Positions 1 to 64,000 of a stretch of DNA of 64,000 bases are shown here, one piece after another (positions within the stretch are counted from its first letter, which is position 1; each line of letters begins with the position of its first letter). The notes below the pieces were generated by a model. The model ran no database searches. It was not told where the DNA came from and worked only from the letters and a program-made list of their open reading frames with translations. A program made the translations under genes and the position numbers. The stretch spans positions 3,444,492 to 3,508,491 of the forward strand of contig NZ_CP017674.1 in the NCBI RefSeq assembly GCF_001792815.1, in the 5' to 3' direction. Source of the stretch: Microbacterium sp. BH-3-3-3. Lineage in GTDB: Bacteria; Actinomycetota; Actinomycetes; Actinomycetales; Microbacteriaceae.

Positions 1-945
1 CGCGGTGTTCACCACGCCGAGCACGAGACCTCCGACGACGATGCACGCCACCAGTGCCGTGGCCGACGACACCACGAAGGCGGCGACCAGCAGATCGACG
101 GCCAGGAGCGGCAGGGCGATCAGCAGCACGGTCGTCAAGCGCAGGTGCCGCAGCAGCAGCGGGGCGACCCACACGCTCGTGACGGCGAGCCCCAGGCCCC
201 AGCCGAAGAACGTCAGGCCGATCCCCATGGCCCCGAACCCCAGCGGGAACGGTGAGAAGGCGAGCAGGGTGAAGAAGCCGATGTTGTAGAACAGCGCGGT
301 CGCCGCGAGGATCGCCAGCGCGGGACGACCGAGAGCACGGAACGGCGCGCTGAACGCGATCGGCCGCCGCTCGGGCGTCGGTCCGCGCAGCAGCAGGGTG
401 ACCGCGACGAACGCGATCGCCATGAGCACGACCACACCGAAGAACGGTCCGCGCCAGCTCGCCTCGCCCAGGATGCCGCCGAGCAGCGGCCCGATGGCGA
501 TGCCGAGGCCGAGTGCCGCCTCGTACAGGATGATGGCCGCCGAGCTGCCGCCGGATGCGGCTCCGACGATGGTGGCCAACGCGGTCGAGATGAACAGGGC
601 ATTGCCGAGACCCCAGCCGGCGCGGAAGCCGATCACGGCATCCACGCTGCCGCTCAGAGCGCACAGCAGCGAGAAGACCACGATGAGTCCGAGGCCGACC
701 AGCAGGGTCGCCTTCGCGCCGATGCGGCTCGAGATCCAGCTGGTGACGAGCATCGCGAGTCCCGTGACCACGAGGTAGCTCGTGAAGAGCAGCTCGGTCT
801 CGACGGGGCTCGCCTGCAGGGCGTCGGCGATGGCCGGCAGGATCGGATCCACCAGACCGATACCCATGAAGGCGACGACGCAGGCGAACGCCACCGCCCA
901 CACCTGTGCGGGCTGCTTCCAGACGCTGGGAGTGGTGCCGCTCAT
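1..945 (-). CDS. MFS transporter, DHA1-like (C-terminus beyond window)
   Basis: The first 315 codons of a major facilitator superfamily carrier are visible; the rest lies left of base 1. The N-terminus runs straight into a helix (VWAVAFACVVAFMGIGLVDP) and about nine hydrophobic segments follow, with the MFS loop SSRIGAKATLLVG between helices 2 and 3. Its ATG overlaps the stop of the upstream MarR gene (ATGA), so the two are co-transcribed and translationally coupled. A MarR-controlled proton-driven exporter of small toxic molecules is the usual meaning of this pairing. The substrate cannot be told from the sequence. Confidence 0.85.
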   Translation of the reverse strand, partial: MSGTTPSVWKQPAQVWAVAFACVVAFMGIGLVDPILPAIADALQASPVETELLFTSYLVVTGLAMLVTSWISSRIGAKATLLVGLGLIVVFSLLCALSGSVDAVIGFRAGWGLGNALFISTALATIVGAASGGSSAAIILYEAALGLGIAIGPLLGGILGEASWRGPFFGVVVLMAIAFVAVTLLLRGPTPERRPIAFSAPFRALGRPALAILAATALFYNIGFFTLLAFSPFPLGFGAMGIGLTFFGWGLGLAVTSVWVAPLLLRHLRLTTVLLIALPLLAVDLLVAAFVVSSATALVACIVVGGLVLGVVNTA

Positions 946-1397
946 CGACCGGCTCCGATCGTCTCGGGCGCGGGGGTGGGCTGCAGGCCCACGCGGGCCG
1001 ACAGGGCGCCGGCGGCGACGCGCACGGCGTCCCATTCGGCATCCGTCAGATCCGCCACCTGCGGGGCCAGGGCTGTGCGCAGCGACTCGAACCAGCGGGT
1101 GAGCGCCTCGATCCCGGCGTCGGTCGCGGCGATCACGCTGACCCGCGAGTCGGCGGGGTCGGCCTGTCGGGCCACGAGCCCCGCGGCGTCCATCTGGTGG
1201 ACGAGGCGGGTCATGCCGGGCTGGGTCACCCGGCTGAGGGTGGCCAGGTCGCCGAGGCGCTGGGGGCCGTGGTCGCGCAGCAGCGTCAAGGTGCGCCACT
1301 GCGCGCCGGGGGCGTCGTTCTGGGTGTCGATGGCCGCGATGCGCGTGAGGGCGTGCACCGCGAGCAGGAGTTTCTGCAGGTCGTCGTCGCGGGTCAT
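942..1397 (-). CDS. MarR family transcriptional regulator
   Basis: A 151-residue winged-helix regulator of typical MarR length. The sequence shows the MarR core: QWRTLTLLRDHGPQRLGDLA, then a recognition helix (SRVTQPGMTRLVHQMDAAGL) and the wing with a DxR signature (ADPADSRVSVIAATDAG). The start chosen lies ten bases downstream of tandem palindromes; a longer reading frame upstream is an out-of-context extension. It precedes an MFS gene with a 4-base overlap, so it probably represses its own operon and is released by a ligand, often a phenolic compound or drug. The ligand is unknown. Confidence 0.88.
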   Translation of the reverse strand: MTRDDDLQKLLLAVHALTRIAAIDTQNDAPGAQWRTLTLLRDHGPQRLGDLATLSRVTQPGMTRLVHQMDAAGLVARQADPADSRVSVIAATDAGIEALTRWFESLRTALAPQVADLTDAEWDAVRVAAGALSARVGLQPTPAPETIGAGR

Positions 1398-1406
1398 ACC
1401 AAAAGC

Positions 1407-1432
1407 ATACCGCAGGTATATACCGGGGGTAT
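1407..1432 (-). promoter_or_regulatory. Tandem palindromic operator of the MarR/MFS operon
   Basis: Two 13-bp inverted repeats of the form ATACC-N3-GGTAT abut exactly (1407-1419 with spacer GCA, 1420-1432 with spacer GGG). Their junction makes a third, 10-bp palindrome, GGTATATACC (1415-1424). They lie just upstream of the marR start at 1397 and immediately beside the IclR stop codon. Position and symmetry fit an autoregulatory MarR site overlapping the promoter. Confidence 0.75.
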
Positions 1433-2278
1433 CTAACGCGAGCCGAGGCGCGTCGACAGCTGGTGCGCGTGCGAGAGCAGGATGCGCCCGAGCTCCGCCA
1501 GCCGTTCGCCGCCGAAGCGGAACTCCACGCCCGTGAGGCTCAGCGCCCACTGCGGGTCGCCGTCGCGGGTGAACACGGCCGCGCCGATGCCCCAGCTGCC
1601 CTCCACGATGAGCCCCGGGTTCACCGCATAGCCGCGCGCCTTCGTATCGCCGATCCGCGTGCGCAACCGCGCGGGCGAGTGCGAGGCGCCCCACTTCTCG
1701 ACGAGTTCCGGATGCCGCTCGAGATACGCGTCCACGTCCTGGGGCGGTAGGAACGCGAGGATCGCCAGGCCGGCCGACGCGACGCCCAGCGGGAACCGCA
1801 CGCCCTCCGAGAGCACGAACGAACGAATGGGGAAGCTGCCGTCCTCGCGGACGAGGCAGACGGTCTCGTCCCCGCGACGCACCGAGAGGAAGGCGCTCTC
1901 CTCGGTGCGGACGGCGAGCGAGCGCACGATGTCGCGCGCCGTCGCGGTGATGTCGAAGCGGGATGCCGCGACGCTCCCCATCAGGTACAGCTCCGGACCC
2001 GGAAGCCAGTGCCCGCTGTGCTCGTCACGGTCGACGAGGCCCTCGGCGCGAAGGGCCGTGAGCAGCCGGTGCGTGGTCGGGCGGGTGAGGTCGGCGTCGC
2101 GGGCGAGGTCGCCGACGGTCGCGCCGCGTGCGCCCGCCGCCGTCACGAGGCGCAGCAGGTGCGCGGCCCGGGCGATCGCCTGAGCGCCGGGCACCCCGCG
2201 CCCGCCCGCGGACGGGGTGGGCGATCCGCCGCGTCGACCCGCGCCGTCGTCGGGGTCGATTCCGGATGCCGTGTCCAT
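1433..2278 (-). CDS. IclR family transcriptional regulator
   Basis: A 281-residue regulator with an N-terminal helix-turn-helix (about residues 35-90: GATVGDLARDADLTRPTTHRLL) and a C-terminal IclR effector domain (FPLGVASAGLAILAFLP; GYAVNPGLIVEGSWGIGAAV). The ATG at 2278 is chosen because upstream residues in the same frame do not look like protein. It diverges from scoA-scoB-thiolase, and IclR proteins usually control a neighbouring catabolic operon, so it likely controls ketone-body use. About 30 residues of low-complexity Gly/Arg sequence precede the DNA-binding domain. Confidence 0.88.
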   Translation of the reverse strand: MDTASGIDPDDGAGRRGGSPTPSAGGRGVPGAQAIARAAHLLRLVTAAGARGATVGDLARDADLTRPTTHRLLTALRAEGLVDRDEHSGHWLPGPELYLMGSVAASRFDITATARDIVRSLAVRTEESAFLSVRRGDETVCLVREDGSFPIRSFVLSEGVRFPLGVASAGLAILAFLPPQDVDAYLERHPELVEKWGASHSPARLRTRIGDTKARGYAVNPGLIVEGSWGIGAAVFTRDGDPQWALSLTGVEFRFGGERLAELGRILLSHAHQLSTRLGSR

Positions 2279-2279
2279 G

Positions 2280-2310
2280 ATGTGGACGCTACGCCCCGAC
2301 TCATCCACAT
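2280..2310. promoter_or_regulatory. Inverted repeat between iclR and scoA
   Basis: ATGTGGA (2280-2286) and TCCACAT (2304-2310) form a 7-bp inverted repeat with a 17-base spacer, directly upstream of the iclR start and within the divergent promoter region. This is a plausible IclR-type operator. No experimental consensus is available from the window. Confidence 0.4.
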
Positions 2311-2381
2311 GGCAAGAACCCGCTGCCGGTCCCGGCGCTCGCCGGAGCAGCATTTGACGACGCAGACACGAAGGAGTTCGC

Positions 2382-3151
2382 GTGATCGACAAGACCTGGA
2401 GCTCGGCCGCCGAGGCCGTCGCCGACATCCCTGACGGGGCGTCCCTGGCCGTGGGCGGGTTCGGCCTGTCGGGCAACGCCATCGCCCTCATCGAAGCGGT
2501 GCTCGCCCAGGGCACCCGCGACCTCTCGGTCGTCTCGAACAACTGCGGCGTCGACGACTGGGGACTCGGCATCCTGTTGGGGGCCGGACGCATCCGCAAG
2601 ATGACCTCGTCGTACGTCGGCGAGAACAAGGAGTTCGAGCGGCAGTTCCTCTCGGGCGAACTCGAGCTGGAACTCACGCCCCAGGGAACGCTCGCCGAGA
2701 AGCTGCGTGCGGGGGGCGCCGGTATCGCCGCCTTCTTCACCCAGACCGGCGTGGGCACGCAGGTGGCCGAGGGGGGTCTGCCCCGCCGCTACGACGGATC
2801 CGGGGGCATCGCGGTGGCCTCGCCCCCAAGGACGTGCGCACGTTCGACGTGAACGGCCAGCCCCGGGAGTTCGTGCTCGAAGAGGCGATCACGACCGACT
2901 TCGCCCTCGTGCACGCCTGGAAGGGCGACCGCCACGGCAACCTGGTGTTCCGAAAGGCGGCGCGGAGCTTCAACCCCCTCGCGGCGATGGCCGGGCGCAC
3001 GTGCATCGTGCAGGTCGAGACCCTCGTCGAACCGGGCGAGATCGAGCCCGACGCCGTGCACCTGCCCGGGGTGTTCGTGCACCGCATCGTCGAGGTGGGC
3101 GAGGTCGAGAAGCGCATCGAGAAGCGCACGGTGAGCGGGAGCGCCCGATGA
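2382..3151 (+). pseudogene. scoA: 3-oxoacid CoA-transferase subunit A, frameshifted
   Basis: This is the alpha subunit of succinyl-CoA:3-ketoacid CoA-transferase, which activates acetoacetate. The first part has the family's glycine-rich start ([14 protein letters not shown]) and the SCOT-specific [20 protein letters not shown]; the second part carries VLEEAITTDFALVHAWKGDR and continues to KRIEKRTVSGSAR. The halves are in different frames and join at a run of five C (2823-2827). One more C would restore a normal protein of about 256 residues; as written, translation stops at 2852. The GTG start has an AAGGAG ribosome site at 2370. A sequencing error in the homopolymer is as likely as a true mutation, since scoB and the thiolase downstream are intact. 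Confidence 0.85.
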
Positions 3152-3235
3152 GGTGCCGCGCGTGCCGGCGTCCGTCGCCGCCCCGGCCGCCGATCGCCTC
3201 CGCCCCGTCCGCCCCGTCCGAGAAGAGGATCTGAC

Positions 3236-3889
3236 ATGCCCCTGACCCGCATCGAGATGGCCGCGCGTGCCGCCCTCGAACTCGCCGACGGCGCCTACGT
3301 CAACCTCGGCATCGGCCTGCCCACCCTCGTGCCCAACCACGTGCCCGACGGCGTGACCGTCGTGCTGCAGTCCGAGAACGGCATCCTGGGCGTCGGTCCC
3401 TATCCGACCGACGACGCCGTCGACGCCGACCTGATCAACGCCGGCAAAGAGACGGTGACCATCCTCCCGGGAGCCGCGTTCTTCGACTCCGCGCTGAGCT
3501 TCGGCATGATCCGCGGGGGGAAGATCGACGCCGCCATCCTCGGGGCGATGCAGGTGTCGGCATCCGGCGACCTCGCGAACTGGATGATCCCGGGCAAGAT
3601 GGTGAAGGGCCCCGGCGGCGCGATGGACCTCGTGCACGGAGCGGCCCGGGTGATCGTGCTCATGGAACACGTCGCCAAAGACGGAACGCCCAAGATCGTC
3701 GACACCTGCTCGCTGCCGCTGACCGGCCGGGGCGTCGTCGACCGCATCATCACCGACCTGGCCGTCATCGACGTGACCGACGAGGGGCTCGTGCTCACCG
3801 AGCTCGCCCCCGGTGTCACCATCGAAGAGGTGCAGGATGCCACCGAGCCCGCCCTGATCGTCGCCCCCGGCGTCTCCGCACGGCCCTGA
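3236..3889 (+). CDS. scoB: 3-oxoacid CoA-transferase subunit B
   Basis: The 217-residue beta subunit of succinyl-CoA:3-ketoacid CoA-transferase. The catalytic glutamate lies in [12 protein letters not shown] (near residue 48), and GQ-type CoA-binding and C-terminal strands are typical ([21 protein letters not shown]). It transfers CoA from succinyl-CoA to acetoacetate together with ScoA. The next gene, a thiolase, then splits acetoacetyl-CoA. An 84-base gap rich in Pro/Arg-like triplets separates it from scoA; AAGAGGA before the ATG is the ribosome site. The alternative PcaJ (3-oxoadipate) assignment is less likely because the paired A subunit carries SCOT-type motifs. Confidence 0.88.
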
Positions 3890-3928
3890 CGGCCCCGCTC
3901 CACCGTCTCCCGACCGGAAGGACACCCC

Positions 3929-5149
3929 ATGTCACTCGACACCGCCATGTCACACGACACCGACGTCGTCATCGTCGCCGCCGCCCGCACGCCCCAGGGA
4001 CGGCTGAAGGGGCAGCTCGCCCCGCTCACCGCCGTCGAGCTCGGGGCCGCGGCGATCCGCGGGGCGCTCGAACGCGGCGGGATCCCGGCCGCGTCGGTCG
4101 ACGCGGTGCTCGTGGGCCAGGTGCTGCAGGCCGGAGTCGGGCAGAACGCCGCGCGCCAGGCGGCCCTCGCCGCCGGCATCGGGTGGGACGTGCACGCCGC
4201 GACGGTCAACAAGGTGTGTCTGTCGGGCCTCACCGCGATCATCGACGCCGCGCGCATGCTGCGCCTCGGTGACGCCACGGTCGTCGTCGCCGCCGGTATG
4301 GAGTCCATGACCCGCGCGCCGCACCTGCTGATGAACTCGCGCGAGGGCTACGCCTACGGCTCGGTCGAGGTGCTCGACCACCTCGCCCACGACGGGCTGA
4401 CCGACGCGTACGACCACGAGAGCATGGGCGCGTCGACCGAGCGGGCGAACACGCGGTACGAGGTGTCGCGCCAGGATCAGGATGCCGTGGCCGCCCGCTC
4501 GCACCAGCGGGCCGCCGCCGCGCAGGCGGCCGGGGTCTTCGACGCCGAGATCGTGCCCGTGACCATCCCGCAGCGCAAGGGAGAGCCGCTCGTCGTGCGC
4601 GCCGACGAAGGGATCCGCGCCGACACCACGGTCGAGACCCTGGCGAAGCTGCGCCCCGCCTTCGCGGAGGGCGGGTCGATCACCGCCGGCAACGCCTCGC
4701 AGATCTCCGACGGCGCCTCGGCCGTGGTCGTCACCACCCGTCGCACCGCGGCCGACCACGGCTGGGACGTTCTCGCCGTGGTGGGCGCCGCCGGCCAGGT
4801 CGCCGGCCCCGACAACTCGCTGCACGCCCAGCCGGCACGCGCGATCGCCCTTGCCCTGGACGCGCAGGGGCTGAGCGCGGGCGACCTCGACCTCGTCGAG
4901 ATCAACGAGGCCTTCGGCGCGGTCGTCGCCCGCTCCCAGGCCGAGCTCGGCCTGTCCGACGACGTGGTCAACCCGCACGGCGGCGGCATCGCGATCGGTC
5001 ACCCCATCGGGGTCTCGGGCAACCGCCTCGTCGTGCACGCCGTGCACGAGCTGGTCAAGCGGGGCGGTGGCACGGCGGCGGTGGCGCTCTGCGGCGGCGG
5101 CGGCCAGGGAGACGCGCTGATCCTCACCCGCGAGAACGTCGCCGACTGA
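3929..5149 (+). CDS. Acetyl-CoA C-acetyltransferase (thiolase II)
   Basis: A 406-residue thiolase of normal length. The nucleophilic cysteine is Cys97 in NKVCLSG, the histidine lies in GGGIAIGHPIGVSG, and the C-terminal catalytic cysteine is in ALCGGGGQGDA. NEAFGAV is also present. It cleaves acetoacetyl-CoA to two acetyl-CoA, completing the scoAB pathway, and may also run in the condensing direction. A second in-frame ATG six codons in is an alternative start. A strong bidirectional terminator follows, ending the scoA-scoB-thiolase operon. Confidence 0.9.
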   Translation: MSLDTAMSHDTDVVIVAAARTPQGRLKGQLAPLTAVELGAAAIRGALERGGIPAASVDAVLVGQVLQAGVGQNAARQAALAAGIGWDVHAATVNKVCLSGLTAIIDAARMLRLGDATVVVAAGMESMTRAPHLLMNSREGYAYGSVEVLDHLAHDGLTDAYDHESMGASTERANTRYEVSRQDQDAVAARSHQRAAAAQAAGVFDAEIVPVTIPQRKGEPLVVRADEGIRADTTVETLAKLRPAFAEGGSITAGNASQISDGASAVVVTTRRTAADHGWDVLAVVGAAGQVAGPDNSLHAQPARAIALALDAQGLSAGDLDLVEINEAFGAVVARSQAELGLSDDVVNPHGGGIAIGHPIGVSGNRLVVHAVHELVKRGGGTAAVALCGGGGQGDALILTRENVAD

Positions 5150-5156
5150 AACACGG

Positions 5157-5192
5157 AACGGATGCCGCGACCTCGAGGCCGCGGCATCCGTT
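5157..5192. terminator. Bidirectional terminator after the thiolase gene
   Basis: A perfect 13-bp stem, AACGGATGCCGCG (5157-5169) with its complement at 5180-5192, encloses a 10-base loop. It sits between convergent genes. Both arms carry the GGATGCC/GGCATCC word that recurs through the window. Confidence 0.85.
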
Positions 5193-5200
5193 CGCCGTCA

Positions 5201-5210
5201 GGGGGGGGGG
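5201..5210. repeat. G10 homopolymer
   Basis: Ten consecutive G on the + strand abut the stop codon of the 84-residue membrane protein gene (stop at 5211-5213 on the minus strand), so the tract is in its 3' untranslated region. No coding effect is expected. Its length should be treated as uncertain. Confidence 0.7.
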
Positions 5211-5465
5211 TCAGCGCGCGAGGCGCTTCTTCAGGAGCTTCTGCTGCTTCTTCGACACGGGGGAGTCGCCCGCGATGACCTTGCCGCGGCGTGCGCGACG
5301 GGTGTCGACGACCGACCCGATGGCCAGGGCCAGGGTGATGCCCCAGCTGAGCCACGCGAGCGCGACGCGCCACGTGAACGGCTCGTCGTTGCGCAGGGCG
5401 CGCAAGAGCGTGACGCCGCCGGTGATGGCGCTGAGAAGACCGGTTCCGAAGATGTACTGGCGCAT
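5211..5465 (-). CDS. Small two-helix membrane protein, unknown function
   Basis: An 84-residue protein with two predicted membrane helices (about residues 3-22, IFGTGLLSAITGGVTLLRAL, and 32-52, WRVALAWLSWGITLALAIG) and a very basic C-terminal tail ending KKQQKLLKKRLAR. The family is not recognised. It is convergent with the thiolase gene and stands alone. Its base composition and codon use match the neighbours, which supports a real gene. Confidence 0.65.
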   Translation of the reverse strand: MRQYIFGTGLLSAITGGVTLLRALRNDEPFTWRVALAWLSWGITLALAIGSVVDTRRARRGKVIAGDSPVSKKQQKLLKKRLAR

Positions 5466-5665
5466 GCGCCCAACCTACCCAGGGTGGGGGAACGCACGAC
5501 GCGCCTTGACACGGTGACGCGCCGACGCGTCGATCGACCGAGCTCGGACGCCGCGTCGACCGCGGGCGCGCGCCACGGTCCGTCGACGCTCGTGTCGCAT
5601 CCCGTCCAGCCCCCTGCGCGTTTCCGCACCGCTGTTAGCCTGAGAGCAATCCCCGAGGAGGACCT

Positions 5666-7123
5666 GTGACCCAGGCCGAGTTCGTCGTCGTCGCCAATCG
5701 TCTGCCCGTCGATCGCACCCCCGACGGCGAGGGATGGCGGCGATCCCCGGGAGGGCTGGTCACCGCCCTCGAGCCCGTCATGCGCAGCGCCGAGGGCGCC
5801 TGGGTCGGCTGGGCGGGTCAAGCCGACGTCGAGGTCGAGCCCTTCGAGTTCGACGGCACGCTGCTGGTGCCGGTCACCCTGTCGGTCGCCGACGTGCAGC
5901 TGTACTACGAGGGCTTCTCCAACGACACGATCTGGCCGCTCTACCACGACGTGATCTCCCCGCCCACGTACAAGCGCGCCTGGTGGGAGGCCTACGTCCG
6001 CGTGAACCAGCGCTTCGCCCGGGCCGCTGCCGACGCCACCGCCGAGAACGGCACCGTGTGGGTGCAGGACTACCAGCTGCAGCTCGTACCCAAGATGGTG
6101 CGCGAGCTGCGCCCCGACGTCACGATCGGGTACTTCCACCACATCCCCTTCCCCGCGTACGGCCTGTACTCGCAGCTGCCGTGGCGCAAGCAGGTGCTCG
6201 AGGGGCTCCTCGGCGCCGACGTCATCGGCTTCCAGCGCGTGGCCGACGCCGGTAACTTCGCCCGTGCCGTGCGGCGTCAGCTGCGCTACGAGACCAAGGC
6301 CAGCGGCATCCTGGTGCCCGACGGCGAGGGCGGCACGCGCGTCGCGCTCGCGAAGGCGTTCCCCATCTCGATCGACGCCGAGTCGTATATCGAGCTCGCG
6401 CAGCGCCCCGACATCCAGCAGCGCGCCCGCGAGATCCGCGAGGGTCTCGGCAATCCGCGCAAGATCCTGCTCGGTGTCGACCGCCTCGACTACACCAAAG
6501 GCATCCGCCACCGCCTCAAGGCGTGGGGCGAAGTGCTCGAAGACGGACGCGCCACGGTCGAAGACGCCACCCTCGTGCAGGTCGCGAGTCCCAGCCGGGA
6601 GCGCGTCGACGCCTACATGCAGTTGCGCGACGAGATCGAGATGACCGTCGGGCGCATCAACGGCGACTACGACACGACCACGCACACCGCCATCCGCTAC
6701 CTGCACCAGTCCTACCCGCGCGAAGAGATGGTGGCGCTGTTCCTCGCCGCCGACGTCATGCTCGTCACGGCGCTGCGCGACGGGATGAACCTCGTGGCCA
6801 AGGAGTACGTCGCCAGCCGCATCGACAACCGCGGAGTCCTCGTGCTGAGCGAGTTCGCGGGTGCCGCCGACGAGATGGGCAGTGCGCTGAGGATCAACCC
6901 GCACGACATCGACGGGCTCAAGGATGCCGTGATCCGCGCGATCGACATGCCCGCGGCCGAGCAGGGACGACGCATGCGCACTCTGCGCAGGCGCGTGCGC
7001 GAGCACGACGTCGAGGCCTGGTCGCGCGGCTTCCTCGAAGCACTCTCGGCCTTCCACGACAAGACCAGCGCGACCGCCGCGGTCGAGGTCGAGGCGGGCA
7101 CCGAGGGCGAGGACGCCCGATGA
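5666..7123 (+). CDS. otsA: Trehalose-6-phosphate synthase
   Basis: A 485-residue GT20 glycosyltransferase that joins UDP-glucose (or another NDP-glucose) to glucose-6-phosphate. Family motifs are complete: VVANRLPV at the N-terminus, VQDYQLQLVPKMVREL, YFHHIPFPAYGLY, GVDRLDYTKGI and LRDGMNLVAKEYVA. The GTG start is preceded by GAGGAGGACC, a strong ribosome site, and a TAGCCT -10 hexamer lies at 5636. otsB follows with a 4-base overlap, so the two-step trehalose pathway is one operon, used in actinobacteria for osmotic and desiccation stress. Confidence 0.95.
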   Translation: MTQAEFVVVANRLPVDRTPDGEGWRRSPGGLVTALEPVMRSAEGAWVGWAGQADVEVEPFEFDGTLLVPVTLSVADVQLYYEGFSNDTIWPLYHDVISPPTYKRAWWEAYVRVNQRFARAAADATAENGTVWVQDYQLQLVPKMVRELRPDVTIGYFHHIPFPAYGLYSQLPWRKQVLEGLLGADVIGFQRVADAGNFARAVRRQLRYETKASGILVPDGEGGTRVALAKAFPISIDAESYIELAQRPDIQQRAREIREGLGNPRKILLGVDRLDYTKGIRHRLKAWGEVLEDGRATVEDATLVQVASPSRERVDAYMQLRDEIEMTVGRINGDYDTTTHTAIRYLHQSYPREEMVALFLAADVMLVTALRDGMNLVAKEYVASRIDNRGVLVLSEFAGAADEMGSALRINPHDIDGLKDAVIRAIDMPAAEQGRRMRTLRRRVREHDVEAWSRGFLEALSAFHDKTSATAAVEVEAGTEGEDAR

Positions 7124-7935
7124 CCGCGCCCGACGCGGCCATCGAGGCCGTCGCCACCACCGAGACCCTGCTCGTCGCCCTCGACTTCGACGGCACATTG
7201 TCGCCTCTCGTCGACGAACCACTCACGGCCCGCATGACCGCGGGTGCGCGCGCGGTGGTCGACGAGCTCGCCGCGCTTCCCCGCACGACCGTGGCCCTCG
7301 TCTCGGGCCGGACCCTCGCCGATCTGCGCGTCATCGCGGAGCACGGCGACGACTCGCCCATCTGGTTGGCGGGTTCGCACGGCGCAGAATTCCGGATGCC
7401 GGGGGAGCAGACGACGGTCTCGTCCGACGCTCCGGTCGGCACCGCCGACGGGACCCCGGCCGACGCCGCCGATGAGACCGCGCTGCGCGACCGCCTCACG
7501 GCCGAGATCTCGCGCGCCGTCGCCGAGATCCCGGGCGTGCGCATCGAACCGAAGCAGTACGGCCTCGGCGTGCACACCCGCACGGCGGACGCCGGGGGAG
7601 CCGAGGCCGCGCGCGCGACGGCCGATCGACTGGTGCAGGCGCAGGCGCCGACCTGGCGTCGGCGCACGGGCCACGACATCCTCGAGTACTCCTTCCGTCA
7701 CGAGGGCAAGGACTCCGCGGTGCGACACCTGCGCGAACGCCTCGGCGCCACCGGCGTGCTGTTCGCCGGAGACGACGTCACCGACGAAGACGCCCTCGCC
7801 TCGCTCGAGCCGGGCGACCTCGGGGTGCGCGTGGGCGGGGGAGAGACCGTCGCCGCCCTGACGGTCTCCGACATCGACGGGTTCGTCGAGGTGCTCGAGA
7901 CGGTGGCGCGGCTGCGCGCCGCGCACACCGGCTGA
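7120..7935 (+). CDS. otsB: Trehalose-6-phosphate phosphatase
   Basis: A 271-residue HAD-superfamily phosphatase that dephosphorylates trehalose-6-phosphate to trehalose. The nucleophile motif is DFDGTLSP near residue 22; ALVSGR is motif II and GDDVTDEDAL is the acidic motif IV. The ATG overlaps the otsA stop (ATGA), which fixes this start over a much longer open frame upstream that only shadows otsA. A run of Ala/Asp/Thr residues near residue 105 is an insertion not expected to be catalytic. Confidence 0.94.
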   Translation: MTAPDAAIEAVATTETLLVALDFDGTLSPLVDEPLTARMTAGARAVVDELAALPRTTVALVSGRTLADLRVIAEHGDDSPIWLAGSHGAEFRMPGEQTTVSSDAPVGTADGTPADAADETALRDRLTAEISRAVAEIPGVRIEPKQYGLGVHTRTADAGGAEAARATADRLVQAQAPTWRRRTGHDILEYSFRHEGKDSAVRHLRERLGATGVLFAGDDVTDEDALASLEPGDLGVRVGGGETVAALTVSDIDGFVEVLETVARLRAAHTG

Positions 7936-8021
7936 GAGCGCATCCCGTCAGCGCATATCCGACCGTGACCGGTAATCGAAGGATCGCGCGTCGACGGGCG
8001 TGGCAGGGTCGGCACGCGCAA

Positions 8022-8027
8022 TAGACT
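8022..8027 (+). promoter_or_regulatory. -10 hexamer, leaderless ilvD promoter
   Basis: TAGACT lies exactly six bases before the ilvD ATG, so transcription should start at or next to the start codon. No ribosome site is visible before the ATG. Confidence 0.55.
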
Positions 8028-8033
8028 TCAGCA

Positions 8034-9752
8034 ATGCCCGCACCGCAGAATCCGAACAACGGCGAGTTCGACATCAAGCCCCGCAGTCGCGTCGTCACCG
8101 ACGGCATCGAAGCCACCACGTCGCGCGGAATGCTCCGCGCGGTCGGCATGGGTGACGAGGACTGGGACAAGCCCCAGATCGGCATCGCGTCGAGCTGGAA
8201 CGAGATCACGCCCTGCAACCTCAGCCTCGACCGCCTCGCTCAGGGTGCGAAAGAGGGCGTGCACTCCGGCGGCGGATACCCGCTGCAGTTCGGCACCATC
8301 TCCGTCTCCGACGGCATCTCGATGGGCCACGAGGGCATGCACTTCTCGCTCGTGTCGCGCGAGGTCATCGCCGACAGCGTCGAGACCGTCATGATGGCCG
8401 AGCGCCTCGACGGGTCGGTCCTGCTCGCCGGTTGCGACAAGTCGATCCCGGGAATGCTCATGGCATCCGCCCGTCTCGACCTCTCGAGCGTCTTCCTGTA
8501 CGCCGGCTCCATCGCCCCCGGCTGGGTCAAGCTCAGCGACGGCACCGAGAAGGACGTCACGATCATCGACTCCTTCGAAGCCGTCGGTGCGTGCCTCGCG
8601 GGCAAGATGAGCGAAGCCGACCTCAAGCGCATCGAGTGCGCGATCGCCCCGGGCGAGGGCGCGTGCGGCGGCATGTACACCGCCAACACCATGGCCTCCG
8701 TCGCCGAGGCCCTGGGCCTCAGCCTCCCCGGCTCCGCCGCACCGCCGTCGGCCGACCGTCGCCGCGACTACTTCGCCCACCGTTCGGGCGAGGCCGTGGT
8801 CAACCTGCTGCGCCAGGGCATCACCACGCGCGACATCCTCACCAAAGAGGCGTTCGAGAACGCCATCGCCCTCGCCATGGCGCTCGGCGGCTCCACCAAC
8901 GTCGTCCTGCACCTGCTCGCGATCGCCAACGAGGCCGAGGTCGACCTCGACCTGCACGACTTCAACCGCATCGGCGACAAGACGCCGCACGTCGCCGACA
9001 TGAAGCCGTTCGGTCAGTACGTCATGAACGACGTCGACCGCCACGGCGGCATCCCGGTCATCATGAAGGCCATGCTCGACGAGGGCCTCCTGCACGGCGA
9101 CGCGCTCACCGTCACGGGCAAGACGCTCGCCGAGAACCTCGCCGACCTCAACCCCGACCCCGTCGACGGCAAGGTCATCCACTCGTTCGACAACCCGATC
9201 CACGCCACCGGCGGCATCACGATCCTGCACGGGTCGATGGCGCCCCAGGGTGCGGTCGTGAAGTCGGCCGGCTTCGACGGCAACGTCTTCGAGGGCCCCG
9301 CGCGCGTGTTCGAACGCGAGCGCGCCGCCATGGACGCCCTCGAGGCGGGGCAGATCGCCGCCGGCGACGTCGTCGTCATCCGGTACGAGGGCCCCAAGGG
9401 CGGCCCCGGTATGCGCGAGATGCTCGCCATCACCGCCGCCATCAAGGGCGCGGGTCTCGGAAAAGATGTACTACTCTTGACGGACGGTCGATTCTCAGGC
9501 GGCACAACCGGACTCTGCATCGGCCACATAGCTCCCGAAGCGGTGGACGCAGGTCCTATCGCCTTCGTGCGCGATGGTGATCTGATACGGGTCGATATCG
9601 CCGCTCGCACCCTCGACTTGATCGTCGATGAGGCCGAGCTGAGTTCCCGCCGTGAGGGCTGGGAACCGCTCCCCCCGCGCTATACCCGTGGCGTTCTGGC
9701 CAAGTACTCCAAGCTCGTGCACTCCGCCGCGGAGGGCGCGGTCACGGGCTGA
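8034..9752 (+). CDS. ilvD: Dihydroxy-acid dehydratase
   Basis: A 572-residue IlvD/Edd family Fe-S dehydratase, the third step of valine and isoleucine synthesis. Three cysteines in the expected contexts ligate the cluster: [15 protein letters not shown] and [18 protein letters not shown], the C-terminal family signature, is present. It heads ilvD-ilvB-ilvN-ilvC. From about 9463 to 9655 codon use changes abruptly: CTA, TTG, TCA, ACA, ATA, CGA and GTA appear in a gene otherwise limited to C/G-ending codons, though the protein sequence stays conserved. A recombined patch is a possible cause. Confidence 0.95.
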
Positions 9753-9795
9753 CGGCCGTCCCCTTCTCACCTTCTCTGGTTCTCGAGGTACCACC

Positions 9796-11601
9796 ATGTC
9801 CGTCGATTCCACCACGGCCATTCCCCGGCCGCCCGCACGCACCGCACCGGCACCCGTGCTCACGGGTGCGCAGGCGGTCGTCCGATCGCTCGATCTTCTC
9901 GGGGTGACCGACGTGTTCGGTCTTCCGGGCGGGGCGATCATGCCCGTCTACGACCCCCTCATGGACGACGAGAACGTCCGCCACATCCTCGTGCGCCACG
10001 AGCAGGGCGCCGGCCACGCGGCCGAGGGCTACGCGGCCGCATCGGGTCGCGTCGGCGTGGCGATCGCCACGTCGGGCCCCGGTGCGACCAACCTCGTCAC
10101 CGCCATCGCCGACGCCTACATGGACTCGGTTCCGCTGGTGTGCATCACCGGTCAGGTGTTCTCGACCCTCATGGGCACCGACGCCTTCCAAGAGGCCGAC
10201 ATCGTCGGCATCACCATGCCGATCACGAAGCACTCCTTCCTGGTCAAGGCCGCCGACGAGATCCCCGGTGCCATCGCCGCGGCCTTCGAGATCGCCTCGA
10301 CCGGCCGCCCCGGCCCCGTGCTCGTCGACATCACGAAGGACGCGCAGCAGGCCGAGGCGCCCTTCGTCTGGCCGCCCAAGATCGACCTGCCCGGCTACCG
10401 CCCGGTGACCAAGGCGCACGGCAAGCAGATCCAGGCCGCCGCGCAGCTGCTGGCCACCGCCAAGAAGCCCGTGCTGTACGTGGGCGGCGGCGCGATCCGT
10501 TCGAATGCCTCGGCCGAGCTCAAGGTGCTCGCCGAAGCGACAGGCGCCCCCGTGGTGACGACGCTCATGGCGCGCGGCGCGTTCCCCGACTCGCACGACC
10601 AGCACCTCGGCATGCCGGGCATGCACGGCACGGTGCCCGCCGTGCTCGCGCTGCAAGAGAGCGACCTCATCGTCTCGCTCGGCGCGCGCTTCGACGACCG
10701 CGTCACGGGCAAGGCGGCGCTGTTCGCCCCCCACGCCCAGGTGGTGCACGTCGACATCGACCCCGCCGAGATCTCGAAGATCCGATTCGCCGACGTGCCG
10801 ATCGTGGGCGACCTGCGCGAGGTTCTCATCGACCTCGAGGCCGCCTTCCGCGCCGCAGACGCCGAGCAGCCGCACGACTACACCGAGTGGTGGACGTACC
10901 TGAACGGACTCCGCGAGGAGTTCCCGCTCGGATACGCCAAGACCACCGACGGTCTGCTGTCGCCGCAGCAGGTGATCCAGCGCATCGGTGAGATGACCGG
11001 ACCCGAGGGCGTGTACGCCTCGGGCGTCGGACAGCACCAGATGTGGGCCGCGCAGTTCATCAAGTACGAGCGTCCCAACGCGTGGCTCAACTCCGGCGGT
11101 GCCGGCACGATGGGCTACGCCGTTCCCGCGGCCATGGGCGCCAAGGTGGCCCAGCCCGAGCGCGCGGTGTGGGCGATCGACGGCGACGGATGCTTCCAGA
11201 TGACCAACCAGGAGCTCGCGACCTGCGTCATCAACGACATCCCGATCAAGGTCGCGATCATCAACAACTCCTCGCTCGGCATGGTGCGCCAGTGGCAGAC
11301 GTTGTTCTTCGACGGACGCCACTCCAACACCGACCTCAACACCGGGCACGGCACGCGCCGCATCCCCGACTTCGTGAAGCTGGCCGAGGCGTACGGCTGC
11401 CTCGGCATCCGGGTCGAGAGCGAAGACGAGATCGACGCCGCCATCCAGCTCGCGCTCGACACGAACGACCGCCCCGTGGTGATCGACTTCGTCGTGAGTG
11501 CCGATGCCATGGTGTGGCCGATGGTGCCGCAGGGCGTCAGCAACAGCTACGTCCAGTACGCCCGCGACCACTCGCCCACGTTCAGCGAGCAGGAGGACTG
11601 A
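9796..11601 (+). CDS. ilvB: Acetolactate synthase large subunit
   Basis: A 601-residue ThDP-dependent enzyme that makes acetolactate or acetohydroxybutyrate. The ThDP-activating glutamate is in [14 protein letters not shown] near residue 70. The ThDP/Mg site is [15 protein letters not shown] followed by [13 protein letters not shown], where the Trp gates substrate choice and herbicide binding. The ATG at 9796 is chosen because the longer upstream frame runs antisense-like through the ilvD end. ilvN follows after one base, giving the holoenzyme in fixed ratio. Confidence 0.95.
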
Positions 11602-11602
11602 C

Positions 11603-12112
11603 ATGTCGAGGCACGTGCTGAGCCTCCTGGTGGAGGACAAACCGGGTCTGCTGACCCGCGTCGCCGGGCTCTTCGCCCGTCGCGGCTTCAACATCGAATC
11701 CCTCGCCGTGGGCGTGACCGAGGTGCCGGGCCTGTCCCGCATCACCGTCGTCGTCGACGTCGAGGGGCTGCCGCTCGAGCAGGTGACGAAGCAGCTGAAC
11801 AAGCTGATCAACGTCATCAAGATCGTCGAGCTCGACCCCGCGGCATCCGTGCAGCGCGAGCACGTGCTCGTGAAGGTGCGCGCCGACAACTCGACGCGGG
11901 CCAACGTGCTCGAGGTCGTGAACCTCTTCCGCGCCTCGGTCGTCGACTACGCGTCCGACGCCATCGTGATCGAGATCACCGGCGACAAGGGCAAGGTCGA
12001 AGCGTTCTTGAAGGCCATCGAGCCCTTCGGCGTGAAGGAGCTCGCGCAATCGGGGCTGCTCGCGGTCGGTCGCGGCGGCAAGAGCATCACCGAGCGCGTC
12101 CTGCGCGGCTGA
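11603..12112 (+). CDS. ilvN: Acetolactate synthase regulatory subunit
   Basis: A 169-residue small subunit with an N-terminal ACT domain (HVLSLLVEDKPGLLTRVAGLF, then RRGFNIESLAVG) and a C-terminal ALS_ss domain. It gives valine feedback control and raises the activity of IlvB. AGGAGG just before the ilvB stop is its ribosome site, and the start lies one base after that stop, so translation is coupled. The gene symbol ilvH is used for the same protein in some genomes. Confidence 0.93.
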   Translation: MSRHVLSLLVEDKPGLLTRVAGLFARRGFNIESLAVGVTEVPGLSRITVVVDVEGLPLEQVTKQLNKLINVIKIVELDPAASVQREHVLVKVRADNSTRANVLEVVNLFRASVVDYASDAIVIEITGDKGKVEAFLKAIEPFGVKELAQSGLLAVGRGGKSITERVLRG

Positions 12113-13201
<1,089 letters not shown>

Positions 13202-13212
13202 GTCTGGCCACT

Positions 13213-13248
13213 CGAACGCCCCGGAACCTTGCGGTTCCGGGGCGTTCG
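13213..13248 (+). terminator. Rho-independent terminator of the ilv operon
   Basis: A perfect 16-bp stem (13213-13228 paired with 13233-13248) with a TTGC tetraloop lies 12 bases after the ilvC stop, followed by GTGTTT. Confidence 0.9.
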
Positions 13249-13348
13249 GTGTTTCCCGAGGGGGCGACGGTCATCGGATGCCGCGTGCTCGGCCGTCGCA
13301 CGAGTTCCCCGTCCGGCGGGGCGCGAGCGGCGGGCGGGGGAGCGACGC

Positions 13349-13354
13349 TACCGT
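13349..13354 (+). promoter_or_regulatory. -10 hexamer, leaderless start of the 13.4-kb membrane protein
   Basis: TACCGT stands six bases before the GTG at 13361. This spacing supports that GTG over a longer frame reaching back into the ilvC terminator. Confidence 0.5.
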
Positions 13355-13360
13355 GGACGC

Positions 13361-13921
13361 GTGAGTACTCCGCGCGATGACGACGCCCTCTCGTGGGGCG
13401 GTGACGACGATCCGACGCTCGACGTCGGAGACAAGCGTGCCGCCGAGCATCCGAGCGGTACCGGGCCCGACCCGCTCGTCCCCGAGCCGCGGCCCGAACC
13501 TCTCGTGCCCGAGCCGGTCCACCGTCCCGAGGCGGACGCGCCCGCCGCTGACGCCCCCGTGCACGAGACCGCCGCGGACGCGCCGGTCGAACCGGCTCCC
13601 GACGACACCGCGGCCGCGCGGAGCGCGGCGCCGCTCGGCAACGCGGGTCTCGTCGGCATCGGCATGGTGGCCGCGACCTTCCTGCTCTTCGCCGTCGGCT
13701 GGTTGCTCGCCGGTCGGCAGCTGCAGGGACTCGGGATCCCGATCCCCGAGGTCACCGTCGTCGCGATGACGATCGGCGCCACTCTCGCCCCGATCGTGTG
13801 GTTCGTCGCCGTGCTCGTGCTGACGCGCGGGTGGCGCACCTGGCAGCGGTTCCTGCTGCTGATCCTGGGCATCGTCCTGCTCGTTCCCTGGCCCTTCCTG
13901 TCGATGGGATCCCTCGCATGA
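13361..13921 (+). CDS. Membrane protein with acidic N-terminal region
   Basis: A 186-residue protein of no recognised family. Residues 1-85 are a disordered, Pro/Asp/Glu-rich region with repeats of the type PLVPEP and ADAP. Three membrane helices follow (VGIGMVAATFLLFAVGWLLA; VAMTIGATLAPIVWFVAVLV; FLLLILGIVLLVPWPFL). It is coupled by an ATGA overlap to a second small membrane protein, suggesting the two work together. The charged tail may bind a cytoplasmic partner, which is only a guess. Confidence 0.7.
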   Translation: MSTPRDDDALSWGGDDDPTLDVGDKRAAEHPSGTGPDPLVPEPRPEPLVPEPVHRPEADAPAADAPVHETAADAPVEPAPDDTAAARSAAPLGNAGLVGIGMVAATFLLFAVGWLLAGRQLQGLGIPIPEVTVVAMTIGATLAPIVWFVAVLVLTRGWRTWQRFLLLILGIVLLVPWPFLSMGSLA

Positions 13922-14256
13922 GCGCGCCCGCCCGCCCGCGTCACCTGCCTACCGGCCTCGTCGTGACCATCGCCGGTCTGTTCGGCCTCTTCTACGCCTA
14001 CGTCGTGTGGAGCGCGGTCGCGCTGCTGATCCTCCAGGCCACCGGCCCCCTCGGGTTGAACGGCCTCGGATGGGTCGTCTACATCCTCCCCATCGTGTTC
14101 CCCCTGCTCGCGTTCGGCGCCGCCTTCGCGATCGGCCAGCGGCGCAAGGCGGGGGAGTTCGCCATCGTCCTCCTCGCGGGTCTGACGCTGTCGGCCGCGT
14201 TCTGGTTGGCCATCGTCGGGTACGGGACGACCTCGTACGGGCTCTACGGCGGGTGA
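13918..14256 (+). CDS. Small membrane protein
   Basis: A 112-residue protein with three predicted membrane helices (LVVTIAGLFGLFYAYVVWSA; WVVYILPIVFPLLAFGAAFA; FAIVLLAGLTLSAAFWLAIV). Its ATG overlaps the stop of the preceding membrane protein gene, so the two are translated together. The family is not recognised. It is followed by the serA promoter region. Confidence 0.68.
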   Translation: MSAPARPRHLPTGLVVTIAGLFGLFYAYVVWSAVALLILQATGPLGLNGLGWVVYILPIVFPLLAFGAAFAIGQRRKAGEFAIVLLAGLTLSAAFWLAIVGYGTTSYGLYGG

Positions 14257-14364
14257 GCTGAGCCGCTGACGTCACCGCGCGATTCGCGGCGTCCGCTGTC
14301 GGCGCCCGGTTCCCGGCATCCGGAACTCTCCGTCACACGGTCGGGGGCGTCCTCGGCTCCGCGC

Positions 14365-14370
14365 TAGGCT
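14365..14370 (+). promoter_or_regulatory. Probable -10 hexamer for serA
   Basis: TAGGCT, the window's commonest -10 form, lies 94 bases before the serA start and implies a 5' leader of about 85 bases. The leader contains short GC-rich inverted repeats but no riboswitch that I recognise. Confidence 0.4.
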
Positions 14371-14464
14371 GGCAGACGGCCCGCACGCTTCGCGCTTCCG
14401 GTTCGCGCCGGACAGGCACAGGGGTGCGCGCCGGTCCCCACGCACCGTTTCGAAGGACGCATCC

Positions 14465-16069
14465 GTGACGAAGCCCGTCGTGCTCATCGCCGAAGAACTC
14501 TCTCCCGCCACGATCGACGCGCTCGGCCCCGACTTCGACGTGCGCAACGTCGATGGGACCGACCGCCCCGCGCTGCTCTCGGCTCTCGCCGATGCGCACG
14601 CGGTGCTCGTGCGCTCGGCCACCAAGATCGACGCCGAGGCCCTGGCCGCGGCGCCCTCGCTGAAGGTCGTCGCCCGCGCCGGTGTCGGTCTCGACAACGT
14701 CGACATCAAGTCGGCCACCGCGGCCGGCGTCATGGTGGTCAACGCGCCGACGTCGAACATCATCTCGGCCGCCGAACTCACCGTCGGCCACGTGCTGAGC
14801 CTCGCGCGCCACATCCCGGCGGCGCACGCCTCGCTCGCGCAGGGCCTGTGGAAGCGCAGCTCGTTCACCGGCACCGAGCTGTTCGAGAAGACCATCGGCA
14901 TCATCGGTCTGGGTCGCATCGGCGCCCTGATCGCCGCCCGCCTGCAGGGCTTCGACATGCGGGTCATCGCCTACGACCCCTACGTCACCGCCACCCGCGC
15001 CCAGCAGCTGGGTGTGCAGTTGGTCTCGCTCGACGAACTGCTCGAGCAGAGCGATTTCGTCACCATCCACATGCCGAAGACGCCCGAGACGACCGGCATG
15101 ATCGGCGCCGAGCAGCTCCGTCGCATGAAGAAGTCCGCCTTCGTCATCAACGTCGCCCGCGGTGGCCTCATCGACGAGAACGCGCTGTACGAGGCCCTCA
15201 CCACGGGCGAGATCGCCGGTGCCGGACTCGACGTGTTCTCGACCGAACCCCCCGCAGAAGACGGGCCGGCGCGTCGCCTGCTCGACCTGCCGAACGTCGT
15301 CGTCACCCCGCACCTCGGTGCGAGCACCGACGAGGCGCAAGAGAAGGCCGGCGTCTCGGTCGCCCGCTCGGTGAAGCTCGCCCTCGAGGGCGACCTGGTC
15401 CCGGATGCCGTGAACGTCGCCGGTGGAGCGATCGACCCGTTCGTGCGCCCCGGCATCGCGCTCGTCGAGATGCTCGGTCAGTTCTTCAGCGGACTCGCCG
15501 ACAGCGCGCTGACCAGCCTCGACATCGAGGTACGTGGCGAGCTGGCGCAGTACGACGTGAGCGTGTACCGCCTCGCCGCCCTCAAGGGGATCTTCAGCCA
15601 GATCGTCAGCGAGACCGTCTCGTACGTCAACGCCCCGCTCTTCGCCGAGCAGCGCGGCGTCGAGGCGCGACTGGTCGTCGAGGCCGAGAGCCCGCTGTAC
15701 CGCAACATCACCATCCTGCGGGGAACGCTGTCCGACGGCTCGACGCTGACCGTGGCGGGTACCCTCGCCGGCACCCGCATGGTGCCCAAGGTCGTCTCGA
15801 TCAACGGCTACGACATCGAGGTGCCGATCGAGCAGCACCACCTCGTCATGCGGTACGCCGACCGCCCCGGCATCGTCGCGATCTACGGCCAGAAGCTGGG
15901 CGAAGCGGGCATCAACATCGCCGGGCTCCAGGTCGCGCGGCCCGACGCCACTGGACGCGCCCTCTCGGTGCTCACCGTCGACTCGCCCGTTCCCGACGAC
16001 ATCCTCAGCGCCATGCGCGAGGCCGTGAACGCCGACCTGTTCCGCCAGATCGAGATCGTCGAGGGCTGA
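14465..16069 (+). CDS. serA: D-3-phosphoglycerate dehydrogenase
   Basis: A 534-residue NAD-dependent enzyme opening the serine pathway, of the long actinobacterial type. The Rossmann motif GLGRIG is at 148-153. Catalytic Arg, Glu and His are in NVARGGLIDE, the GLDVFSTEPP region and PHLGAS. Beyond about residue 320 come the allosteric intervening domain and a C-terminal ACT domain (RPGIVAIYGQKLGEAGINIAG), which carries serine feedback in this class. The start is GTG. A hairpin follows the stop. Confidence 0.95.
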   Translation: MTKPVVLIAEELSPATIDALGPDFDVRNVDGTDRPALLSALADAHAVLVRSATKIDAEALAAAPSLKVVARAGVGLDNVDIKSATAAGVMVVNAPTSNIISAAELTVGHVLSLARHIPAAHASLAQGLWKRSSFTGTELFEKTIGIIGLGRIGALIAARLQGFDMRVIAYDPYVTATRAQQLGVQLVSLDELLEQSDFVTIHMPKTPETTGMIGAEQLRRMKKSAFVINVARGGLIDENALYEALTTGEIAGAGLDVFSTEPPAEDGPARRLLDLPNVVVTPHLGASTDEAQEKAGVSVARSVKLALEGDLVPDAVNVAGGAIDPFVRPGIALVEMLGQFFSGLADSALTSLDIEVRGELAQYDVSVYRLAALKGIFSQIVSETVSYVNAPLFAEQRGVEARLVVEAESPLYRNITILRGTLSDGSTLTVAGTLAGTRMVPKVVSINGYDIEVPIEQHHLVMRYADRPGIVAIYGQKLGEAGINIAGLQVARPDATGRALSVLTVDSPVPDDILSAMREAVNADLFRQIEIVEG

Positions 16070-16090
16070 GACCCGCACGGCATCGGGGGA

Positions 16091-16112
16091 GGGGGTCGCG
16101 GGTGCGGCCCCC
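16091..16112 (+). terminator. Probable terminator after serA
   Basis: GGGGGTCGC (16091-16099) pairs with GCGGCCCCC (16104-16112) with one G-U pair and a GGGT loop; TTCGTCGT follows. It is a moderate-quality Rho-independent terminator. Confidence 0.55.
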
Positions 16113-16376
16113 TTCGTCGTGTGTCCGGCCCCCACGGCATCCGTGCTCAGAGGGTGCAGGACGGGGCGCCGGGCGGTCATGTCACGCGGTCTTGGGATGT
16201 ACCTCACTCGAAGAAGGAAACCGCGTCGTCGGGATGAACGCCTCGGGGCTGCGGGCGAAGAGAGAGGTGATTTTTTTGCCTCAGGTTCCGATAGCCCTCC
16301 TCTCTGCCCAGTGATTTCGGGCTTCTCAGACTGTCCCCCGAACGGCGGACAAGCGATGTGGTGAGAACGTTCCGGC
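16113..16376. other. Non-coding upstream region of the secreted-protein pair
   Basis: About 260 bases without a convincing gene. The stretch is less GC-rich than its surroundings and holds a T7 run at 16271-16277. It probably carries the promoter for the secreted protein at 16377, but no clear -35/-10 pair stands out. Confidence 0.4.
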
Positions 16377-16823
16377 ATGAAAAGTCTCAGTTCCCACACC
16401 CTCGACACCGGCATCGCCCCGGAACCGTCCATCTCGCAACGCGTAAGACGGTCGCGGGGTCTCAGATCTGTGGCCGTCGTGGGAGCAATTCTGATGAGCA
16501 CGCTTGCTCCCACGGCGTCGGCCCATGCGCAGTGGGGAGCTCCTCCCCCTCAGCAGTACTGCTCTTCATCAGTAGGGTGTTACATCAACCCCTCGACGGG
16601 TCGCCCGGTTTACACGACTGTTGGTCCGGACCTGTCTGCGAGAGAACGAGCTCTCCTTGGTCAATGTCAATTGCGGCTCGCGGGGAGCGGCTTCGCCGCC
16701 GCTGGAGGCATACTGGGGCGCAACTGGCTCGCCATTCTCGGCGCGGCCTCCAACGGCGGAGCCGCGCTGATTGGTCCCTGCAAAGATTTGTGGAATTCGA
16801 CGTCTCGTTTCAGGAGGGGATGA
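16377..16823 (+). CDS. Small secreted protein, unknown family
   Basis: A 148-residue protein with a Sec signal peptide: basic RRSRGLRS, a hydrophobic core (VAVVGAILMSTLA) and a likely cut after ASAHA near residue 51. The mature part starts WGAPPPQQ, has four cysteines (YCSSSVGCY, GQCQL, GPCKD) and a Gly/Ala-rich amphipathic stretch (GSGFAAAGGILGRNWLAILG) like those of membrane-active peptides. Codon use and GC are less biased than in neighbouring genes. A coupled two-helix membrane protein follows. A secreted toxin or bacteriocin-like role is an inference; no family is recognised. Confidence 0.65.
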   Translation: MKSLSSHTLDTGIAPEPSISQRVRRSRGLRSVAVVGAILMSTLAPTASAHAQWGAPPPQQYCSSSVGCYINPSTGRPVYTTVGPDLSARERALLGQCQLRLAGSGFAAAGGILGRNWLAILGAASNGGAALIGPCKDLWNSTSRFRRG

Positions 16824-16825
16824 GA

Positions 16826-17011
16826 ATGAGGAGCTTGATCATGCTCAACGCGATGCTCATCGCGATCGGGGTCGCGTTCATCGCTGTCGGGGTTCTCACC
16901 ATTCGGGCCGACGCAGTCGTCGGTTATCTCGGAGCAGCCGGTGGTGTCCTGCTTGTCTCAGGTGGCGTCGTAGCACTGGTGAAGACTCGAAAGTCATCGC
17001 CGAAGCCATGA
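16826..17011 (+). CDS. Two-helix membrane microprotein, possible immunity partner
   Basis: A 61-residue protein with two membrane helices (MLNAMLIAIGVAFIAVGVLT and GYLGAAGGVLLVSGGVVALV) and a basic tail ending TRKSSPKP. AGGAGG at 16812-16817, inside the end of the secreted protein gene, gives an 8-base spacing to the ATG at 16826; an alternative ATG at 16820 overlaps the upstream stop as ATGA. The tight coupling to a small secreted protein resembles bacteriocin/immunity gene pairs, but nothing in the sequence proves it. Confidence 0.6.
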   Translation: MRSLIMLNAMLIAIGVAFIAVGVLTIRADAVVGYLGAAGGVLLVSGGVVALVKTRKSSPKP

Positions 17012-17062
17012 GCGGCATCCGGACGGCGTGCGATGAGGACGCGTATCCGCCCTAGAGACGTC

Positions 17063-17605
17063 TTAGGTGGTCGCCGAGACGACGGCCTCGATCAGCTTGT
17101 CGAGGTCGGCGCACTCGAGCGCGGGGCCGGGGACGGCGTTGAGGTCGAGTACGGCGTTGAAGTACAGCCCGTCGCTTACCAGCAGCACCATCTGCAGGGC
17201 GGTCTCGTCGCGCGTGTGCGCGCGCAGGCTCTCTTCCCACAGCTCCCGCACGCGGCGGAGAGACGCGGATGCCGTGTCGTTGCCGTTCTGCGCCAGTCTC
17301 GACACCGCGAGGATCGTGACGTCCAGTGCCGAGCCGGTGTTCTGCGAGGAGCGCAGATGCGCGGCGACGACGCCCTCGGTGGAGTTCTCGATCTCGGCGA
17401 CGTCTTCGCGGGCGAGGTGCTCGAGGCGCTCGACCAGGGCGGCCTCGAGGGCGCTCTTGGAGTTGAAGTGGTAGAGCAGGCCGCCTTTCGACACCCCCGC
17501 GGCGCGGGCCGTCGCATCCATGGTCGCCGCGCGTTCACCGTCATCGACCAGGATGCGGGTGAACGCATCGAGGACGGCGTCGCGGGCGAGTGGGGGGCGG
17601 CTCAT
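17063..17605 (-). CDS. TetR family transcriptional regulator
   Basis: A 180-residue regulator. The N-terminal DNA-binding domain (about 8-55) has the TetR helix-turn-helix ATMDATARAAGVSKGGLLYHF followed by the usual helix with KSALEAALVERL. The C-terminal domain is all-helical and TetR_C-like (QMVLLVSDGLYFNAVL). It is transcribed away from a 14-helix MFS exporter, and a near-palindrome lies between them, so it most likely represses that exporter until a drug binds. Confidence 0.9.
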   Translation of the reverse strand: MSRPPLARDAVLDAFTRILVDDGERAATMDATARAAGVSKGGLLYHFNSKSALEAALVERLEHLAREDVAEIENSTEGVVAAHLRSSQNTGSALDVTILAVSRLAQNGNDTASASLRRVRELWEESLRAHTRDETALQMVLLVSDGLYFNAVLDLNAVPGPALECADLDKLIEAVVSATT

Positions 17606-17648
17606 GGCTCCTCGATCGTACTGGCGGATGGGGCTGACACTCTGTTAC

Positions 17649-17668
17649 TATACCGGCTGGACGGTTTA
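17649..17668. promoter_or_regulatory. TetR operator between regulator and MFS exporter
   Basis: TATACCG (17649-17655) and CGGTTTA (17662-17668) are near-perfect inverted half-sites with a 6-base spacer, six of seven bases matching. The site is 16 bases before the exporter ATG and would block its promoter. Confidence 0.65.
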
Positions 17669-17684
17669 GAAACGGAATCCGAAA

Positions 17685-19223
17685 ATGCTCACCTCGTCGT
17701 TGCCCACCCATGAGATCACCGTGACCCGCGCGGGGTGGCGGGGATGGTTCGCGCTGGCGGTGCTCATGCTGCCCGTGCTGCTCGTCTCGGTCGACAACAC
17801 GGTGCTGAGCTTCGCGCTGCCCGAGATCTCGCTGGCGCTGCAGCCGTCGAGCATCGAGCAGCTGTGGATCATCGACGTCTACCCGCTCGTGCTGGCCGGG
17901 CTGCTCGTCACCATGGGCACCCTCGGCGACCGCTTCGGTCGCCGCCGCATGCTTCTCATCGGGGCCATCGGCTTCGCCGCCGTGTCCGCTCTGTCGGCGT
18001 TCGCGCCCACCGCGGCCCTGCTGATCACCGGTCGCGCCCTCATGGGCGTCTTCGGTGCCATGCTCATGCCGTCGACGCTGTCGCTGCTGCGCACCATCTT
18101 CCGCGACCGCGACCAGCGTCGCATCGCCATCGCCGTGTGGGCCTCGGGCTTCTCGGCCGGTGCCGCTCTCGGCCCGATCGTCGGCGGCTTCCTGCTCGAG
18201 CACTTCTCGTGGGGCTCGGTGTTCCTCATGGCCGTGCCCGTGCTGGTGCCGCTGCTGATCCTCGCCCCCTTCTTCGTCCCCGAGAGCCGCGATCCCGCCC
18301 CGGGTCGTTTCGACCCCCTCAGCGTGGTGCTCTCCCTCGCCACCATGGTGCCGATCGTCTACGGCATCAAGAAGCTGGCCGTCGAGGGACCGATCTCGCT
18401 CGCACCCGTGCTCTTCGTCGTGGGCGTCGCCTTCGGCTGGCTCTTCGTCCGTCGTCAGCGTCGCCTCCCCTCGCCCATGCTCGACATGACCCTGTTCCGC
18501 CAGGGCACCTTCTCGGGCGCCATCCTCGTCAACCTGCTCAGCGTGGTCGGCCTGGTCGGCTTCCTCTACTTCGTGGCTCAGCACCTTCAGCTGGTGGTCG
18601 GGCTGTCGCCGATGGTCGCGGGCTTCGCCCTGCTCCCCGGACTCGTGTTGATGATCATCTCGGGTCTGGCCGTCGTGGCCGTGGCGAAACGTTTCTCGCC
18701 CCGCATCGTCGTGCCCGTCGCGCTGTCGTTCTCGGTGGTGGCGTACGTGATGGTCGCGATCTCCACGGCCGACCTCGCCCTGCTGATCATCGCCTTCGCG
18801 CTGCTGGGCATCGGCATCGGCGCCGCCGAGACCGTGTCGAACGAGCTCATCCTCTCCAGCGCGCCGTCCGCGAAGGCGGGCGCGGCCAGCGCGGTCTCCG
18901 AGACCGCGTACGAGGTGGGCGCCGTGCTCGGCACGGCGGTGCTCGGTGGCATCCTCGCCGCGTTCTATCGGGCGCGGCTCGTGCTGCCGGCGGGGCTGCC
19001 CGAAGAAGCAGCGCACGCCGCGCGAGAGACTCTGGCCGGAGCAGTGGCGGTGTCGAACACGCTCTCCGACCCCTCTCTCGCCGAGTCGCTGCGTCTCGCG
19101 GCGGCGCACGCCTTCGACTCGGGTGTCGTGATCACCGCGCTCATCGGTGCGGGGCTGATCGTCGTCGCCGCCGTGATCGCTGCCACTACCCTGGGAGGAT
19201 CCCGCAGCACGTCGAAGAAGTGA
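17685..19223 (+). CDS. DHA2-family multidrug MFS exporter (14 TM)
   Basis: A 512-residue proton antiporter of the QacA/SmvA/LfrA type. It shows the DHA2 features: [16 protein letters not shown] in helix 1, [16 protein letters not shown] (motif A), [18 protein letters not shown] and the motif C-like [19 protein letters not shown]; about 14 hydrophobic helices can be counted. The divergent TetR gene and the operator between them indicate drug-induced expression. A quaternary-ammonium or dye substrate is usual for the family; the real substrate is unknown. Confidence 0.92.
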
Positions 19224-19248
19224 CGTGCCCCGAGCTCTGAGGAGAGCG

Positions 19249-20298
19249 ATGTCGCGTGTCGTGAAGCTGGCCGTCATTCCCGGTGATGGCATCGGTCCCG
19301 AGGTGGTCGCCGAGGCCGTCAAGGTTCTCGACGCCGTCACCGCCGCATCCGACGTCACGTTCGAGAAGACCCCGTTCTCGCTCGGCGCGGGTCGCTACCT
19401 CGACACCGGCGACACGCTCACCGACGACGACCTCGCCGCCATCGCCGCACACGACGCGATCCTGCTCGGCGCGGTCGGGGGAGTACCCGGCGACCCGCGC
19501 CTGAAGAACGCGAACATCGAACGCGGGCTGCTGCTGAAGCTGCGTTTCGCGCTCGACCACTACGTCAACCTGCGTCCGTCGAAGCTGTACCCCGGAGCTT
19601 CCGGCCCGCTCGCCGACCCGGGCGAGATCGATTTCGTCGTCGTGCGCGAGGGCACCGAGGGGCCCTACGTGGGCAACGGCGGCTCCATCCGACAGGGCAC
19701 CCCGCACGAGATCGCGAACGAGACCTCGGTCAACACGGCCTTCGGTATCGAGCGCGTCGTCCGCTACGCCTTCGCCCTCGCCGAACGTCGCCGCCAGACG
19801 CTCACCCTCGTGCACAAGACCAACGTGCTCGTGCACGCGGGCGGCATGTGGAAGCGCATCGTCGACGCGGTGGCATCCGAGTTCCCGGGGGTCGCCGTAG
19901 ACTACCTGCACGTCGACGCGGCAACCATCTTCCTGGTCACGAACCCGGGCCGCTTCGACGTGATCGTCACCGACAACCTCTTCGGAGACATCCTGACCGA
20001 CCTGGCCGGCGCCGTCACCGGTGGCATCGGCCTCGCCGCATCGGGCAACATCAACCCCGACGGCGCGTTCCCCTCGATGTTCGAGCCCGTCCACGGATCG
20101 GCGCCCGACATCGCGGGCACCCAGAAGGCCGATCCCACGGCCGCGATCCTCTCCGTCGCCCTGCTGCTCGACCACCTCGGGCTCACCGACGAATCCGCCC
20201 GCATCACCCGCGCGGTCGAGAGCGACATCGCGAGCCGCACCGGCGCCCGCACCACCGCCCAGATCGGCGACGCCATCGCCGCCGGCGTCCAGGCGTAA
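19249..20298 (+). CDS. leuB: 3-isopropylmalate dehydrogenase
   Basis: A 349-residue decarboxylating dehydrogenase, the third step of leucine synthesis. It has the N-terminal [12 protein letters not shown], substrate-binding arginines ([10 protein letters not shown]), catalytic Tyr and Lys regions ([21 protein letters not shown]), the metal aspartates ([11 protein letters not shown]) and the NAD loop [12 protein letters not shown]. The ATG at 19249 is preferred over GTG 24 bases upstream because GAGGAGA precedes it at proper spacing. ilvE follows 55 bases later. Confidence 0.94.
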
Positions 20299-20353
20299 CC
20301 TGGACCGATCGGCCCGCATCGCCTCCGCGCAATCGACAGATTTTGGATCACTG

Positions 20354-21460
20354 ATGACGACCATCGACACCGACCCCGACACCGGACTCGACCCGCTCGA
20401 GTTCTCGGTCACCCGTAACCTCGCGGCCAAGAACGCGGCCGATCGCGACGCGATCCTGGCCGCTCCCGGCTTCGGGCAGAGCTTCACCGACCACATGGTC
20501 GACATCTGCTGGTCGGTCCGCGGCGGCTGGCACCGCCCGCGCGTCTCGCCGTACGGCCCGATCTCGCTCGACCCGGCCGCGGCCGTCCTGCACTACGGCC
20601 AAGAGATCTTCGAGGGCATCAAGGCGTACCGCCACGCCGACGGATCGGTGCACACGTTCCGTCCCGACCAGAACGGCCGCCGTCTGCAGCGCTCCGCGCG
20701 GCGCCTGGCGCTGCCCGAGCTGCCCGTGCCCTACTTCCTGCAGTCGCTGCGCGAGCTCATCGCCGTCGACGGCGCCTGGGTGCCCTCCGGCGAAGACCAG
20801 AGCCTGTACCTGCGCCCGTTCATGTTCGCGAAAGAGGCGTTCCTGGGCGTGCGTCCCGCGCACAAGGTCGCCTACTACCTCATCGCGAGCCCGGCCGGCG
20901 CCTACTTCAAGGGCGGCGTGAAACCGGTCTCGATCTGGCTGAGCGAGGACTACTCGCGCGCCGGCAAGGGCGGCACGGGAGCGGCGAAGACCGGCGGCAA
21001 CTACGCCGCGAGCCTGCTGCCGCAGTCCGAGGCCTACGAGAACGAGTGCGACCAGGTCGTCTTCCTCGACCAGGACCGCAACGTCGAAGAACTCGGCGGC
21101 ATGAACGTGGTGTTCGTCTACAAAGACGGCACGATCGTCACCCCGCAGTCCGACTCGATCCTCGAGGGCATCACGCGCGACTCGCTGCTGCAGCTGGCCC
21201 GTGACCGCGGTCACCACGTCGTGGGGCGCAACGTCTCGCTCGACGAATGGCGCCAGGGTGTGGCATCCGGAGACATCGTCGAGGTGTTCGCCTGCGGCAC
21301 CGCCGCCGTCGTCACCCCGATCGGTCTGCTCAAGGGTCGCGACTTCATCGACGAGCAGCCCACGGGCACCCTGGCTCTCGAGCTGCGCCAGGAGCTCACC
21401 GACATCCAGTACGGTCGCGCCGAAGACAAGCACGGCTGGCTCTACCGCCTCGACGCCTGA
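20354..21460 (+). CDS. ilvE: Branched-chain amino acid aminotransferase
   Basis: A 368-residue class IV PLP aminotransferase of the long actinobacterial/eukaryotic type, doing the last step to valine, leucine and isoleucine. The PLP lysine lies in GAAKTGGNYAAS; HYGQEIFEGIKAYR, YLRPFMFA and FACGTAAVVTPIG are the other family blocks. It follows leuB, so the two late leucine enzymes are linked. A hairpin with a T-run follows the stop. Confidence 0.94.
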   Translation: MTTIDTDPDTGLDPLEFSVTRNLAAKNAADRDAILAAPGFGQSFTDHMVDICWSVRGGWHRPRVSPYGPISLDPAAAVLHYGQEIFEGIKAYRHADGSVHTFRPDQNGRRLQRSARRLALPELPVPYFLQSLRELIAVDGAWVPSGEDQSLYLRPFMFAKEAFLGVRPAHKVAYYLIASPAGAYFKGGVKPVSIWLSEDYSRAGKGGTGAAKTGGNYAASLLPQSEAYENECDQVVFLDQDRNVEELGGMNVVFVYKDGTIVTPQSDSILEGITRDSLLQLARDRGHHVVGRNVSLDEWRQGVASGDIVEVFACGTAAVVTPIGLLKGRDFIDEQPTGTLALELRQELTDIQYGRAEDKHGWLYRLDA

Positions 21461-21474
21461 ATCGTGGCGACGGA

Positions 21475-21512
21475 CGGAGGGACTCCCGGGCGACCGGGGG
21501 TCGCTCCGTTTT
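21475..21512 (+). terminator. Terminator of the leuB-ilvE unit
   Basis: An imperfect GC-rich stem between CGGAGGGACTCCCGG and CGGGGGTCGCTCCG ends at TTTT (21509-21512). Confidence 0.7.
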
Positions 21513-21743
21513 GCATCGAGGGCGGCCTCACCCGCGCCCGATGACCACGGTCCTTCCCGAGACACTATGCGCCGCGGCGTGTGTCGCGAGGATCGGCGTT
21601 CATCGCGGGGGAGCGGTCTGCGCGGGCCTGGCCCGTCGTTGCACAGGTGCAGGGCGGGCCGGAGACAAGGCGTGCGCCTGGGGCCGGGCCGCTCGTCGGG
21701 CCGGCGCCCGGACGGCCGAGATGGGCGTGTCGGAGCCCGCCGA
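21513..21743. other. Intergenic region with no feature seen
   Basis: About 230 bases between the ilvE terminator and the FAH-family gene promoter. I see no gene, RNA or repeat here beyond GC-rich text. Confidence 0.4.
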
Positions 21744-21749
21744 TAGGCT
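21744..21749 (+). promoter_or_regulatory. -10 hexamer, leaderless start of the FAH gene
   Basis: TAGGCT stands six bases before the GTG at 21756, the same spacing as in several other genes here. Confidence 0.5.
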
Positions 21750-21755
21750 GGAGCG

Positions 21756-22523
21756 GTGAAGATCGCTCGATTCAGCTACCAGGAGTCCATCCGCTACGGC
21801 ATCGTCGACGACGGTGAACTCGTGGTGCTCGCCGGCGACCCGATGTTCGCCGGGTTCGAGACGACGGGGGAGCGCGTTCCGCTGGGCGAGGTCGCCCTGC
21901 TCGCGCCGGTCATCCCGCGCTCGAAGGTCGTCTGCATCGGCAAGAATTACCACGATCACGCGGCCGAGATGGGCGGCGAAGCCCCCGCTGAGCCCCTGAT
22001 GTTCCTCAAGCCGAACACCTCGGTCATCGGTACGGGCGACGTGATCGTGCGCCCCACGAGCCTGACCTCGCACACCGACTACGAGGGCGAGCTCGCCGTC
22101 GTCATCGGCCGCATCGCCAAGAACGTCCCCGCCGAGCGGGCGAGCGAGTACATCTTCGGTTACACCGTCGCCAATGACGTCACGGCGCGCGACCTGCAGC
22201 GTTCCGACGGGCAGTGGTCGCGGGCGAAGGGCTTCGACACGTTCTGCCCCGTCGGCCCCGTCATCGAGACCGACCTCGATCTCGACGCCGCCGCGATCAC
22301 CACGCGCGTCAACGGCGAGGTGCGTCAGCAGGGGCCGGTCTCCGACATGATCCACGGCATCGGTGCACTCGTCGCGTACGCCTCGGCGGTGTTCACCCTG
22401 CTCCCGGGAGACCTGATCCTCACCGGCACCCCGGCGGGCGTCGGTCCCTTCGACGCCGGCGACACGATCGAGATCGAGGTCAGCGGCATCGGGGTGCTGC
22501 GCAACACCGCGCGCGATGCCTGA
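21756..22523 (+). CDS. Fumarylacetoacetate hydrolase family protein
   Basis: A 255-residue FAH-fold enzyme. The catalytic core has CIGKNYHDHAAEMG, MFLKPNTS, the metal ligands in HTDYEGELAVVIGR, GYTVANDVTARDLQ and AKGFDTFCPVGP, and the C-terminal GDLILTGTPAGVGP. Members hydrolyse or decarboxylate acylpyruvates (fumarylpyruvate, acetylpyruvate, oxaloacetate) or isomerise HHDD. The exact substrate is not determinable here. The next gene, an MFS carrier, overlaps by 8 bases and may import or export a related acid. Confidence 0.9.
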   Translation: MKIARFSYQESIRYGIVDDGELVVLAGDPMFAGFETTGERVPLGEVALLAPVIPRSKVVCIGKNYHDHAAEMGGEAPAEPLMFLKPNTSVIGTGDVIVRPTSLTSHTDYEGELAVVIGRIAKNVPAERASEYIFGYTVANDVTARDLQRSDGQWSRAKGFDTFCPVGPVIETDLDLDAAAITTRVNGEVRQQGPVSDMIHGIGALVAYASAVFTLLPGDLILTGTPAGVGPFDAGDTIEIEVSGIGVLRNTARDA

Positions 22524-23766
22524 CCTCGCCGCGCCGGCGGGTATCGACCTCGCCGCCGCTCAGCGCCGCACGGTGCGGGTGCTGGCGGCGGGACAGGTGC
22601 TCACCGGCGTGGCGTTCGGCGCGACGCTGTCGCTCGGCGCTCTTCTGGCCGCCGATCTCTCGGGGCAAGAGGCGCTGTCGGGCTTCGCCACGGCGGCGGT
22701 CACGCTCGGTGCGGCGTTGACGGCGATCCCGCTCGCGCGCCTGGCGGGGCGCCGCGGTCGGCGGGTCGCCCTCACCACGGGGAACGTCGCGGCCCTGATC
22801 GGAATCGTCGTCGTCATTGCGGCGGCGGGTCTTCGGCTCTTCCCCCTGCTGCTCGTGGGGATCGCGCTCATCGGTGCCGGCAACGCCGCGACGCTGCAGT
22901 CGCGCTTCGCCGCCACCGACCTCTCGAGCACCGCCCGCCGCGGCCGCGACCTGGCGACGGTGGTGTGGGCGACCACCGTCGGCGGGGTCGTGGGGCCCCT
23001 GCTCCTCGCGCCGGGGGAGCTGATCGGGGCGAGCGTCGGCATGCCGCGCCTGACCGGCGCCTACCTGTTCTCGTTCGCCGCCCAGGTCTGCGCGTTCGCG
23101 CTGTACGTGCTGGTCCTGCGCCCCGACCCGCTGCTGCTCGCTCAACGTCTCGACCGCGAGAAGACGGCATCCGCCTCCGCGCCCGCTCCGCAGGCCGACC
23201 GCCCCGGCCTCGCCCGCTTCGCCATGCTGGCCGTCGCCGCCTCGCACGTGACCATGGCGTCGGTGATGGCGATGACGCCGGTGCATCTGTCGCACATCGT
23301 GGCTCCGGATGCCGTGACCCTCGCCGTCGGTGTCACGATCGCCGCGCACGTGTTCGGCATGTACGGGCTGTCGCCGGTGTTCGGCGCCCTCGCCGATCGG
23401 TTCGGCCGCATCCGCGTCATCGTGCTCGGGCAGGTGCTGCTGGCGGCTTCGCTCGCCGTCGCCGCCACGATGCCGGATTCGCAGGCGGGGGTGTTGGTCG
23501 CGCTCGTGCTGCTGGGGCTGGGCTGGAGCGCGGCAACGGTGTCGGGCGCGGCGCTGCTCACCGAGGCGACCCCGCTCGCGCTCCGTCCGCGCCGCCAGGG
23601 GCGCAGTGACACCCTCATGACGGCGTGCGCGGCGGTGGGATCGGTGCTCGCCGGCCTGATCCTCGGGGCGGTGGGCTACGACGGCCTGGCGCTCTGGGCT
23701 CTGGTCCCGGTGTCGGCGGTCTGCCTGAGCGCGGCCCTGCTGCGCCGAACCCGAACCCCCGCGTGA
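22516..23766 (+). CDS. MFS transporter
   Basis: A 416-residue carrier with about 12 membrane helices, a glycine-rich loop after helix 2 (RLAGRRGRRVALTTGN) and a second-half loop ADRFGRIRVIVLG. A basic, Ala/Pro-rich cytoplasmic linker (near residue 215) divides the halves. Its ATG lies within the end of the FAH-family gene, so they are co-translated. The substrate is unknown. The stop codon is part of a large inverted repeat that likely terminates transcription. Confidence 0.85.
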   Translation: MPDLAAPAGIDLAAAQRRTVRVLAAGQVLTGVAFGATLSLGALLAADLSGQEALSGFATAAVTLGAALTAIPLARLAGRRGRRVALTTGNVAALIGIVVVIAAAGLRLFPLLLVGIALIGAGNAATLQSRFAATDLSSTARRGRDLATVVWATTVGGVVGPLLLAPGELIGASVGMPRLTGAYLFSFAAQVCAFALYVLVLRPDPLLLAQRLDREKTASASAPAPQADRPGLARFAMLAVAASHVTMASVMAMTPVHLSHIVAPDAVTLAVGVTIAAHVFGMYGLSPVFGALADRFGRIRVIVLGQVLLAASLAVAATMPDSQAGVLVALVLLGLGWSAATVSGAALLTEATPLALRPRRQGRSDTLMTACAAVGSVLAGLILGAVGYDGLALWALVPVSAVCLSAALLRRTRTPA

Positions 23767-23824
23767 GTCGCCGGAATCCGTCGCCTCGGAGAGCCCCGTA
23801 GCGACGATCCTTGGCGACTCACGC
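23761..23824. terminator. Long inverted repeat between convergent genes
   Basis: GCGTGAGTCGCC (23761-23772) and GGCGACTCACGC (23813-23824) are a perfect 12-bp inverted repeat with a 40-base loop holding a nested GTCGC/GCGAC pair. It overlaps the MFS stop codon and lies between convergent genes, so a bidirectional terminator is likely. Confidence 0.6.
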
Positions 23825-23851
23825 GCGACCCGCGGGAGCGCCGGGGCGCGG

Positions 23852-24940
23852 TCAGATCGCGTAGACCAGGCCGTCGAACGGGGACAGGTCGGAGGCATTG
23901 CGCACGCCGAGGGCGTGCAGGGCGCGGTCGACGTCGAGCTCGTCGTTGAACACGTGGAACGCCACCCGGGCGCGGCCCGCGCGTCCCGACGCCGTGATGC
24001 CGTGGGCGGTGAGCTGGGCGAGGGCCTCGCCCGTGGCGTCCGGCCACGTCACGATCGCCGAGGGGCGGGCGGGGTGAGCCAGGCCGAGACCGTCGCGGAA
24101 GCGCGCCGCGAGGCCGGTGGCGTGGGCGTAGATGGCGGTGATGTCGGCGTCGGCGAAGAGAGCGAGAGCGGGGGCTGCACCGACGAACGCCTGCCAGGCG
24201 GGTGACACGTCGAAGCGTCGGGCGTCGGACGCCAGCGTGCCGCCGGTGCCGTAGCACGACGACCACGGGTCGTCGCCCGAGTACCAGCCGGCCTGCACCG
24301 GACGGATCTCGCGCGCGAAGTCGGGATCGATCGTGAGGAATGCCACCCCGCGGGGGCAGCACAGCCACTTGTAGGTGTGGCACACCGTCGCGTCGAACAT
24401 CGTCGCGTCGATCGGAAGCCACCCCGCGGCCTGAGTGAGGTCGCAGAGGGTGCGGGCGCCCGCTCGCGCCGCGGCGGCGGCGATGCCGGCGGCATCCGCC
24501 ACCTCGCCCGTCGCCGACTGCACCAGCGAGAACGCCACGAGCCACGTGTCGGGCGAGACCGCGTCGGCGAGCTCGTGCAGGGGAGCGGTGCGCAAGCGAA
24601 TGCCGCGGCCCGCGTGGACGAAGGGCGCCACGAGCGACGAGAAGTCGCCCTCGGCGCAGAGCACCTCGGCACCGTCGGGCACCGACGCGGCGATGAGCGA
24701 GACCAGCACCGAGGTCTGCGAGCCGATGGCCACGTCGCCGACGGGCGCGCACACCAAGCGGGCGAACGACGATCGGGCCTGCTCGACGGCCAGCGACGCC
24801 GCGACGACGTCGGGACGACCGGATGCCGCGGACTCGAGGTCGGCGCGGACGGCGGCGACCGTCGCTCGCGGCGGGAGGCCGAGGGTGCAGGCGGCGAGGT
24901 AGTCGCGGCCACCGGCGAAGTGCGAGGTGAGGCTGCTCAT
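23852..24940 (-). CDS. Aminotransferase class V-fold PLP enzyme
   Basis: A 362-residue enzyme of the cysteine desulfurase/kynureninase fold. The Schiff-base lysine is in CHTYKWLCCPRG, preceded by the PLP-binding CDLTQAAGWLPID. The start at 24940 (MSSLTSHF) is preferred to in-frame ATGs upstream because those lie in the divergent promoter. It resembles isopenicillin-epimerase or EgtE-like members in general form; the reaction is unknown. A divergent LysR regulator with a palindromic site suggests it responds to its own substrate. Confidence 0.82.
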   Translation of the reverse strand: MSSLTSHFAGGRDYLAACTLGLPPRATVAAVRADLESAASGRPDVVAASLAVEQARSSFARLVCAPVGDVAIGSQTSVLVSLIAASVPDGAEVLCAEGDFSSLVAPFVHAGRGIRLRTAPLHELADAVSPDTWLVAFSLVQSATGEVADAAGIAAAAARAGARTLCDLTQAAGWLPIDATMFDATVCHTYKWLCCPRGVAFLTIDPDFAREIRPVQAGWYSGDDPWSSCYGTGGTLASDARRFDVSPAWQAFVGAAPALALFADADITAIYAHATGLAARFRDGLGLAHPARPSAIVTWPDATGEALAQLTAHGITASGRAGRARVAFHVFNDELDVDRALHALGVRNASDLSPFDGLVYAI

Positions 24941-24994
24941 GTGTTCCAGGTTCCCGCCGAACGGGTTATTGCACCAGGGCAGGTGTTGCATGAG

Positions 24995-25011
24995 AAGCAT
25001 CAAGAATGCTT
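24995..25011. promoter_or_regulatory. LysR-type palindrome in the divergent promoter
   Basis: AAGCAT (24995-25000), CAAGA and ATGCTT (25006-25011) form a perfect 6-bp inverted repeat next to the lysR start, and another GCAT (24988-24991) lies upstream. The AT-rich site between divergent genes is a good candidate for LysR binding. Confidence 0.6.
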
Positions 25012-25021
25012 ATGTATGGGG

Positions 25022-25984
25022 ATGAGCGAGACAGACGACGTCCTCGATGCGAACGCCCTCCGCGTCGTCAAGGCGATCGCCGACACGGGGTCGATCACCG
25101 CCGCCGCCCGCGCGCTCGGCTACAGCCAGCCCGCCGTGAGCCAGCAGCTGCGCCGGCTCGAGCGGCGCGCCGGGTTGCCGATCGTCGAGCGGGTCGGACG
25201 CGGCATCCGGCTCACCGAGGCCGGCCTGGTGCTCGCGCGGCACGCAGCGACCGTCACCACCGCGCTCGACGCGGCCGCCGGCGATCTCGCCGAGCTGCGG
25301 GGGCTTCGCGCGGGGCGAGTGCGCATCGCGGCGTTCCCCTCTGCCTCGTCGACGGTCGTGCCGCGCGTGATCGCCGCGGTCACCGCCCGGCGTCCGGGAG
25401 TCTCGATCAGCTTCATCGAGGCCGAGCCGCCCGAAGCCATCTCCGCCGTGCGCGAGAACCGCGCCGACATCGCCCTCATCTACAGCTACCCGGGTGATCG
25501 GCGCGAACACCTGGAGTCCGCGGCATCCGGACTCTCGGCGCGGGTGATCGGCGACGACGACACCGTCGTGGTCGTGCCCATCGGGCACCCCGCCGCCGCC
25601 CACGACCCGATCGATCTGTCGCGGCTCGCGGGGGAGCGCTGGATCGCGGGCTGCCCGCAGTGCCGCGGACACCTGCTCGAGGCCTGCGGGCGGGCCGGAT
25701 TCACGCCGGACATCGCGTTCGAGACCGACAACTTCATCGCGGTCGAAGCCCTCGTCGCCCAGGGGGTCGGCATGGCGATCCTGCCGCGCATGGCCGTGGT
25801 GTCATTGCCCCTGCTCGCCGGAATCGCCGCTCCCCGTCTGCCCGCCGCCGAGGCGCGCACCCTGCACGTGGTCACCGCGCGGGGAGCGGAGCACGTTCCC
25901 GCCGTGGGGGCGGCTCTCGAGGTGATGACCGACGTGCTCGCCGATCACCTCCGTCTCTCGGGAACCGGCACCGCCCGCCGGTAG
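25022..25984 (+). CDS. LysR family transcriptional regulator
   Basis: A 320-residue regulator. The N-terminal helix-turn-helix reads [20 protein letters not shown] (about residues 20-40) and a LysR substrate domain follows from residue 95 ([33 protein letters not shown]). Two in-frame ATGs (25016 and 25022) are possible starts; the second is given. It is transcribed away from the class V PLP enzyme gene, which is its likely target. The stop codon contains the -10 hexamer of gltX. Confidence 0.9.
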
Positions 25985-25987
25985 GAT
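25982..25987 (+). promoter_or_regulatory. -10 hexamer, leaderless gltX promoter
   Basis: TAGGAT stands seven bases before the gltX ATG. Its first three bases are the stop codon of the LysR gene. Confidence 0.5.
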
Positions 25988-25994
25988 CGAGGCG

Positions 25995-27509
25995 ATGTCT
26001 GCCACGCCTGATCCCCGCACCACGACCGCCTCCGGCGCCGACGTTCGCGTCCGCTTCTGCCCGTCTCCGACGGGTCTGCCGCACGTAGGTCTCATCCGCA
26101 CCGTCCTGTTCAACTGGGCCTACGCCCGGCACAACGGCGGCAAACTCGTCTTCCGCATCGAAGACACCGACGCCGCGCGCGACAGCGAAGAGAGCTACCA
26201 GCAGCTGCTCGAGGCGCTGCGGTGGATGAACATCGACTGGGACGAGGGCGTCGAGGTGGGCGGCCCGCACGCGCCGTACCGGCAGTCCCAGCGTCACGAC
26301 ATCTACCGCGAGGTGCTCGACAAGCTCATCGCGGCCGGGGCCGTGTACGAGAGCTACTCCACCGCCGACGAGATCGACGCGCGCAACGCGGCCAACGGTC
26401 GGGCGAAGCAGCTCGGCTACGACAACTACGATCGCGACCTCACCGACGAGCAGAAGGCCGCCTTCCGCGCCGAGGGGCGCGAGCCCGCCTGGCGCGTGCG
26501 CGTGCCCGACGAAGACCTCACCTACCTCGACCTCATTCGCGGAGAGGTCACGTTCCCGGCCGGATCGTTCCCCGACTTCGTGGTCGTCCGCGCCGGCGGC
26601 ATCCCGCTGTACACGTTCGTGAACCCCGTCGACGACGCCCTCATGGGCATCACCCACGTCATCCGCGGCGAAGACCTCATGCCCTCCACCGCTCGCCAGC
26701 TCGCGCTCTACCGCGCGCTGCTCGACGCCGGCGTCACCGACTACGTTCCGCGCTTCGGACACATGCCGCTCGTGCTGGGCGAGACCGGCAACAAGAAGCT
26801 CTCCAAGCGCGACCCGCAGGCCGACCTGTTCCTGCAGCGCGAGAAGGGATTCATCCACGAGGGTCTGCTCAACTACCTGTCGCTGCTCGGATGGTCGCTC
26901 GCGAGCGACCGCGACGTGTTCTCGCTCGACGAGATGATCGCCGCGTTCGACATCGCCGACGTCAACCCCAACCCGGCGCGCTTCGACCAGAAGAAGGCCG
27001 AGGCGATCAACGGCGACCACATCCGCCTGCTGGATGCCGATGACTTCGCGTCGCGGATCGTCCCCTACCTCGCGGGTGCGGGTCTCATCGCGGAGCAGCC
27101 GAGCGAGGAGCACCGCGCGATCATCGCGTCGGCAGCTCCCCTCGTGCAGGAGCGCGTGCAGCTGCTGGGCGAGGTGCCGGGGATGCTCGGCTTCTTGTTC
27201 GTCCCCGACGTGGAGTACGCCGAGGACGCCCTGAAGGGCCTTCCGGCCAACGCGGGCGAGGTGCTGGTCGCCTCGGTCGCCGCCCTCGAGCTCGTGCCCG
27301 AGTCCGCCTTCACCACCGAGGCCGTGCAGGCGGCGTTGTCGAGCGCTCTGGTCGACGAGCTGGGGCTCAAGCCCCGCGTCGCCTACGGCCCCCCGCGCGT
27401 CGCCCTCACGGGCCGCCGGGTGTCGCCGCCGCTGTTCGAGTCGATGGAACTGCTCGGCAAGGCCGACACCCTCCGCCGCCTCGGCGCCCTGGTGCAGCAC
27501 CTGGGCTGA
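25995..27509 (+). CDS. gltX: Glutamyl-tRNA synthetase
   Basis: A 504-residue class I synthetase. The HIGH motif appears as [14 protein letters not shown] near residue 22 (HVGL instead of HIGH), and KLSKRDP is the KMSKS equivalent. RFCPSPTG and [11 protein letters not shown], which bind glutamate and ATP, are typical. The C-terminal anticodon domain is complete. A tRNA-Gln gene follows, fitting a GluRS that also charges tRNA-Gln for later amidation, as in other actinobacteria; no GlnRS is seen in the window. Confidence 0.95.
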
Positions 27510-27548
27510 GCGGAGCGGCCCGCGCGACGCGCGCGGGCCGGCCCCGTT

Positions 27549-27577
27549 TTGGCACTCGGGCCGACGTCGCGTAAGCT
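27549..27577 (+). promoter_or_regulatory. Promoter of tRNA-Gln
   Basis: TTGGCA (27549-27554) and TAAGCT (27572-27577) are spaced by 17 bases, a good housekeeping-sigma promoter. Transcription should start about 25 bases before the tRNA. Confidence 0.65.
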
Positions 27578-27609
27578 TGTCCCTCGGCACGAGTTACGGC
27601 TCACCGCCT

Positions 27610-27681
27610 TGGGGTATGGTGTAATTGGCAACACGGCGGTTTCTGGTTCCGTTGTTCTTGGTTCGAGTCCAGGTACCCCAG
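27610..27681 (+). tRNA. tRNA-Gln (CTG anticodon)
   Basis: A complete cloverleaf can be drawn: acceptor TGGGGTA with TACCCCA, D arm GTGT/ACAC, anticodon loop TTCTGGT with CTG at the centre, and T arm CTTGG/CCAGG around TTCGAGT. The discriminator is G and CCA is not encoded. The anticodon stem has a T-T mismatch at its loop end. A strong hairpin terminator follows. Confidence 0.93.
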
Positions 27682-27688
27682 CAAGACG

Positions 27689-27732
27689 AAAAGCCCCGGT
27701 CATCGCGTATGTTGCGAGAAGCCGGGGCTTTT
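27689..27732 (+). terminator. Terminator after tRNA-Gln
   Basis: AAAAGCCCCGG (27689-27699) pairs perfectly with CCGGGGCTTTT (27722-27732); the 3' arm supplies the T-run. Confidence 0.9.
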
Positions 27733-27782
27733 GCTTTCTTCCCGCCCCGACGTGATGCCGCACTCGCGAAGGGGCACGCCGC

Positions 27783-28487
27783 ATGACCCGAACCACACCG
27801 CCGCCCCCGCGGCCTCGGTCGGCGCAGCCTCGGTCGGCGCAGCAGCGGCGCCGTCGCAGGGAGCAGCTCGCGACGTGGATCACCCTGTCGGTGGTCGTCG
27901 TCATCTGCGCGGCCGTCGGCGTCGGCGCGTACGCGATGGCGAACTCCTGGTGGGTCGTCGAGGATCCCGCGCCGTCGGCCGACCAAGAGCTGTCGGACGG
28001 ACAATCCCGATTCGACCGCGCCGGGACCGACTTCTTCAACCGGCAGCGCGCCGTCGTCATCGATCTGACGACCTCGGCGTCGGCCAGCGACCTGGGCCTT
28101 CCCGCCGACGCGGACACGCCGGTGGAGACCCTCGTGCCGCTCACGGTGACGGTGCGGGCCGACGGGGAGTCCCGGGATTTCTCGGGCGTGACGTGGTTCG
28201 CGCTCGCGACGGGCGGCGATCGCCTGTCGGCGGTGAGCGTGCAGCCGGCCTCGAGCACGACGTGGGTCAGCATCCGCGCCGACCTCGAGCAACGGGCGGC
28301 TCAGTGGGGATGGTCCGAGGCCGACGTCGCCACCCTCGCGCAACAGGTCGGCGACGCGGCCCGCGCCGAGGGCCAGGCGACCACGGCGAGCCTGCCGCCC
28401 ACGCCCCTCGGCAGCATCACGGTCTCGGCCCACGTCGCGGTCGACGCCGACGGGCGACTCTCGTTGCAGTACGTCTTCGCCCGCTGA
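27783..28487 (+). CDS. Single-pass membrane protein, extracytoplasmic domain
   Basis: A 234-residue protein of unknown family. The N-terminal 30 residues are Pro/Arg/Gln-rich and contain a duplicated PRSAQ motif. One membrane helix follows (TWITLSVVVVICAAVGVGAYA), then a ~175-residue domain that should lie outside the membrane. The domain has no cysteines or obvious catalytic motif. It stands between a tRNA terminator and other small unknown genes. Confidence 0.7.
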   Translation: MTRTTPPPPRPRSAQPRSAQQRRRRREQLATWITLSVVVVICAAVGVGAYAMANSWWVVEDPAPSADQELSDGQSRFDRAGTDFFNRQRAVVIDLTTSASASDLGLPADADTPVETLVPLTVTVRADGESRDFSGVTWFALATGGDRLSAVSVQPASSTTWVSIRADLEQRAAQWGWSEADVATLAQQVGDAARAEGQATTASLPPTPLGSITVSAHVAVDADGRLSLQYVFAR

Positions 28488-28613
28488 TCGGGCGAGGGTC
28501 GCGTGCGGCGCGAGGAACGGCATCCGGTTTGGCGTGGGGGAGATCGGCGCCCGCCGGGCCGTGGTCGTCCGAGAGGCGATGCGCGACCGGTCGTGACGAG
28601 CGAGAATGGTGCC

Positions 28614-28826
28614 ATGGGTCTTTTCGTGCAGCGTCCCGAAGAACCGAGCGAGTGGGCGGGCCTTCCCGGCGAGCCCCAGCGGCCGCGCAGTCGCGCCGAG
28701 GTCCTGCCCGACGACGCTCCACTCGACGTCGCGTCGCCCGCTCTGCTCGGGCTCGGTGAGACGTCGATCTCGTCGATCGAGATCCCGGTGACCGCCGTCG
28801 ACGACAGCACGTCGCCGGAGGAGTAG
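28614..28826 (+). CDS. Small acidic hypothetical protein
   Basis: A 70-residue acidic protein starting MGLFVQRPEEPSEWAGLPGE and ending DDSTSPEE. It has no membrane segment or signal peptide and looks largely disordered apart from SISSIEIPV. Codon use fits the genome, and the start has an in-frame ATG with weak upstream signals. No function is suggested. Confidence 0.5.
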   Translation: MGLFVQRPEEPSEWAGLPGEPQRPRSRAEVLPDDAPLDVASPALLGLGETSISSIEIPVTAVDDSTSPEE

Positions 28827-28913
28827 GGGGCGCGTTCGTCGGGGGTGAGCATGGCTTCGCTACGATCCCCTCAGCGCCCGCGTCGACGGGCCCGAGCCGG
28901 AAGCAGGTCACCC

Positions 28914-29327
28914 GTGAAGCGTTGGTCCCTCGTCGTCGCTGTCGTCGCCCTCCCGCTGCTGGTCGCGGGATGCACTCCCTCCGCGTCGGGCGACACGCCG
29001 GTGACGGGTTCGGGCGCGAGCCCCGCGGCGTCCATTGGCTCGCAGGCGCTTCCGCCGACCGTCGTCTCGCCCGGAGAACTCGACACTCGCGACGCGACGG
29101 TCGTCGTGGCGACCGCCCTCGTGCTCGCGGTGCCCGACGGCACCGAAGCCGAGTGGAGCGGGACGACGGCCGATCCCACGATCGCGGAGTTCTCGGCCGG
29201 CGGAGCGTCGGAGGGCGCCGTCTTCCGTCCGGGGTTCGAGGCGCGCAAGGTGGGCACCACGACGGCGACGCTCACCGGCCCCGACGGCCAGCAGATCGCG
29301 TTCACGATCTCGGTCGTCGCTCCCTGA
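28914..29327 (+). CDS. Lipoprotein, unknown function
   Basis: A 137-residue lipoprotein. KRWSLVVAVVALPLLVAGC is a lipoprotein signal peptide with lipobox LVAGC. The mature part begins with a Ser/Gly/Pro linker and then a beta-rich domain (TATLTGPDGQQIAFTISVVAP). The GTG at 28914 is chosen because GGAAGCAGG precedes it and a TACGAT -10 lies at 28861; the longer in-frame start would put 23 residues before the signal peptide. Convergent with a TetR gene. Confidence 0.78.
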   Translation: MKRWSLVVAVVALPLLVAGCTPSASGDTPVTGSGASPAASIGSQALPPTVVSPGELDTRDATVVVATALVLAVPDGTEAEWSGTTADPTIAEFSAGGASEGAVFRPGFEARKVGTTTATLTGPDGQQIAFTISVVAP

Positions 29328-29342
29328 CGGGAAAGCACGCGC

Positions 29343-29382
29343 GAGGACTCCGTCCGGGTACGTGCCTCACCGCGGGGTCCTC
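29343..29382. terminator. Possible terminator between convergent genes
   Basis: GAGGACTCCG (29343-29352) pairs with CGGGGTCCTC (29373-29382) with one G-U pair and a 20-base loop, between the lipoprotein gene and the TetR stop. Confidence 0.4.
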
Positions 29383-30061
29383 AGCGGGTGTTCGTGAGCC
29401 GCGCGGCCATTCCCTCGAGCAGAAGGTCGATGCTCATCTGCAGCTGCGTGTCGTCGAAATCGACGAGGTCGGCTCGAGCGAAGCGTCGAAGGGCCGGGAG
29501 GTGTGCGCTCTCCGCCTCGTCGAGTGCGAGACGCAGTTCCGGAACCTGCGGGTGCCCCGACGGCTGCTGCGCGATGAGTTGCTCGCGTGCCAGAGCGCCG
29601 GCCATGCTGGTGAGCGCCGCCAGACTACGGGCGGCGGTCTCGTCATCGAAACCGGCCTCCGTCATGATGCGCAGGGTGCGATCGACGGGCTCGAGGAGCG
29701 CGACGTTGGCAGCCGTGAGGCGCACGTACACGCCGAGACCCTTGGCGGCGAGCACGGCACCGTGCATCGACAGCGCCAGGAGTCGACACGCTTGCCGCCA
29801 ATCGGCATCCGGGGGAAGAGCAAGGGTGCCGAAGTTTCCGGTGAACGCCTCGAAGGCCACAGCCTGTCGAAGGGCGCCCACGTCGCTGACGTGATGATGC
29901 ACCGCCGCGCGGTCGACGCCGAGTCGGTCGGCGACGGCCTTGACGGTGATCGTCTCGGCGTCCAGGTCTCGCGCCGCCTCGACGATCCGGGCCGCGGTGA
30001 GTCCGGCGCGGGTGCCGCGCCCGCGCCGAGGCCCGTCCGGGGTCGTCTCGTCGTCGGTCAC
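29381..30061 (-). CDS. TetR family transcriptional regulator
   Basis: A 226-residue regulator with an N-terminal helix-turn-helix (AARIVEAARDLDAETITVKA, then RLGVDRAAVHHHVSD) and a C-terminal domain of the TetR_C_1 sort. It diverges from an SDR dehydrogenase, with a perfect palindrome between the two starts. The likely role is repression of the dehydrogenase gene and itself. The inducer is unknown. Confidence 0.88.
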   Translation of the reverse strand: MTDDETTPDGPRRGRGTRAGLTAARIVEAARDLDAETITVKAVADRLGVDRAAVHHHVSDVGALRQAVAFEAFTGNFGTLALPPDADWRQACRLLALSMHGAVLAAKGLGVYVRLTAANVALLEPVDRTLRIMTEAGFDDETAARSLAALTSMAGALAREQLIAQQPSGHPQVPELRLALDEAESAHLPALRRFARADLVDFDDTQLQMSIDLLLEGMAARLTNTR

Positions 30062-30086
30062 CCGTCTATCCTAGGCGTCGACGATT

Positions 30087-30106
30087 GTATTCACGGGCGT
30101 GAATAC
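30087..30106. promoter_or_regulatory. Perfect palindromic operator, TetR/SDR divergent promoter
   Basis: GTATTCAC (30087-30094) and GTGAATAC (30099-30106) are an 8-bp perfect inverted repeat around GGGC, 26 bases from the tetR start and 58 before the SDR start. It is a strong TetR operator candidate. Confidence 0.72.
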
Positions 30107-30163
30107 TTACTCTGAGCACGGTCGTCTCACTGGGGGACGCCGCCTCGACAGAAGGAGAACGCA

Positions 30164-31180
30164 ATGGCCGGGACATCGGGACACGTGACCGCCGACAGCA
30201 CCATCGGCTCATGGTTGGAGCATCCCGTCGGCGGCCCGCTGATCCGCGGACTCTTACGGGAGTCCGGAGTGGGCGATGACGTCCTGGGTCCCGTCCGGGG
30301 ACTCCCGCTGCAGCAGCTCGTGACGATGAGTCAGGGCAAGATGCCGCAATCCATGGTCGACGATCTGGTCTTGCGCGCGAACGACGGGGTCGTTCCGCCG
30401 TCGGGGGACTCGGCGGGATGGGTGGAGAAGATCACACCGGGTCGATTCGCGGGGAAGACGATCGTCGTCACCGGTGCCGCCGGCGGGATCGGTCGTGCGA
30501 CGGCCGTGCGCATCGCGCGAGAGGGTGGTCGGGTCGTGGCGATCGACATCAGCGGCGACCGGCTCGCCGAGACCGCGGCCGCCGCCGAGGGCGCCGAGAT
30601 GGTCGTCGTCGTGGGAGACATCACGCGGCAGCAGGACATCGACGAGATCGTCGCAGCCGCCGGGGAGCGCATCGACGGCCTGGCGAACGTCGCCGGCATC
30701 AACGACGACTTCTCGCCTCTGCACGAAACCAGTGACGAGATGTGGGATCGAGTGATCGGTATCAATCTCACCGGGGGCTTCAAGCTGTCGCGCGCCGTTG
30801 TTCCGCTCATGCTCGCGGCGGGGTCCGGGGCGATCGTGAACGTCACTTCCGAGGCGGGGCTGCGAGGCAACGCCTCCGGGAACGCGTACACGGTGTCCAA
30901 GCACGGCGTGATCGGTCTGACGCGGAGCGCCGCGTTCATGTACGGGCCGCAGGGGCTGCGCGTCAACGCGGTCGCACCGGGCGGCGTCGCCACCGGCATC
31001 CCGATGTCCGCCCACCCCTCTGTGGCAGGATCCGCCCGCCTGGCGCCGTTCCAGCAGGCGATCCCGACGATCGCCACCGCCGAGAAGCTCGCCGCGTCCA
31101 TCACGTTCCTGCTCAGCGACGACGCGGTGAACATCAACGGGGCGATCCTGCCCTCCGACGGCGGGTGGTCGGTGCAGTAG
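30164..31180 (+). CDS. SDR family oxidoreductase with N-terminal helical extension
   Basis: A 338-residue classical short-chain dehydrogenase preceded by an unusual ~85-residue N-terminal region. The SDR part starts near residue 98: VVTGAAGGIGRAT binds the cofactor, aspartate in VVAIDIS favours NAD, NVAGIN replaces the usual NNAG, and the catalytic Ser-Tyr-Lys is in NVTSEAG and YTVSK. The extension (STIGSWLEHPVGGPLIRGLL, then LPLQQLVTM) looks like a helical module. The substrate is not known. AGAAGGAG precedes the ATG. Expression is probably controlled by the divergent TetR. Confidence 0.88.
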   Translation: MAGTSGHVTADSTIGSWLEHPVGGPLIRGLLRESGVGDDVLGPVRGLPLQQLVTMSQGKMPQSMVDDLVLRANDGVVPPSGDSAGWVEKITPGRFAGKTIVVTGAAGGIGRATAVRIAREGGRVVAIDISGDRLAETAAAAEGAEMVVVVGDITRQQDIDEIVAAAGERIDGLANVAGINDDFSPLHETSDEMWDRVIGINLTGGFKLSRAVVPLMLAAGSGAIVNVTSEAGLRGNASGNAYTVSKHGVIGLTRSAAFMYGPQGLRVNAVAPGGVATGIPMSAHPSVAGSARLAPFQQAIPTIATAEKLAASITFLLSDDAVNINGAILPSDGGWSVQ

Positions 31181-31186
31181 TCGCCC

Positions 31187-31236
31187 GTGTCGAGGGGACG
31201 GGTGCCGCGGAGCGCGCAGACCCGTCTCCTCGACAC
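31187..31236 (+). terminator. Terminator after the SDR gene
   Basis: A 17-bp stem (31187-31203 with 31220-31236, one G-U pair) lies seven bases after the SDR stop codon. There is no long T-run. Confidence 0.7.
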
Positions 31237-31303
31237 CCGGCTCGGGCGGCCCGGTGACGTTCCTCGCGTCGGTACGGACCTGGATGCCGCGGAGTATTGC
31301 TGT

Positions 31304-31334
31304 GTGTTGTTTCGTGTTGTATCGTGTGGGAATC
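31304..31334 (+). promoter_or_regulatory. Direct repeats upstream of the fructose operon
   Basis: GTGTTGTTTC and GTGTTGTATC (31304-31323) are adjacent 10-bp direct repeats followed by a partial third, GTGTGGGAATC. They lie 16 bases before the DeoR GTG. DeoR/FruR regulators of sugar operons commonly bind such T/G-rich tandem repeats. Confidence 0.55.
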
Positions 31335-31349
31335 TTCGAAGGAGATCCC

Positions 31350-32132
31350 GTGTACGCAATGGAGCGCCAGCAGCTCATCGAGCGCGAACTGCGCGAGGTC
31401 GGACGCGTCAGCGTCATCGACCTGGCCCGCCGCTTCGACGTGACGACCGAGACCGTGCGTCGCGACCTCGACCGCCTCGAGGGCACCGGATCTCTGCGCC
31501 GCGTGCACGGTGGGGCGGTCGGTATCGACCGGGCCAGCACGGCGGAATCCTCGCTCACCGAGCGGCGTGAGCGCCGCGGTGACGCCAAGCGCGCGATCGC
31601 CGCCGAGGCGGCCGGCCTTCTCGGAGCGGACTTCCGCGGGTCGATCTTCCTCGACGGCGGAACGACGCCCGCCGCCGTGGCCGCGATGCTCCCCGCCGCG
31701 CTCGACGCCGGCTCCGGGGTCGAGGTCGTCACGCATTCGCTCGAGGCGGCGCACCTGCTCGCTGGCGAGGAGCGTCTCTCGCTCACCACCATCGGCGGAC
31801 GGGTACGCGGGGTGACCGCCGCGGCCGTCGGTGCGCACACCGTTCGCACCATCGGCCAGCTGCGCCCCGACATCGCCTTCGTCGGCACGAACGGTCTGAG
31901 CGCCGGCTTCGGGCTCAGCACGCCCGATCCCGACGAGGCCGCCGTCAAGACCGCCATCATCCAGTCGGCCCGTCGTGTCGTACTCGTCGCCGACGCGGCC
32001 AAGTTCGGAGAGGAACTGCTCGTGCGTTTCGCCCGACTCGACGAGATCGACGTGCTCGTCACCGACGCGGCCCCGCCCGCCCCGCTCGCGGAGGCCCTGG
32101 CCGACGCCGACGTCGAGGTGCGTGTCGCATGA
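31350..32132 (+). CDS. fruR: DeoR family regulator of the fructose operon
   Basis: A 260-residue DeoR protein. The N-terminal helix-turn-helix has the family signature RVSVIDLARRFDVTTETVRR followed by DLDRLEGTGSLRRVHGGA. The C-terminal sugar-phosphate sensor contains FLDGGTT and FVGTNGLS. GAAGGAG precedes the GTG at 31350. It is coupled to fruK by an ATGA overlap and leads fruK-fruA-ptsH. By analogy with corynebacterial FruR it should respond to fructose-1-phosphate or a related ester. Confidence 0.85.
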   Translation: MYAMERQQLIERELREVGRVSVIDLARRFDVTTETVRRDLDRLEGTGSLRRVHGGAVGIDRASTAESSLTERRERRGDAKRAIAAEAAGLLGADFRGSIFLDGGTTPAAVAAMLPAALDAGSGVEVVTHSLEAAHLLAGEERLSLTTIGGRVRGVTAAAVGAHTVRTIGQLRPDIAFVGTNGLSAGFGLSTPDPDEAAVKTAIIQSARRVVLVADAAKFGEELLVRFARLDEIDVLVTDAAPPAPLAEALADADVEVRVA

Positions 32133-33094
32133 TCGTCACCCTGACCGCCAACCCTTCGGCCGACCGCGCCGTGGTGCTCTCCGACGCCCTCGCCCCCGGT
32201 GAGGTACAGCGCGCGCTGTCGTCCCGCGAAGACGCCGGCGGCAAGGGCGTCAACGTCGCCCGCGTGGTCACGGCGGCCGGAGCCCCCGCGCGCGCCGTCG
32301 TCCCCGTCAACGCGCACGACCCGTACCGGATGCTGCTCGAAGACACCGCCATCGCCCTCGACCTGGTCGAGGTCGCGGGGCGCGCCCGGGCCAACCTCAC
32401 CATCACCGACCCGGCGGGCGAGACCACCAAGCTCAACCTGCCGGGTGCCGAGCTGTCCGGCGCCGAAGCCGAGGCCCTGGTCGCCGGCGTCGTCGCCGCG
32501 GCCGAGGGCGCCACGTGGCTCGTGCTCGCCGGATCGCTGCCGCCGGGCGTTCCGGCCTCGTTCTACGCCGATCTCATCACCGCGGTCCGCGTGCGCTGGG
32601 GCGCCGCCGCTCCGCGCGTCGCGGTCGACGCCTCGGGCCCGGCCCTGGCCGCCGTGGTCGCCACCGCCCGTCCCGACCTCATCAAGCCCAACCACGAAGA
32701 GCTCGCCGAGCTCGTCGGCGAAGACGCCGCCGGCGACGCCGATGTGCTCACCGAAGCGACCCGACGCGCACGCACGCTCGTGCCCGAGCGGGTGGCATCC
32801 GCCCTCGTGACCCTCGGGGCCGACGGTGCCCTGCTGTTCACGGCCGACGGCGCCTGGCGCGGTCGCGCCCCCCGAATCCAGGTCGCCAGCACGGTCGGCG
32901 CGGGCGACAGCTCGCTCGCCGGCTACCTGCTGGCCGACCTCGAGGGAGCCTCGGCTCCCGACCGTCTCGCGCGGAGCATCTCGTACGGAGCCGCCGCCGC
33001 GACCCTGCCGGGGACTCAGGCCCCGACACCGGCCGATCTGCCCGCGGGCACGATCGCCGTCTCCGACTTCTCCACCCACACCGCAACATCCTGA
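32129..33094 (+). CDS. fruK: 1-phosphofructokinase
   Basis: A 321-residue PfkB-family kinase that phosphorylates fructose-1-phosphate made by the downstream PTS. It has the N-terminal TANPSADRAV, glycine-rich DAGGKGVNVARV, KPNHEELAELVG and the C-terminal signature GAGDSSLAGYLL with the catalytic Asp. Adjacent fruA and fruR make the 1-phosphofructokinase assignment better than 6-phosphofructokinase or tagatose kinase. Confidence 0.92.
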   Translation: MIVTLTANPSADRAVVLSDALAPGEVQRALSSREDAGGKGVNVARVVTAAGAPARAVVPVNAHDPYRMLLEDTAIALDLVEVAGRARANLTITDPAGETTKLNLPGAELSGAEAEALVAGVVAAAEGATWLVLAGSLPPGVPASFYADLITAVRVRWGAAAPRVAVDASGPALAAVVATARPDLIKPNHEELAELVGEDAAGDADVLTEATRRARTLVPERVASALVTLGADGALLFTADGAWRGRAPRIQVASTVGAGDSSLAGYLLADLEGASAPDRLARSISYGAAAATLPGTQAPTPADLPAGTIAVSDFSTHTATS

Positions 33095-33113
33095 CCACGG
33101 AGGTCACCAGACA

Positions 33114-35168
33114 ATGTCCGACATCATCACCGCGGAGCTCGTCACCCTCGACGCGCCCCTGGGCACCGACAAGCAGTCGGTGATCCGTGCCCTGGCCGAG
33201 CGCGTCGTCGCGCAGGGTCGCGCGACCAGCGCCCAGGAACTCTTCGACGACGCCTGGGCCCGTGAGCAGAAGGACGAGACCGGCCTGCCCGGCGGCATCG
33301 GCATTCCGCACGCCCGCAGCGCCTCGGTCACCGAGCCGACCCTCGCGTTCGCGCGTCTGACGCCCGGGGTCGACTTCGGCGCCCCCGACGGCCCCGCCGA
33401 CATCGTGTTCCTCATCGCCGCGCCCGCCGGTGCCGACGAGGCCCACCTGGCGGTGCTGTCGCAGCTCGCGCGGAGCCTCATGAACAACGACTTCATGTCG
33501 GGTCTGCGCGCCGCGCAGACGCCCGCCGACGCCGTGCGCATCATCACGGATGCCGTGACCCCGGCCCCCGCCACAGCACCTGCCGCCGCGGCAGCCCCCG
33601 CCGCCACGCGCGCCGAGACCCGTGCCGCGGGCCGCACGAAGAAGATCGTGGCGGTCACCGCGTGCGCCACCGGCATCGCCCACACCTTCATGGCCGCCGA
33701 CGCGCTCACCGCCGCCGGCGCCGAGACCGAGGGCGTCGAGCTGATCGTGGAGCCGCAGGGCTCGAGCGGCTACAAGGCCCTGCCGCAGAGCGTCATCGAC
33801 GACGCCGACGCCGTGATCTTCGCGGTCGACGTCGACGTGCGCGAACCCCAGCGCTTCGCGGGCAAGCCCGTCGTGCGCGCCGGCGTCAAGCGCGGTATCG
33901 AGCAGCCGAAGCAGCTCATCGCCGAGGCCCTCGCCGCCAGCGACAACCCGAACGCCGCGCGCGTGCAGGGCGGTGCCGCCGGTGCGGGTGCCGCCGAGGC
34001 CCCCATCGCCCAGCAGTCGGTCGGGCGCCGCATCCAGCGGTGGCTGCTGACCGGTGTCAGCTACATGATCCCGTTCGTCGCCGGTGGCGGTCTGCTGATC
34101 GCCCTCGGGTTCCTGCTCGGCGGGTACCAGGTCACGCAGAACGCGGCCAACGTCATCATCCAGAACTCGCTGTGGGATCTGCCGACCGAAGGCATCACGT
34201 CGTCGTTCGGCCCGCTGGGCCAGTACCTCGGTTCGGTCGCGTTCATGATCGGGTCGACCTCGATGGGCTTCATCGTGGCCGTGCTCGCGGGCTTCATCGC
34301 CTACGCGATCGCCGATCGCCCCGGCATCGCCCCGGGCTTCGTCGCGGGTGCCGTCGCCGTGCTCATGAACGCCGGCTTCATCGGCGGCATCATCGGTGGT
34401 CTTCTCGCCGGTTTCATCGCCTGGTGGCTCGGTCGCTTCGACGCCCCGCGGTGGCTGCGCGGCCTCATGCCGGTGGTGATCGTGCCCTTCCTCGGCTCGA
34501 TCTTCGCCTCGGGGCTGATGATCCTCTTCCTCGGACGCCCGATCGCCTCGCTCATGGCCGCCCTCACCGAGGGCCTCACGGGCCTCGCGGGCAGCGGCGC
34601 CGGCGCGATCGTGCTGGGCGTGATCCTCGGTCTCATGATGTGCTTCGACCTCGGTGGCCCGGTCAACAAGGTCGCCTACGTCTTCGCCACCACGGGCCTC
34701 GCCGCCGCCACCCAGTCCAACACCACGCCGTACCTGATCATGGCCGCGGTCATGGCCGCGGGCATGGTGCCGCCGCTCGCGATGGCGCTGGCCTCGACCG
34801 TGCTCGCCCGCGGTCGGTTCACGCCGGTCGAGCGTGAGAACGGCGCCGCAGCGTGGCTGCTGGGTGCTTCGTTCATCTCCGAGGGCGCGATCCCGTTCGC
34901 CGCGGCCGACCCGCTGCGCGTCATCCCCGCCTCGATGGTGGGCGGTGCGATCACCGGTGGACTCAGCATGATCATCGGCGTGCAGTCGTTCGCCCCGCAC
35001 GGCGGCGTGTTCGTGTTCTTCGCGATCAACCCCTTCTGGGGTTTCGCGCTCGCAATCGCGTTGGGTACGGTCGTGACGGCGCTGATCGTCGTCGCGCTCA
35101 AGCGCATCGGCGCTCAGAAGGACCCGTCCGTCGCCGAGACCGCTCCCGCGGCCACGGTCGCCGCGTAA
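33114..35168 (+). CDS. fruA: PTS fructose-specific enzyme IIABC
   Basis: A 684-residue fused transporter that imports fructose as fructose-1-phosphate. EIIA covers residues 1-145 with the phospho-histidine at His66 (GIGIPHARS). A Pro/Ala linker leads to EIIB with Cys184 in VTACATGIAHTFMAA. EIIC, from about residue 300, has eight or more helices and the GGPVNKVAY motif. ACGGAGG precedes the ATG at 33114. HPr follows 28 bases later, so the phosphate donor is in the same operon. Confidence 0.94.
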   Translation: MSDIITAELVTLDAPLGTDKQSVIRALAERVVAQGRATSAQELFDDAWAREQKDETGLPGGIGIPHARSASVTEPTLAFARLTPGVDFGAPDGPADIVFLIAAPAGADEAHLAVLSQLARSLMNNDFMSGLRAAQTPADAVRIITDAVTPAPATAPAAAAAPAATRAETRAAGRTKKIVAVTACATGIAHTFMAADALTAAGAETEGVELIVEPQGSSGYKALPQSVIDDADAVIFAVDVDVREPQRFAGKPVVRAGVKRGIEQPKQLIAEALAASDNPNAARVQGGAAGAGAAEAPIAQQSVGRRIQRWLLTGVSYMIPFVAGGGLLIALGFLLGGYQVTQNAANVIIQNSLWDLPTEGITSSFGPLGQYLGSVAFMIGSTSMGFIVAVLAGFIAYAIADRPGIAPGFVAGAVAVLMNAGFIGGIIGGLLAGFIAWWLGRFDAPRWLRGLMPVVIVPFLGSIFASGLMILFLGRPIASLMAALTEGLTGLAGSGAGAIVLGVILGLMMCFDLGGPVNKVAYVFATTGLAAATQSNTTPYLIMAAVMAAGMVPPLAMALASTVLARGRFTPVERENGAAAWLLGASFISEGAIPFAAADPLRVIPASMVGGAITGGLSMIIGVQSFAPHGGVFVFFAINPFWGFALAIALGTVVTALIVVALKRIGAQKDPSVAETAPAATVAA

Positions 35169-35196
35169 TACCCCCGTCGAATCGAGAGGATTCACC

Positions 35197-35466
35197 ATGG
35201 CAGAACGTCAGGCCACCATCGCCAGCGCCTCGGGCCTCCACGCCCGTCCCGCGAAGCTCTTCGTGCAGGCCGTGCAGGAGAAGAAGATCCCCGTCACGAT
35301 CGCAGCCGAGGGCGGTGCCGACCTCAACGCCGGCAGCATCCTCTCGCTCATGGGCCTGGGTGCCGGTCACGGCACCGTCGTGACCCTGAAGGCCGAGGGC
35401 GACGGCGCCGAGCAGGCGCTCGACGAGCTCGTCGCTCTTCTCGAGACCGACCTCGACGCGCAGTAA
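35197..35466 (+). CDS. ptsH: Phosphocarrier protein HPr
   Basis: An 89-residue HPr. His15 in SGLHARPAK is the site phosphorylated by enzyme I; Ser47 in NAGSILSLMGLG aligns with the regulatory serine of Firmicutes, although actinobacteria are generally thought to lack HPr kinase. It is the last gene of fruR-fruK-fruA-ptsH, as in many actinobacteria. Enzyme I (ptsI) is not in the window. Confidence 0.94.
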   Translation: MAERQATIASASGLHARPAKLFVQAVQEKKIPVTIAAEGGADLNAGSILSLMGLGAGHGTVVTLKAEGDGAEQALDELVALLETDLDAQ

Positions 35467-35480
35467 GCACCGCGCGTCAC

Positions 35481-35524
35481 AACACCGGATGCCACGGGCC
35501 CCAGGGCTCGTGGCATCCGGTGTT
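35481..35524. terminator. Terminator of the fructose operon
   Basis: A perfect 16-bp stem (35481-35496 with 35509-35524), extended inside by GGGCC/GGGCT pairing. Both arms carry the GGATGCC/GGCATCC word. Confidence 0.88.
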
Positions 35525-35539
35525 TCGCGTACGGGTGGC

Positions 35540-35625
35540 GGGCCGAACTCCTGAGTTTCGCCGGTCGGTGCGGGCTGTCGGACGCCGAAGGGCCTGGGCG
35601 CGCGGGTTGTTCAGGAGTGTGGCCC
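35540..35625. repeat. Imperfect long inverted repeat
   Basis: GGGCC-GA-ACTCCTGA (35540-35554) faces TCAGGAGT-GT-GGCCC (35611-35625) with 13 of 15 pairs and a 56-base loop. It lies between the fructose operon terminator and the end of a convergent gene. It may be a second terminator or a repeat element. Confidence 0.4.
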
Positions 35626-35635
35626 GGTCCGGGCT

Positions 35636-36274
35636 TCAGACGTCGAGAGTGTCGCCCGGCTGCAGATCGACGAACGATCCGCCGTTCTGCTCCGCGGCCC
35701 AGGTGAGGCGCGCGGCGCCCATCTGCTTGCCCGCCGTCGACAGGGTCATGTCATGGGTGGCGAATACACGGTCGGGCTTGACGTCGAGGACGAAGTCGAT
35801 GGCGTCGCCGATCTTCAGCCACGGGGCACCGACGGGCGCGGCCAGCAGCTGCACCTTCGAGCGCTTCGGGACGGCATACGAATCGCCGGGGTAGTACAGC
35901 GCGTCGTTGACGAGCACGCCGACGTTGTCGACGTTCGGGATCGATTCGTGGATGACCGCGTGCGTCCCGCCGAAGAACTCCAGGTGGAAGGGGCCCACGT
36001 CGAGGCGATCGCCGGGGGAGACCGCGATGACGTCGAACCCGGCTGCCGCGTGCACCACGCCCTCGGGGCCGTAGATCGGAACGCCGGGGTGGGCCTTCTG
36101 CAGGCGCGTGAGGTGATCGGCCGTCCAGTGGTCGGCGTGTTCGTGGGTGATGACGACGCCGACGAGACCGACGAGGTCTTCGAGCGGCGAGGTGAAGCTC
36201 CCGGGGTCGACGACGAGGGTGTGTCCCGACTCGACGAGGACCAGGGCGGCGTGTTCGTGCTTCGTGAGGCGCAT
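35636..36274 (-). CDS. MBL-fold metal-dependent hydrolase
   Basis: A 212-residue metallo-beta-lactamase-fold protein of the UlaG/YtnP-like short type. The metal-binding signature is THEHADHW near residue 48, and FFGGTHAVIHESIP and YYPGDSYAVP provide further ligands. Start at 36274 gives MRLTKHEHAALVLVESG, the usual beginning; a longer upstream frame is not credible. The substrate is not known. It is convergent with the fructose operon and its promoter lies towards the tRNA-Glu gene. Confidence 0.85.
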   Translation of the reverse strand: MRLTKHEHAALVLVESGHTLVVDPGSFTSPLEDLVGLVGVVITHEHADHWTADHLTRLQKAHPGVPIYGPEGVVHAAAGFDVIAVSPGDRLDVGPFHLEFFGGTHAVIHESIPNVDNVGVLVNDALYYPGDSYAVPKRSKVQLLAAPVGAPWLKIGDAIDFVLDVKPDRVFATHDMTLSTAGKQMGAARLTWAAEQNGGSFVDLQPGDTLDV

Positions 36275-36415
36275 GGTCCCAGTGAACTCCGCGACCGCGC
36301 GGGCGGCAACCGCTGGCGGGGGAGGCGAAGTCGGGCTATCGCCTCTTCCGCCCGCCGCGTTCTCGCGGTACCGTGGCCGGACACGCCCGGGAGTTCGGTG
36401 GTTCCGGCCCCGATT

Positions 36416-36444
36416 TTGCGTGCGCGCAATTCGTGGTGCATACT
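36416..36444 (+). promoter_or_regulatory. Promoter of tRNA-Glu
   Basis: TTGCGT (36416-36421) and CATACT (36439-36444) are separated by 17 bases, placing the start about 10 bases before the tRNA. Confidence 0.6.
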
Positions 36445-36460
36445 TGAACGGTTGCGAAGC

Positions 36461-36536
36461 GGCCCCATCGTATAGCGGCCTAGTACGCTGCCCTCTCACG
36501 GCGGTAACGCGGGTTCGAATCCCGCTGGGGTCACCA
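36461..36536 (+). tRNA. tRNA-Glu (CTC anticodon)
   Basis: A complete tRNA: acceptor GGCCCCA with TGGGGTC, anticodon loop CTCTCAC with CTC at positions 34-36, T arm GCGGG/CCCGC around TTCGAAT, and an encoded CCA end. A terminator hairpin begins six bases later. Confidence 0.95.
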
Positions 36537-36541
36537 CAGAG

Positions 36542-36575
36542 AAAAAGGCTCCGACCATGTGGTCGGGGCCTTTTT
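36542..36575 (+). terminator. Terminator after tRNA-Glu
   Basis: AAAAAGGCTCCGACC pairs with GGTCGGGGCCTTTTT (one G-U pair) around an ATGT loop and ends in T5. Confidence 0.92.
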
Positions 36576-36635
36576 CGTGTCTCGGTTTCTTGCGCCTCGG
36601 TGGCGCGTCCGCGCGGCTCCGAGCCTGAGTCTGTG

Positions 36636-37718
36636 TCAGTCCCCGCTCGCGGCGCGGCGCCGCCGCACCAGGCGACGCACCCCCCAAACGGCGGCGAAGA
36701 CGACCCCCGCGACAGCGATCCACGGCAGCAGGAAACCCAGACCGATGACGACGCCGTTCAGCGTCGCGACGAGACCGTTCCAGCCCGCACCGAGCCCGTC
36801 GCCGAAGCCGGCGGGGTCGGCGGTGACGGATGCCGCGGGCTCGGTCAGTTGCACGCTCAGCGTCGACATCGCCACCTGCGACTCGACCGACTGCAGCACC
36901 TGCCGGTCGCTGTCGAGTTGCGCCTGACGCTCCGCGAGTGCGGACTCCGCGGTGATGAGGTCGGACACCGATGCCGCTTGGGCGAGGAGTTCGGTGAGGC
37001 GCGCCACCGAGGCCTCTCCGGCCGACACCCGGGCACGCAGGTCGACGGCTTGCTCGGTCACGTCGGAGCGGGTGACGCTCGTCGCCGTGACCTCGCCGAC
37101 CTCGCGGAGGCCGTCCATCACCGAGGCGAGGGTGTCGGCGGGTACGCGCACGGTGATCCAGCCCGACGACGTCGGTGACACGGCGGCGGAGCCGTCGATC
37201 GGCAGGCCCATCGCGCCATCGCCCAGCTGGGACGACTCGACGTATCCGCCGACGCTCGTCGCCGTGGCCGAGATCGTGTCGATCGCCGCGGTGAGATCGT
37301 GGACCTCCACGGTGCTCGACCCGGTGGCGACGATGTCCCGGGTGCCGGCGTCTCGAGTGCCCGCGTCGAGTGCGACCGAGGAGTCTCCCGCTGCGCCCGA
37401 CCCCGCGGCCGCCTCCTGGCCCGGGGCTGCGGGCGCACTGTCGACACTTCCGGCGTCGAACCGTTCGCCGGCCCACGGGGCGCCCTCGGCGGCGCCGGAG
37501 CCGGCCGCCGCCGACCCGCTGGAGCTCTGGGAGGTGGTCAGGGCGGGGCCGACCACGGCCGCGATCACCACGACGGCGGCGGCCGCGCCGACCCCCGTCC
37601 AGATACCGCGACGGCGTCGGCGCACGCGGGTGCGCTCGTCGCCGATGCGCGCGAAGACGGCGTTCTCGATGGCATCCACGCGGTCGGCGGGAAGCGAGGG
37701 GAGGGTGGGGCTGGTCAT
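36636..37718 (-). CDS. DUF4349 membrane protein, possible anti-sigma partner
   Basis: A 360-residue protein. Residues 1-35 are cytoplasmic and charged (LPADRVDAIENAVFARIGDE, then RRRRRG), followed by one helix (GVGAAAAVVVIAAVVGPAL). The outer part has a Gly/Ala/Ser linker with a duplicated DAGTRD, the DUF4349 domain (WITVRVPADTLASVMDGLRE) with a helical coiled-coil hairpin (RLTELLAQAASVSDLITAES), and a C-terminal helix with a basic tail. It overlaps the ECF sigma gene by 4 bases. The short cytoplasmic end could bind the sigma factor; this is inference from context. Confidence 0.85.
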   Translation of the reverse strand: MTSPTLPSLPADRVDAIENAVFARIGDERTRVRRRRRGIWTGVGAAAAVVVIAAVVGPALTTSQSSSGSAAAGSGAAEGAPWAGERFDAGSVDSAPAAPGQEAAAGSGAAGDSSVALDAGTRDAGTRDIVATGSSTVEVHDLTAAIDTISATATSVGGYVESSQLGDGAMGLPIDGSAAVSPTSSGWITVRVPADTLASVMDGLREVGEVTATSVTRSDVTEQAVDLRARVSAGEASVARLTELLAQAASVSDLITAESALAERQAQLDSDRQVLQSVESQVAMSTLSVQLTEPAASVTADPAGFGDGLGAGWNGLVATLNGVVIGLGFLLPWIAVAGVVFAAVWGVRRLVRRRRAASGD

Positions 37719-38269
37719 GGGGTCTCGGTCTCCATCGCGGTGGCGCGTACCCGGGAGCGGATACGGGAGAGGCGGTTGCGCACGGTGCCGTGGGATACGC
37801 CGAGTTCCACGGCGGCGGCTTCGTAGCCGTACCCCTCCGCGGCGCACAGGCGGAAGATCTCGCGGTCCAGCTCGCTCAGGCGGTCGACGGCCGCGAGGAT
37901 GGCCGCCACCGTCTGGGCCTGCACGACCTGCGCCTCGACGTCGACCACCGAGGGAATCTCGTCGTCGAGCGCCGCGTGCGATCCGTGGCGCCGACGCGCC
38001 CGCAGGCGGTTCTGCGCCTGCAGTCGGCACACCGTCGCGAGCCAGGGGAGGAGCGATGCCCCCTCCAGTCGCAACGACGGGATCTTCCGCCACGCGACGA
38101 CGAACGTCTCCTGCACGACGTCTTCCGCGTCGCTCGCGTCGCCCACCAGACCGAAGGCGATCCAGTACACCGGACGCGCGTACGCGCGGTACAGCTCGCG
38201 GTACGCGACCTCCGACCCGCCGGCGGCGCGCGCCACGAGGGCCCTGTCGTCGATGACGTCGTGGGTCAT
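37715..38269 (-). CDS. ECF-type RNA polymerase sigma factor
   Basis: A 184-residue sigma-70 family factor. Region 2 includes AYRELYRAYARPVYWIAF and DAEDVVQETFVVAWRKIPSL; region 4 is LSELDREIFRLCAAEGYGYE, then AAVELGVSHGTVRNRLSRIR. There is no region 3. The start MTHDVIDD at 38269 is preferred to one 15 codons upstream. Its stop overlaps the ATG of the DUF4349 gene, so the two make a sigma/membrane sensor unit. Targets are unknown; such pairs usually activate their own promoter. Confidence 0.9.
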   Translation of the reverse strand: MTHDVIDDRALVARAAGGSEVAYRELYRAYARPVYWIAFGLVGDASDAEDVVQETFVVAWRKIPSLRLEGASLLPWLATVCRLQAQNRLRARRRHGSHAALDDEIPSVVDVEAQVVQAQTVAAILAAVDRLSELDREIFRLCAAEGYGYEAAAVELGVSHGTVRNRLSRIRSRVRATAMETETP

Positions 38270-38424
38270 GGCATCCGTCCCGCTCCCGGTCGATTCCCGA
38301 GAGCACTCTCTCACTGAGAGGTGTCCGCCCGCGCGTGATCGTCTCGTATCCGGTGGGGACGAGGGGCGGGGCCGCGGTCGAGCACCGGATAGAATCGAGC
38401 GTTTCCCCGACGAAAGGCCCCGCC

Positions 38425-39489
38425 ATGGAGCTGCAGCTCGACCCCGTCTTCCAGACGGTCACTCTGGTGGTCCTGGTGCTGATCCTGGTCGCCGACCTGC
38501 TCATCATCCTCAAGCGCCCGCACATCCCCGCGGCGAAGGAATCGACGCTGTGGGTCGTGTTCTACGTCACGCTCGCCCTGATCTTCGCGGGCGTGCTGTG
38601 GATCGTCGCCGGGGGAGAGGTCGCCGGGCAATTCGTCGCCGGGTGGCTGACCGAGTACAGCCTGTCGATCGACAACCTCTTCGTGTTCGTGCTGATCATG
38701 GGGCAGTTCGCCGTGCCCCGGCGCTATCAGCAGGAGGTGCTGATGGTGGGCATCATCATCGCGCTCATCCTGCGCGGGGCGTTCATCCTCGTGGGCGCCA
38801 CGATCATCGAGAACTTCAGCCCGATCTTCTACCTCTTCGGCGCCTTCCTGGTCTACACCGCGATCCGGCAGGCGTTCCCCGGCTCCGATCACGACGACGA
38901 CTCGCAGAAAGAGAACCTCATCGTGCGGACGCTGCGCCGCGCCCTGCCGATGAGCGACTCGTACGACGGCAAGAAGATCGTCACGCGCATCGACGGCAAG
39001 AAGCTGTTCACCCCGATGATCATCGTCTTCGTCGCGATCGGTGTGACCGATCTGCTGTTCGCGATCGACTCGATCCCGGCGATCTTCGGCATCACGCAGA
39101 GCCCGTTCATCGTCTTCACCGCGAACCTCTTCGCGCTGATGGGGCTGCGCCAGCTCTACTTCCTGCTCGGCGACCTGCTCGATCGCCTCAAGTACCTGCA
39201 CTACGGGATCGCGTTCATCCTGGCGTTCATCGGCGTGAAGCTCGTGTTCCACGCGATGCACGTCAACGAGCTGCCCTTCCTCAACAACGGCGAACCGATC
39301 GAGTGGGCGCCCGAGATCTCGACGTGGGTGTCGCTCGCCGTGATCATCGTGTCGATGGCGGTCGCCACCGTCGCCAGCCTGATCGCCGCCCGTCGCGAGC
39401 CCGCCGCCGTCGGCGCACAGGATGCCGCGGCCGACGTCGCCGACGAGAAGGGCACCCCGACGACGGTGGAGCACCCCGAGCGCGACTGA
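38425..39489 (+). CDS. TerC family integral membrane protein
   Basis: A 354-residue membrane protein of the TerC/Alx family with about eight helices. The conserved acidic segments are SIDNLFVFVLIMGQF and FAIDSIPAIFGIT, which in Alx/MeeF-type members bind Mn2+; the loop with HDDDSQKEN is cytoplasmic. Family members export manganese and help metalate secreted enzymes; tellurite resistance is only a historic label. TAGAAT at 38390 is a likely -10. There is no room for a yybP-ykoY riboswitch upstream. Confidence 0.9.
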   Translation: MELQLDPVFQTVTLVVLVLILVADLLIILKRPHIPAAKESTLWVVFYVTLALIFAGVLWIVAGGEVAGQFVAGWLTEYSLSIDNLFVFVLIMGQFAVPRRYQQEVLMVGIIIALILRGAFILVGATIIENFSPIFYLFGAFLVYTAIRQAFPGSDHDDDSQKENLIVRTLRRALPMSDSYDGKKIVTRIDGKKLFTPMIIVFVAIGVTDLLFAIDSIPAIFGITQSPFIVFTANLFALMGLRQLYFLLGDLLDRLKYLHYGIAFILAFIGVKLVFHAMHVNELPFLNNGEPIEWAPEISTWVSLAVIIVSMAVATVASLIAARREPAAVGAQDAAADVADEKGTPTTVEHPERD

Positions 39490-39541
39490 CGTTTCGCCTC
39501 GCACGCCCGCTCTCGGCGCACGCGTCAGCCCCGAGGCCGGC

Positions 39542-39593
39542 GTGTCCCACGTCGTGCAGGTGAACGCCGGTCTTTCTGCACCAAGTGGGACAT
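39542..39593. repeat. 52-bp hairpin repeat, copy A
   Basis: GTGTCCCACGTCGTGC (39542-39557) and GCACCAAGTGGGACAT (39578-39593) flank a 20-base loop; 13 of 16 arm bases pair. It is a diverged copy of the element at 39625. Confidence 0.75.
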
Positions 39594-39624
39594 CACGCGC
39601 GAGGCTGGGGCGGCGCTATGTGGC

Positions 39625-39676
39625 GTGTCCCACTTCGTGCGGGTAGATGACTGATTTCCTGCACGAAGTGGGACAC
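39625..39676. repeat. 52-bp hairpin repeat, copy B
   Basis: GTGTCCCACTTCGTGC (39625-39640) and GCACGAAGTGGGACAC (39661-39676) are a perfect 16-bp inverted repeat with a 20-base loop, 31 bases after copy A. Arm sequence, arm length and loop length are shared with copy A. It is just downstream of the monooxygenase gene and could end transcription, but no T-run follows. Confidence 0.8.
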
Positions 39677-39694
39677 GGCGTCGCGCCGGGGCGC

Positions 39695-41008
39695 TCAGAA
39701 CGCGCGGAGGTTCGCGTGCAGGCCGCCGTCGACGTACTCCTCGCGCAGGATGCCGCGCCGACGCAGGATCGGAACCAGGTCGTCGAGCACGCGGTGCACG
39801 GTGACCGGGTGCAGGTCGCCCCACAGCAGCACGCCGTCGTTGCCCCAGGTGCCGAGCTCCTCGATGCGGTCGGCGAACTCGTCGGCCGTCCCCACGAAGC
39901 CGCTGCCGTCGTTCAGTCGTCCGAGGCGCGCGTGGGCGCCCAGCAGCGTGCGCAGCGGAGCGTCGTCGTCGTGTTTTCCGACGAGTCGCCGGATGCTGCC
40001 CTCCGACACATGCTCGCCGAAGATCGACCGGTCCAGCGGGCGGTCCAGATCGAGGGCCGTCAGATCGGTCTCGAGGTCGCTCGACTGCTTGCGGGCGATC
40101 GCGATCAGCGCCTCGTCGTCGGGGTGGGCGGATGCCGCGACCAGGCGGTCGGCTTCTTCCGGCGACGACACGAGCACGGGCTGGATGGCGAACAGGATCT
40201 TGATGTCGTCGGCCGAGCGCCCCGCGGCTTCCGCCGCAGCGTGGATGCGTCCGCGGTAGGCGCGGATGCTCGCCTCGTCGAGGGGGGCGAGCGCCAGTTG
40301 TACGTCGGAGTTGTGCCCGGCGAACGACAGGCCCCGCCCGGAGCCGCCGGGTGACACGATCGCCGGCTCGCCGTCGGTGAAGGGAACGGCGTTCAGCGGA
40401 CCGTCGAAGCCGAAGTGCTCGCCGCGGTGACGCGTGGCGTGCAGTTTCGTCCCGTCGGCGTAGACGCCGCTGCGCTCGTCCTCGACGAGCGCACCCTCAC
40501 CCCAGCTGCGCCAGAGGTCCCGGATGCCGCTGAGCCACTCCTCGGCGCGGTCGTAGGCCGCGTCGTGTCCGAGCTGCGGGGCGGGGGAGAAGTGCCGGGC
40601 GCTGCCGGTGTCGGTCACCACGTTCAGCCCCAGACGGTGCCCGCTCAGGTGCTGAAGGGTCGCGAACTGCCGGGCGGCCGTGTACGGCAGGTACGCCGCC
40701 GGGTTGACCGTGGGCACGACGCCGAGGTGCCGCGTGGCGGCGAAGAGGTAGGGGGCGAGCAGCAGCGGATCGTGCTTGGGGCCGCCGAACGCGTGGCGCA
40801 CGCGGAGGTCGATGGTCTCGGCACTGCCCAGCGAGGGGGCGTCTTCGATGATCAGCAGATCGAAGCCCGCCTGCTCCAGGGTGCGGGCGGAGTCCTGGTA
40901 GAGCCCGGGCTCCGTCCACCGGTGGTTCCACCGCAGATAGGGGTGGCCCCACCCGTGGGGGCCGAAGCCGCGGGCGAGGAACCAGCCGAAGTGCTGCAGA
41001 CGGCTCAC
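39695..41008 (-). CDS. LLM-class flavin-dependent monooxygenase (NtaA/SnaA/DszA type)
   Basis: A 437-residue luciferase-like monooxygenase of the FMNH2-dependent two-component group. Recognisable blocks are HPYLRWNHRWTEPGLYQDSA, TLEQAGFDLLIIEDAP, LGVVPTVNPAAYLPYTAARQ and HLSGHRLGLNVVTD. The GTG start overlaps the metY stop (GTGA). Members attack organosulfur or amino-polycarboxylate compounds; the link to metY suggests release of sulfur from an organosulfonate or sulfide. A flavin reductase is not seen nearby. Confidence 0.88.
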   Translation of the reverse strand: MSRLQHFGWFLARGFGPHGWGHPYLRWNHRWTEPGLYQDSARTLEQAGFDLLIIEDAPSLGSAETIDLRVRHAFGGPKHDPLLLAPYLFAATRHLGVVPTVNPAAYLPYTAARQFATLQHLSGHRLGLNVVTDTGSARHFSPAPQLGHDAAYDRAEEWLSGIRDLWRSWGEGALVEDERSGVYADGTKLHATRHRGEHFGFDGPLNAVPFTDGEPAIVSPGGSGRGLSFAGHNSDVQLALAPLDEASIRAYRGRIHAAAEAAGRSADDIKILFAIQPVLVSSPEEADRLVAASAHPDDEALIAIARKQSSDLETDLTALDLDRPLDRSIFGEHVSEGSIRRLVGKHDDDAPLRTLLGAHARLGRLNDGSGFVGTADEFADRIEELGTWGNDGVLLWGDLHPVTVHRVLDDLVPILRRRGILREEYVDGGLHANLRAF

Positions 41009-42327
41009 AGCACGACCACCTCTCGCTCGACGTCCGACGAGAGCACGGCGAGACCGTCGAGCGCCTGAGCGAGGTCGGCGAGGAGGTCGTCGATGTCTTC
41101 GATCCCGATCGAGAAGCGCAGCGTGCCCGGGAAGACCCCCGCGCGCTCGCGCTCGGCGACCGTGCGCGCGGCGTGCGAGGTGCTCTGCGGGTGCAGCACG
41201 AGCGAGCGCACATCGCCCAGGTGGGTCATGTGCGTGATCACCTCGACCGACTGCACGACGTGGCGGGCGGCTTCGAGACCGCCGCGGAGGGTCACGGTGA
41301 ACACCGAGCCGCTGCCGCGCCGCAGGTAGCGCGCACCGAGCTCGTGGTGCGGGTGCGATACCAGGCCCACGTGGTCGACGCGCTCGACCTCGGGGCGCTC
41401 CTCGAGCCATCGCGCCACGGCGAGGGCGTTCTGCGACTGCCGCTCGACGCGCAGGCTCAGGGTCTCGATGCCCTGGCCGATCAGGAAGGCGTTGAGCGGC
41501 GACGGCGAGGGACCGAACCGCGGGGCGACGCTCTCGCGGATGTAGGCTCCGCGCGCGCGTCCGCCGTGCTTCTCGGCGTAGCTCGCCCCGCCCAGGCGGT
41601 CGGTCTGCACGAGGTGGGGGAACCGGTGTCCCGAGGCCGCCGCGTCGAAGCGTCCGTCGTCGACGATGACGCCACCGAGCACAGCCCCCTGGCCGGCGAG
41701 GAACTTGCTCGCCGAGTGCACGACCACGGCCGCGCCGTGCTCGAGGGGCCGCAGGAGGTACGGGGTGGTGAACGTGCTGTCCACGACGAGGGGGATGCCG
41801 TGCTGCCGCCCGATCGTCGAGGCCGCGGCGATGTCGAGCACGTCGTTACGGGCGTTGGAGAGCGTCTCGGCGAAGAAGGCGCGCGTGCGCGGGGTGATGG
41901 CATCCCGCCACGCGTCGAGGTCGGAGGCGTCGACGAAGGTCGTCTCGATCCCCAGGCGGGCGAGGTTGTCGAGCAGGAGCCCGCGGGTGCCCTCGTAGAT
42001 GTGCTCCGACACGACGACGTGGTCGCCGGCGCCCGCGAGCGCGAGCAGGGCGACGGTGACGGCGGCCTGTCCGCTCGAGACGAGCACGGCCTGGTCGCCG
42101 CCCTCGAGAGAGGCGAGACGCTCCTCGACCGCCTGGACGGTGGGGTTGCCCGTGCGGGTGTAGCCGAAGCCGGCGCCCGTGCCGAAGTGCTCGGCGGACT
42201 CGTCGAGATCGGTGAACGTGAAGCCGGCCGTCAGGTAGATCGGGAGCGCGCGCGGCGACGCGGACACGGTCGAGGCGCCCACGTGCACCTGTCGGGTCGA
42301 GAATCCCGGTTCTGCGTTCGCGGCCAT
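41005..42327 (-). CDS. metY: O-acetylhomoserine sulfhydrylase
   Basis: A 440-residue Cys/Met-metabolism PLP enzyme. The PLP lysine is in [13 protein letters not shown], with [22 protein letters not shown] and [12 protein letters not shown]. Length and insertions favour MetY over cystathionine gamma-synthase. It makes homocysteine from O-acetylhomoserine and sulfide. AGGAAGGAG lies before the ATG. The coupled flavin monooxygenase downstream would supply the sulfide or sulfite. No SAM riboswitch is recognisable upstream. Confidence 0.88.
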
Positions 42328-42496
42328 GCGGCACGCTCCTTCCTGCGGCGTGTCGACAGGCTTTCACGCGGGGCCGGGGAGCGCCCAAACGTGCGGCGCC
42401 GTGTTACGTCGTCGACGCCGCGCGCTCTCGCTCCCGCGCCGCCGACGGGCTCGCGATCGACGCCGGCGGCGAAGGCTGTGCCGGTGTCGCCGGTGG

Positions 42497-42502
42497 TATC
42501 GT
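42497..42502 (+). promoter_or_regulatory. -10 hexamer of the leu leader transcript
   Basis: TATCGT stands six bases before the GTG of the leu leader peptide, the leaderless spacing seen elsewhere in the window. Confidence 0.6.
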
Positions 42503-42508
42503 GGCGAG

Positions 42509-42559
42509 GTGCGGATCGCCGGCCTCCTCCTTAGCGGCCGCGACGAGACCTTGTTCTAG
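42509..42559 (+). CDS. leu operon leader peptide
   Basis: A 16-codon open frame, GTG to TAG, encoding [16 protein letters not shown]. Three consecutive Leu codons (CTC CTC CTT) sit at positions 6-8, with a fourth (TTG) near the end. It lies 61 bases before leuC and is followed by nested inverted repeats. This is the standard design of a transcription-attenuation leader that senses charged tRNA-Leu. It appears leaderless, beginning at or next to the transcript start. Confidence 0.78.
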
Positions 42560-42575
42560 GCCTTTCTCGTCGCGG
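42538..42575 (+). promoter_or_regulatory. Attenuator hairpin of leuCD
   Basis: CCGCGACGAGA (42538-42548), within the end of the leader peptide, pairs perfectly with TCTCGTCGCGG (42565-42575). A nearby second CGTCGCGGGCC (42580-42590) can compete for the same arm, as an antiterminator/terminator switch would. Stalling at the Leu codons would cover the region just before the first arm. The T-run after the final hairpin is weak. Confidence 0.6.
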
Positions 42576-42620
42576 AGTTCGTCGCGGGCCTCACACCCCT
42601 CCCGAGGAGAAACGCAAACC

Positions 42621-44141
42621 ATGAGCAGCGCATCGATCGACGGCATCCGGATTCCGGATCGTCCTCGCACCCTGGCCGAGAAGGTCTGGGACGACCACCT
42701 CGTCGTCAAGGGCGAGAACGGCCAGCCCGACCTCATCTACATCGACCTGCACCTCGTGCACGAGGTCACCAGCCCCCAGGCCTTCGACGGTCTTCGCGCC
42801 GAGGGTCGGCCGGTCCGCCGGCTGGACCTGACGATCGCGACCGAGGACCACAACACCCCCACCCTCGACATCGACAAGCCGATCGCCGACCTCACCAGCC
42901 GCACGCAGATCGAGACGCTGCGTCGCAACGCCGCCGAGTTCGGCGTGCGCCTGCACTCCCTGGGCGACAAGGAGCAGGGCATCGTGCACGTCGTGGGCCC
43001 GCAGCTCGGCCTCACCATGCCCGGTGTCACCGTCGTCTGCGGTGACTCCCACACCTCCACCCACGGGGCGTTCGGGGCGATGGCGTTCGGCATCGGCACG
43101 AGCGAGGTCGAGCACGTGCTCGCCACGCAGACGCTTCCGCTCAAGCCCTTCAAGACGATGGGCATCACCGTCGAGGGCGACCTGCGCCCGGGCGTCACGG
43201 CGAAAGACATCATCCTCGCGATCATCGCCAAGATCGGCGCCAACGGCGGCCAGGGCTACGTGCTCGAGTTCCGCGGCAGCGCGATCCGGTCCCTCTCGAT
43301 GGAGGGGCGCATGACGATGTGCAACATGTCGATCGAGGCCGGTGCCCGCGCCGGCATGATCGCGCCCGACGAGACGACCTTCGCCTACGTCAAGGACAAG
43401 CCGCACGCGCCGCAGGGCGCGGACTGGGACGAGGCTGTCGCGTACTGGCGCACGCTCCCGAGCGACGAGGGTGCGGTGTACGACGCCGAGGTCTTCCTCG
43501 ACGCCGCCGACCTCGAGCCCTTCGTCACCTGGGGCACGAACCCCGGTCAGGGCGTGTCGCTGTCGGACGTCGTGCCGACCCCCTCCGACATCATCGACCC
43601 GAACGAGCGCGCGGCCGCCGAACGGGCGCTGGAGTACATGGATCTGGCGGCGGGCACCCCCATGAAGGACATCCCCGTGGATGCCGTGTTCATGGGCTCG
43701 TGCACCAACAGCCGCATCGAAGACCTGCGCGCCTTCGCCTCGGTGATCCAGGGCCGCACCAAGGCCGAGAACGTGCGCGTGATGGTCGTGCCGGGCTCCG
43801 CGCGCGTGCGCCTAGAGGCCGAGGCCGAGGGCCTCGACAAGGTCTTCATCGACTTCGGCGCCGAGTGGCGCTTCGCCGGATGCTCGATGTGCCTCGGCAT
43901 GAACCCCGACCAGCTGGCGCCGGGCGAGCGCTGCGCCTCGACCTCGAACCGCAACTTCGAGGGACGCCAGGGCAAGGGCGGCCGCACGCACCTGGTGTCG
44001 CCGCTCGTCGCCGCGGCCACCGCCGTGCGTGGCACGCTCTCGAGCCCCGCCGACCTCGACGCGATCGCGAGCGACGGCACCCTGATCACCGGCGGTGCCG
44101 CCCGCACCGATGAGACCGTTTCGACCGGGGCGGAGGCCTGA
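42621..44141 (+). CDS. leuC: 3-isopropylmalate dehydratase large subunit
   Basis: A 506-residue aconitase-family subunit for the second step of leucine synthesis. The [4Fe-4S] ligands are the cysteines in [13 protein letters not shown] and in [28 protein letters not shown] is the family signature. The ATG at 42621 follows GAGGAGA. It is preceded by the Leu-rich leader peptide and followed after one base by leuD, so attenuation should control both. Confidence 0.95.
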
Positions 44142-44142
44142 C

Positions 44143-44739
44143 ATGGAGAAGTTCAGCACCCACACCGGTGTCGCCGCCCCGCTGAAGCGCTCGGCCGTCG
44201 ACACCGACCAGATCATCCCGGCGGTCTACCTCAAGCGCGTCACCAAGACGGGCTTCGAAGACGCCCTGTTCGCCAACTGGCGCCAGGATCCCGAGTTCCT
44301 CCTCAACCAGGACGCCTACCGTTCGGCATCCGTACTCGTCGCCGGTCCCGACTTCGGCACCGGCTCGAGCCGCGAACACGCCGTGTGGGCGCTGCGCGAC
44401 TACGGGTTCAAGGTGGTGCTGAGCCCCAAGTTCGCCGACATCTTCCGCGGCAACTCGGGCAAGCAGGGCCTGGTCACGGGCGTGATCACCGAGAACGAGG
44501 TCGAGCGCATCTGGGCCGCCATCGAGGCGCAGCCCGGTATCGAGATGACCGTCGATCTGCAGGCCAAGACCGCCACGGTCGGCGACCTCCAGGTCTCGTT
44601 CGAGATCGACGATTACACTAGGTGGCGGCTTCTCGAAGGGCTCGACGACATCGGGCTCACGCTGCGTGACGAAGACAAGATCACGCAGTTCGAGGCGCGC
44701 CGCGAGGCATGGCGGCCACGGACCCTCCCGGTCCGCTGA
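44143..44739 (+). CDS. leuD: 3-isopropylmalate dehydratase small subunit
   Basis: A 198-residue swivel subunit that closes the LeuC active site. [41 protein letters not shown] and [14 protein letters not shown] are the family blocks. It starts one base after the leuC stop. The murA operon begins 63 bases downstream without a strong terminator between. Confidence 0.95.
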
Positions 44740-44802
44740 ATCCGATCGACCCGATCGGTTCGATTCGCCGCCCCTCGTCCACGAAGTGAGGTCCACCCCC
44801 CT

Positions 44803-46176
44803 ATGAGCACACTCGTCACCGATTCCGCAGATCAGAACCCCGGACAGCCCGACTGGGAAGCGGCCGAGACCCTCACGATCCGCGGCGGTCGCCCGCTGCG
44901 CGGCACCGTCGAGGTCAAGGGGGCCAAGAACCTCGTCACCAAGGCGATGGTCGCAGCCCTTCTCGGCGGCACCACCAGCACGCTGCGCGACGTGCCCATG
45001 ATCAGCGACGTGAAGGTCGTGCGTTCGCTCCTCGAGGTGCACGGCGTGACCGTGACCGAGGGCGACGAAGAGGGCACGCTGCACCTCGATCCCTCGGGCG
45101 CGGTCGCCGCGCACTTCGAAGAGATCGACGCGCACGCGGGCGCCTCGCGCATCCCGATCCTGTTCTGCGGACCGCTGCTGCACCTTCTCGGCGAGGCGCT
45201 CATTCCCGACCTCGGTGGATGCCGCATCGGCGACCGTCCGATCAACTTCCACATGGACGCGCTCCGCGCCTTCGGTGCGGTCGTCGACAAGAGCTACGAG
45301 GGCATCCGCATCACGGCCCCGAACGGGCTGCACGGAGCGAACATCACGCTGCCGTACCCGAGCGTCGGGGCGACCGAGCAGGTGCTGCTCACCGCGGTCC
45401 GTGCCAAGGGCGTGACGGAGCTGCGAAACGCCGCCATCGAGCCCGAGATCATGGATCTCATCGCGGTGCTGCAGAAGATGGGCGCGATCATCTCGTACGA
45501 GCCCAACCGCGTCATCTTCATCGAGGGCGTCGACAAGCTCGACGGCTACGACCACCGCGCGATCTTCGACCGCAACGAAGCCGCATCCTGGGCGTGCGCG
45601 GCACTGGCGACCGACGGCGAGATCTTCGCCAAGGGCGCCCGCCAGCAGGACATGCTGACCTTCCTCAACGTCTTCCGCAAGGCCGGCGGATGGTTCGACG
45701 TCCGCGAGGACGGCATCCTGTTCCGTCGTGGCGAATCGCTTAAGCCCGTCATGGTCGAGACCGACGTGCACCCGGGCTTCATGACCGACTGGCAGCAGCC
45801 GCTCATCGTGGCGCTCACCCAGGCGTCCGGAACCTCCACCGTGCACGAGACCGTCTACGAGAACCGACTCGGTTTCACCGAGGCGCTCAACAAGATGGGC
45901 GCCGACATCGTCGTGCACCCCAAGGGGCTCTCGAGCGCCGACCGGCGCGTCCCGCGTCGCGATCTCGAGCAGGCGGCCGTCATCAACGGCCCGACGCCCC
46001 TGCACGGGGCCGACGTCGAGGTTCCCGACCTGCGCGGCGGCTACAGCTACGTCATCGCCGCGCTGGCGGCCGAGGGCGAGTCGACGGTGCGCAACATCGG
46101 CATCATCCGCCGCGGCTACGAGAAGTTCCTCGAGAAGCTCACCGCTCTCGACGCCGACTTCCGCGTCGTGGGGTGA
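44803..46176 (+). CDS. murA: UDP-N-acetylglucosamine 1-carboxyvinyltransferase
   Basis: A 457-residue EPSP-synthase-fold enzyme adding enolpyruvate to UDP-GlcNAc, the first committed step of peptidoglycan synthesis. VKGAKNLVTKAMVAALL is the conserved N-terminal block and the catalytic cysteine is kept in DLGGCRIGDRPINFH, so fosfomycin sensitivity is expected at this site. It is longer than the usual ~420 residues because of an N-terminal tail and small insertions. plsC overlaps its stop. Confidence 0.92.
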   Translation: MSTLVTDSADQNPGQPDWEAAETLTIRGGRPLRGTVEVKGAKNLVTKAMVAALLGGTTSTLRDVPMISDVKVVRSLLEVHGVTVTEGDEEGTLHLDPSGAVAAHFEEIDAHAGASRIPILFCGPLLHLLGEALIPDLGGCRIGDRPINFHMDALRAFGAVVDKSYEGIRITAPNGLHGANITLPYPSVGATEQVLLTAVRAKGVTELRNAAIEPEIMDLIAVLQKMGAIISYEPNRVIFIEGVDKLDGYDHRAIFDRNEAASWACAALATDGEIFAKGARQQDMLTFLNVFRKAGGWFDVREDGILFRRGESLKPVMVETDVHPGFMTDWQQPLIVALTQASGTSTVHETVYENRLGFTEALNKMGADIVVHPKGLSSADRRVPRRDLEQAAVINGPTPLHGADVEVPDLRGGYSYVIAALAAEGESTVRNIGIIRRGYEKFLEKLTALDADFRVVG

Positions 46177-46922
46177 CGGGCGTGGCCGCTTCCTCCGAGA
46201 AGAGCCGCCCGAGCGCCTTCTGGCCGCTCGCGGCGATCATCGTCCCGATCACGGGTCTGTTCGCGCGGATCGAGATCCGCGGGGCCGAGAACCTCCCTCG
46301 TGAGGGTGCGTACGTGATCGCTCCCAACCACAACTCCGAGTTCGATCCCGTGATCGTCGCGGTCGCCGTCTGGCGGCTGGGTCGGGCTCCGCGGTTCCTG
46401 GCCAAAGAGAGCCTCTTCAAGGTCCCCGTGCTGGGTGCCGCGCTGAAGGCCACGGGCATGGTGCCCGTGCCCCGCGCGTCGACCAGCGCGAACCAGTCGA
46501 TGAAGGCCGCCGAACAGATCGCGCGCGACGGCCGCGGCGTCATCGTGTACGCCGAGGGCACGCTCACGCGCGACCCCGACCTGTGGCCGATGCGGGGCAA
46601 GACCGGCGCGGTGCGCCTGGCCCTCGCCGCCGACCTGCCGCTCATCCCGATGGCGCAGTGGGGCGTGCAGCAGATCCTGCCCCGCTACGGCAAGCTGCGC
46701 TTCCCCCGGCGTTCGCACGTCATCGTGGAGTTCGGTCCGGCCATGGACATGAGCGAATACCGGGCGACCCCGACGCACCCGGCGACGCTCACCCGCGCGA
46801 CCGACGCGATGATGAATCGGATCACGGCCCTGCTCTCCGGCATCCGGGGTCTTCCCGCCCCCGCCGAGCGGTGGAACCCGTCGCAGCACGGGCAGAACGA
46901 GACGGGGCGCCTTGAGCCGTAG
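46173..46922 (+). CDS. plsC: 1-acyl-sn-glycerol-3-phosphate acyltransferase
   Basis: A 249-residue acyltransferase making phosphatidic acid. The catalytic motif NHNSEFD (NHX4D) is near residue 52, PRFLAKESLF and YAEGTLTRDP are motifs II and III. One N-terminal hydrophobic segment (FWPLAAIIVPITGLF) anchors it to the membrane. The GTG start overlaps the murA stop as GTGA, and gpsA overlaps its end, which links glycerol-3-phosphate supply and acylation. Confidence 0.9.
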   Translation: MTGVAASSEKSRPSAFWPLAAIIVPITGLFARIEIRGAENLPREGAYVIAPNHNSEFDPVIVAVAVWRLGRAPRFLAKESLFKVPVLGAALKATGMVPVPRASTSANQSMKAAEQIARDGRGVIVYAEGTLTRDPDLWPMRGKTGAVRLALAADLPLIPMAQWGVQQILPRYGKLRFPRRSHVIVEFGPAMDMSEYRATPTHPATLTRATDAMMNRITALLSGIRGLPAPAERWNPSQHGQNETGRLEP

Positions 46923-48054
46923 GAATGCGCCACCCCTCGCCGGCCCCAAGGTCGCCGTCGTCGGCGCCGGGAGCTGGGGGACCACCTTCGGCAAGATCCT
47001 GGCCGACGGGGGAGCCTCGGTGGTCATGTGGGCCCGACGCGCCGAGCTCGCGGCCGAGATCACCGAATCGAAGCGCAACAGCCGCTATCTCGCCGGAATC
47101 AACCTGCCGCGCACCATGACGGCGACCACCGACCTCGCCGAGGCGCTCACCGGCGCCGAGCAGATCTACCTCTCGGTTCCCAGCCAATCGCTGCGCGAGA
47201 ACCTCGCCGCCATCAAGCCGCTCGTGCAGCACACCGACGTGCCCATCGTCTCTCTCATGAAGGGCGTCGAGAAGACGACCGGGCTGCGCATGAGCCAGGT
47301 CATCGCACAGGTGCTCGAGTGCGACCCGGCGCGGATCGCGGTGGCATCCGGCCCGAACCTCGCCCTCGAGATCGCACGCGAGCAACCGACCGCGGCGGTC
47401 ATCAGCTCGCTCAGCCCCGAGACCGCCGAAGCGGTGGCCCGTCGCGCGCGCAACCGGTACTTCCGCTCCTTCGTCAACACCGACGTCATCGGCACCGAGT
47501 TCGGCGGAGTGCTGAAGAACCTCATCGCCGTCGCCATCGGCATCGTCGACGGCGTCGGCTATGGCGAGAACACGAAGGCGTCGATCATCACGCGCGGCCT
47601 CGTCGAGATGACCGACTTCGCGGTCGCCCAGGGCGCGCAACCCGAGACGCTCCAGGGGCTCGCGGGGCTCGGTGATCTGATCGCGACGTGCCAGTCGCCG
47701 CTCAGCCGGAACAACACCGCGGGGCGGCTGCTCGGACAGGGATACGGCTATAAAGAGGTGGTCGCGCAGATGCAGCAGACCGCCGAGGGGCTGGCCTCCG
47801 TCGCCCCGGTGCTGCAGCTGGCGAAGCAGGTCGGTGTCGACATGCCCATCGTGCAGCAGGTGAAGATGGTGCTCGACGGCACCATGGACCCGCGCGACAT
47901 CGCGCCGCACCTCACGACAGACGACGATCAGCCGCAGGGCGAGAGGACGCAGAATGACCAAACCGGTGGTGGTGGTGCTCTTCGGCGGGCGCTCCAGCGA
48001 GCATTCGATCAGTTCCGCCACGGCGGGCGGGGTTCTGCGGTCGATCGACCGTGA
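46912..48054 (+). CDS. gpsA: Glycerol-3-phosphate dehydrogenase [NAD(P)+]
   Basis: A 380-residue enzyme that makes sn-glycerol-3-phosphate for phospholipids. VAVVGAGSWGTTFGKIL binds the dinucleotide; VASGPNLALEIA, the catalytic lysine in GGVLKNLIAVAIG and NTAGRLLGQGY are typical. TTG at 46912 is the only start that keeps the N-terminus complete; it overlaps plsC by 11 bases. The last 33 codons overlap the start of ddl in another frame, giving a basic C-terminal tail (ALRRALQRAFDQFRHGGRG) beyond the usual end. Confidence 0.9.
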   Translation: MSRRNAPPLAGPKVAVVGAGSWGTTFGKILADGGASVVMWARRAELAAEITESKRNSRYLAGINLPRTMTATTDLAEALTGAEQIYLSVPSQSLRENLAAIKPLVQHTDVPIVSLMKGVEKTTGLRMSQVIAQVLECDPARIAVASGPNLALEIAREQPTAAVISSLSPETAEAVARRARNRYFRSFVNTDVIGTEFGGVLKNLIAVAIGIVDGVGYGENTKASIITRGLVEMTDFAVAQGAQPETLQGLAGLGDLIATCQSPLSRNNTAGRLLGQGYGYKEVVAQMQQTAEGLASVAPVLQLAKQVGVDMPIVQQVKMVLDGTMDPRDIAPHLTTDDDQPQGERTQNDQTGGGGALRRALQRAFDQFRHGGRGSAVDRP

Positions 48055-49039
48055 GCGTTTCGAGGTGATCCCCGTCGGGATCACCCGCGACGGCGCCTTC
48101 GTGCTCGAAGACGACGACCCCGACAAGTTCGCCCTGCGCCCCGAGGCCCTGCCCCAGGTGGTCGACAACGGCACCCGCGTACGGATGCCCGACTCGACGC
48201 TCTCACGGGAGTGGACGGTGACGGATGCCGATGGCATCCGCTCCCTCGGCGACGTCGACGTGGTGCTGCCCATCCTCCACGGCCGCTTCGGCGAAGACGG
48301 AACGGTGCAGGGCCTTCTCGAGCTGCTCGGCATCCCCTACGCCGGCGCCGGGGTGCTCATGTCGGCGATCGGGATGAACAAGAACGTCACCAAGCGCGTG
48401 CTGCGCTCGGCGAACGTCCCGGTCGTGCCGTGGGTCGCGGTCACGCGCGCCGACCTCGCCCGCGACCGGGCGCTGTGGGAGCGCCGCATGCGGGCCCTCG
48501 ACCTTCCGGTGTTCGTGAAGCCGAACCAGGCCGGCTCGAGCGTCGGCGTCACGAAGGTGTCGCGCTGGGAAGACCTCGATGCGGCGCTCGAGACCGCCTT
48601 CGCCGAAGACGTCCTCGCGCTCGTCGAGCAGACCATCGTCGGGCGTGAGCTCGAGTGCGGCGTGCTGCCCGGGCGAGACGGGGGAGCGGTGCGCGTGAGC
48701 GTCGCCGGAGAGATCGTGGTCACGGGGCGCGAGTTCTACGACTTCGAGGCCAAGTACCTCGATGCCCCCGGCGTCGATCTCGTGTGCCCCGCGGAGCTCG
48801 GCGACGGCGAGCTCGCCGAGATGCAGCGCATCGCCGCTCAGGCCTTCGAGGCGATCGGCGGGCAGGGCCTCGCGCGCGTCGACTTCTTCTACACCGGTAC
48901 CGAGTTCTACGTGAACGAGGTGAACACGATGCCGGGCTTCACCCCGATCTCGATGTTCCCCACCTGTTGGATCGCCTCGGGTCTCACCTATCCCGACCTG
49001 ATCAGCGACCTTCTCGACGCGGCGCTCGAGCGGGCCTGA
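47954..49039 (+). CDS. ddl: D-alanine--D-alanine ligase
   Basis: A 361-residue ATP-grasp ligase. VVVLFGGRSSEHSIS is the standard start, VKPNQAGSSVGVTKV and the C-terminal metal-binding RVDFFYTGTEFYVNEVNTMPG are the ATP-grasp blocks. GAGAGGAC precedes the ATG, which lies 101 bases inside gpsA. The murA-plsC-gpsA-ddl order joins peptidoglycan and phospholipid precursor genes. Confidence 0.93.
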   Translation: MTKPVVVVLFGGRSSEHSISSATAGGVLRSIDRERFEVIPVGITRDGAFVLEDDDPDKFALRPEALPQVVDNGTRVRMPDSTLSREWTVTDADGIRSLGDVDVVLPILHGRFGEDGTVQGLLELLGIPYAGAGVLMSAIGMNKNVTKRVLRSANVPVVPWVAVTRADLARDRALWERRMRALDLPVFVKPNQAGSSVGVTKVSRWEDLDAALETAFAEDVLALVEQTIVGRELECGVLPGRDGGAVRVSVAGEIVVTGREFYDFEAKYLDAPGVDLVCPAELGDGELAEMQRIAAQAFEAIGGQGLARVDFFYTGTEFYVNEVNTMPGFTPISMFPTCWIASGLTYPDLISDLLDAALERA

Positions 49040-49111
49040 CCCGCGTCGACGGTCACCGGCCGGAGCGTCGCCCACAGGGGCGCGGCGGGCGGCGGCGCGC
49101 GGTCGCGCCGT

Positions 49112-49615
49112 TCAGGGCGTCGGGGTCGGCGCGGGAGTTGCGTCCGACACCGAGGTGCACACCGAACCGGTGGCGGGCAGGTACTGGCGGATGAGCGGTC
49201 CCAGCGCCTGGGCGACGTCGCCACTGCTCGCGATGTCGTAGTCGAGGAAGACCTGAACGGCGGGCTGACGCCCGAACGTCGTCAGGGTGTACCGGTTCTG
49301 GTCGGCCTGCGACTCGTCGACGATCCAGTCCACGCCGTCGAACGATCGGCACGGCAGCGTCGAGGGGCCGGGGGCTTCGAGGCCGCAGGTCATGAGGATC
49401 GCGGCCGGGTCGCCCCAGGCGCCGGTCGCCTGCGCATCGGTCCAGCGGCGGTCCTGCCCCGAGATCGAGGCCGGCAGACGCGAGACGACCTCGGCGCACG
49501 CGGCGTCGTTGGCGAGCTTCGCGGGCTGCATCGGCACGGTCGTGCTGCACGCCGCGAGCCCCGGGATCAGGGCGACGGCGGCGAGGAGCGCAAGGGTCCG
49601 AGTTGAGCGGGGCAC
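49112..49615 (-). CDS. DUF3515 lipoprotein
   Basis: A 167-residue lipoprotein. TLALLAAVALIPGLAAC is a signal peptide with lipobox LAAC. The mature domain (CAEVVSRLPASISGQDRRWT; TCGLEAPGPS; DWIVDES) matches the actinobacterial DUF3515 family, usually found beside ddl and thiL as here. Two or more extra cysteines may form disulfides. The C-terminus is TPAPTPTP. Function unknown; convergent with ddl and divergent from thiL. Confidence 0.82.
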   Translation of the reverse strand: MPRSTRTLALLAAVALIPGLAACSTTVPMQPAKLANDAACAEVVSRLPASISGQDRRWTDAQATGAWGDPAAILMTCGLEAPGPSTLPCRSFDGVDWIVDESQADQNRYTLTTFGRQPAVQVFLDYDIASSGDVAQALGPLIRQYLPATGSVCTSVSDATPAPTPTP

Positions 49616-49628
49616 CCCTCCAGGCTAA

Positions 49629-49634
49629 TAGCGT
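49629..49634 (+). promoter_or_regulatory. -10 hexamer, thiL promoter
   Basis: TAGCGT stands six bases before the thiL GTG. The spacer GGAGGG could also act as a ribosome site. Confidence 0.5.
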
Positions 49635-49640
49635 GGAGGG

Positions 49641-50645
49641 GTGACCGACGCCGAGACCACCCGTGAGACCACCGTGGGAGAGCTGTCCGAGGGGCAGATC
49701 CTGCGGGGCATCCTCGACCGCCTTCCGCCCTCGACGGCGCCGGTGGGTCCGGGCGACGACGCGGCCGTGCTCGCGGTGCCCGACGGGCGCGTGGTCGCGA
49801 CGACCGACACCCTGGTGCACGGCCCCGACTTCCGGCTGGCGTGGTCGTCGCCCTTCGACCTGGGGTTCAAGTCTGCGGCCGTGAACCTCGCCGACGTGGC
49901 CGCGATGGGGGCACGACCGATCGCCCTGCTCGTCGCCCTGGCGATGCCCGAGTCGACGCCGGTCTCGTTCGTGCGCGGATTCGCCGACGGGCTCGCGGCC
50001 GCGTGCGCGGAACTCGCCCCCGGCTGCGCGGTCGAGGGTGGTGACCTCACGGTCTCGGACACGTTGACCATCGCGGTGACCGCGCTCGGCAGCCTCGACG
50101 GTCGGGAGCCGGTGCGCCGATCGGGCGCACGGGTGGGCGACGGTGTCTACGTCATCGGTGAGCTCGGGCTCGCGGCGCGAGGTCTCGAGGTGCTGTTCGG
50201 GCGGTTCACCGACACCCAGGGCGCGCCGCTGCCCGTCACCGACGACACGCGCGCGGCGCTCAGCGCCGTCGACGCCCTGGCCCTGTCGCGACAGCTCGCT
50301 CCGCGACCGCCCCTCGCCGAGGCTCTGCGCGCGGCCGACGCGGGGGCGACGGCGATGATGGACGTGTCGGACGGCCTCGCTCTCGACGCCACCCGCCTGG
50401 CCGACGCCTCCGGCGTGACGGTGGCCTTCGACTCCGCCACCCTGGGCGAGAACCCGGCCCTCGCGCTCGCGGGCGGAGAGGACCACGGCTTCCTCGTCAC
50501 CTTCGCCCCGGATGCCGAGCCGCTCGGTCATCGCGTCGGAACCGTCGTGCCGCGCGGCGCCGACGCCGTCACGGTGGACGGCCGCGCGTGGACGGGGCGC
50601 GCCGGCTGGGATCCCTACCGCGATTGGGATGCCGGTCGCGGCTGA
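49641..50645 (+). CDS. thiL: Thiamine-monophosphate kinase
   Basis: A 334-residue ATP-dependent kinase converting thiamine monophosphate to the active diphosphate. GPGDDAAVLAVPDGR, TTDTLVHGPDFRL, GFKSAAVNLADVAAMGA and MMDVSDGLALDATRLA are the family's Mg/ATP motifs. The start is GTG. In actinobacteria it often leads a DAK2-recG-rsmD-coaD series; here the neighbour is rsmD in the opposite orientation. Confidence 0.93.
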   Translation: MTDAETTRETTVGELSEGQILRGILDRLPPSTAPVGPGDDAAVLAVPDGRVVATTDTLVHGPDFRLAWSSPFDLGFKSAAVNLADVAAMGARPIALLVALAMPESTPVSFVRGFADGLAAACAELAPGCAVEGGDLTVSDTLTIAVTALGSLDGREPVRRSGARVGDGVYVIGELGLAARGLEVLFGRFTDTQGAPLPVTDDTRAALSAVDALALSRQLAPRPPLAEALRAADAGATAMMDVSDGLALDATRLADASGVTVAFDSATLGENPALALAGGEDHGFLVTFAPDAEPLGHRVGTVVPRGADAVTVDGRAWTGRAGWDPYRDWDAGRG

Positions 50646-50729
50646 TCACCGACGCCGTCCGGGGCCCGTCGGCCGTGTCGTCGTCGGCGCGGGCAGGTGA
50701 CGCCCCGCACGAGCCCAGGAGCGCCGGCG

Positions 50730-51293
50730 TCAGAGCGTCGGTCGGCCCCACCACATGGTCGTGTCGCCGTAGGCGCGGTCGCGCTCGGCCTCGAGGCCGG
50801 CGGCCGCCCAGTCGGGCGCGGTCGAGCGCGTGGCCCGCTCGACGATGACCGTGGCATCCGCGCTCAGACGGGGCGCCAAGGCGACCAGTGCCCGGGTCAG
50901 CTCGTCGTCGCCGAGGTCGTAGGGCGGGTCGAGGAAGACGAGGTCCCACTCGGCGGTGGATGCCGACAGGAACGTCGTCACGTTCGCGCGGTGCACCCGC
51001 GCGGGGGCGGTCACCCCGGCCGAGCGCAGGCGGTCCGCGTTCGTGCGGATCAACGCGGCCGCGGGGGCCGACAGCTCCACGAGATCCGCGGAGGCGGCTC
51101 CGCGGCTGAGGCTCTCGAGCCCGAGGGCCCCTGAGCCGGCGTACAGGTCGGCGACGCGGGCGTCGTCGAGCAGCCCTGCCGACTCCAGCGCACCGAAGAG
51201 CGACTCGCGGACACGGTCGCTGGTGGGGCGGGTGCCCTTCGGGGGGACGTCGAGGACGGTGCCGCCGGCGCGGCCGGAGATGATGCGCGTCAC
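50730..51293 (-). CDS. rsmD: 16S rRNA (guanine(966)-N(2))-methyltransferase
   Basis: A 187-residue SAM-dependent methyltransferase. The SAM motif is DLYAGSGALGLESLSRGA near residue 50 and the catalytic DPPY is in DLVFLDPPYDLG. MTRIISGRAGGTVL is a typical start. It usually precedes coaD on the same strand; here it is inverted and separated from recG and coaD by about 5 kb of accessory DNA. Confidence 0.92.
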   Translation of the reverse strand: MTRIISGRAGGTVLDVPPKGTRPTSDRVRESLFGALESAGLLDDARVADLYAGSGALGLESLSRGAASADLVELSAPAAALIRTNADRLRSAGVTAPARVHRANVTTFLSASTAEWDLVFLDPPYDLGDDELTRALVALAPRLSADATVIVERATRSTAPDWAAAGLEAERDRAYGDTTMWWGRPTL

Positions 51294-51306
51294 GGTCTCA
51301 GCCTAG

Positions 51307-52109
51307 GCTCCGGTGCGGGAGACGACGGTCCTGAACTGGGACTCGTCGCCGCGCTCCTTGTAGATCGCCCTGAACTTCGAGCAGGTCTACGGGCAACCAT
51401 CTGGGCAGCCTCGACTGCAGATCCTCGTGAACGACACAAACGCGGTCGATGAGTGGGGTGCGCGCTCCGGCATCCGCACAGACGTGGCCCCATTCGAAGA
51501 GGTCGATCGGTATCTGTGGTGTCAGAGCCGGTGGTGGAGCCTGGGCGCCCTGCGAGGAGGTCAACCTCCCGATGACTGCCCGTCCCGTCCTCTTCCGGGG
51601 TCGACCGTTCAGCCCTCCTGCCCGTACCGTCGTCGACAGCGACGAACGTGCCGACCCCCTCTACGGTGCCGATCTCTGCGCCCACAGGAACGCCGTCCCC
51701 TACCTCTGCCCAGCAGGCCGTCCGGCCACTGCCTCGGTATCGCTCTCGACGTCGACAGCAAGCGTTGGAAGGCAGCTGACCGAGACCGAACTTGGCCACG
51801 CGCCCGGTGAAGCGGACGGTGCCGTCTCGCGTTCGGTTTTCATCCCCGACTTCACCCCCGGGAGTGCACCGCATCGACGTCCGCGGAACGACGAGCGGAC
51901 CGAAATCCTTGCGCCTGATATCGGCGGCGATGAGGAGAGCATCAACAAGCCGCCTGCCGCGATTGGTGGACGCATCCATTCCCGTGACGGCCAGCCCGCC
52001 CAGCTCGGTGAGCAGTCTGGCTGTGGTCCGATGACATCGCCGCCGGATCCAATTGTCTCGCGATCTGACGGCCAACCATGAGAGACAGTCGTGCTGCGCG
52101 AACCAAAAG
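51307..52109. other. Decayed sequence at the left end of the accessory island
   Basis: About 800 bases with no intact gene. On the minus strand 51305-51370 reads KFRAIYKERGDESQFRTVVS to a TAG stop, like the end of a protein, but an in-frame stop lies just upstream. On the plus strand, 51376-51530 reads plausibly (RLQILVNDTNAVDEWGARSG) without a start. Longer open frames here have Arg/Pro-rich text with no family resemblance. These look like remnants of one or more lost genes. Confidence 0.5.
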
Positions 52110-52145
52110 AAAGGCCGCCCCCTCTAGCGAGAGCGGGCGGCCTTT
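52110..52145. terminator. Terminator at the 3' end of the island operon
   Basis: AAAGGCCGCCC (52110-52120) pairs perfectly with GGGCGGCCTTT (52135-52145), with an inner CTCT/AGAG stem. It lies about 190 bases after the secreted protein stop on the minus strand. Confidence 0.8.
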
Positions 52146-52332
52146 GTCCGATTGAGCTTCGGACGATGCGCACTCCGCGTCTTTGACGGGAGCCAACTAG
52201 CCCTGCTGCGCTCACCGAGGAGAGCAGGCTGGTTCGTCCTTCGTGTCCGCGGGAACTACATCAACCGGAGCATGAGCGACGCCGCGGCACTGACGGCGAC
52301 CTCAGCGTTGTTCCCCCATGACGGCGTCGTCG
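52146..52332. other. Spacer between terminator and secreted protein gene
   Basis: About 190 bases with no gene or repeat that I can support; it would form the 3' untranslated region of the island transcript. Confidence 0.4.
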
Positions 52333-52695
52333 TCAGCCCGCGCAGATGCGGTTGGTGCTCCCGTAGATGTCCACAGCGTCACGACCCACGTTGATATTGC
52401 GGAGCCGATTGCCGGGCCGGTAGACGCTGAACGACTTTCGGCTCACCCCCGGACGCGAAGCGGGATAGTCGTACTGCCGCTGGTTTACATTCTCGAAAAC
52501 GATGACGCCCACGCCTGACCCCCGGCCGGCTACAAGTCGGAAAGGAACCGACACGTAGTGGCTCGTGCCCTGTCCGCAGGTGTAATAAGCGTCGTTCTGG
52601 GATTCCGCGTTCGCAGCCATGGGTGCTGCGACGACGAGAGATACGCCTACAGTTGCCGCCCCCAGGACTGCTGCGAACTTCTTTTTCACTGACAT
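52333..52695 (-). CDS. Small secreted two-cysteine protein
   Basis: A 120-residue exported protein. Residues 1-30 are a clean Sec signal peptide (KKKFAAVLGAATVGVSLVVA, cut after AANA). The mature 90 residues look beta-rich, are basic (pI high), and carry only two cysteines, near each end (YYTCGQG and NRICAG), which could close nearly the whole chain by one disulfide. GGAAGGTGACGC before the ATG is a good ribosome site, overlapping the end of the lipoprotein gene 3 bases upstream. It does not show the lactococcin-972 motifs. It may be the product that the linked ABC system exports or protects against. Confidence 0.75.
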   Translation of the reverse strand: MSVKKKFAAVLGAATVGVSLVVAAPMAANAESQNDAYYTCGQGTSHYVSVPFRLVAGRGSGVGVIVFENVNQRQYDYPASRPGVSRKSFSVYRPGNRLRNINVGRDAVDIYGSTNRICAG

Positions 52696-52698
52696 GCG

Positions 52699-53370
52699 TC
52701 ACCTTCCGTAGTAAGCGTCCGGAAACTCAGGGCAAACCCCTTGTAGTTCCATCAGCTCAGAGCCCCCTGGCGTAGTCATATCCAGGTACGGAGACCATAC
52801 GGCGTCGTTCAGACCCTTCATGCCATCGAGGAAGGCACTCTGGCTGGGTGGATTACCGGTTGGCTCATAACCCTTGTCGCGGATGCATTGGGACAGATCA
52901 GTCGTCCAGTAGTGATGGAGCCAGACCAGTTGCTCGTCCGATGGGGGGCGGTTGATCTCTGCTTCGTACGGGTACGAAGCTCGGCAGACGAAGCTCGACA
53001 CGGCGAACGATTGCTTTTGCCCCTCCGGCACTACTCCTACGTCGAACGCGTCCCCGGCAGGAGAGACTTTCGCCGGGTACCCTGCGGCGGTGAGGCATTC
53101 GGCAAGCACCCGAGGGCGTTCGTCCTCACTCACTGCACGGACGACCTTTATGTCGCTTGGACGCTGAGCGGAGGAAAACTCGGCTGCCACGCCCGCCCAA
53201 AGCCGATCCGCTTCGCTCGCGTACAGGTGTGTGCGCTCGACCTCGGTCAGGGGCGCCAGAGAGGGCTTTGGGGGCGCAGCCTGCGCTGTACATCCTGCAG
53301 CAAGCATTACAGAGATCAGTAAAGTCGCGGCGATGGCCGCGCCCCGCCGAATCGGATGTGAAAAGTTCAA
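52699..53370 (-). CDS. Lipoprotein with paired Cys motifs
   Basis: A 223-residue lipoprotein; ATLLISVMLAAGC is the signal with lipobox LAAGC. The mature part contains two related half-motifs, AECLTAAGYP and SQCIRDKGYEP, each a Cys before a Gly-Tyr, plus SFVCRASYPYE and GVCPEFPDAYYGR, giving four cysteines likely to pair outside the cell. PPSDEQLVWLHHYW and PPSQSAF follow. The TTG start is set by GGAGGAAG seven bases ahead; no better start exists. It sits between an ABC permease and the secreted protein gene, so it may be the cell-surface binding or immunity part. Confidence 0.75.
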   Translation of the reverse strand: MNFSHPIRRGAAIAATLLISVMLAAGCTAQAAPPKPSLAPLTEVERTHLYASEADRLWAGVAAEFSSAQRPSDIKVVRAVSEDERPRVLAECLTAAGYPAKVSPAGDAFDVGVVPEGQKQSFAVSSFVCRASYPYEAEINRPPSDEQLVWLHHYWTTDLSQCIRDKGYEPTGNPPSQSAFLDGMKGLNDAVWSPYLDMTTPGGSELMELQGVCPEFPDAYYGR

Positions 53371-53389
53371 ATTACTTCCTCCGTCGAGA

Positions 53390-54481
53390 TTAGGGAATCC
53401 GAAGCTCTCGTATTGGCTGCCTCCTGCTGGCCACGACGCCCGGGATCACCGCGGCGCCCGATGCGGAAAGTATCGCCAGCAGAGCCAGCGCAGCAATGAA
53501 TCTCACATCTGGTATGGGGTCTGAGGTCAATACCAGGGCGGTTATGCCGAGGGTCATCCCACTGGCGACGCCGGCGGCGGCGAGTATGAATGTCTGCAGG
53601 GTCAATAGCGCAATGACAAAAAGTCGCGTCGCACCGAGAGCGCGCCGACGTCCAAAATCTTTTCGCCTCATCATTACCAACCCGTAAAGCAGGACGGACA
53701 CGATGAGGCCCGTGACTCCCAACAGGGCGAGCACTAGTCCGCGAGAGAATGATCCCAGTTGGCCATCAATCACATTCCTGAGCTGAAGCAACTCCGAACT
53801 GGTTTCCACCTGTACTTTTGAGGTGTCCGCGGCGCCCAAAACGGACGATACCGCGGGCGCCAAAGACAAGACGTCACCAGGGCTGGCGGCGACAATGAAG
53901 ATACGACTGACTGGCTCATTCTCGCTGGGGTCCCTGGGGACCAGAAGGACGGGGCTCAGGCTCTGAAGAAAGTCAGGGGCGTCATACCTTCCTGCAACTC
54001 CCGCGGTGGTGCCATCGGAGGAGGCCACCGCTCCTGCGTACTCCGCGAGCCCCAGTGTTGACCTCGCTTCAGGCGACGGGAAGCCGATTTGCTCTCCGTC
54101 TGATGACGAGCGCAGGCCGAGAGTCCGCAGGTCTAGGGTGTAAACAAACCGGGCAGCCACCTTCGAACCCCCAGGTATAGTCGCGTTCACAGTGTCGAAG
54201 GAACTCGAGAATGCGCCAGACCATTCAATGTTGTCGAGCGAAGCGATTCTCTCAATTGCCTCGCTGGTCACTCCGGCACCTTCCTGTGCCGTCACCGTAA
54301 TGGTGCGGGTGCCGACGGAGTCGATTGACTGGAGTACGCGCTGCTCGGCACCTACCGCCCGGCCAGTTGTCATCAAAACTGCAAAAATCATGCCGGCGAT
54401 GACTAATAGGGTCAGAGTCGATGCAACGGGTTGCGACTTCGCTGACGCGATTGACTCTCGGAGCAGTGAACCGATCTTCAC
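53390..54481 (-). CDS. ABC transporter permease, FtsX/MacB-like
   Basis: A 363-residue permease with the four-helix MacB topology: one helix near residue 30 (ASTLTLLVIAGMIFAVLMTT), a ~220-residue extracytoplasmic domain, then three C-terminal helices (LVLALLGVTGLIVSVLLYGL and following) with the cytoplasmic RRKDFGRRRALGATRLFVI coupling loop. The GTG start overlaps the ATPase stop (GTGA) and has GGGAGGTG ahead. This topology belongs to mechanotransmission systems that act on lipoproteins or peptides outside the membrane rather than classic import. Confidence 0.85.
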   Translation of the reverse strand: MKIGSLLRESIASAKSQPVASTLTLLVIAGMIFAVLMTTGRAVGAEQRVLQSIDSVGTRTITVTAQEGAGVTSEAIERIASLDNIEWSGAFSSSFDTVNATIPGGSKVAARFVYTLDLRTLGLRSSSDGEQIGFPSPEARSTLGLAEYAGAVASSDGTTAGVAGRYDAPDFLQSLSPVLLVPRDPSENEPVSRIFIVAASPGDVLSLAPAVSSVLGAADTSKVQVETSSELLQLRNVIDGQLGSFSRGLVLALLGVTGLIVSVLLYGLVMMRRKDFGRRRALGATRLFVIALLTLQTFILAAAGVASGMTLGITALVLTSDPIPDVRFIAALALLAILSASGAAVIPGVVASRRQPIRELRIP

Positions 54482-55128
54482 AGGCGCACCTCCCTGTCGC
54501 ACAGGGCGGCGACCTCTGGAGAATGAGTGACAATCACAACCGTGGCCCCTTTATCTTTCGCGTGGCTGTACAGGGAGTTGATCACCAGAGCGCTTGTAGC
54601 TGGGTCGAGGTTTCCGGTCGGCTCGTCTGCGAGCAGGACAGCAGGAGAGCTGAGGAGTGCGCGACATAAAGAGATGCGCTGTGCTTGACCTCCGGAGACC
54701 TGCCCGGGCTTCCTGTCGGCGGGAATATCAACGCCAAAATTTTCCAGAAGTCGCTGCGCATGTTTCGTGACGGCGCGGCGGGGTTCCCCGCGGTAGAGCG
54801 CGGATTCGGTGACGTTGTCAAGTATGGTGCGCGTTGAATCGAGCGCGGCGTCTTGGAAAACAAATCCAAAGGTTTGTGCTCGCATTCGTGATCTCTGCGA
54901 ATCGTGCATATCGGTCGTGCTCACGCCACCGATCCGGATTTCTCCGCTGGAGGGACACAGCATGAGCCCGAGGAGATACAGAAGCGTGCTCTTTCCTCTA
55001 CCGCTGGGGCCAGTGATCGCTGTCATGGAGCCAGGCTCGAACTGCGCGGACCAGCCTTGAAGGAGTGGTTCTGATGGTGAATATCCGAACGTCACACCCT
55101 CAGCGGTGAGGCTCACCGGTCTGGTCAT
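54478..55128 (-). CDS. ABC transporter ATP-binding protein, MacB/LolD-like
   Basis: A 216-residue ATPase with a full motif set: Walker A GPSGRGKST (residues 40-48), Q-loop FVFQDAAL, signature VSGGQAQR, Walker B AVLLADEPTGNLDP and H-loop VTHS. The X-loop and size match the MacB/LolD group. It overlaps both neighbours by 4 bases (ATGA with the adaptor, GTGA with the permease), so adaptor, ATPase and permease are made in fixed ratio. Confidence 0.92.
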   Translation of the reverse strand: MTRPVSLTAEGVTFGYSPSEPLLQGWSAQFEPGSMTAITGPSGRGKSTLLYLLGLMLCPSSGEIRIGGVSTTDMHDSQRSRMRAQTFGFVFQDAALDSTRTILDNVTESALYRGEPRRAVTKHAQRLLENFGVDIPADRKPGQVSGGQAQRISLCRALLSSPAVLLADEPTGNLDPATSALVINSLYSHAKDKGATVVIVTHSPEVAALCDREVRL

Positions 55129-56213
55129 GCGGACCTCATCATCTTGACGCGCGTCCCCTCTTGTACTCCGTCGACAACTGCCATGCCTTGTGCAGACTGT
55201 TTGACGATGACTGTGACTGTCTCGCCAGTATCCGTTTCGACTACGATTCTTCCGTCCGGTAGCGAACTGAGGGAAGCGACGGGGACAACAACACCGGATA
55301 CCGGTTGTACGAGCAGTACAGTTGAGGGATAGTTGGACTTTCCATCCACAGGGATTTTCGCGCAGTCTTCGAGACAGATCGGCTCATCTTCGCTCGTACT
55401 CGTCAGCTCGATTGTGAACGAAGCCGTTGCTGGATCGGACTTCTGTTCGGAGGTGGTAGCTTCCCATGTCGAGTTGTCCGGCCCGGTGATGCGCACAAGG
55501 GCACCAGTGGGTATTTGGGCAGCCTGGTTTTCGGTCGCCTGAATCACGAACTGGGGGGACGAGGGAAGAACGCTAATGACGGATTCCGCACTCTGGAGTG
55601 TGTGTCCGGCAGCGATCTTCGTCTTGTCTATTATGATCCGCGTTGGGAGTTCGGGGAGATATATTATGTCGCCTGCATTGGTTGCGCCAGTCGACTCCAC
55701 ACCCAAAGCCTTCTGCCACCGTTTGATAGCGAGGACGGTTCCGCTCTCGGCCTTCCCGTCAATCGCTCCTCGGTAGTGGCCTAGGGCGGAGAGCATTCGT
55801 TGCAGCTGAGCGACATCGTCCCCGGAGACGCCCTCTCCGATCGAACGGAACGAGGGAACGGAGCCGACAGCCGCCACGACGGGGCGCAGATTCACGGTGT
55901 AGAGAGTGGAACCGGCGTCCGCGACCATGGTTGATTCAGCCGGTGCACTCGTGACCACGCCGATTGCCTGGTTGACGCCGACAGGTGCGATTGACCACGA
56001 GGCGGTTACGCCCAGAGTCAGCGAGGAGGAGACCTCTCCAAGCTGGGCCGTCGCGTACGAGGCGGACTCGGTCTCAAGCGGGTCCGGTGCTGGTGCGGTG
56101 ACCGTTGTGATCGCCCACGCGGATGCTGCGCCAACGATGAGAGCGAGCAGTCCGCCCCCGAGAAGCAGTGGCCACACCCGGTGTCTGGTCTGCGTAGCGC
56201 GTCCGTTCATCAC
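55125..56213 (-). CDS. Peptidoglycan-binding/HlyD-like adaptor protein
   Basis: A 362-residue membrane-anchored protein leading the island operon. One N-terminal helix (VWPLLLGGGLLALIVGAASA) is followed by a beta/coil region. A PG_binding_1 domain (about 135-185: GVSGDDVAQLQRMLSALGHY, then LAIKRWQKALGV) sits where the coiled-coil hairpin of HlyD adaptors would be. The C-terminal part is adaptor-like (VVVPVASLSSLPDGRIVVET). The start is GTG at 56213 with TACGGT six bases ahead, or the next codon, ATG. It likely bridges the MacB-type permease to the cell wall. Confidence 0.85.
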   Translation of the reverse strand: MMNGRATQTRHRVWPLLLGGGLLALIVGAASAWAITTVTAPAPDPLETESASYATAQLGEVSSSLTLGVTASWSIAPVGVNQAIGVVTSAPAESTMVADAGSTLYTVNLRPVVAAVGSVPSFRSIGEGVSGDDVAQLQRMLSALGHYRGAIDGKAESGTVLAIKRWQKALGVESTGATNAGDIIYLPELPTRIIIDKTKIAAGHTLQSAESVISVLPSSPQFVIQATENQAAQIPTGALVRITGPDNSTWEATTSEQKSDPATASFTIELTSTSEDEPICLEDCAKIPVDGKSNYPSTVLLVQPVSGVVVPVASLSSLPDGRIVVETDTGETVTVIVKQSAQGMAVVDGVQEGTRVKMMRSA

Positions 56214-56381
56214 CGCTTCACCGTAGGTGTCCGGGCGGGGTCGGCATTCGCGGGCTTTTTCAATCGGTACATGGTGTCGGTTGACTATTCAGCTGCGTCG
56301 TGGTGTCTCGGCTCCGGCCGGCCGGTCACCGCGAGCGCGCACAGCCCCGTGGGGCCGGAGGACGGTGTCGGCGGCTCTCCC
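56214..56381. promoter_or_regulatory. Divergent promoter region, island operon and recG
   Basis: About 170 bases between the adaptor start (minus) and recG (plus). It holds TACGGT at 56220-56225 (minus strand) six bases before the adaptor GTG, and the -10 of recG at its right end. A TTGACT at 56281 has no partner. GC content rises from left to right, marking the island edge. Confidence 0.45.
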
Positions 56382-56387
56382 TAGACT
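56382..56387 (+). promoter_or_regulatory. -10 hexamer, leaderless recG promoter
   Basis: TAGACT stands six bases before the recG ATG. Confidence 0.55.
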
Positions 56388-56393
56388 CGGAGC

Positions 56394-58574
56394 ATGCCCG
56401 CTCTCACGCTCGCCTCCCGTCTCGACGGTGTCATCGGCGGCAAGACGGCGGCCGCGTTCGATCGCGCGTTCGGCATGAAGACCGTGGGCGAACTCCTCGA
56501 GCACTACCCGCGTCGCTACGCCCGACGCGGCGAGCTCACGCCGATCGCGACGCTGCCGCTCGGTGAGCCCGTGACCATCGTGGCCGAGGTCGTGAGCGCG
56601 AGCGAGCGGCGTATGCAGAACCGCCGCGGGTCCCTGCTCGAGGTCGTGATCAGCGACGGCGACGGGCGCATGTCGCTGACCTTCTTCAATCAGCCCTGGC
56701 GCCTGAAAGAGCTCACCCCGGGTCGCCGGGGCATCTTCTCGGGCAAGGTCGGCGAGTACCGGCGGCAGACACAGCTCACCAACCCCGACTACGAGCTGTT
56801 CGACGACATCGCCGAGGCCCGGGCCGAGGCCGAGGTCACCGCAAAGCGCCCCATCCCGATCTACCCGGCCACCAGCTCGGTCCCCAGCCCCCTCGTGCAG
56901 AAGACCATCTCGCTCGTGCTCGACGCCGTGGGCGACATCGACGATCCGCTGCCCGACGACCTGCGGGCGCGCCGAGGGCTCGTCGACGCCCGCACGGCGC
57001 TCGAACACATCCACCGGCCCGAAGACGACGACGACATCGCTCCGGCCGTGGCGACGCTGCGCATGCACGAGGCCTTCGTGCTGCAGACCGCCCTGCTGCA
57101 GCAGCGGCAGTTCGTGCGGGCCCTGTCGGCCACGAAGCGTCCCGCCGCCGCGGGCGGGCTGCTCGAGCGATTCGACGCGATCCTGCCGTTCGAGCTCACC
57201 CCCGACCAGCAGAGCGTGGGTGCCCGGATCGCCGCCGACATGATCGGCGACTGGCCGATGAACCGGCTCGTGCAGGGCGAGGTGGGGTCGGGCAAGACGC
57301 TCGTCGCCCTGCGCGCGATGCTGCAGGTCGCCGAGTCGGGCGGGCAGTCGGCACTCATCGCCCCCACCGAAGTGCTCGCCGCTCAGCACCTGCGCTCCAT
57401 CGCCCGCATGCTGGGCCCCGAGCTCGCGCCCGAGCTCATGCCGACCCTGCTCACCGGCCAGCTGCCCGCCGCCGAGCGCCGCAAGGCCGCCCTCCGGGTG
57501 GCCTCGGGGCAGGCCCGCATCGTCGTGGGCACCCACGCGCTGCTCAGCGCCCGCACGACCTTCGCCGAGCTGGGCTTCGTCGTCGTCGACGAACAGCATC
57601 GCTTCGGTGTCGAGCAGCGCGAGGCACTGCGCTCCAAGGGCGAATCGCCGCACACGCTCGTACTCACGGCGACGCCGATCCCGCGCACCGTCGCCATGAC
57701 GGTGTTCGGCGATCTCGATGTCTCGACCATCCGCACCATGCCGGCCGGGCGTGCCGGCATCCAATCGTTCGTGGCTCCGCTGGCCGAGAAGCCCGGGTGG
57801 TTCGCGCGGGTGTGGGACCGGGTGGCCGAAGAGGTGCGTCTCGGACGCCAGGCGTTCGTCGTGTGCGCGGCCATCGATGCCGAACAGCTCGCCGCCGACG
57901 AGAAGACCGACGAACCCGCCGACGCCCCGGCCGCGGCGGCCGCCGCCGAGAGCGGCCGCACGCGGTGGGGCGTCGTGCAGGTCGAAGAGATGCTGTCGCG
58001 TATGCCGTCGTTCGCGGACATCCGCGTGCAGATCCTGCACGGCAAGCTGCCGGCCGACGAGAAGGACGCGGTCATGCAGGCCTTCGCGCGCGGCGACATC
58101 GACGTCCTCGTGGCCACGACCGTGATCGAGGTGGGCGTCGACGTGCCGAACGCCTCGACCATGGTGATCCTCGAGGCCGATCGCTTCGGGGTCTCGCAAC
58201 TCCACCAGCTCCGCGGACGCGTGGGCCGCGGCGGGGTGCCGGGCCTGTGTCTGCTGGTCACCGAGGCGTCTCCGGGCTCGTCGTCGCGATCGCGTGTCGA
58301 GGCCGTGGCGAGCACGCTCGACGGCTTCGCGCTGGCCGAGGTCGATCTCGAGCTGCGGGGCGAGGGCGATGTGCTCGGCGGGGCGCAGTCGGGCGTGCGC
58401 TCGTCGCTGCGACTGCTGCGCGTGGTGACCGATGCCGATCTCATCACCGAAGCCCGCGCCGAGGGGGAGCGGCTGCTGGCCGACGATCCGACGCTGGAGC
58501 GGCATCCCGGTCTGGCGGCCGCGCTCGAGCGCCGTGTCGGCGTGGAGGAGCGGGCGGCGCTCGCGAAGTCGTGA
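56394..58574 (+). CDS. recG: ATP-dependent DNA helicase RecG
   Basis: A 726-residue branch-migrating helicase that reverses stalled forks. The N-terminal wedge domain (YPRRYARRGELTPI, OB fold to about residue 170) is followed by the motor: Walker A GEVGSGKT, the DEQH box (VVVDEQHRFGVEQR), TATPIPRT, and motifs V-VI (ATTVIEVGVDVPNASTMVIL; QLRGRVGRGG). The Ala-rich insert AAAAAESGRT near residue 520 is an expansion. It is the first conserved gene right of the island. Confidence 0.94.
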   Translation: MPALTLASRLDGVIGGKTAAAFDRAFGMKTVGELLEHYPRRYARRGELTPIATLPLGEPVTIVAEVVSASERRMQNRRGSLLEVVISDGDGRMSLTFFNQPWRLKELTPGRRGIFSGKVGEYRRQTQLTNPDYELFDDIAEARAEAEVTAKRPIPIYPATSSVPSPLVQKTISLVLDAVGDIDDPLPDDLRARRGLVDARTALEHIHRPEDDDDIAPAVATLRMHEAFVLQTALLQQRQFVRALSATKRPAAAGGLLERFDAILPFELTPDQQSVGARIAADMIGDWPMNRLVQGEVGSGKTLVALRAMLQVAESGGQSALIAPTEVLAAQHLRSIARMLGPELAPELMPTLLTGQLPAAERRKAALRVASGQARIVVGTHALLSARTTFAELGFVVVDEQHRFGVEQREALRSKGESPHTLVLTATPIPRTVAMTVFGDLDVSTIRTMPAGRAGIQSFVAPLAEKPGWFARVWDRVAEEVRLGRQAFVVCAAIDAEQLAADEKTDEPADAPAAAAAAESGRTRWGVVQVEEMLSRMPSFADIRVQILHGKLPADEKDAVMQAFARGDIDVLVATTVIEVGVDVPNASTMVILEADRFGVSQLHQLRGRVGRGGVPGLCLLVTEASPGSSSRSRVEAVASTLDGFALAEVDLELRGEGDVLGGAQSGVRSSLRLLRVVTDADLITEARAEGERLLADDPTLERHPGLAAALERRVGVEERAALAKS

Positions 58575-58604
58575 CGGCGCGGGCCGGGTGCGGGGCGTCG
58601 TCGG

Positions 58605-58610
58605 TAGGCT
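58605..58610 (+). promoter_or_regulatory. -10 hexamer, leaderless coaD promoter
   Basis: TAGGCT stands six bases before the coaD ATG. Confidence 0.55.
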
Positions 58611-58616
58611 GACGGC

Positions 58617-59114
58617 ATGAACCCCCGGATCGCCGTCGTCCCCGGCTCGTTCGACCCGCCGACCCTCGGTCACCTCGATGTGATCCGCCGCGCGGCGGGG
58701 CTGTTCGATCAGCTCCACGTCCTGGTCGTGCACAATCCGGGCAAAGAGGCGATGCTGCCCCTCGCGCAGCGGCAGTCGCTGCTGGAGCAGTCGATCTCGG
58801 AGGCCGGGATCGAGGGCGACGTCATCGTGGCGGCCTGGAGCATGGGGCTCCTGGTCGACTACGCCACCGAGGTCGGCGCCCGCGTTCTCGTGAAGGGCAT
58901 CCGTTCGCAGGTGGACGTGGCCTACGAGACCCCGATGGCGATCGTCAACCGCGACCTCGCCCACGTCGAGACGGTGTTCCTGCTGCCCGATCCCTCGCAC
59001 GCGCTCGTGTCGAGCTCGCTCGTGCGACAGGTCGCGGGGCTCGGCGGCGACGTGTCGCCGTACGTCCCCCCGGCCGTCGCCCGTTTCCTCGACACCGGGG
59101 CACGCGGGCTCTGA
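58617..59114 (+). CDS. coaD: Phosphopantetheine adenylyltransferase
   Basis: A 165-residue nucleotidyltransferase for the fourth step of CoA synthesis. The nucleotidyltransferase motif TLGHLD follows [20 protein letters not shown] and the C-terminal [20 protein letters not shown] are typical. It stands in the recG-coaD-yceD-rpmF-rnc-mutM-smc order conserved across actinobacteria. Confidence 0.94.
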
Positions 59115-59181
59115 CCGCGGGTCCCACCGGTCCGCGGCGGGTCGCGACGCGGCATCCGGCCCGTGTTCAGGGGCGCGCGGG

Positions 59182-59187
59182 TAGCAT
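59182..59187 (+). promoter_or_regulatory. -10 hexamer of the yceD-rpmF-rnc-mutM unit
   Basis: TAGCAT stands eight bases before the yceD GTG, consistent with a leaderless or near-leaderless transcript. Confidence 0.5.
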
Positions 59188-59195
59188 GGACGACC

Positions 59196-59756
59196 GTGAG
59201 AACCCGCCGACCCGGTCCCTTCCAACTCCCCGTACGTGACATCGAGCACCACGCGGGAGAGATGCGCGAGCACAGCCTCGACATCCCCGCGCCCGAGAAG
59301 TGGGGTGAAGGACTCGTCTCGATCCCCGAGGCCGAGCCCCTCGAGATCGAGGTGCGTCTGGAGTCGGTGCACGAGGGCATCCTCGTGTCCGGCACCGTCG
59401 ACACCACCGCCACCGGCGTGTGCGGCCGATGCCTCATCGACATCGAGGAGCCTGTCGAAGTCGAGTTCCAGGAACTTTTCACGTATCCTGGGAACGAAGC
59501 GAGTGACTTCGACGTTCAAGACGACCACGTGGATCTTGAAAATCTGGTCCGGGACACGATTGTCCTGTCGCTTCCGTTCCAGCCGGTGTGTCAGCCGGAC
59601 TGCCCCGGGCTCGACCCGAACACGGGCGAGAGGCTGACGGAAAGCACCGGCGACACGGAGCAGACGTCCGTTGATCCTCGATGGGCTGCGCTCCAGCAGT
59701 ACACCCCAGACGACGGCGATGCGCTCCGCGCCGCCCCCAAGACAGAGAAGAGCTAG
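59196..59756 (+). CDS. yceD: YceD/DUF177 protein
   Basis: A 186-residue member of the DUF177 family, which accompanies rpmF and is needed for normal 23S rRNA/large-subunit maturation in other bacteria. The zinc-binding-like cysteines are in GVCGRCLIDIEEPVEVEFQE and PVCQPDCPGLD. The GTG at 59196 gives RTRRPGPFQLPVRDIEHHAG. rpmF follows 2 bases later. Confidence 0.88.
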   Translation: MRTRRPGPFQLPVRDIEHHAGEMREHSLDIPAPEKWGEGLVSIPEAEPLEIEVRLESVHEGILVSGTVDTTATGVCGRCLIDIEEPVEVEFQELFTYPGNEASDFDVQDDHVDLENLVRDTIVLSLPFQPVCQPDCPGLDPNTGERLTESTGDTEQTSVDPRWAALQQYTPDDGDALRAAPKTEKS

Positions 59757-59758
59757 CC

Positions 59759-59968
59759 ATGGCAGGTAACCCCCCGAAGCGGAAAGTCTCCCGCTCGAAC
59801 ACCCGCTCGCGCCGCGCGCAGTGGAAGGCCGAACCCACCCCGCTGGTGAAGACCATCGAGAACGGCAAGGTCGTCTACAGCCGCCCCCACCAGGCCAAGG
59901 TCGTCACCGACTCGCAGGGCACCGAACTCTTCATGGAGTACAAGGGCCGCAAGGTCGCCGACGTCTGA
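59759..59968 (+). CDS. rpmF: 50S ribosomal protein L32
   Basis: A 69-residue L32 beginning MAGNPPKRKVSRSNTRSRRA. The usual four zinc cysteines are absent, so it is a zinc-independent (C-minus) form, as is common in actinobacteria with duplicated L32 genes. It lies between yceD and rnc. Confidence 0.93.
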   Translation: MAGNPPKRKVSRSNTRSRRAQWKAEPTPLVKTIENGKVVYSRPHQAKVVTDSQGTELFMEYKGRKVADV

Positions 59969-59979
59969 TCGTCGCCCGC

Positions 59980-60037
59980 GACGAGACACTGCGACGCGAG
60001 ACACTGTGACGCGAAACACCGTGACGCGAAACACCGT
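59980..60037. repeat. 15-bp tandem repeat at the rnc start
   Basis: Units GACGCGAGACACTGT (59993), GACGCGAAACACCGT (60008) and the same (60023) follow a shortened unit at 59980. They encode TRNTV repeats at the N-terminus of RNase III, and two units carry a potential GTG start (60006, 60021). Confidence 0.75.
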
Positions 60038-60713
60038 CGAGCGCTCAGCGCTCACCGAGAAGCTCGGGGTCGACATCGACCCCGAGCTTCTTTCGCTTGC
60101 CCTGACCCACCGCTCGTTCGCCTACGAGAACGGCGCCATCCCGCACAACGAACGTCTCGAGTTCCTCGGCGACTCGGTGCTGGGCCAAGCCGTGACCGTG
60201 CGGCTGTTCACCCGGCATCCGGATCTCGACGAGGGAAGCCTCGCCAAGCGGCGCGCGAGCGTCGTGTCGACCGTGGCCCTCGCCGAGGTGGCGCGCACCA
60301 TCGGCCTCGGCGATCACGTGCGGCTCGGCCGGGGCGAGATCCTGACCGGCGGTCGTGACAAGGATTCGATCCTCGCCGACACCATGGAAGCCGTGATCGG
60401 GGCGACGTTCCTCTCGGCGGGACCGGATGCCGCCACCGACATGGTGCTGCGCCTGGTCGAACCGCTCTTCGCCGACCCCGAACGCTACGGCGCGGCGATG
60501 GACCCGAAGACGAGTCTGCAAGAGATCGCTGCGCGGCTGGGGCTTCCGGCTCCCGTCTACGGCGTCGAGGCGACCGGGCCCGACCACGACCGTCGCTTCA
60601 CGGCCACCGTGACCGTCGGCGAGGTCGTGACCACGGGTGCCGGGTCGAGCAAGAAGCAGGCGGAGATGGCCGCCGCCCTCACCGCCTGGCGCGAACTCGA
60701 CGCGCGTGCCTGA
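60006..60713 (+). CDS. rnc: Ribonuclease III
   Basis: A 235-residue RNase III. The nuclease signature is NERLEFLGDSVLGQAV (residues 41-56, approximately), with catalytic acidic residues again in DTMEAVIGATFLSAG; the C-terminal double-stranded RNA-binding domain runs from about 155 (DPKTSLQEIAARLGLPAPVY to SSKKQAEMAAALTAW). The start is ambiguous because tandem repeats offer GTG at 60006 and 60021. mutM overlaps the stop by 8 bases. Confidence 0.93.
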   Translation: MTRNTVTRNTVERSALTEKLGVDIDPELLSLALTHRSFAYENGAIPHNERLEFLGDSVLGQAVTVRLFTRHPDLDEGSLAKRRASVVSTVALAEVARTIGLGDHVRLGRGEILTGGRDKDSILADTMEAVIGATFLSAGPDAATDMVLRLVEPLFADPERYGAAMDPKTSLQEIAARLGLPAPVYGVEATGPDHDRRFTATVTVGEVVTTGAGSSKKQAEMAAALTAWRELDARA

Positions 60714-61596
60714 ACTCCCCGAGGTCGAGGTCGTCCGCGCGGGACTTGAACCCGCGGTCACCGGCGCCGTCATCGCGTCGGTCGACGTGCGCGACGAACG
60801 CGCCCTCACCCGGCACACCGGGGGAGCCGCGCATTTCGAAGCCGAGCTCACGGGCCGCCGCATCTCGTCGGCGGTGCGCCGGGGCAAATTCCTGTGGATG
60901 CCGGTCTCCGACACCGAGGCCATCGTCACCCACCTGGGCATGAGCGGTCAGATGCTGCTTCGTGTTCCCGGGGCACCCGAAGAGCGCCACGAGCGCATCC
61001 GCATCGAGCTCGAGCACCCCGTGCACGGGCCGTTGTCGGTGGTCTTCGCCGATCAGCGCACGTTCGGATCGCTCGCGGTCGACACCCTCGTGGACACCGC
61101 CGACGGCGCCGCGGCGGGGCGTGGATCCGACCTCGCCCGGGTGCCGACGCAGGTGGCCCACATCGCCCGCGATCCCCTCGACCCCGCCTTCCGCGCCGAT
61201 CGCTTCCGCGCGCGCCTGGCGCACACCGCATCGGGCATCAAGCGCGTGCTGCTGGATCAGACCGTGGCCAGCGGCATCGGCAACATCTACGCCGACGAGT
61301 CCCTGTGGGCCGCGCGCATCCACCCCGAGACCGCGGCGTCGGCTCTGTCGACCCGTGCCGTGAACCGTCTGCTGGCCGAGGTGCAGGCCGTGCTCGAGAA
61401 GGCCCTCGCCGAGGGCGGCACGAGCTTCGACGCGCAGTACGTCAACGTGAACGGGCAGGCCGGGTACTTCGCGCACTCGCTCAACGCCTACGGCCGCACC
61501 GGGCAACCGTGCCCGCGATGCGGGCGCCCGATCGTGCGCGTGTCGTTCATGAACCGCTCGAGCCACTTCTGTCCGCACTGCCAGCGCGTGCGGTGA
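60706..61596 (+). CDS. mutM: Formamidopyrimidine-DNA glycosylase
   Basis: A 296-residue bifunctional glycosylase that removes oxidised purines. After the initiator (GTG), PELPEVEVVR holds the catalytic Pro1 and Glu2. HLGMSGQM, the helix-two-turn-helix (SGIGNIYADESLW) and the C-terminal zinc finger CPRCGRP...CPHC are complete. It is coupled to rnc by GTGCCTGA and followed by a divergent operon before smc. Confidence 0.94.
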   Translation: MPELPEVEVVRAGLEPAVTGAVIASVDVRDERALTRHTGGAAHFEAELTGRRISSAVRRGKFLWMPVSDTEAIVTHLGMSGQMLLRVPGAPEERHERIRIELEHPVHGPLSVVFADQRTFGSLAVDTLVDTADGAAAGRGSDLARVPTQVAHIARDPLDPAFRADRFRARLAHTASGIKRVLLDQTVASGIGNIYADESLWAARIHPETAASALSTRAVNRLLAEVQAVLEKALAEGGTSFDAQYVNVNGQAGYFAHSLNAYGRTGQPCPRCGRPIVRVSFMNRSSHFCPHCQRVR

Positions 61597-61671
61597 GCGA
61601 CCCGCCGGCGCCCGGTTTCCGCGCGCCGCGGTTCGCGGGACGCGCGGGAACCTCTCCCGGTCGGGCGGATG

Positions 61672-62754
61672 TCAGTCGAGCACCTTCTTCCACACGCCCT
61701 CGTAGGCGACCGGAACGAACCCGATGCGCTCGTTGATCGAGAGCATCGGGCGGTTCTCTTCGGCGTTGTACGTCATCACCCGCGGAGAGTCGGGGGCGAT
61801 CTCGCGCCAGGCCTGCAGGGCGGCGCACTTCACCAGCATCCCCAGGCGGTGGCCGCGGTGGGGCGCCGTGACAAGGGTGTCCTCCTGATGCGACATCGCC
61901 GTGCGGTCCTTGCCGATGACGAGTTCGGTGAAGGCCGCCAGCTCCCCGGAGTCCACGTGCTGCGCGGCGGTGATGAGCATGTGGCGACCGGCGTCGAGGT
62001 AGGTCGCTTCGAAGCGGCGGACGCGCGCGGCATCCCACACCTCCTCGTCGAACTCGAGGTCGGCCGAGGGGGCGTCGGTGACCATGCGGGACTTCATCGC
62101 GGCGAAGGACTCGACGAACTCGTCGGGGGTCGGGAGCGCCCACTGCACGACGCGATAGCCGCGGGCCGCGCGCTCGGCCTCGTCGAGGAGGTCCCGCACC
62201 CGCGGTGCGGCGTCGGCGAGGTCGAGGCTGCTGACGCGCATGACCTGCTCGAGGGTGCTCCCCGAGGCCTGGAAGAAGCGCGCCGCGTGGTCGCGCGGGA
62301 CGGAGCCGAATCCGGTCGGTGCGTCCAGCCGCGGTCCGTCGGTCTCGGGGTGCTCGGCCCAGGCCTGCAGCACGGTGCGGTGATGCTCGCGCGCGGTGCG
62401 CTCGATCAGGGCGAAGGCGGCGCGGCCGATGCCGCGGTTCCAGGCGGAGCGTCGGAGCTCCACGAGCCAGAACCCGGTGCGCGCCCCCTCTTCCTGCGGC
62501 AGATCGAGTGAGGCACGGCCCACGACCTCACCGTCGAGCACGGCCAACCAGCAGTAACGCACCTGAGCGGGGTCGGGCTGATACGCCGGCAGCAGCTCGT
62601 CGGCGGGCATGGAGTTGTCGTCGTGTCCGGAGATCTCGGCGTAGACGAGGTTCCGCACCCGGGCCATCTCGCGGAAGTCGGCGGCATCGGGGGCATCGAT
62701 CGAGATCGGCACGTGCAGGGGGCGCAGCTCGAGGCCGGCGGGGAGCGAAGTCAT
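61672..62754 (-). CDS. Tandem GNAT acetyltransferase
   Basis: A 360-residue protein with two GNAT folds, like mycothiol-synthase-type fusions. Domain 1 has the acetyl-CoA loop in RRSAWNRGIGRAAFAL (around residue 100-115); domain 2 has TLVTAPHRGHRLGMLVKCAA and the conserved NAEENRPMLSINERIGF. Context does not indicate MshD itself. The substrate is unknown. It is the last gene of a short operon with an 88-residue protein and a 37-residue peptide. Confidence 0.87.
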   Translation of the reverse strand: MTSLPAGLELRPLHVPISIDAPDAADFREMARVRNLVYAEISGHDDNSMPADELLPAYQPDPAQVRYCWLAVLDGEVVGRASLDLPQEEGARTGFWLVELRRSAWNRGIGRAAFALIERTAREHHRTVLQAWAEHPETDGPRLDAPTGFGSVPRDHAARFFQASGSTLEQVMRVSSLDLADAAPRVRDLLDEAERAARGYRVVQWALPTPDEFVESFAAMKSRMVTDAPSADLEFDEEVWDAARVRRFEATYLDAGRHMLITAAQHVDSGELAAFTELVIGKDRTAMSHQEDTLVTAPHRGHRLGMLVKCAALQAWREIAPDSPRVMTYNAEENRPMLSINERIGFVPVAYEGVWKKVLD

Positions 62755-62791
62755 GTCGTGTGTGTCTTTCTTACGGGGGAGAAGGGGGCGA

Positions 62792-62821
62792 GCAGTGCCG
62801 CCCCCGAGGGGACGGCACTGC
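62792..62821 (-). terminator. Hairpin between the 88-aa gene and the GNAT gene
   Basis: GCAGTGCCG (62792-62800) pairs with CGGCACTGC (62813-62821), extended by CCCC/GGGG with one mismatch. Lying 38 bases before the GNAT start, it may reduce readthrough into that gene. Confidence 0.6.
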
Positions 62822-62825
62822 CGGG

Positions 62826-63092
62826 TCAGGCCGGCGGACGCTGCAGCGCGGCGGCGCGATACCAGTCGCGTTCGCGCTGGGTGCGCTGGGCGTCGTGCTG
62901 CCGTGCCCGGTGGGCGGCGGCGGCACGCCGCTCGATCGCGTGGATCCGGGCGGCGTGTCGGGTCAGCAGCCAGAGGCCGAGACGCAGGGTCAGTCGGTCG
63001 AGGCGGCCGACCGGGTGGTCGGTGACGGGGATGGTGAGAGGGGCGGGCGCGGCCGATGCAGAGTGCGGCGCGCGCGTGGGCAGAGTGCTCAT
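62826..63092 (-). CDS. Small basic hypothetical protein
   Basis: An 88-residue protein, MSTLPTRAPHSASAAPAP at the start, with a hydrophobic segment too short for certain membrane insertion (LTLRLGLWLLTRHAARI) and a basic, Arg/Gln-rich helical C-terminus (HRARQHDAQRTQRERDWYR). The ATG at 63092 is preferred to an upstream one that would lack protein-like composition. Family not recognised. Confidence 0.55.
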   Translation of the reverse strand: MSTLPTRAPHSASAAPAPLTIPVTDHPVGRLDRLTLRLGLWLLTRHAARIHAIERRAAAAHRARQHDAQRTQRERDWYRAAALQRPPA

Positions 63093-63248
63093 GCGGAGGC
63101 TCCGAGAAGAGAAGAGCGGAAAGAATCGCGCGAGCCGAGCTCGCACGGGAAGGATCCAGAGGATCGGGTGCACGGCATCCGAGGGATGCGGCACGGGAAG
63201 CGGAGACGGACGGCGTCTCGACGCGAAGTGACAACCCCGTGGGGCGGG

Positions 63249-63362
63249 TCAACCCTGGCGGGAGGGCATTCCGACGGCGGTGGTCACTCCGGTGAACGGT
63301 GCGGAGAGCACGGGAACGGCGATGAAGCCGGTGGCGGTGAAGCCGGTGAGAGTGCGAATCAT
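63249..63362 (-). CDS. 37-residue hydrophobic microprotein
   Basis: A 37-codon frame with an excellent ribosome site (AAAGGAGG, eight bases before the ATG) and a promoter just upstream. It encodes [20 protein letters not shown] and ends [10 protein letters not shown], with a hydrophobic middle that could cross or bind the membrane. No family is recognised. It is the first gene of the operon that continues to the 88-residue protein and the GNAT. Confidence 0.6.
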
Positions 63363-63398
63363 GGGAGGACCTCCTTTCGTCGTCGGTTGCGACCACCG

Positions 63399-63428
63399 AC
63401 GCTAGCGAGGTGTGCGCGCGAATGTCAA
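63399..63428 (-). promoter_or_regulatory. Promoter of the microprotein-GNAT operon
   Basis: On the minus strand, TTGACA (63423-63428) and TAGCGT (63399-63404) are spaced by 18 bases, among the best sigma-70-like promoters in the window. It lies about 37 bases from the microprotein start. Confidence 0.7.
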
Positions 63429-63553
63429 GCGTTCGTCCAGATTGGCGTGCCCGCCGGGCGCGTCGCGACGACGGTGCGCGGCTTGGCGCCGCGGAATCCC
63501 GCGGAATCTCGGGTACCGTGAGGCCGTACTCGATCGCGGGAAGGCGGGGTGAC

Positions 63554-64000
63554 ATGCACCTCAAGAGCGTGACGCTCAAGGGCTTCAAGTCCTTCGCCTC
63601 GTCCACGACCTTCGCCCTCGAACCCGGCGTCACCTGCATCGTCGGGCCGAACGGATCGGGGAAGTCCAACGTCGTCGACGCCCTCGCCTGGGTGATGGGC
63701 GAGCAGGGAGCGAAGACGCTCCGCGGCGGCAAGATGGAAGACGTCATCTTCGCCGGAACGTCCACGCGTGGACCCCTCGGGCGCGCCGAGGTGCACCTGA
63801 CGATCGACAACAGCGACGGCGCCCTGCCCATCGACTACAGCGAAGTGACGATCAGCCGCACGCTGTTCCGCACCGGCGCGAGCGAATACGCCATCAACGG
63901 ACAGACGTGCCGCCTTCTCGACGTGCAGGAGCTGCTGAGCGACTCGGGCCTGGGCCGCGAGATGCACGTCATCATCGGCCAGGGCCGCCTCGACACCGTT
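63554..64000 (+). CDS. smc: Chromosome segregation protein SMC (C-terminus beyond window)
   Basis: The first 149 codons of [23 protein letters not shown] is the hallmark start, [20 protein letters not shown] is Walker A, and the R-loop/Q-loop region [20 protein letters not shown] and IIGQGRLD continues to the edge. The rest, including coiled coils and Walker B, lies beyond base 64000. It follows mutM in the conserved block, with a divergent microprotein operon inserted. Confidence 0.95.

What the first reader, a model, noticed from the sequence alone, without database searches (positions are those of the whole stretch)
52333..56213. Five-gene envelope ABC system with a small secreted protein
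Adaptor with a peptidoglycan-binding domain, ATPase, MacB-like permease, four-cysteine lipoprotein and a 90-residue mature exported protein form one operon with 4-base overlaps, a TTG start set by a strong ribosome site and a terminator. Similar ABC sets accompany bacteriocins such as lactococcin 972, but this secreted protein lacks those motifs. It may be a new type of exported effector with its own export or self-protection machine.
Basis: inference. Interest (0 to 1): 0.75.

Follow-up and report, generated by a model that had tools for sequence, protein, structure and literature searches.

The report
Likely bacteriocin cassette, hypervariable secreted protein
A Microbacterium-like bacterium carries an acquired five-gene cassette in which a steady envelope transport machine is paired with a fast-changing small secreted protein and its matching lipoprotein; it is built like cassettes of a known bacteriocin family but with an unrelated secreted protein, so it is probably a new sort of bacteriocin system.

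Summary
The five-gene operon is real (52333-56213, minus strand). It lies in a low-GC insert between rsmD and recG, which are 50-694 bp apart in 13 of 14 other genomes of the genus. These proteins are mostly about 20-25% identical, yet 47 of 49 pass a leave-one-out family test, the window's among them. A central relative models as a seven-strand beta protein (pLDDT 96). The few similar secreted proteins come with similar lipoproteins even beside dissimilar permeases; 27 of 75 loci have lipoprotein without a detected secreted gene. Genuine lactococcin 972 genes of the same bacterial family often sit in the same five-part layout with a homologous lipoprotein, once beside rsmD too. The secreted protein itself fails every lactococcin 972 test. 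Best reading: a toxin-immunity pair on a lactococcin-972-type envelope machine. Antibacterial activity, target and transport direction are inferred. New variant of a known kind.

The parts
55125..56213 (-). Membrane-anchored adaptor with peptidoglycan-binding domain (residues 130-176, about 55686-55826)
   Evidence: PF01471 43.5 bits against cut-off 23
54478..55128 (-). ABC ATPase
   Evidence: ABC_tran; FtsE and TIGR03608 (lactococcin 972 ABC) score alike, both below their curated cut-offs
53390..54481 (-). FtsX/MacB-like permease (longer start possible to 54502)
   Evidence: PF02687 26.6 bits; 47-53% identical to 15 relatives
52699..53370 (-). Lipoprotein with lipobox Cys27 and four further conserved cysteines; proposed immunity protein
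   Evidence: relatives in 71 of 75 non-redundant trio loci; homologous to lipoproteins of lactococcin 972 cassettes
53376..53383 (-). Ribosome-binding site GGAGGAAG before the TTG start of the lipoprotein
   Evidence: Sequence
52333..52695 (-). Small exported protein with two cysteines near the ends of the mature part; proposed toxin
   Evidence: leave-one-out family score 8.9 bits, above 100 of 100 Cys-preserving shuffles
52110..52145 (-). Terminator-like stem-loop
51294..56393 (.). Inserted low-GC segment between rsmD and recG

Best explanation
The operon is a mobile bacteriocin cassette of the lactococcin-972 architectural type with a different toxin module. The small protein is exported by Sec, folds as a beta protein closed by a disulfide between its ends, and acts on the envelope of related bacteria that lack the matching lipoprotein. 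The lipoprotein, anchored on the outer face of the membrane, binds or blocks its cognate toxin: immunity. The adaptor-ATPase-permease unit, tied to the wall by the peptidoglycan-binding domain, clears the toxin (or the toxin-lipoprotein complex) from the membrane and pushes it outward, for self-protection and release. Shown here: operon, linkage, family membership, hypervariability, adjacency of secreted and lipoprotein genes, loci with lipoprotein but no detected toxin gene, layout and lipoprotein homology shared with lactococcin 972 cassettes. Inferred: antibacterial action, target, direction of transport, the disulfide, and that the window's protein has the fold modelled for its relative L138.
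For: Linkage: 45 of 75 non-redundant trio loci have a two-Cys exported protein near by and 71 of 75 the lipoprotein; 59 candidates in 645 kb near the permease against 2 in 283 kb of far flanks. 42 of 59 candidates have a lipoprotein frame within 400 bp on the same strand, 10 more within 70 bp on the other strand. One family: 47 of 49 beat at least 95 of 100 Cys-preserving shuffles in leave-one-out tests, the window's beats 100. Matched pairs: for the 8 pairs with secreted proteins at least 45% alike and permeases under 75%, lipoproteins average 45.8% against 26.8% overall, 0 of 2000 shuffles as high. Replacement: L081 and L086 share 76% in the permease, 19% and 26% in the best secreted and lipoprotein match. 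Immunity-like orphans: 27 of 75 loci with lipoprotein but no detected secreted gene, L123 with six lipoprotein frames; in L111 the secreted gene is reduced to its 3' end beside an intact lipoprotein and trio, while relative L114 has it whole. Known-toxin link: PF09683 genes in 12 of 120 family genomes; in several the five-part layout of the window, lipoproteins homologous with all four cysteines aligned (hhalign 97.3%, E 2.3e-11); one such cassette lies beside rsmD as well. Patchy and mobile: permease in 36 of 366 genus genomes, insert at rsmD-recG, a plasmid copy.
Against: No activity is known for any member of the secreted family in what I saw. The mature secreted proteins show no homology to lactococcin 972. 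The overall partial correlation of secreted-protein and lipoprotein identity given permease identity is small (0.096, 74 of 2000 shuffles as high), and lipoproteins follow permeases (Spearman 0.21) more than they follow secreted proteins (0.11) over all pairs; the eight similar pairs are few and partly related. 27 of 75 loci lack a detected secreted gene, which could also mean that the trio and lipoprotein have another job. The lactococcin 972 permeases are only distantly alike (hhalign 78%), and of five of their adaptors three have weak PG-binding matches, one over a curated cut-off.
Confidence: 0.6

Rival explanations
1. A wall-control or signalling system. An FtsEX-like ABC unit with a wall-bound adaptor acts on the envelope; the secreted protein is a non-toxic regulator or strain-specific signal read through the lipoprotein.
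For: The ATPase scores FtsE (159.7 bits) as high as the lactococcin 972 ABC model (159.1), both below cut-off; the permease has an FtsX domain; lipoprotein and trio occur without a detected secreted gene in 27 of 75 loci.
Against: Patchy presence (36 of 366 genus genomes), insertion in a core block, large divergence and the use of the same layout by true lactococcin 972 genes do not suggest a housekeeping regulator.
Confidence: 0.17
2. A protection-only system: trio and lipoprotein defend against foreign envelope toxins, and the secreted protein is a decoy or binding protein that captures them outside the cell.
For: Several loci carry arrays of lipoproteins and no detected secreted gene: L123 six, L125 four, L121 three frames. 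An adaptor-ABC set of Bacillus, YknWXYZ, protects against the SDP toxin (PMC4887032, start of abstract in the listing).
Against: Two-gene units of secreted protein and lipoprotein with matched divergence fit a toxin and its immunity better than a decoy; true toxins of the lactococcin 972 family take the same slot.
Confidence: 0.1
3. A glycan-binding or adhesive surface protein with its transport and anchoring proteins, varying under immune, phage or niche pressure.
Against: Those values are in the range of a common arrangement (note); I saw no sugar-use genes recurring beside the cassette in the maps (sequence lengths and homology labels only). FtsX/MacB-type permeases are not importers (established knowledge).
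Confidence: 0.08

Closest known systems
Lactococcin 972 cassettes of Microbacteriaceae, five-part form (clearest in L204, L207, L208, L210, L213)
   Same: Small Sec-type exported protein, four-Cys lipoprotein (homologous), adaptor, ABC ATPase, MacB-like permease of about 355 residues; one copy (L205/L221) lies in the same core block, between rsmD and thiL
   Different: The secreted proteins are unrelated by profile comparison; permeases only distantly alike; PG-binding matches of the adaptors weak
Classical lactococcin 972 / streptococcin B three-gene operons
   Same: Exported beta-type protein with ABC genes; accessory genes presumed immunity and transport (PMC11796350 and PMC4055356, passages)
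   Different: Those have a large membrane protein and an ATPase, no lipoprotein and no adaptor; also seen here beside L200, L206, L211, L212 and L214. No PF09683 or TIGR01653 match in our protein
YknWXYZ of Bacillus
   Same: Adaptor-type ABC set that protects against a peptide toxin of the same cell (PMC4887032, start of abstract in listing; part roles recalled)
   Different: Not encoded with the toxin and without the four-Cys lipoprotein (recalled)
MacAB/FtsX-type ABC systems
   Same: PF02687 domain; PDB profile matches to MacB and related permeases
   Different: Peptidoglycan-binding domain in the adaptor; operon partners

Membership tests
Lactococcin 972 family (secreted protein) | Match to PF09683 or TIGR01653 | tested here: not met
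   Window protein: no such match. Of 52 relatives none has PF09683 at E 1; NCBIfam shows 25 of 31 families, none TIGR01653; ten database relatives have none at E 10
Lactococcin 972 family (secreted protein) | GG-x-W-x-YG motif and profile similarity in the mature part | tested here: not met
   Motif as seen in alignment A4 is absent from the window protein; hhalign of mature family A8 against A4 gives probability 0.05%; with signal peptides only these align
Lactococcin 972 family (secreted protein) | Sec-exported small beta protein | tested here: inconclusive
   Signal peptide by my own rule; beta model for relative L138, window model poor at pLDDT 61
Five-part lactococcin-972-type cassette (layout) | Four-Cys lipoprotein homologous to that of the known cassettes | tested here: met
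   hhalign 97.3%, E 2.3e-11, 183 columns, the four cysteines aligned
Five-part lactococcin-972-type cassette (layout) | Adaptor with wall-binding domain, ABC ATPase, related permease | tested here: inconclusive
   Gene order and sizes agree; adaptors: 3 of 5 with PG-binding matches, 1 over a cut-off; permeases hhalign 78%
TIGR03608 putative bacteriocin export ATPase (lactococcin 972 type) | Curated score cut-off 254.85 bits | tested here: not met
   159.1 bits; FtsE model 159.7 bits
FtsX/MacB-like permease | PF02687 over its gathering score | tested here: met
   26.6 bits against 25.5
Bacteriocin | Inhibits related bacteria; producer protected by a dedicated immunity gene | not testable with these tools
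   Needs bench work; only genetic pattern seen

The most novel reading that the evidence does not exclude
A hypervariable bacteriocin family that I found no description of (beta proteins of about 70-92 residues closed by one disulfide) is spread over Microbacteriaceae and some neighbours; each toxin is matched by its own four-Cys lipoprotein, and the pair is exchanged on a standing wall-anchored ABC machine of the kind that lactococcin 972 also uses: a modular envelope-toxin platform with at least two unrelated toxin families.
Probability: 0.5. Interest if true: 0.75.

Novelty: new variant of a known kind. Interest (0 to 1): 0.62.

Why it matters
If true, it adds a large and mostly unlabelled set of probably narrow-range antibacterial proteins in soil- and plant-associated actinobacteria, and it bears on an open point: the roles of the accessory genes of lactococcin-972-type bacteriocins had not been verified by experiment (PMC11796350, passages seen). 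Matched toxin-lipoprotein pairs with natural lipoprotein-only loci make the immunity question directly testable.

Tried and rejected
Single-sequence searches with the secreted protein led nowhere: only itself among 5.8 billion proteins, one copy in its genome, and one other hit in 398 family genomes, which lies in an ORF that I judge unrelated by eye (L002) and dropped. Family libraries gave no credible family for the secreted protein or the lipoprotein. The UniRef label 'Lactococcin 972 family bacteriocin' on P0003, P0012 and P0015 is not backed by NCBIfam models at E 10, and NCBI calls them hypothetical; I take it for an automatic label, which is my guess.

The first structure job (window protein, full length) gave pLDDT 61 and was not used. 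The second (mature part of relative L138) gave 96; its fold matches are weak, and the solved lactococcin 972 family chains 2LGN and 9HKJ are not among the rows shown. The profile search of the secreted family against solved sequences gave only weak, scattered matches (best E 0.013, antibody chains). A first gene finder was mistrained on antisense ORFs and replaced. ORFs between rsmD and the terminator-like stem gave no Pfam family worth the name.

Rows dropped and biases: of the window and 79 fetched loci, L140 gave no permease gene model; the other 79 were cut to 75 by removing permeases at least 95% identical. Among the candidates counted at least three look spurious by eye (L082, L104:11648-11917, L105:5644-5934); L083 and L086 hold genes that the filter missed. 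Neither gene type was found in L102, L117 and L155; the last two are short contigs. The filter asks for two cysteines, so the two-Cys trait is partly selected; 'exactly two in 48 of 49' and the shuffle test are not. A3 (52) and A8 (49) were picked by hand from the candidates. In A8, L036 and L089 fail the shuffle test. L216 and L217, fetched for weak lipoprotein hits, hold no such cassette in the map.

Literature: the searches (0 papers; 4; 1; 8; 2; 9) listed no paper that from its listing describes this cassette. I saw listings and abstract starts, and passages of PMC11796350, PMC4055356 and PMC5719810, no whole text. The library is open-access only.

Full report
What is there. That is my inference.

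An insert. GC is 56-63% across the operon against 68-78% and 71-73% on its two sides, and a gene finder trained on native codons passes over it. In 13 of 14 other genomes of the genus examined rsmD and recG start 50-694 bp apart, in the three nearest (recG 93, 92 and 88% identical) 123, 263 and 50 bp; in the fourteenth rsmD was not within the held flank. In the window they are 5.1 kb apart. No tRNA gene was found in 46000-60000.

The ABC trio elsewhere. A profile of 16 permeases (A1) matches in 36 of 366 genomes of the genus at E 1e-60, in 44 of 398 of the family at E 1e-40, in 20 of 85 genera, and in 4 of 296 of the phylum sample; the own genome is counted each time. The map shows adaptor, ATPase and permease in order in most of the fetched loci, with some parts not modelled. 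Of 72,556 plasmid records one, a Clavibacter plasmid typed as mobilizable, holds a permease relative at E 1e-20.

The lipoprotein. Searched as a single sequence in 247 genus genomes it was found in 19; 17 of these have E of 1e-6 or better, own genome included, and all 17 are in the list of trio genomes; the two weak ones (G164, G504) are not. With a profile, 71 of 75 non-redundant trio loci carry it.

The secreted protein. By a fixed filter (signal-peptide rule, a cysteine soon after it, the last cysteine near the end, a ribosome site or ATG) 45 of 75 loci have one; density 59 in 645 kb near the permease against 2 in 283 kb of far flanks. In one search, 42 of 59 have a lipoprotein frame within 400 bp on the same strand; of the 17 others, 10 have one within 70 bp on the other strand. 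In the 49 chosen for A8 the part from nine residues before the first cysteine is 71-92 residues long, the cysteines are 60-80 apart, and there are exactly two in 48. Leave-one-out profiles place 47 of 49 above at least 95 of 100 Cys-preserving shuffles; the window's scores 8.9 bits and beats all 100. One relative is in L092 (BLASTP 36% over 45 residues, largely signal peptide). The mature part of a central member, L138, models with pLDDT 96 as seven strands; the window's own full-length model is poor, so that it shares the fold is inference.

Change and exchange. At 60-70% permease identity the best secreted match has median 25% and the best lipoprotein match 27% identity (197 pairs; shuffled secreted proteins 14%, 95th percentile 26%). 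L081 and L086 share 76% in the permease but 19% and 26% in the pair; L124 and L138 share 48% in the permease but 60% and 55% in the pair. For the 8 pairs with secreted proteins at least 45% alike and permeases under 75%, mean lipoprotein identity is 45.8% against 26.8% overall, 0 of 2000 shuffles as high. Against this, over all pairs of 42 adjacent units the partial correlation is 0.096 (74 of 2000 shuffles as high) and lipoproteins follow permeases more closely than secreted proteins; most pairs are at saturation. I read the data as matched pairs that can be replaced as units, with the caution that eight pairs are few and partly related.

Lipoproteins without a toxin gene. 27 of 75 loci have lipoprotein but no detected secreted gene; L123 has six lipoprotein frames, L125 four, L121 three. 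L111 is telling: beside its relative L114 the secreted gene is down to about its last 50 bases, with lipoprotein, adaptor, ATPase and permease present. In G588 a pair of secreted protein and lipoprotein stands with no trio within about 7 kb (L219); the genome has trios elsewhere. In G581 a lipoprotein lies near a contig end (L220), so its neighbours are unknown.

The lactococcin 972 link. PF09683 is found in 12 of 120 family genomes, not in the own genome. I fetched the 17 loci. My reading of the maps gives two main layouts. One is toxin, a membrane protein of 656-737 residues and an ATPase (L200, L206, L211, L212, L214). The other is toxin, four-Cys lipoprotein, adaptor, ATPase and a permease of about 355 residues, clearest in L204, L207, L208, L210 and L213, and probably in L199, L202, L205 and L209, where parts are modelled short or missed; some adaptors and permeases are assigned by order and size. 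In L201 and L203 toxin and lipoprotein stand without a trio in view, and L198 fits neither. The second layout is the window's. The lipoproteins are homologous with all four cysteines aligned. Of five adaptors three have PG-binding matches, one over a curated cut-off. The permeases are distantly alike. In L205/L221 such a cassette lies between rsmD and thiL, the next gap of the same core block. In L130 a lactococcin 972 gene with its lipoprotein lies about 4 kb from a trio of our type. The secreted proteins themselves are unrelated by every comparison made.

Mechanism. In the passages seen, lactococcin-972-type bacteriocins are thought to be Sec-exported, form a beta sandwich, bind lipid II and inhibit septum formation, while the accessory genes are presumed immunity and transport genes without experimental proof (PMC11796350; for orf2-orf3 PMC4055356); in Brevibacterium such a gene is reported in an operon with two membrane proteins and an ATPase, on an island (PMC5719810). 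I propose the same logic here: Sec export, an envelope target, the lipoprotein as cognate immunity, and the ABC machine for expulsion. Pairing and shared machine rest on sequence; killing, target and transport direction are inference.

Verdict. The operon belongs to a widespread, mostly unlabelled and hypervariable system: a new variant of the lactococcin-972-type cassette with an unrelated toxin candidate.

Noticed in passing
L205 and L221 (G060:C2), window 47954-58574: The core block ddlA-DUF3515-like-thiL-rsmD-recG-coaD holds a lactococcin 972 cassette between rsmD and thiL in G060 and the two-Cys cassette between rsmD and recG in the window: perhaps an insertion hot spot.
   Followed up: partly
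L218 (Clavibacter plasmid pCL-A6099) and L133:7437-7781: A two-Cys secreted gene candidate next to the permease has no entry in the gene table shown (which is stated to be incomplete), so such small genes may go unannotated.
   Followed up: partly
G816: Another genome of the same order has four separate matches to the permease profile.
   Followed up: no
window 51300-52100: Stretch of intermediate GC between rsmD and the terminator-like stem without a recognisable gene or Pfam family.
   Followed up: partly
L143:5728-6138 and L124:4712-5110: Longer exported proteins with more than two cysteines near trio loci, perhaps a further cargo type.
   Followed up: no
L130:10512-11617: A lactococcin 972 gene and its lipoprotein lie about 4 kb from a trio of the window's type that has a lipoprotein but no detected secreted gene.
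   Followed up: partly
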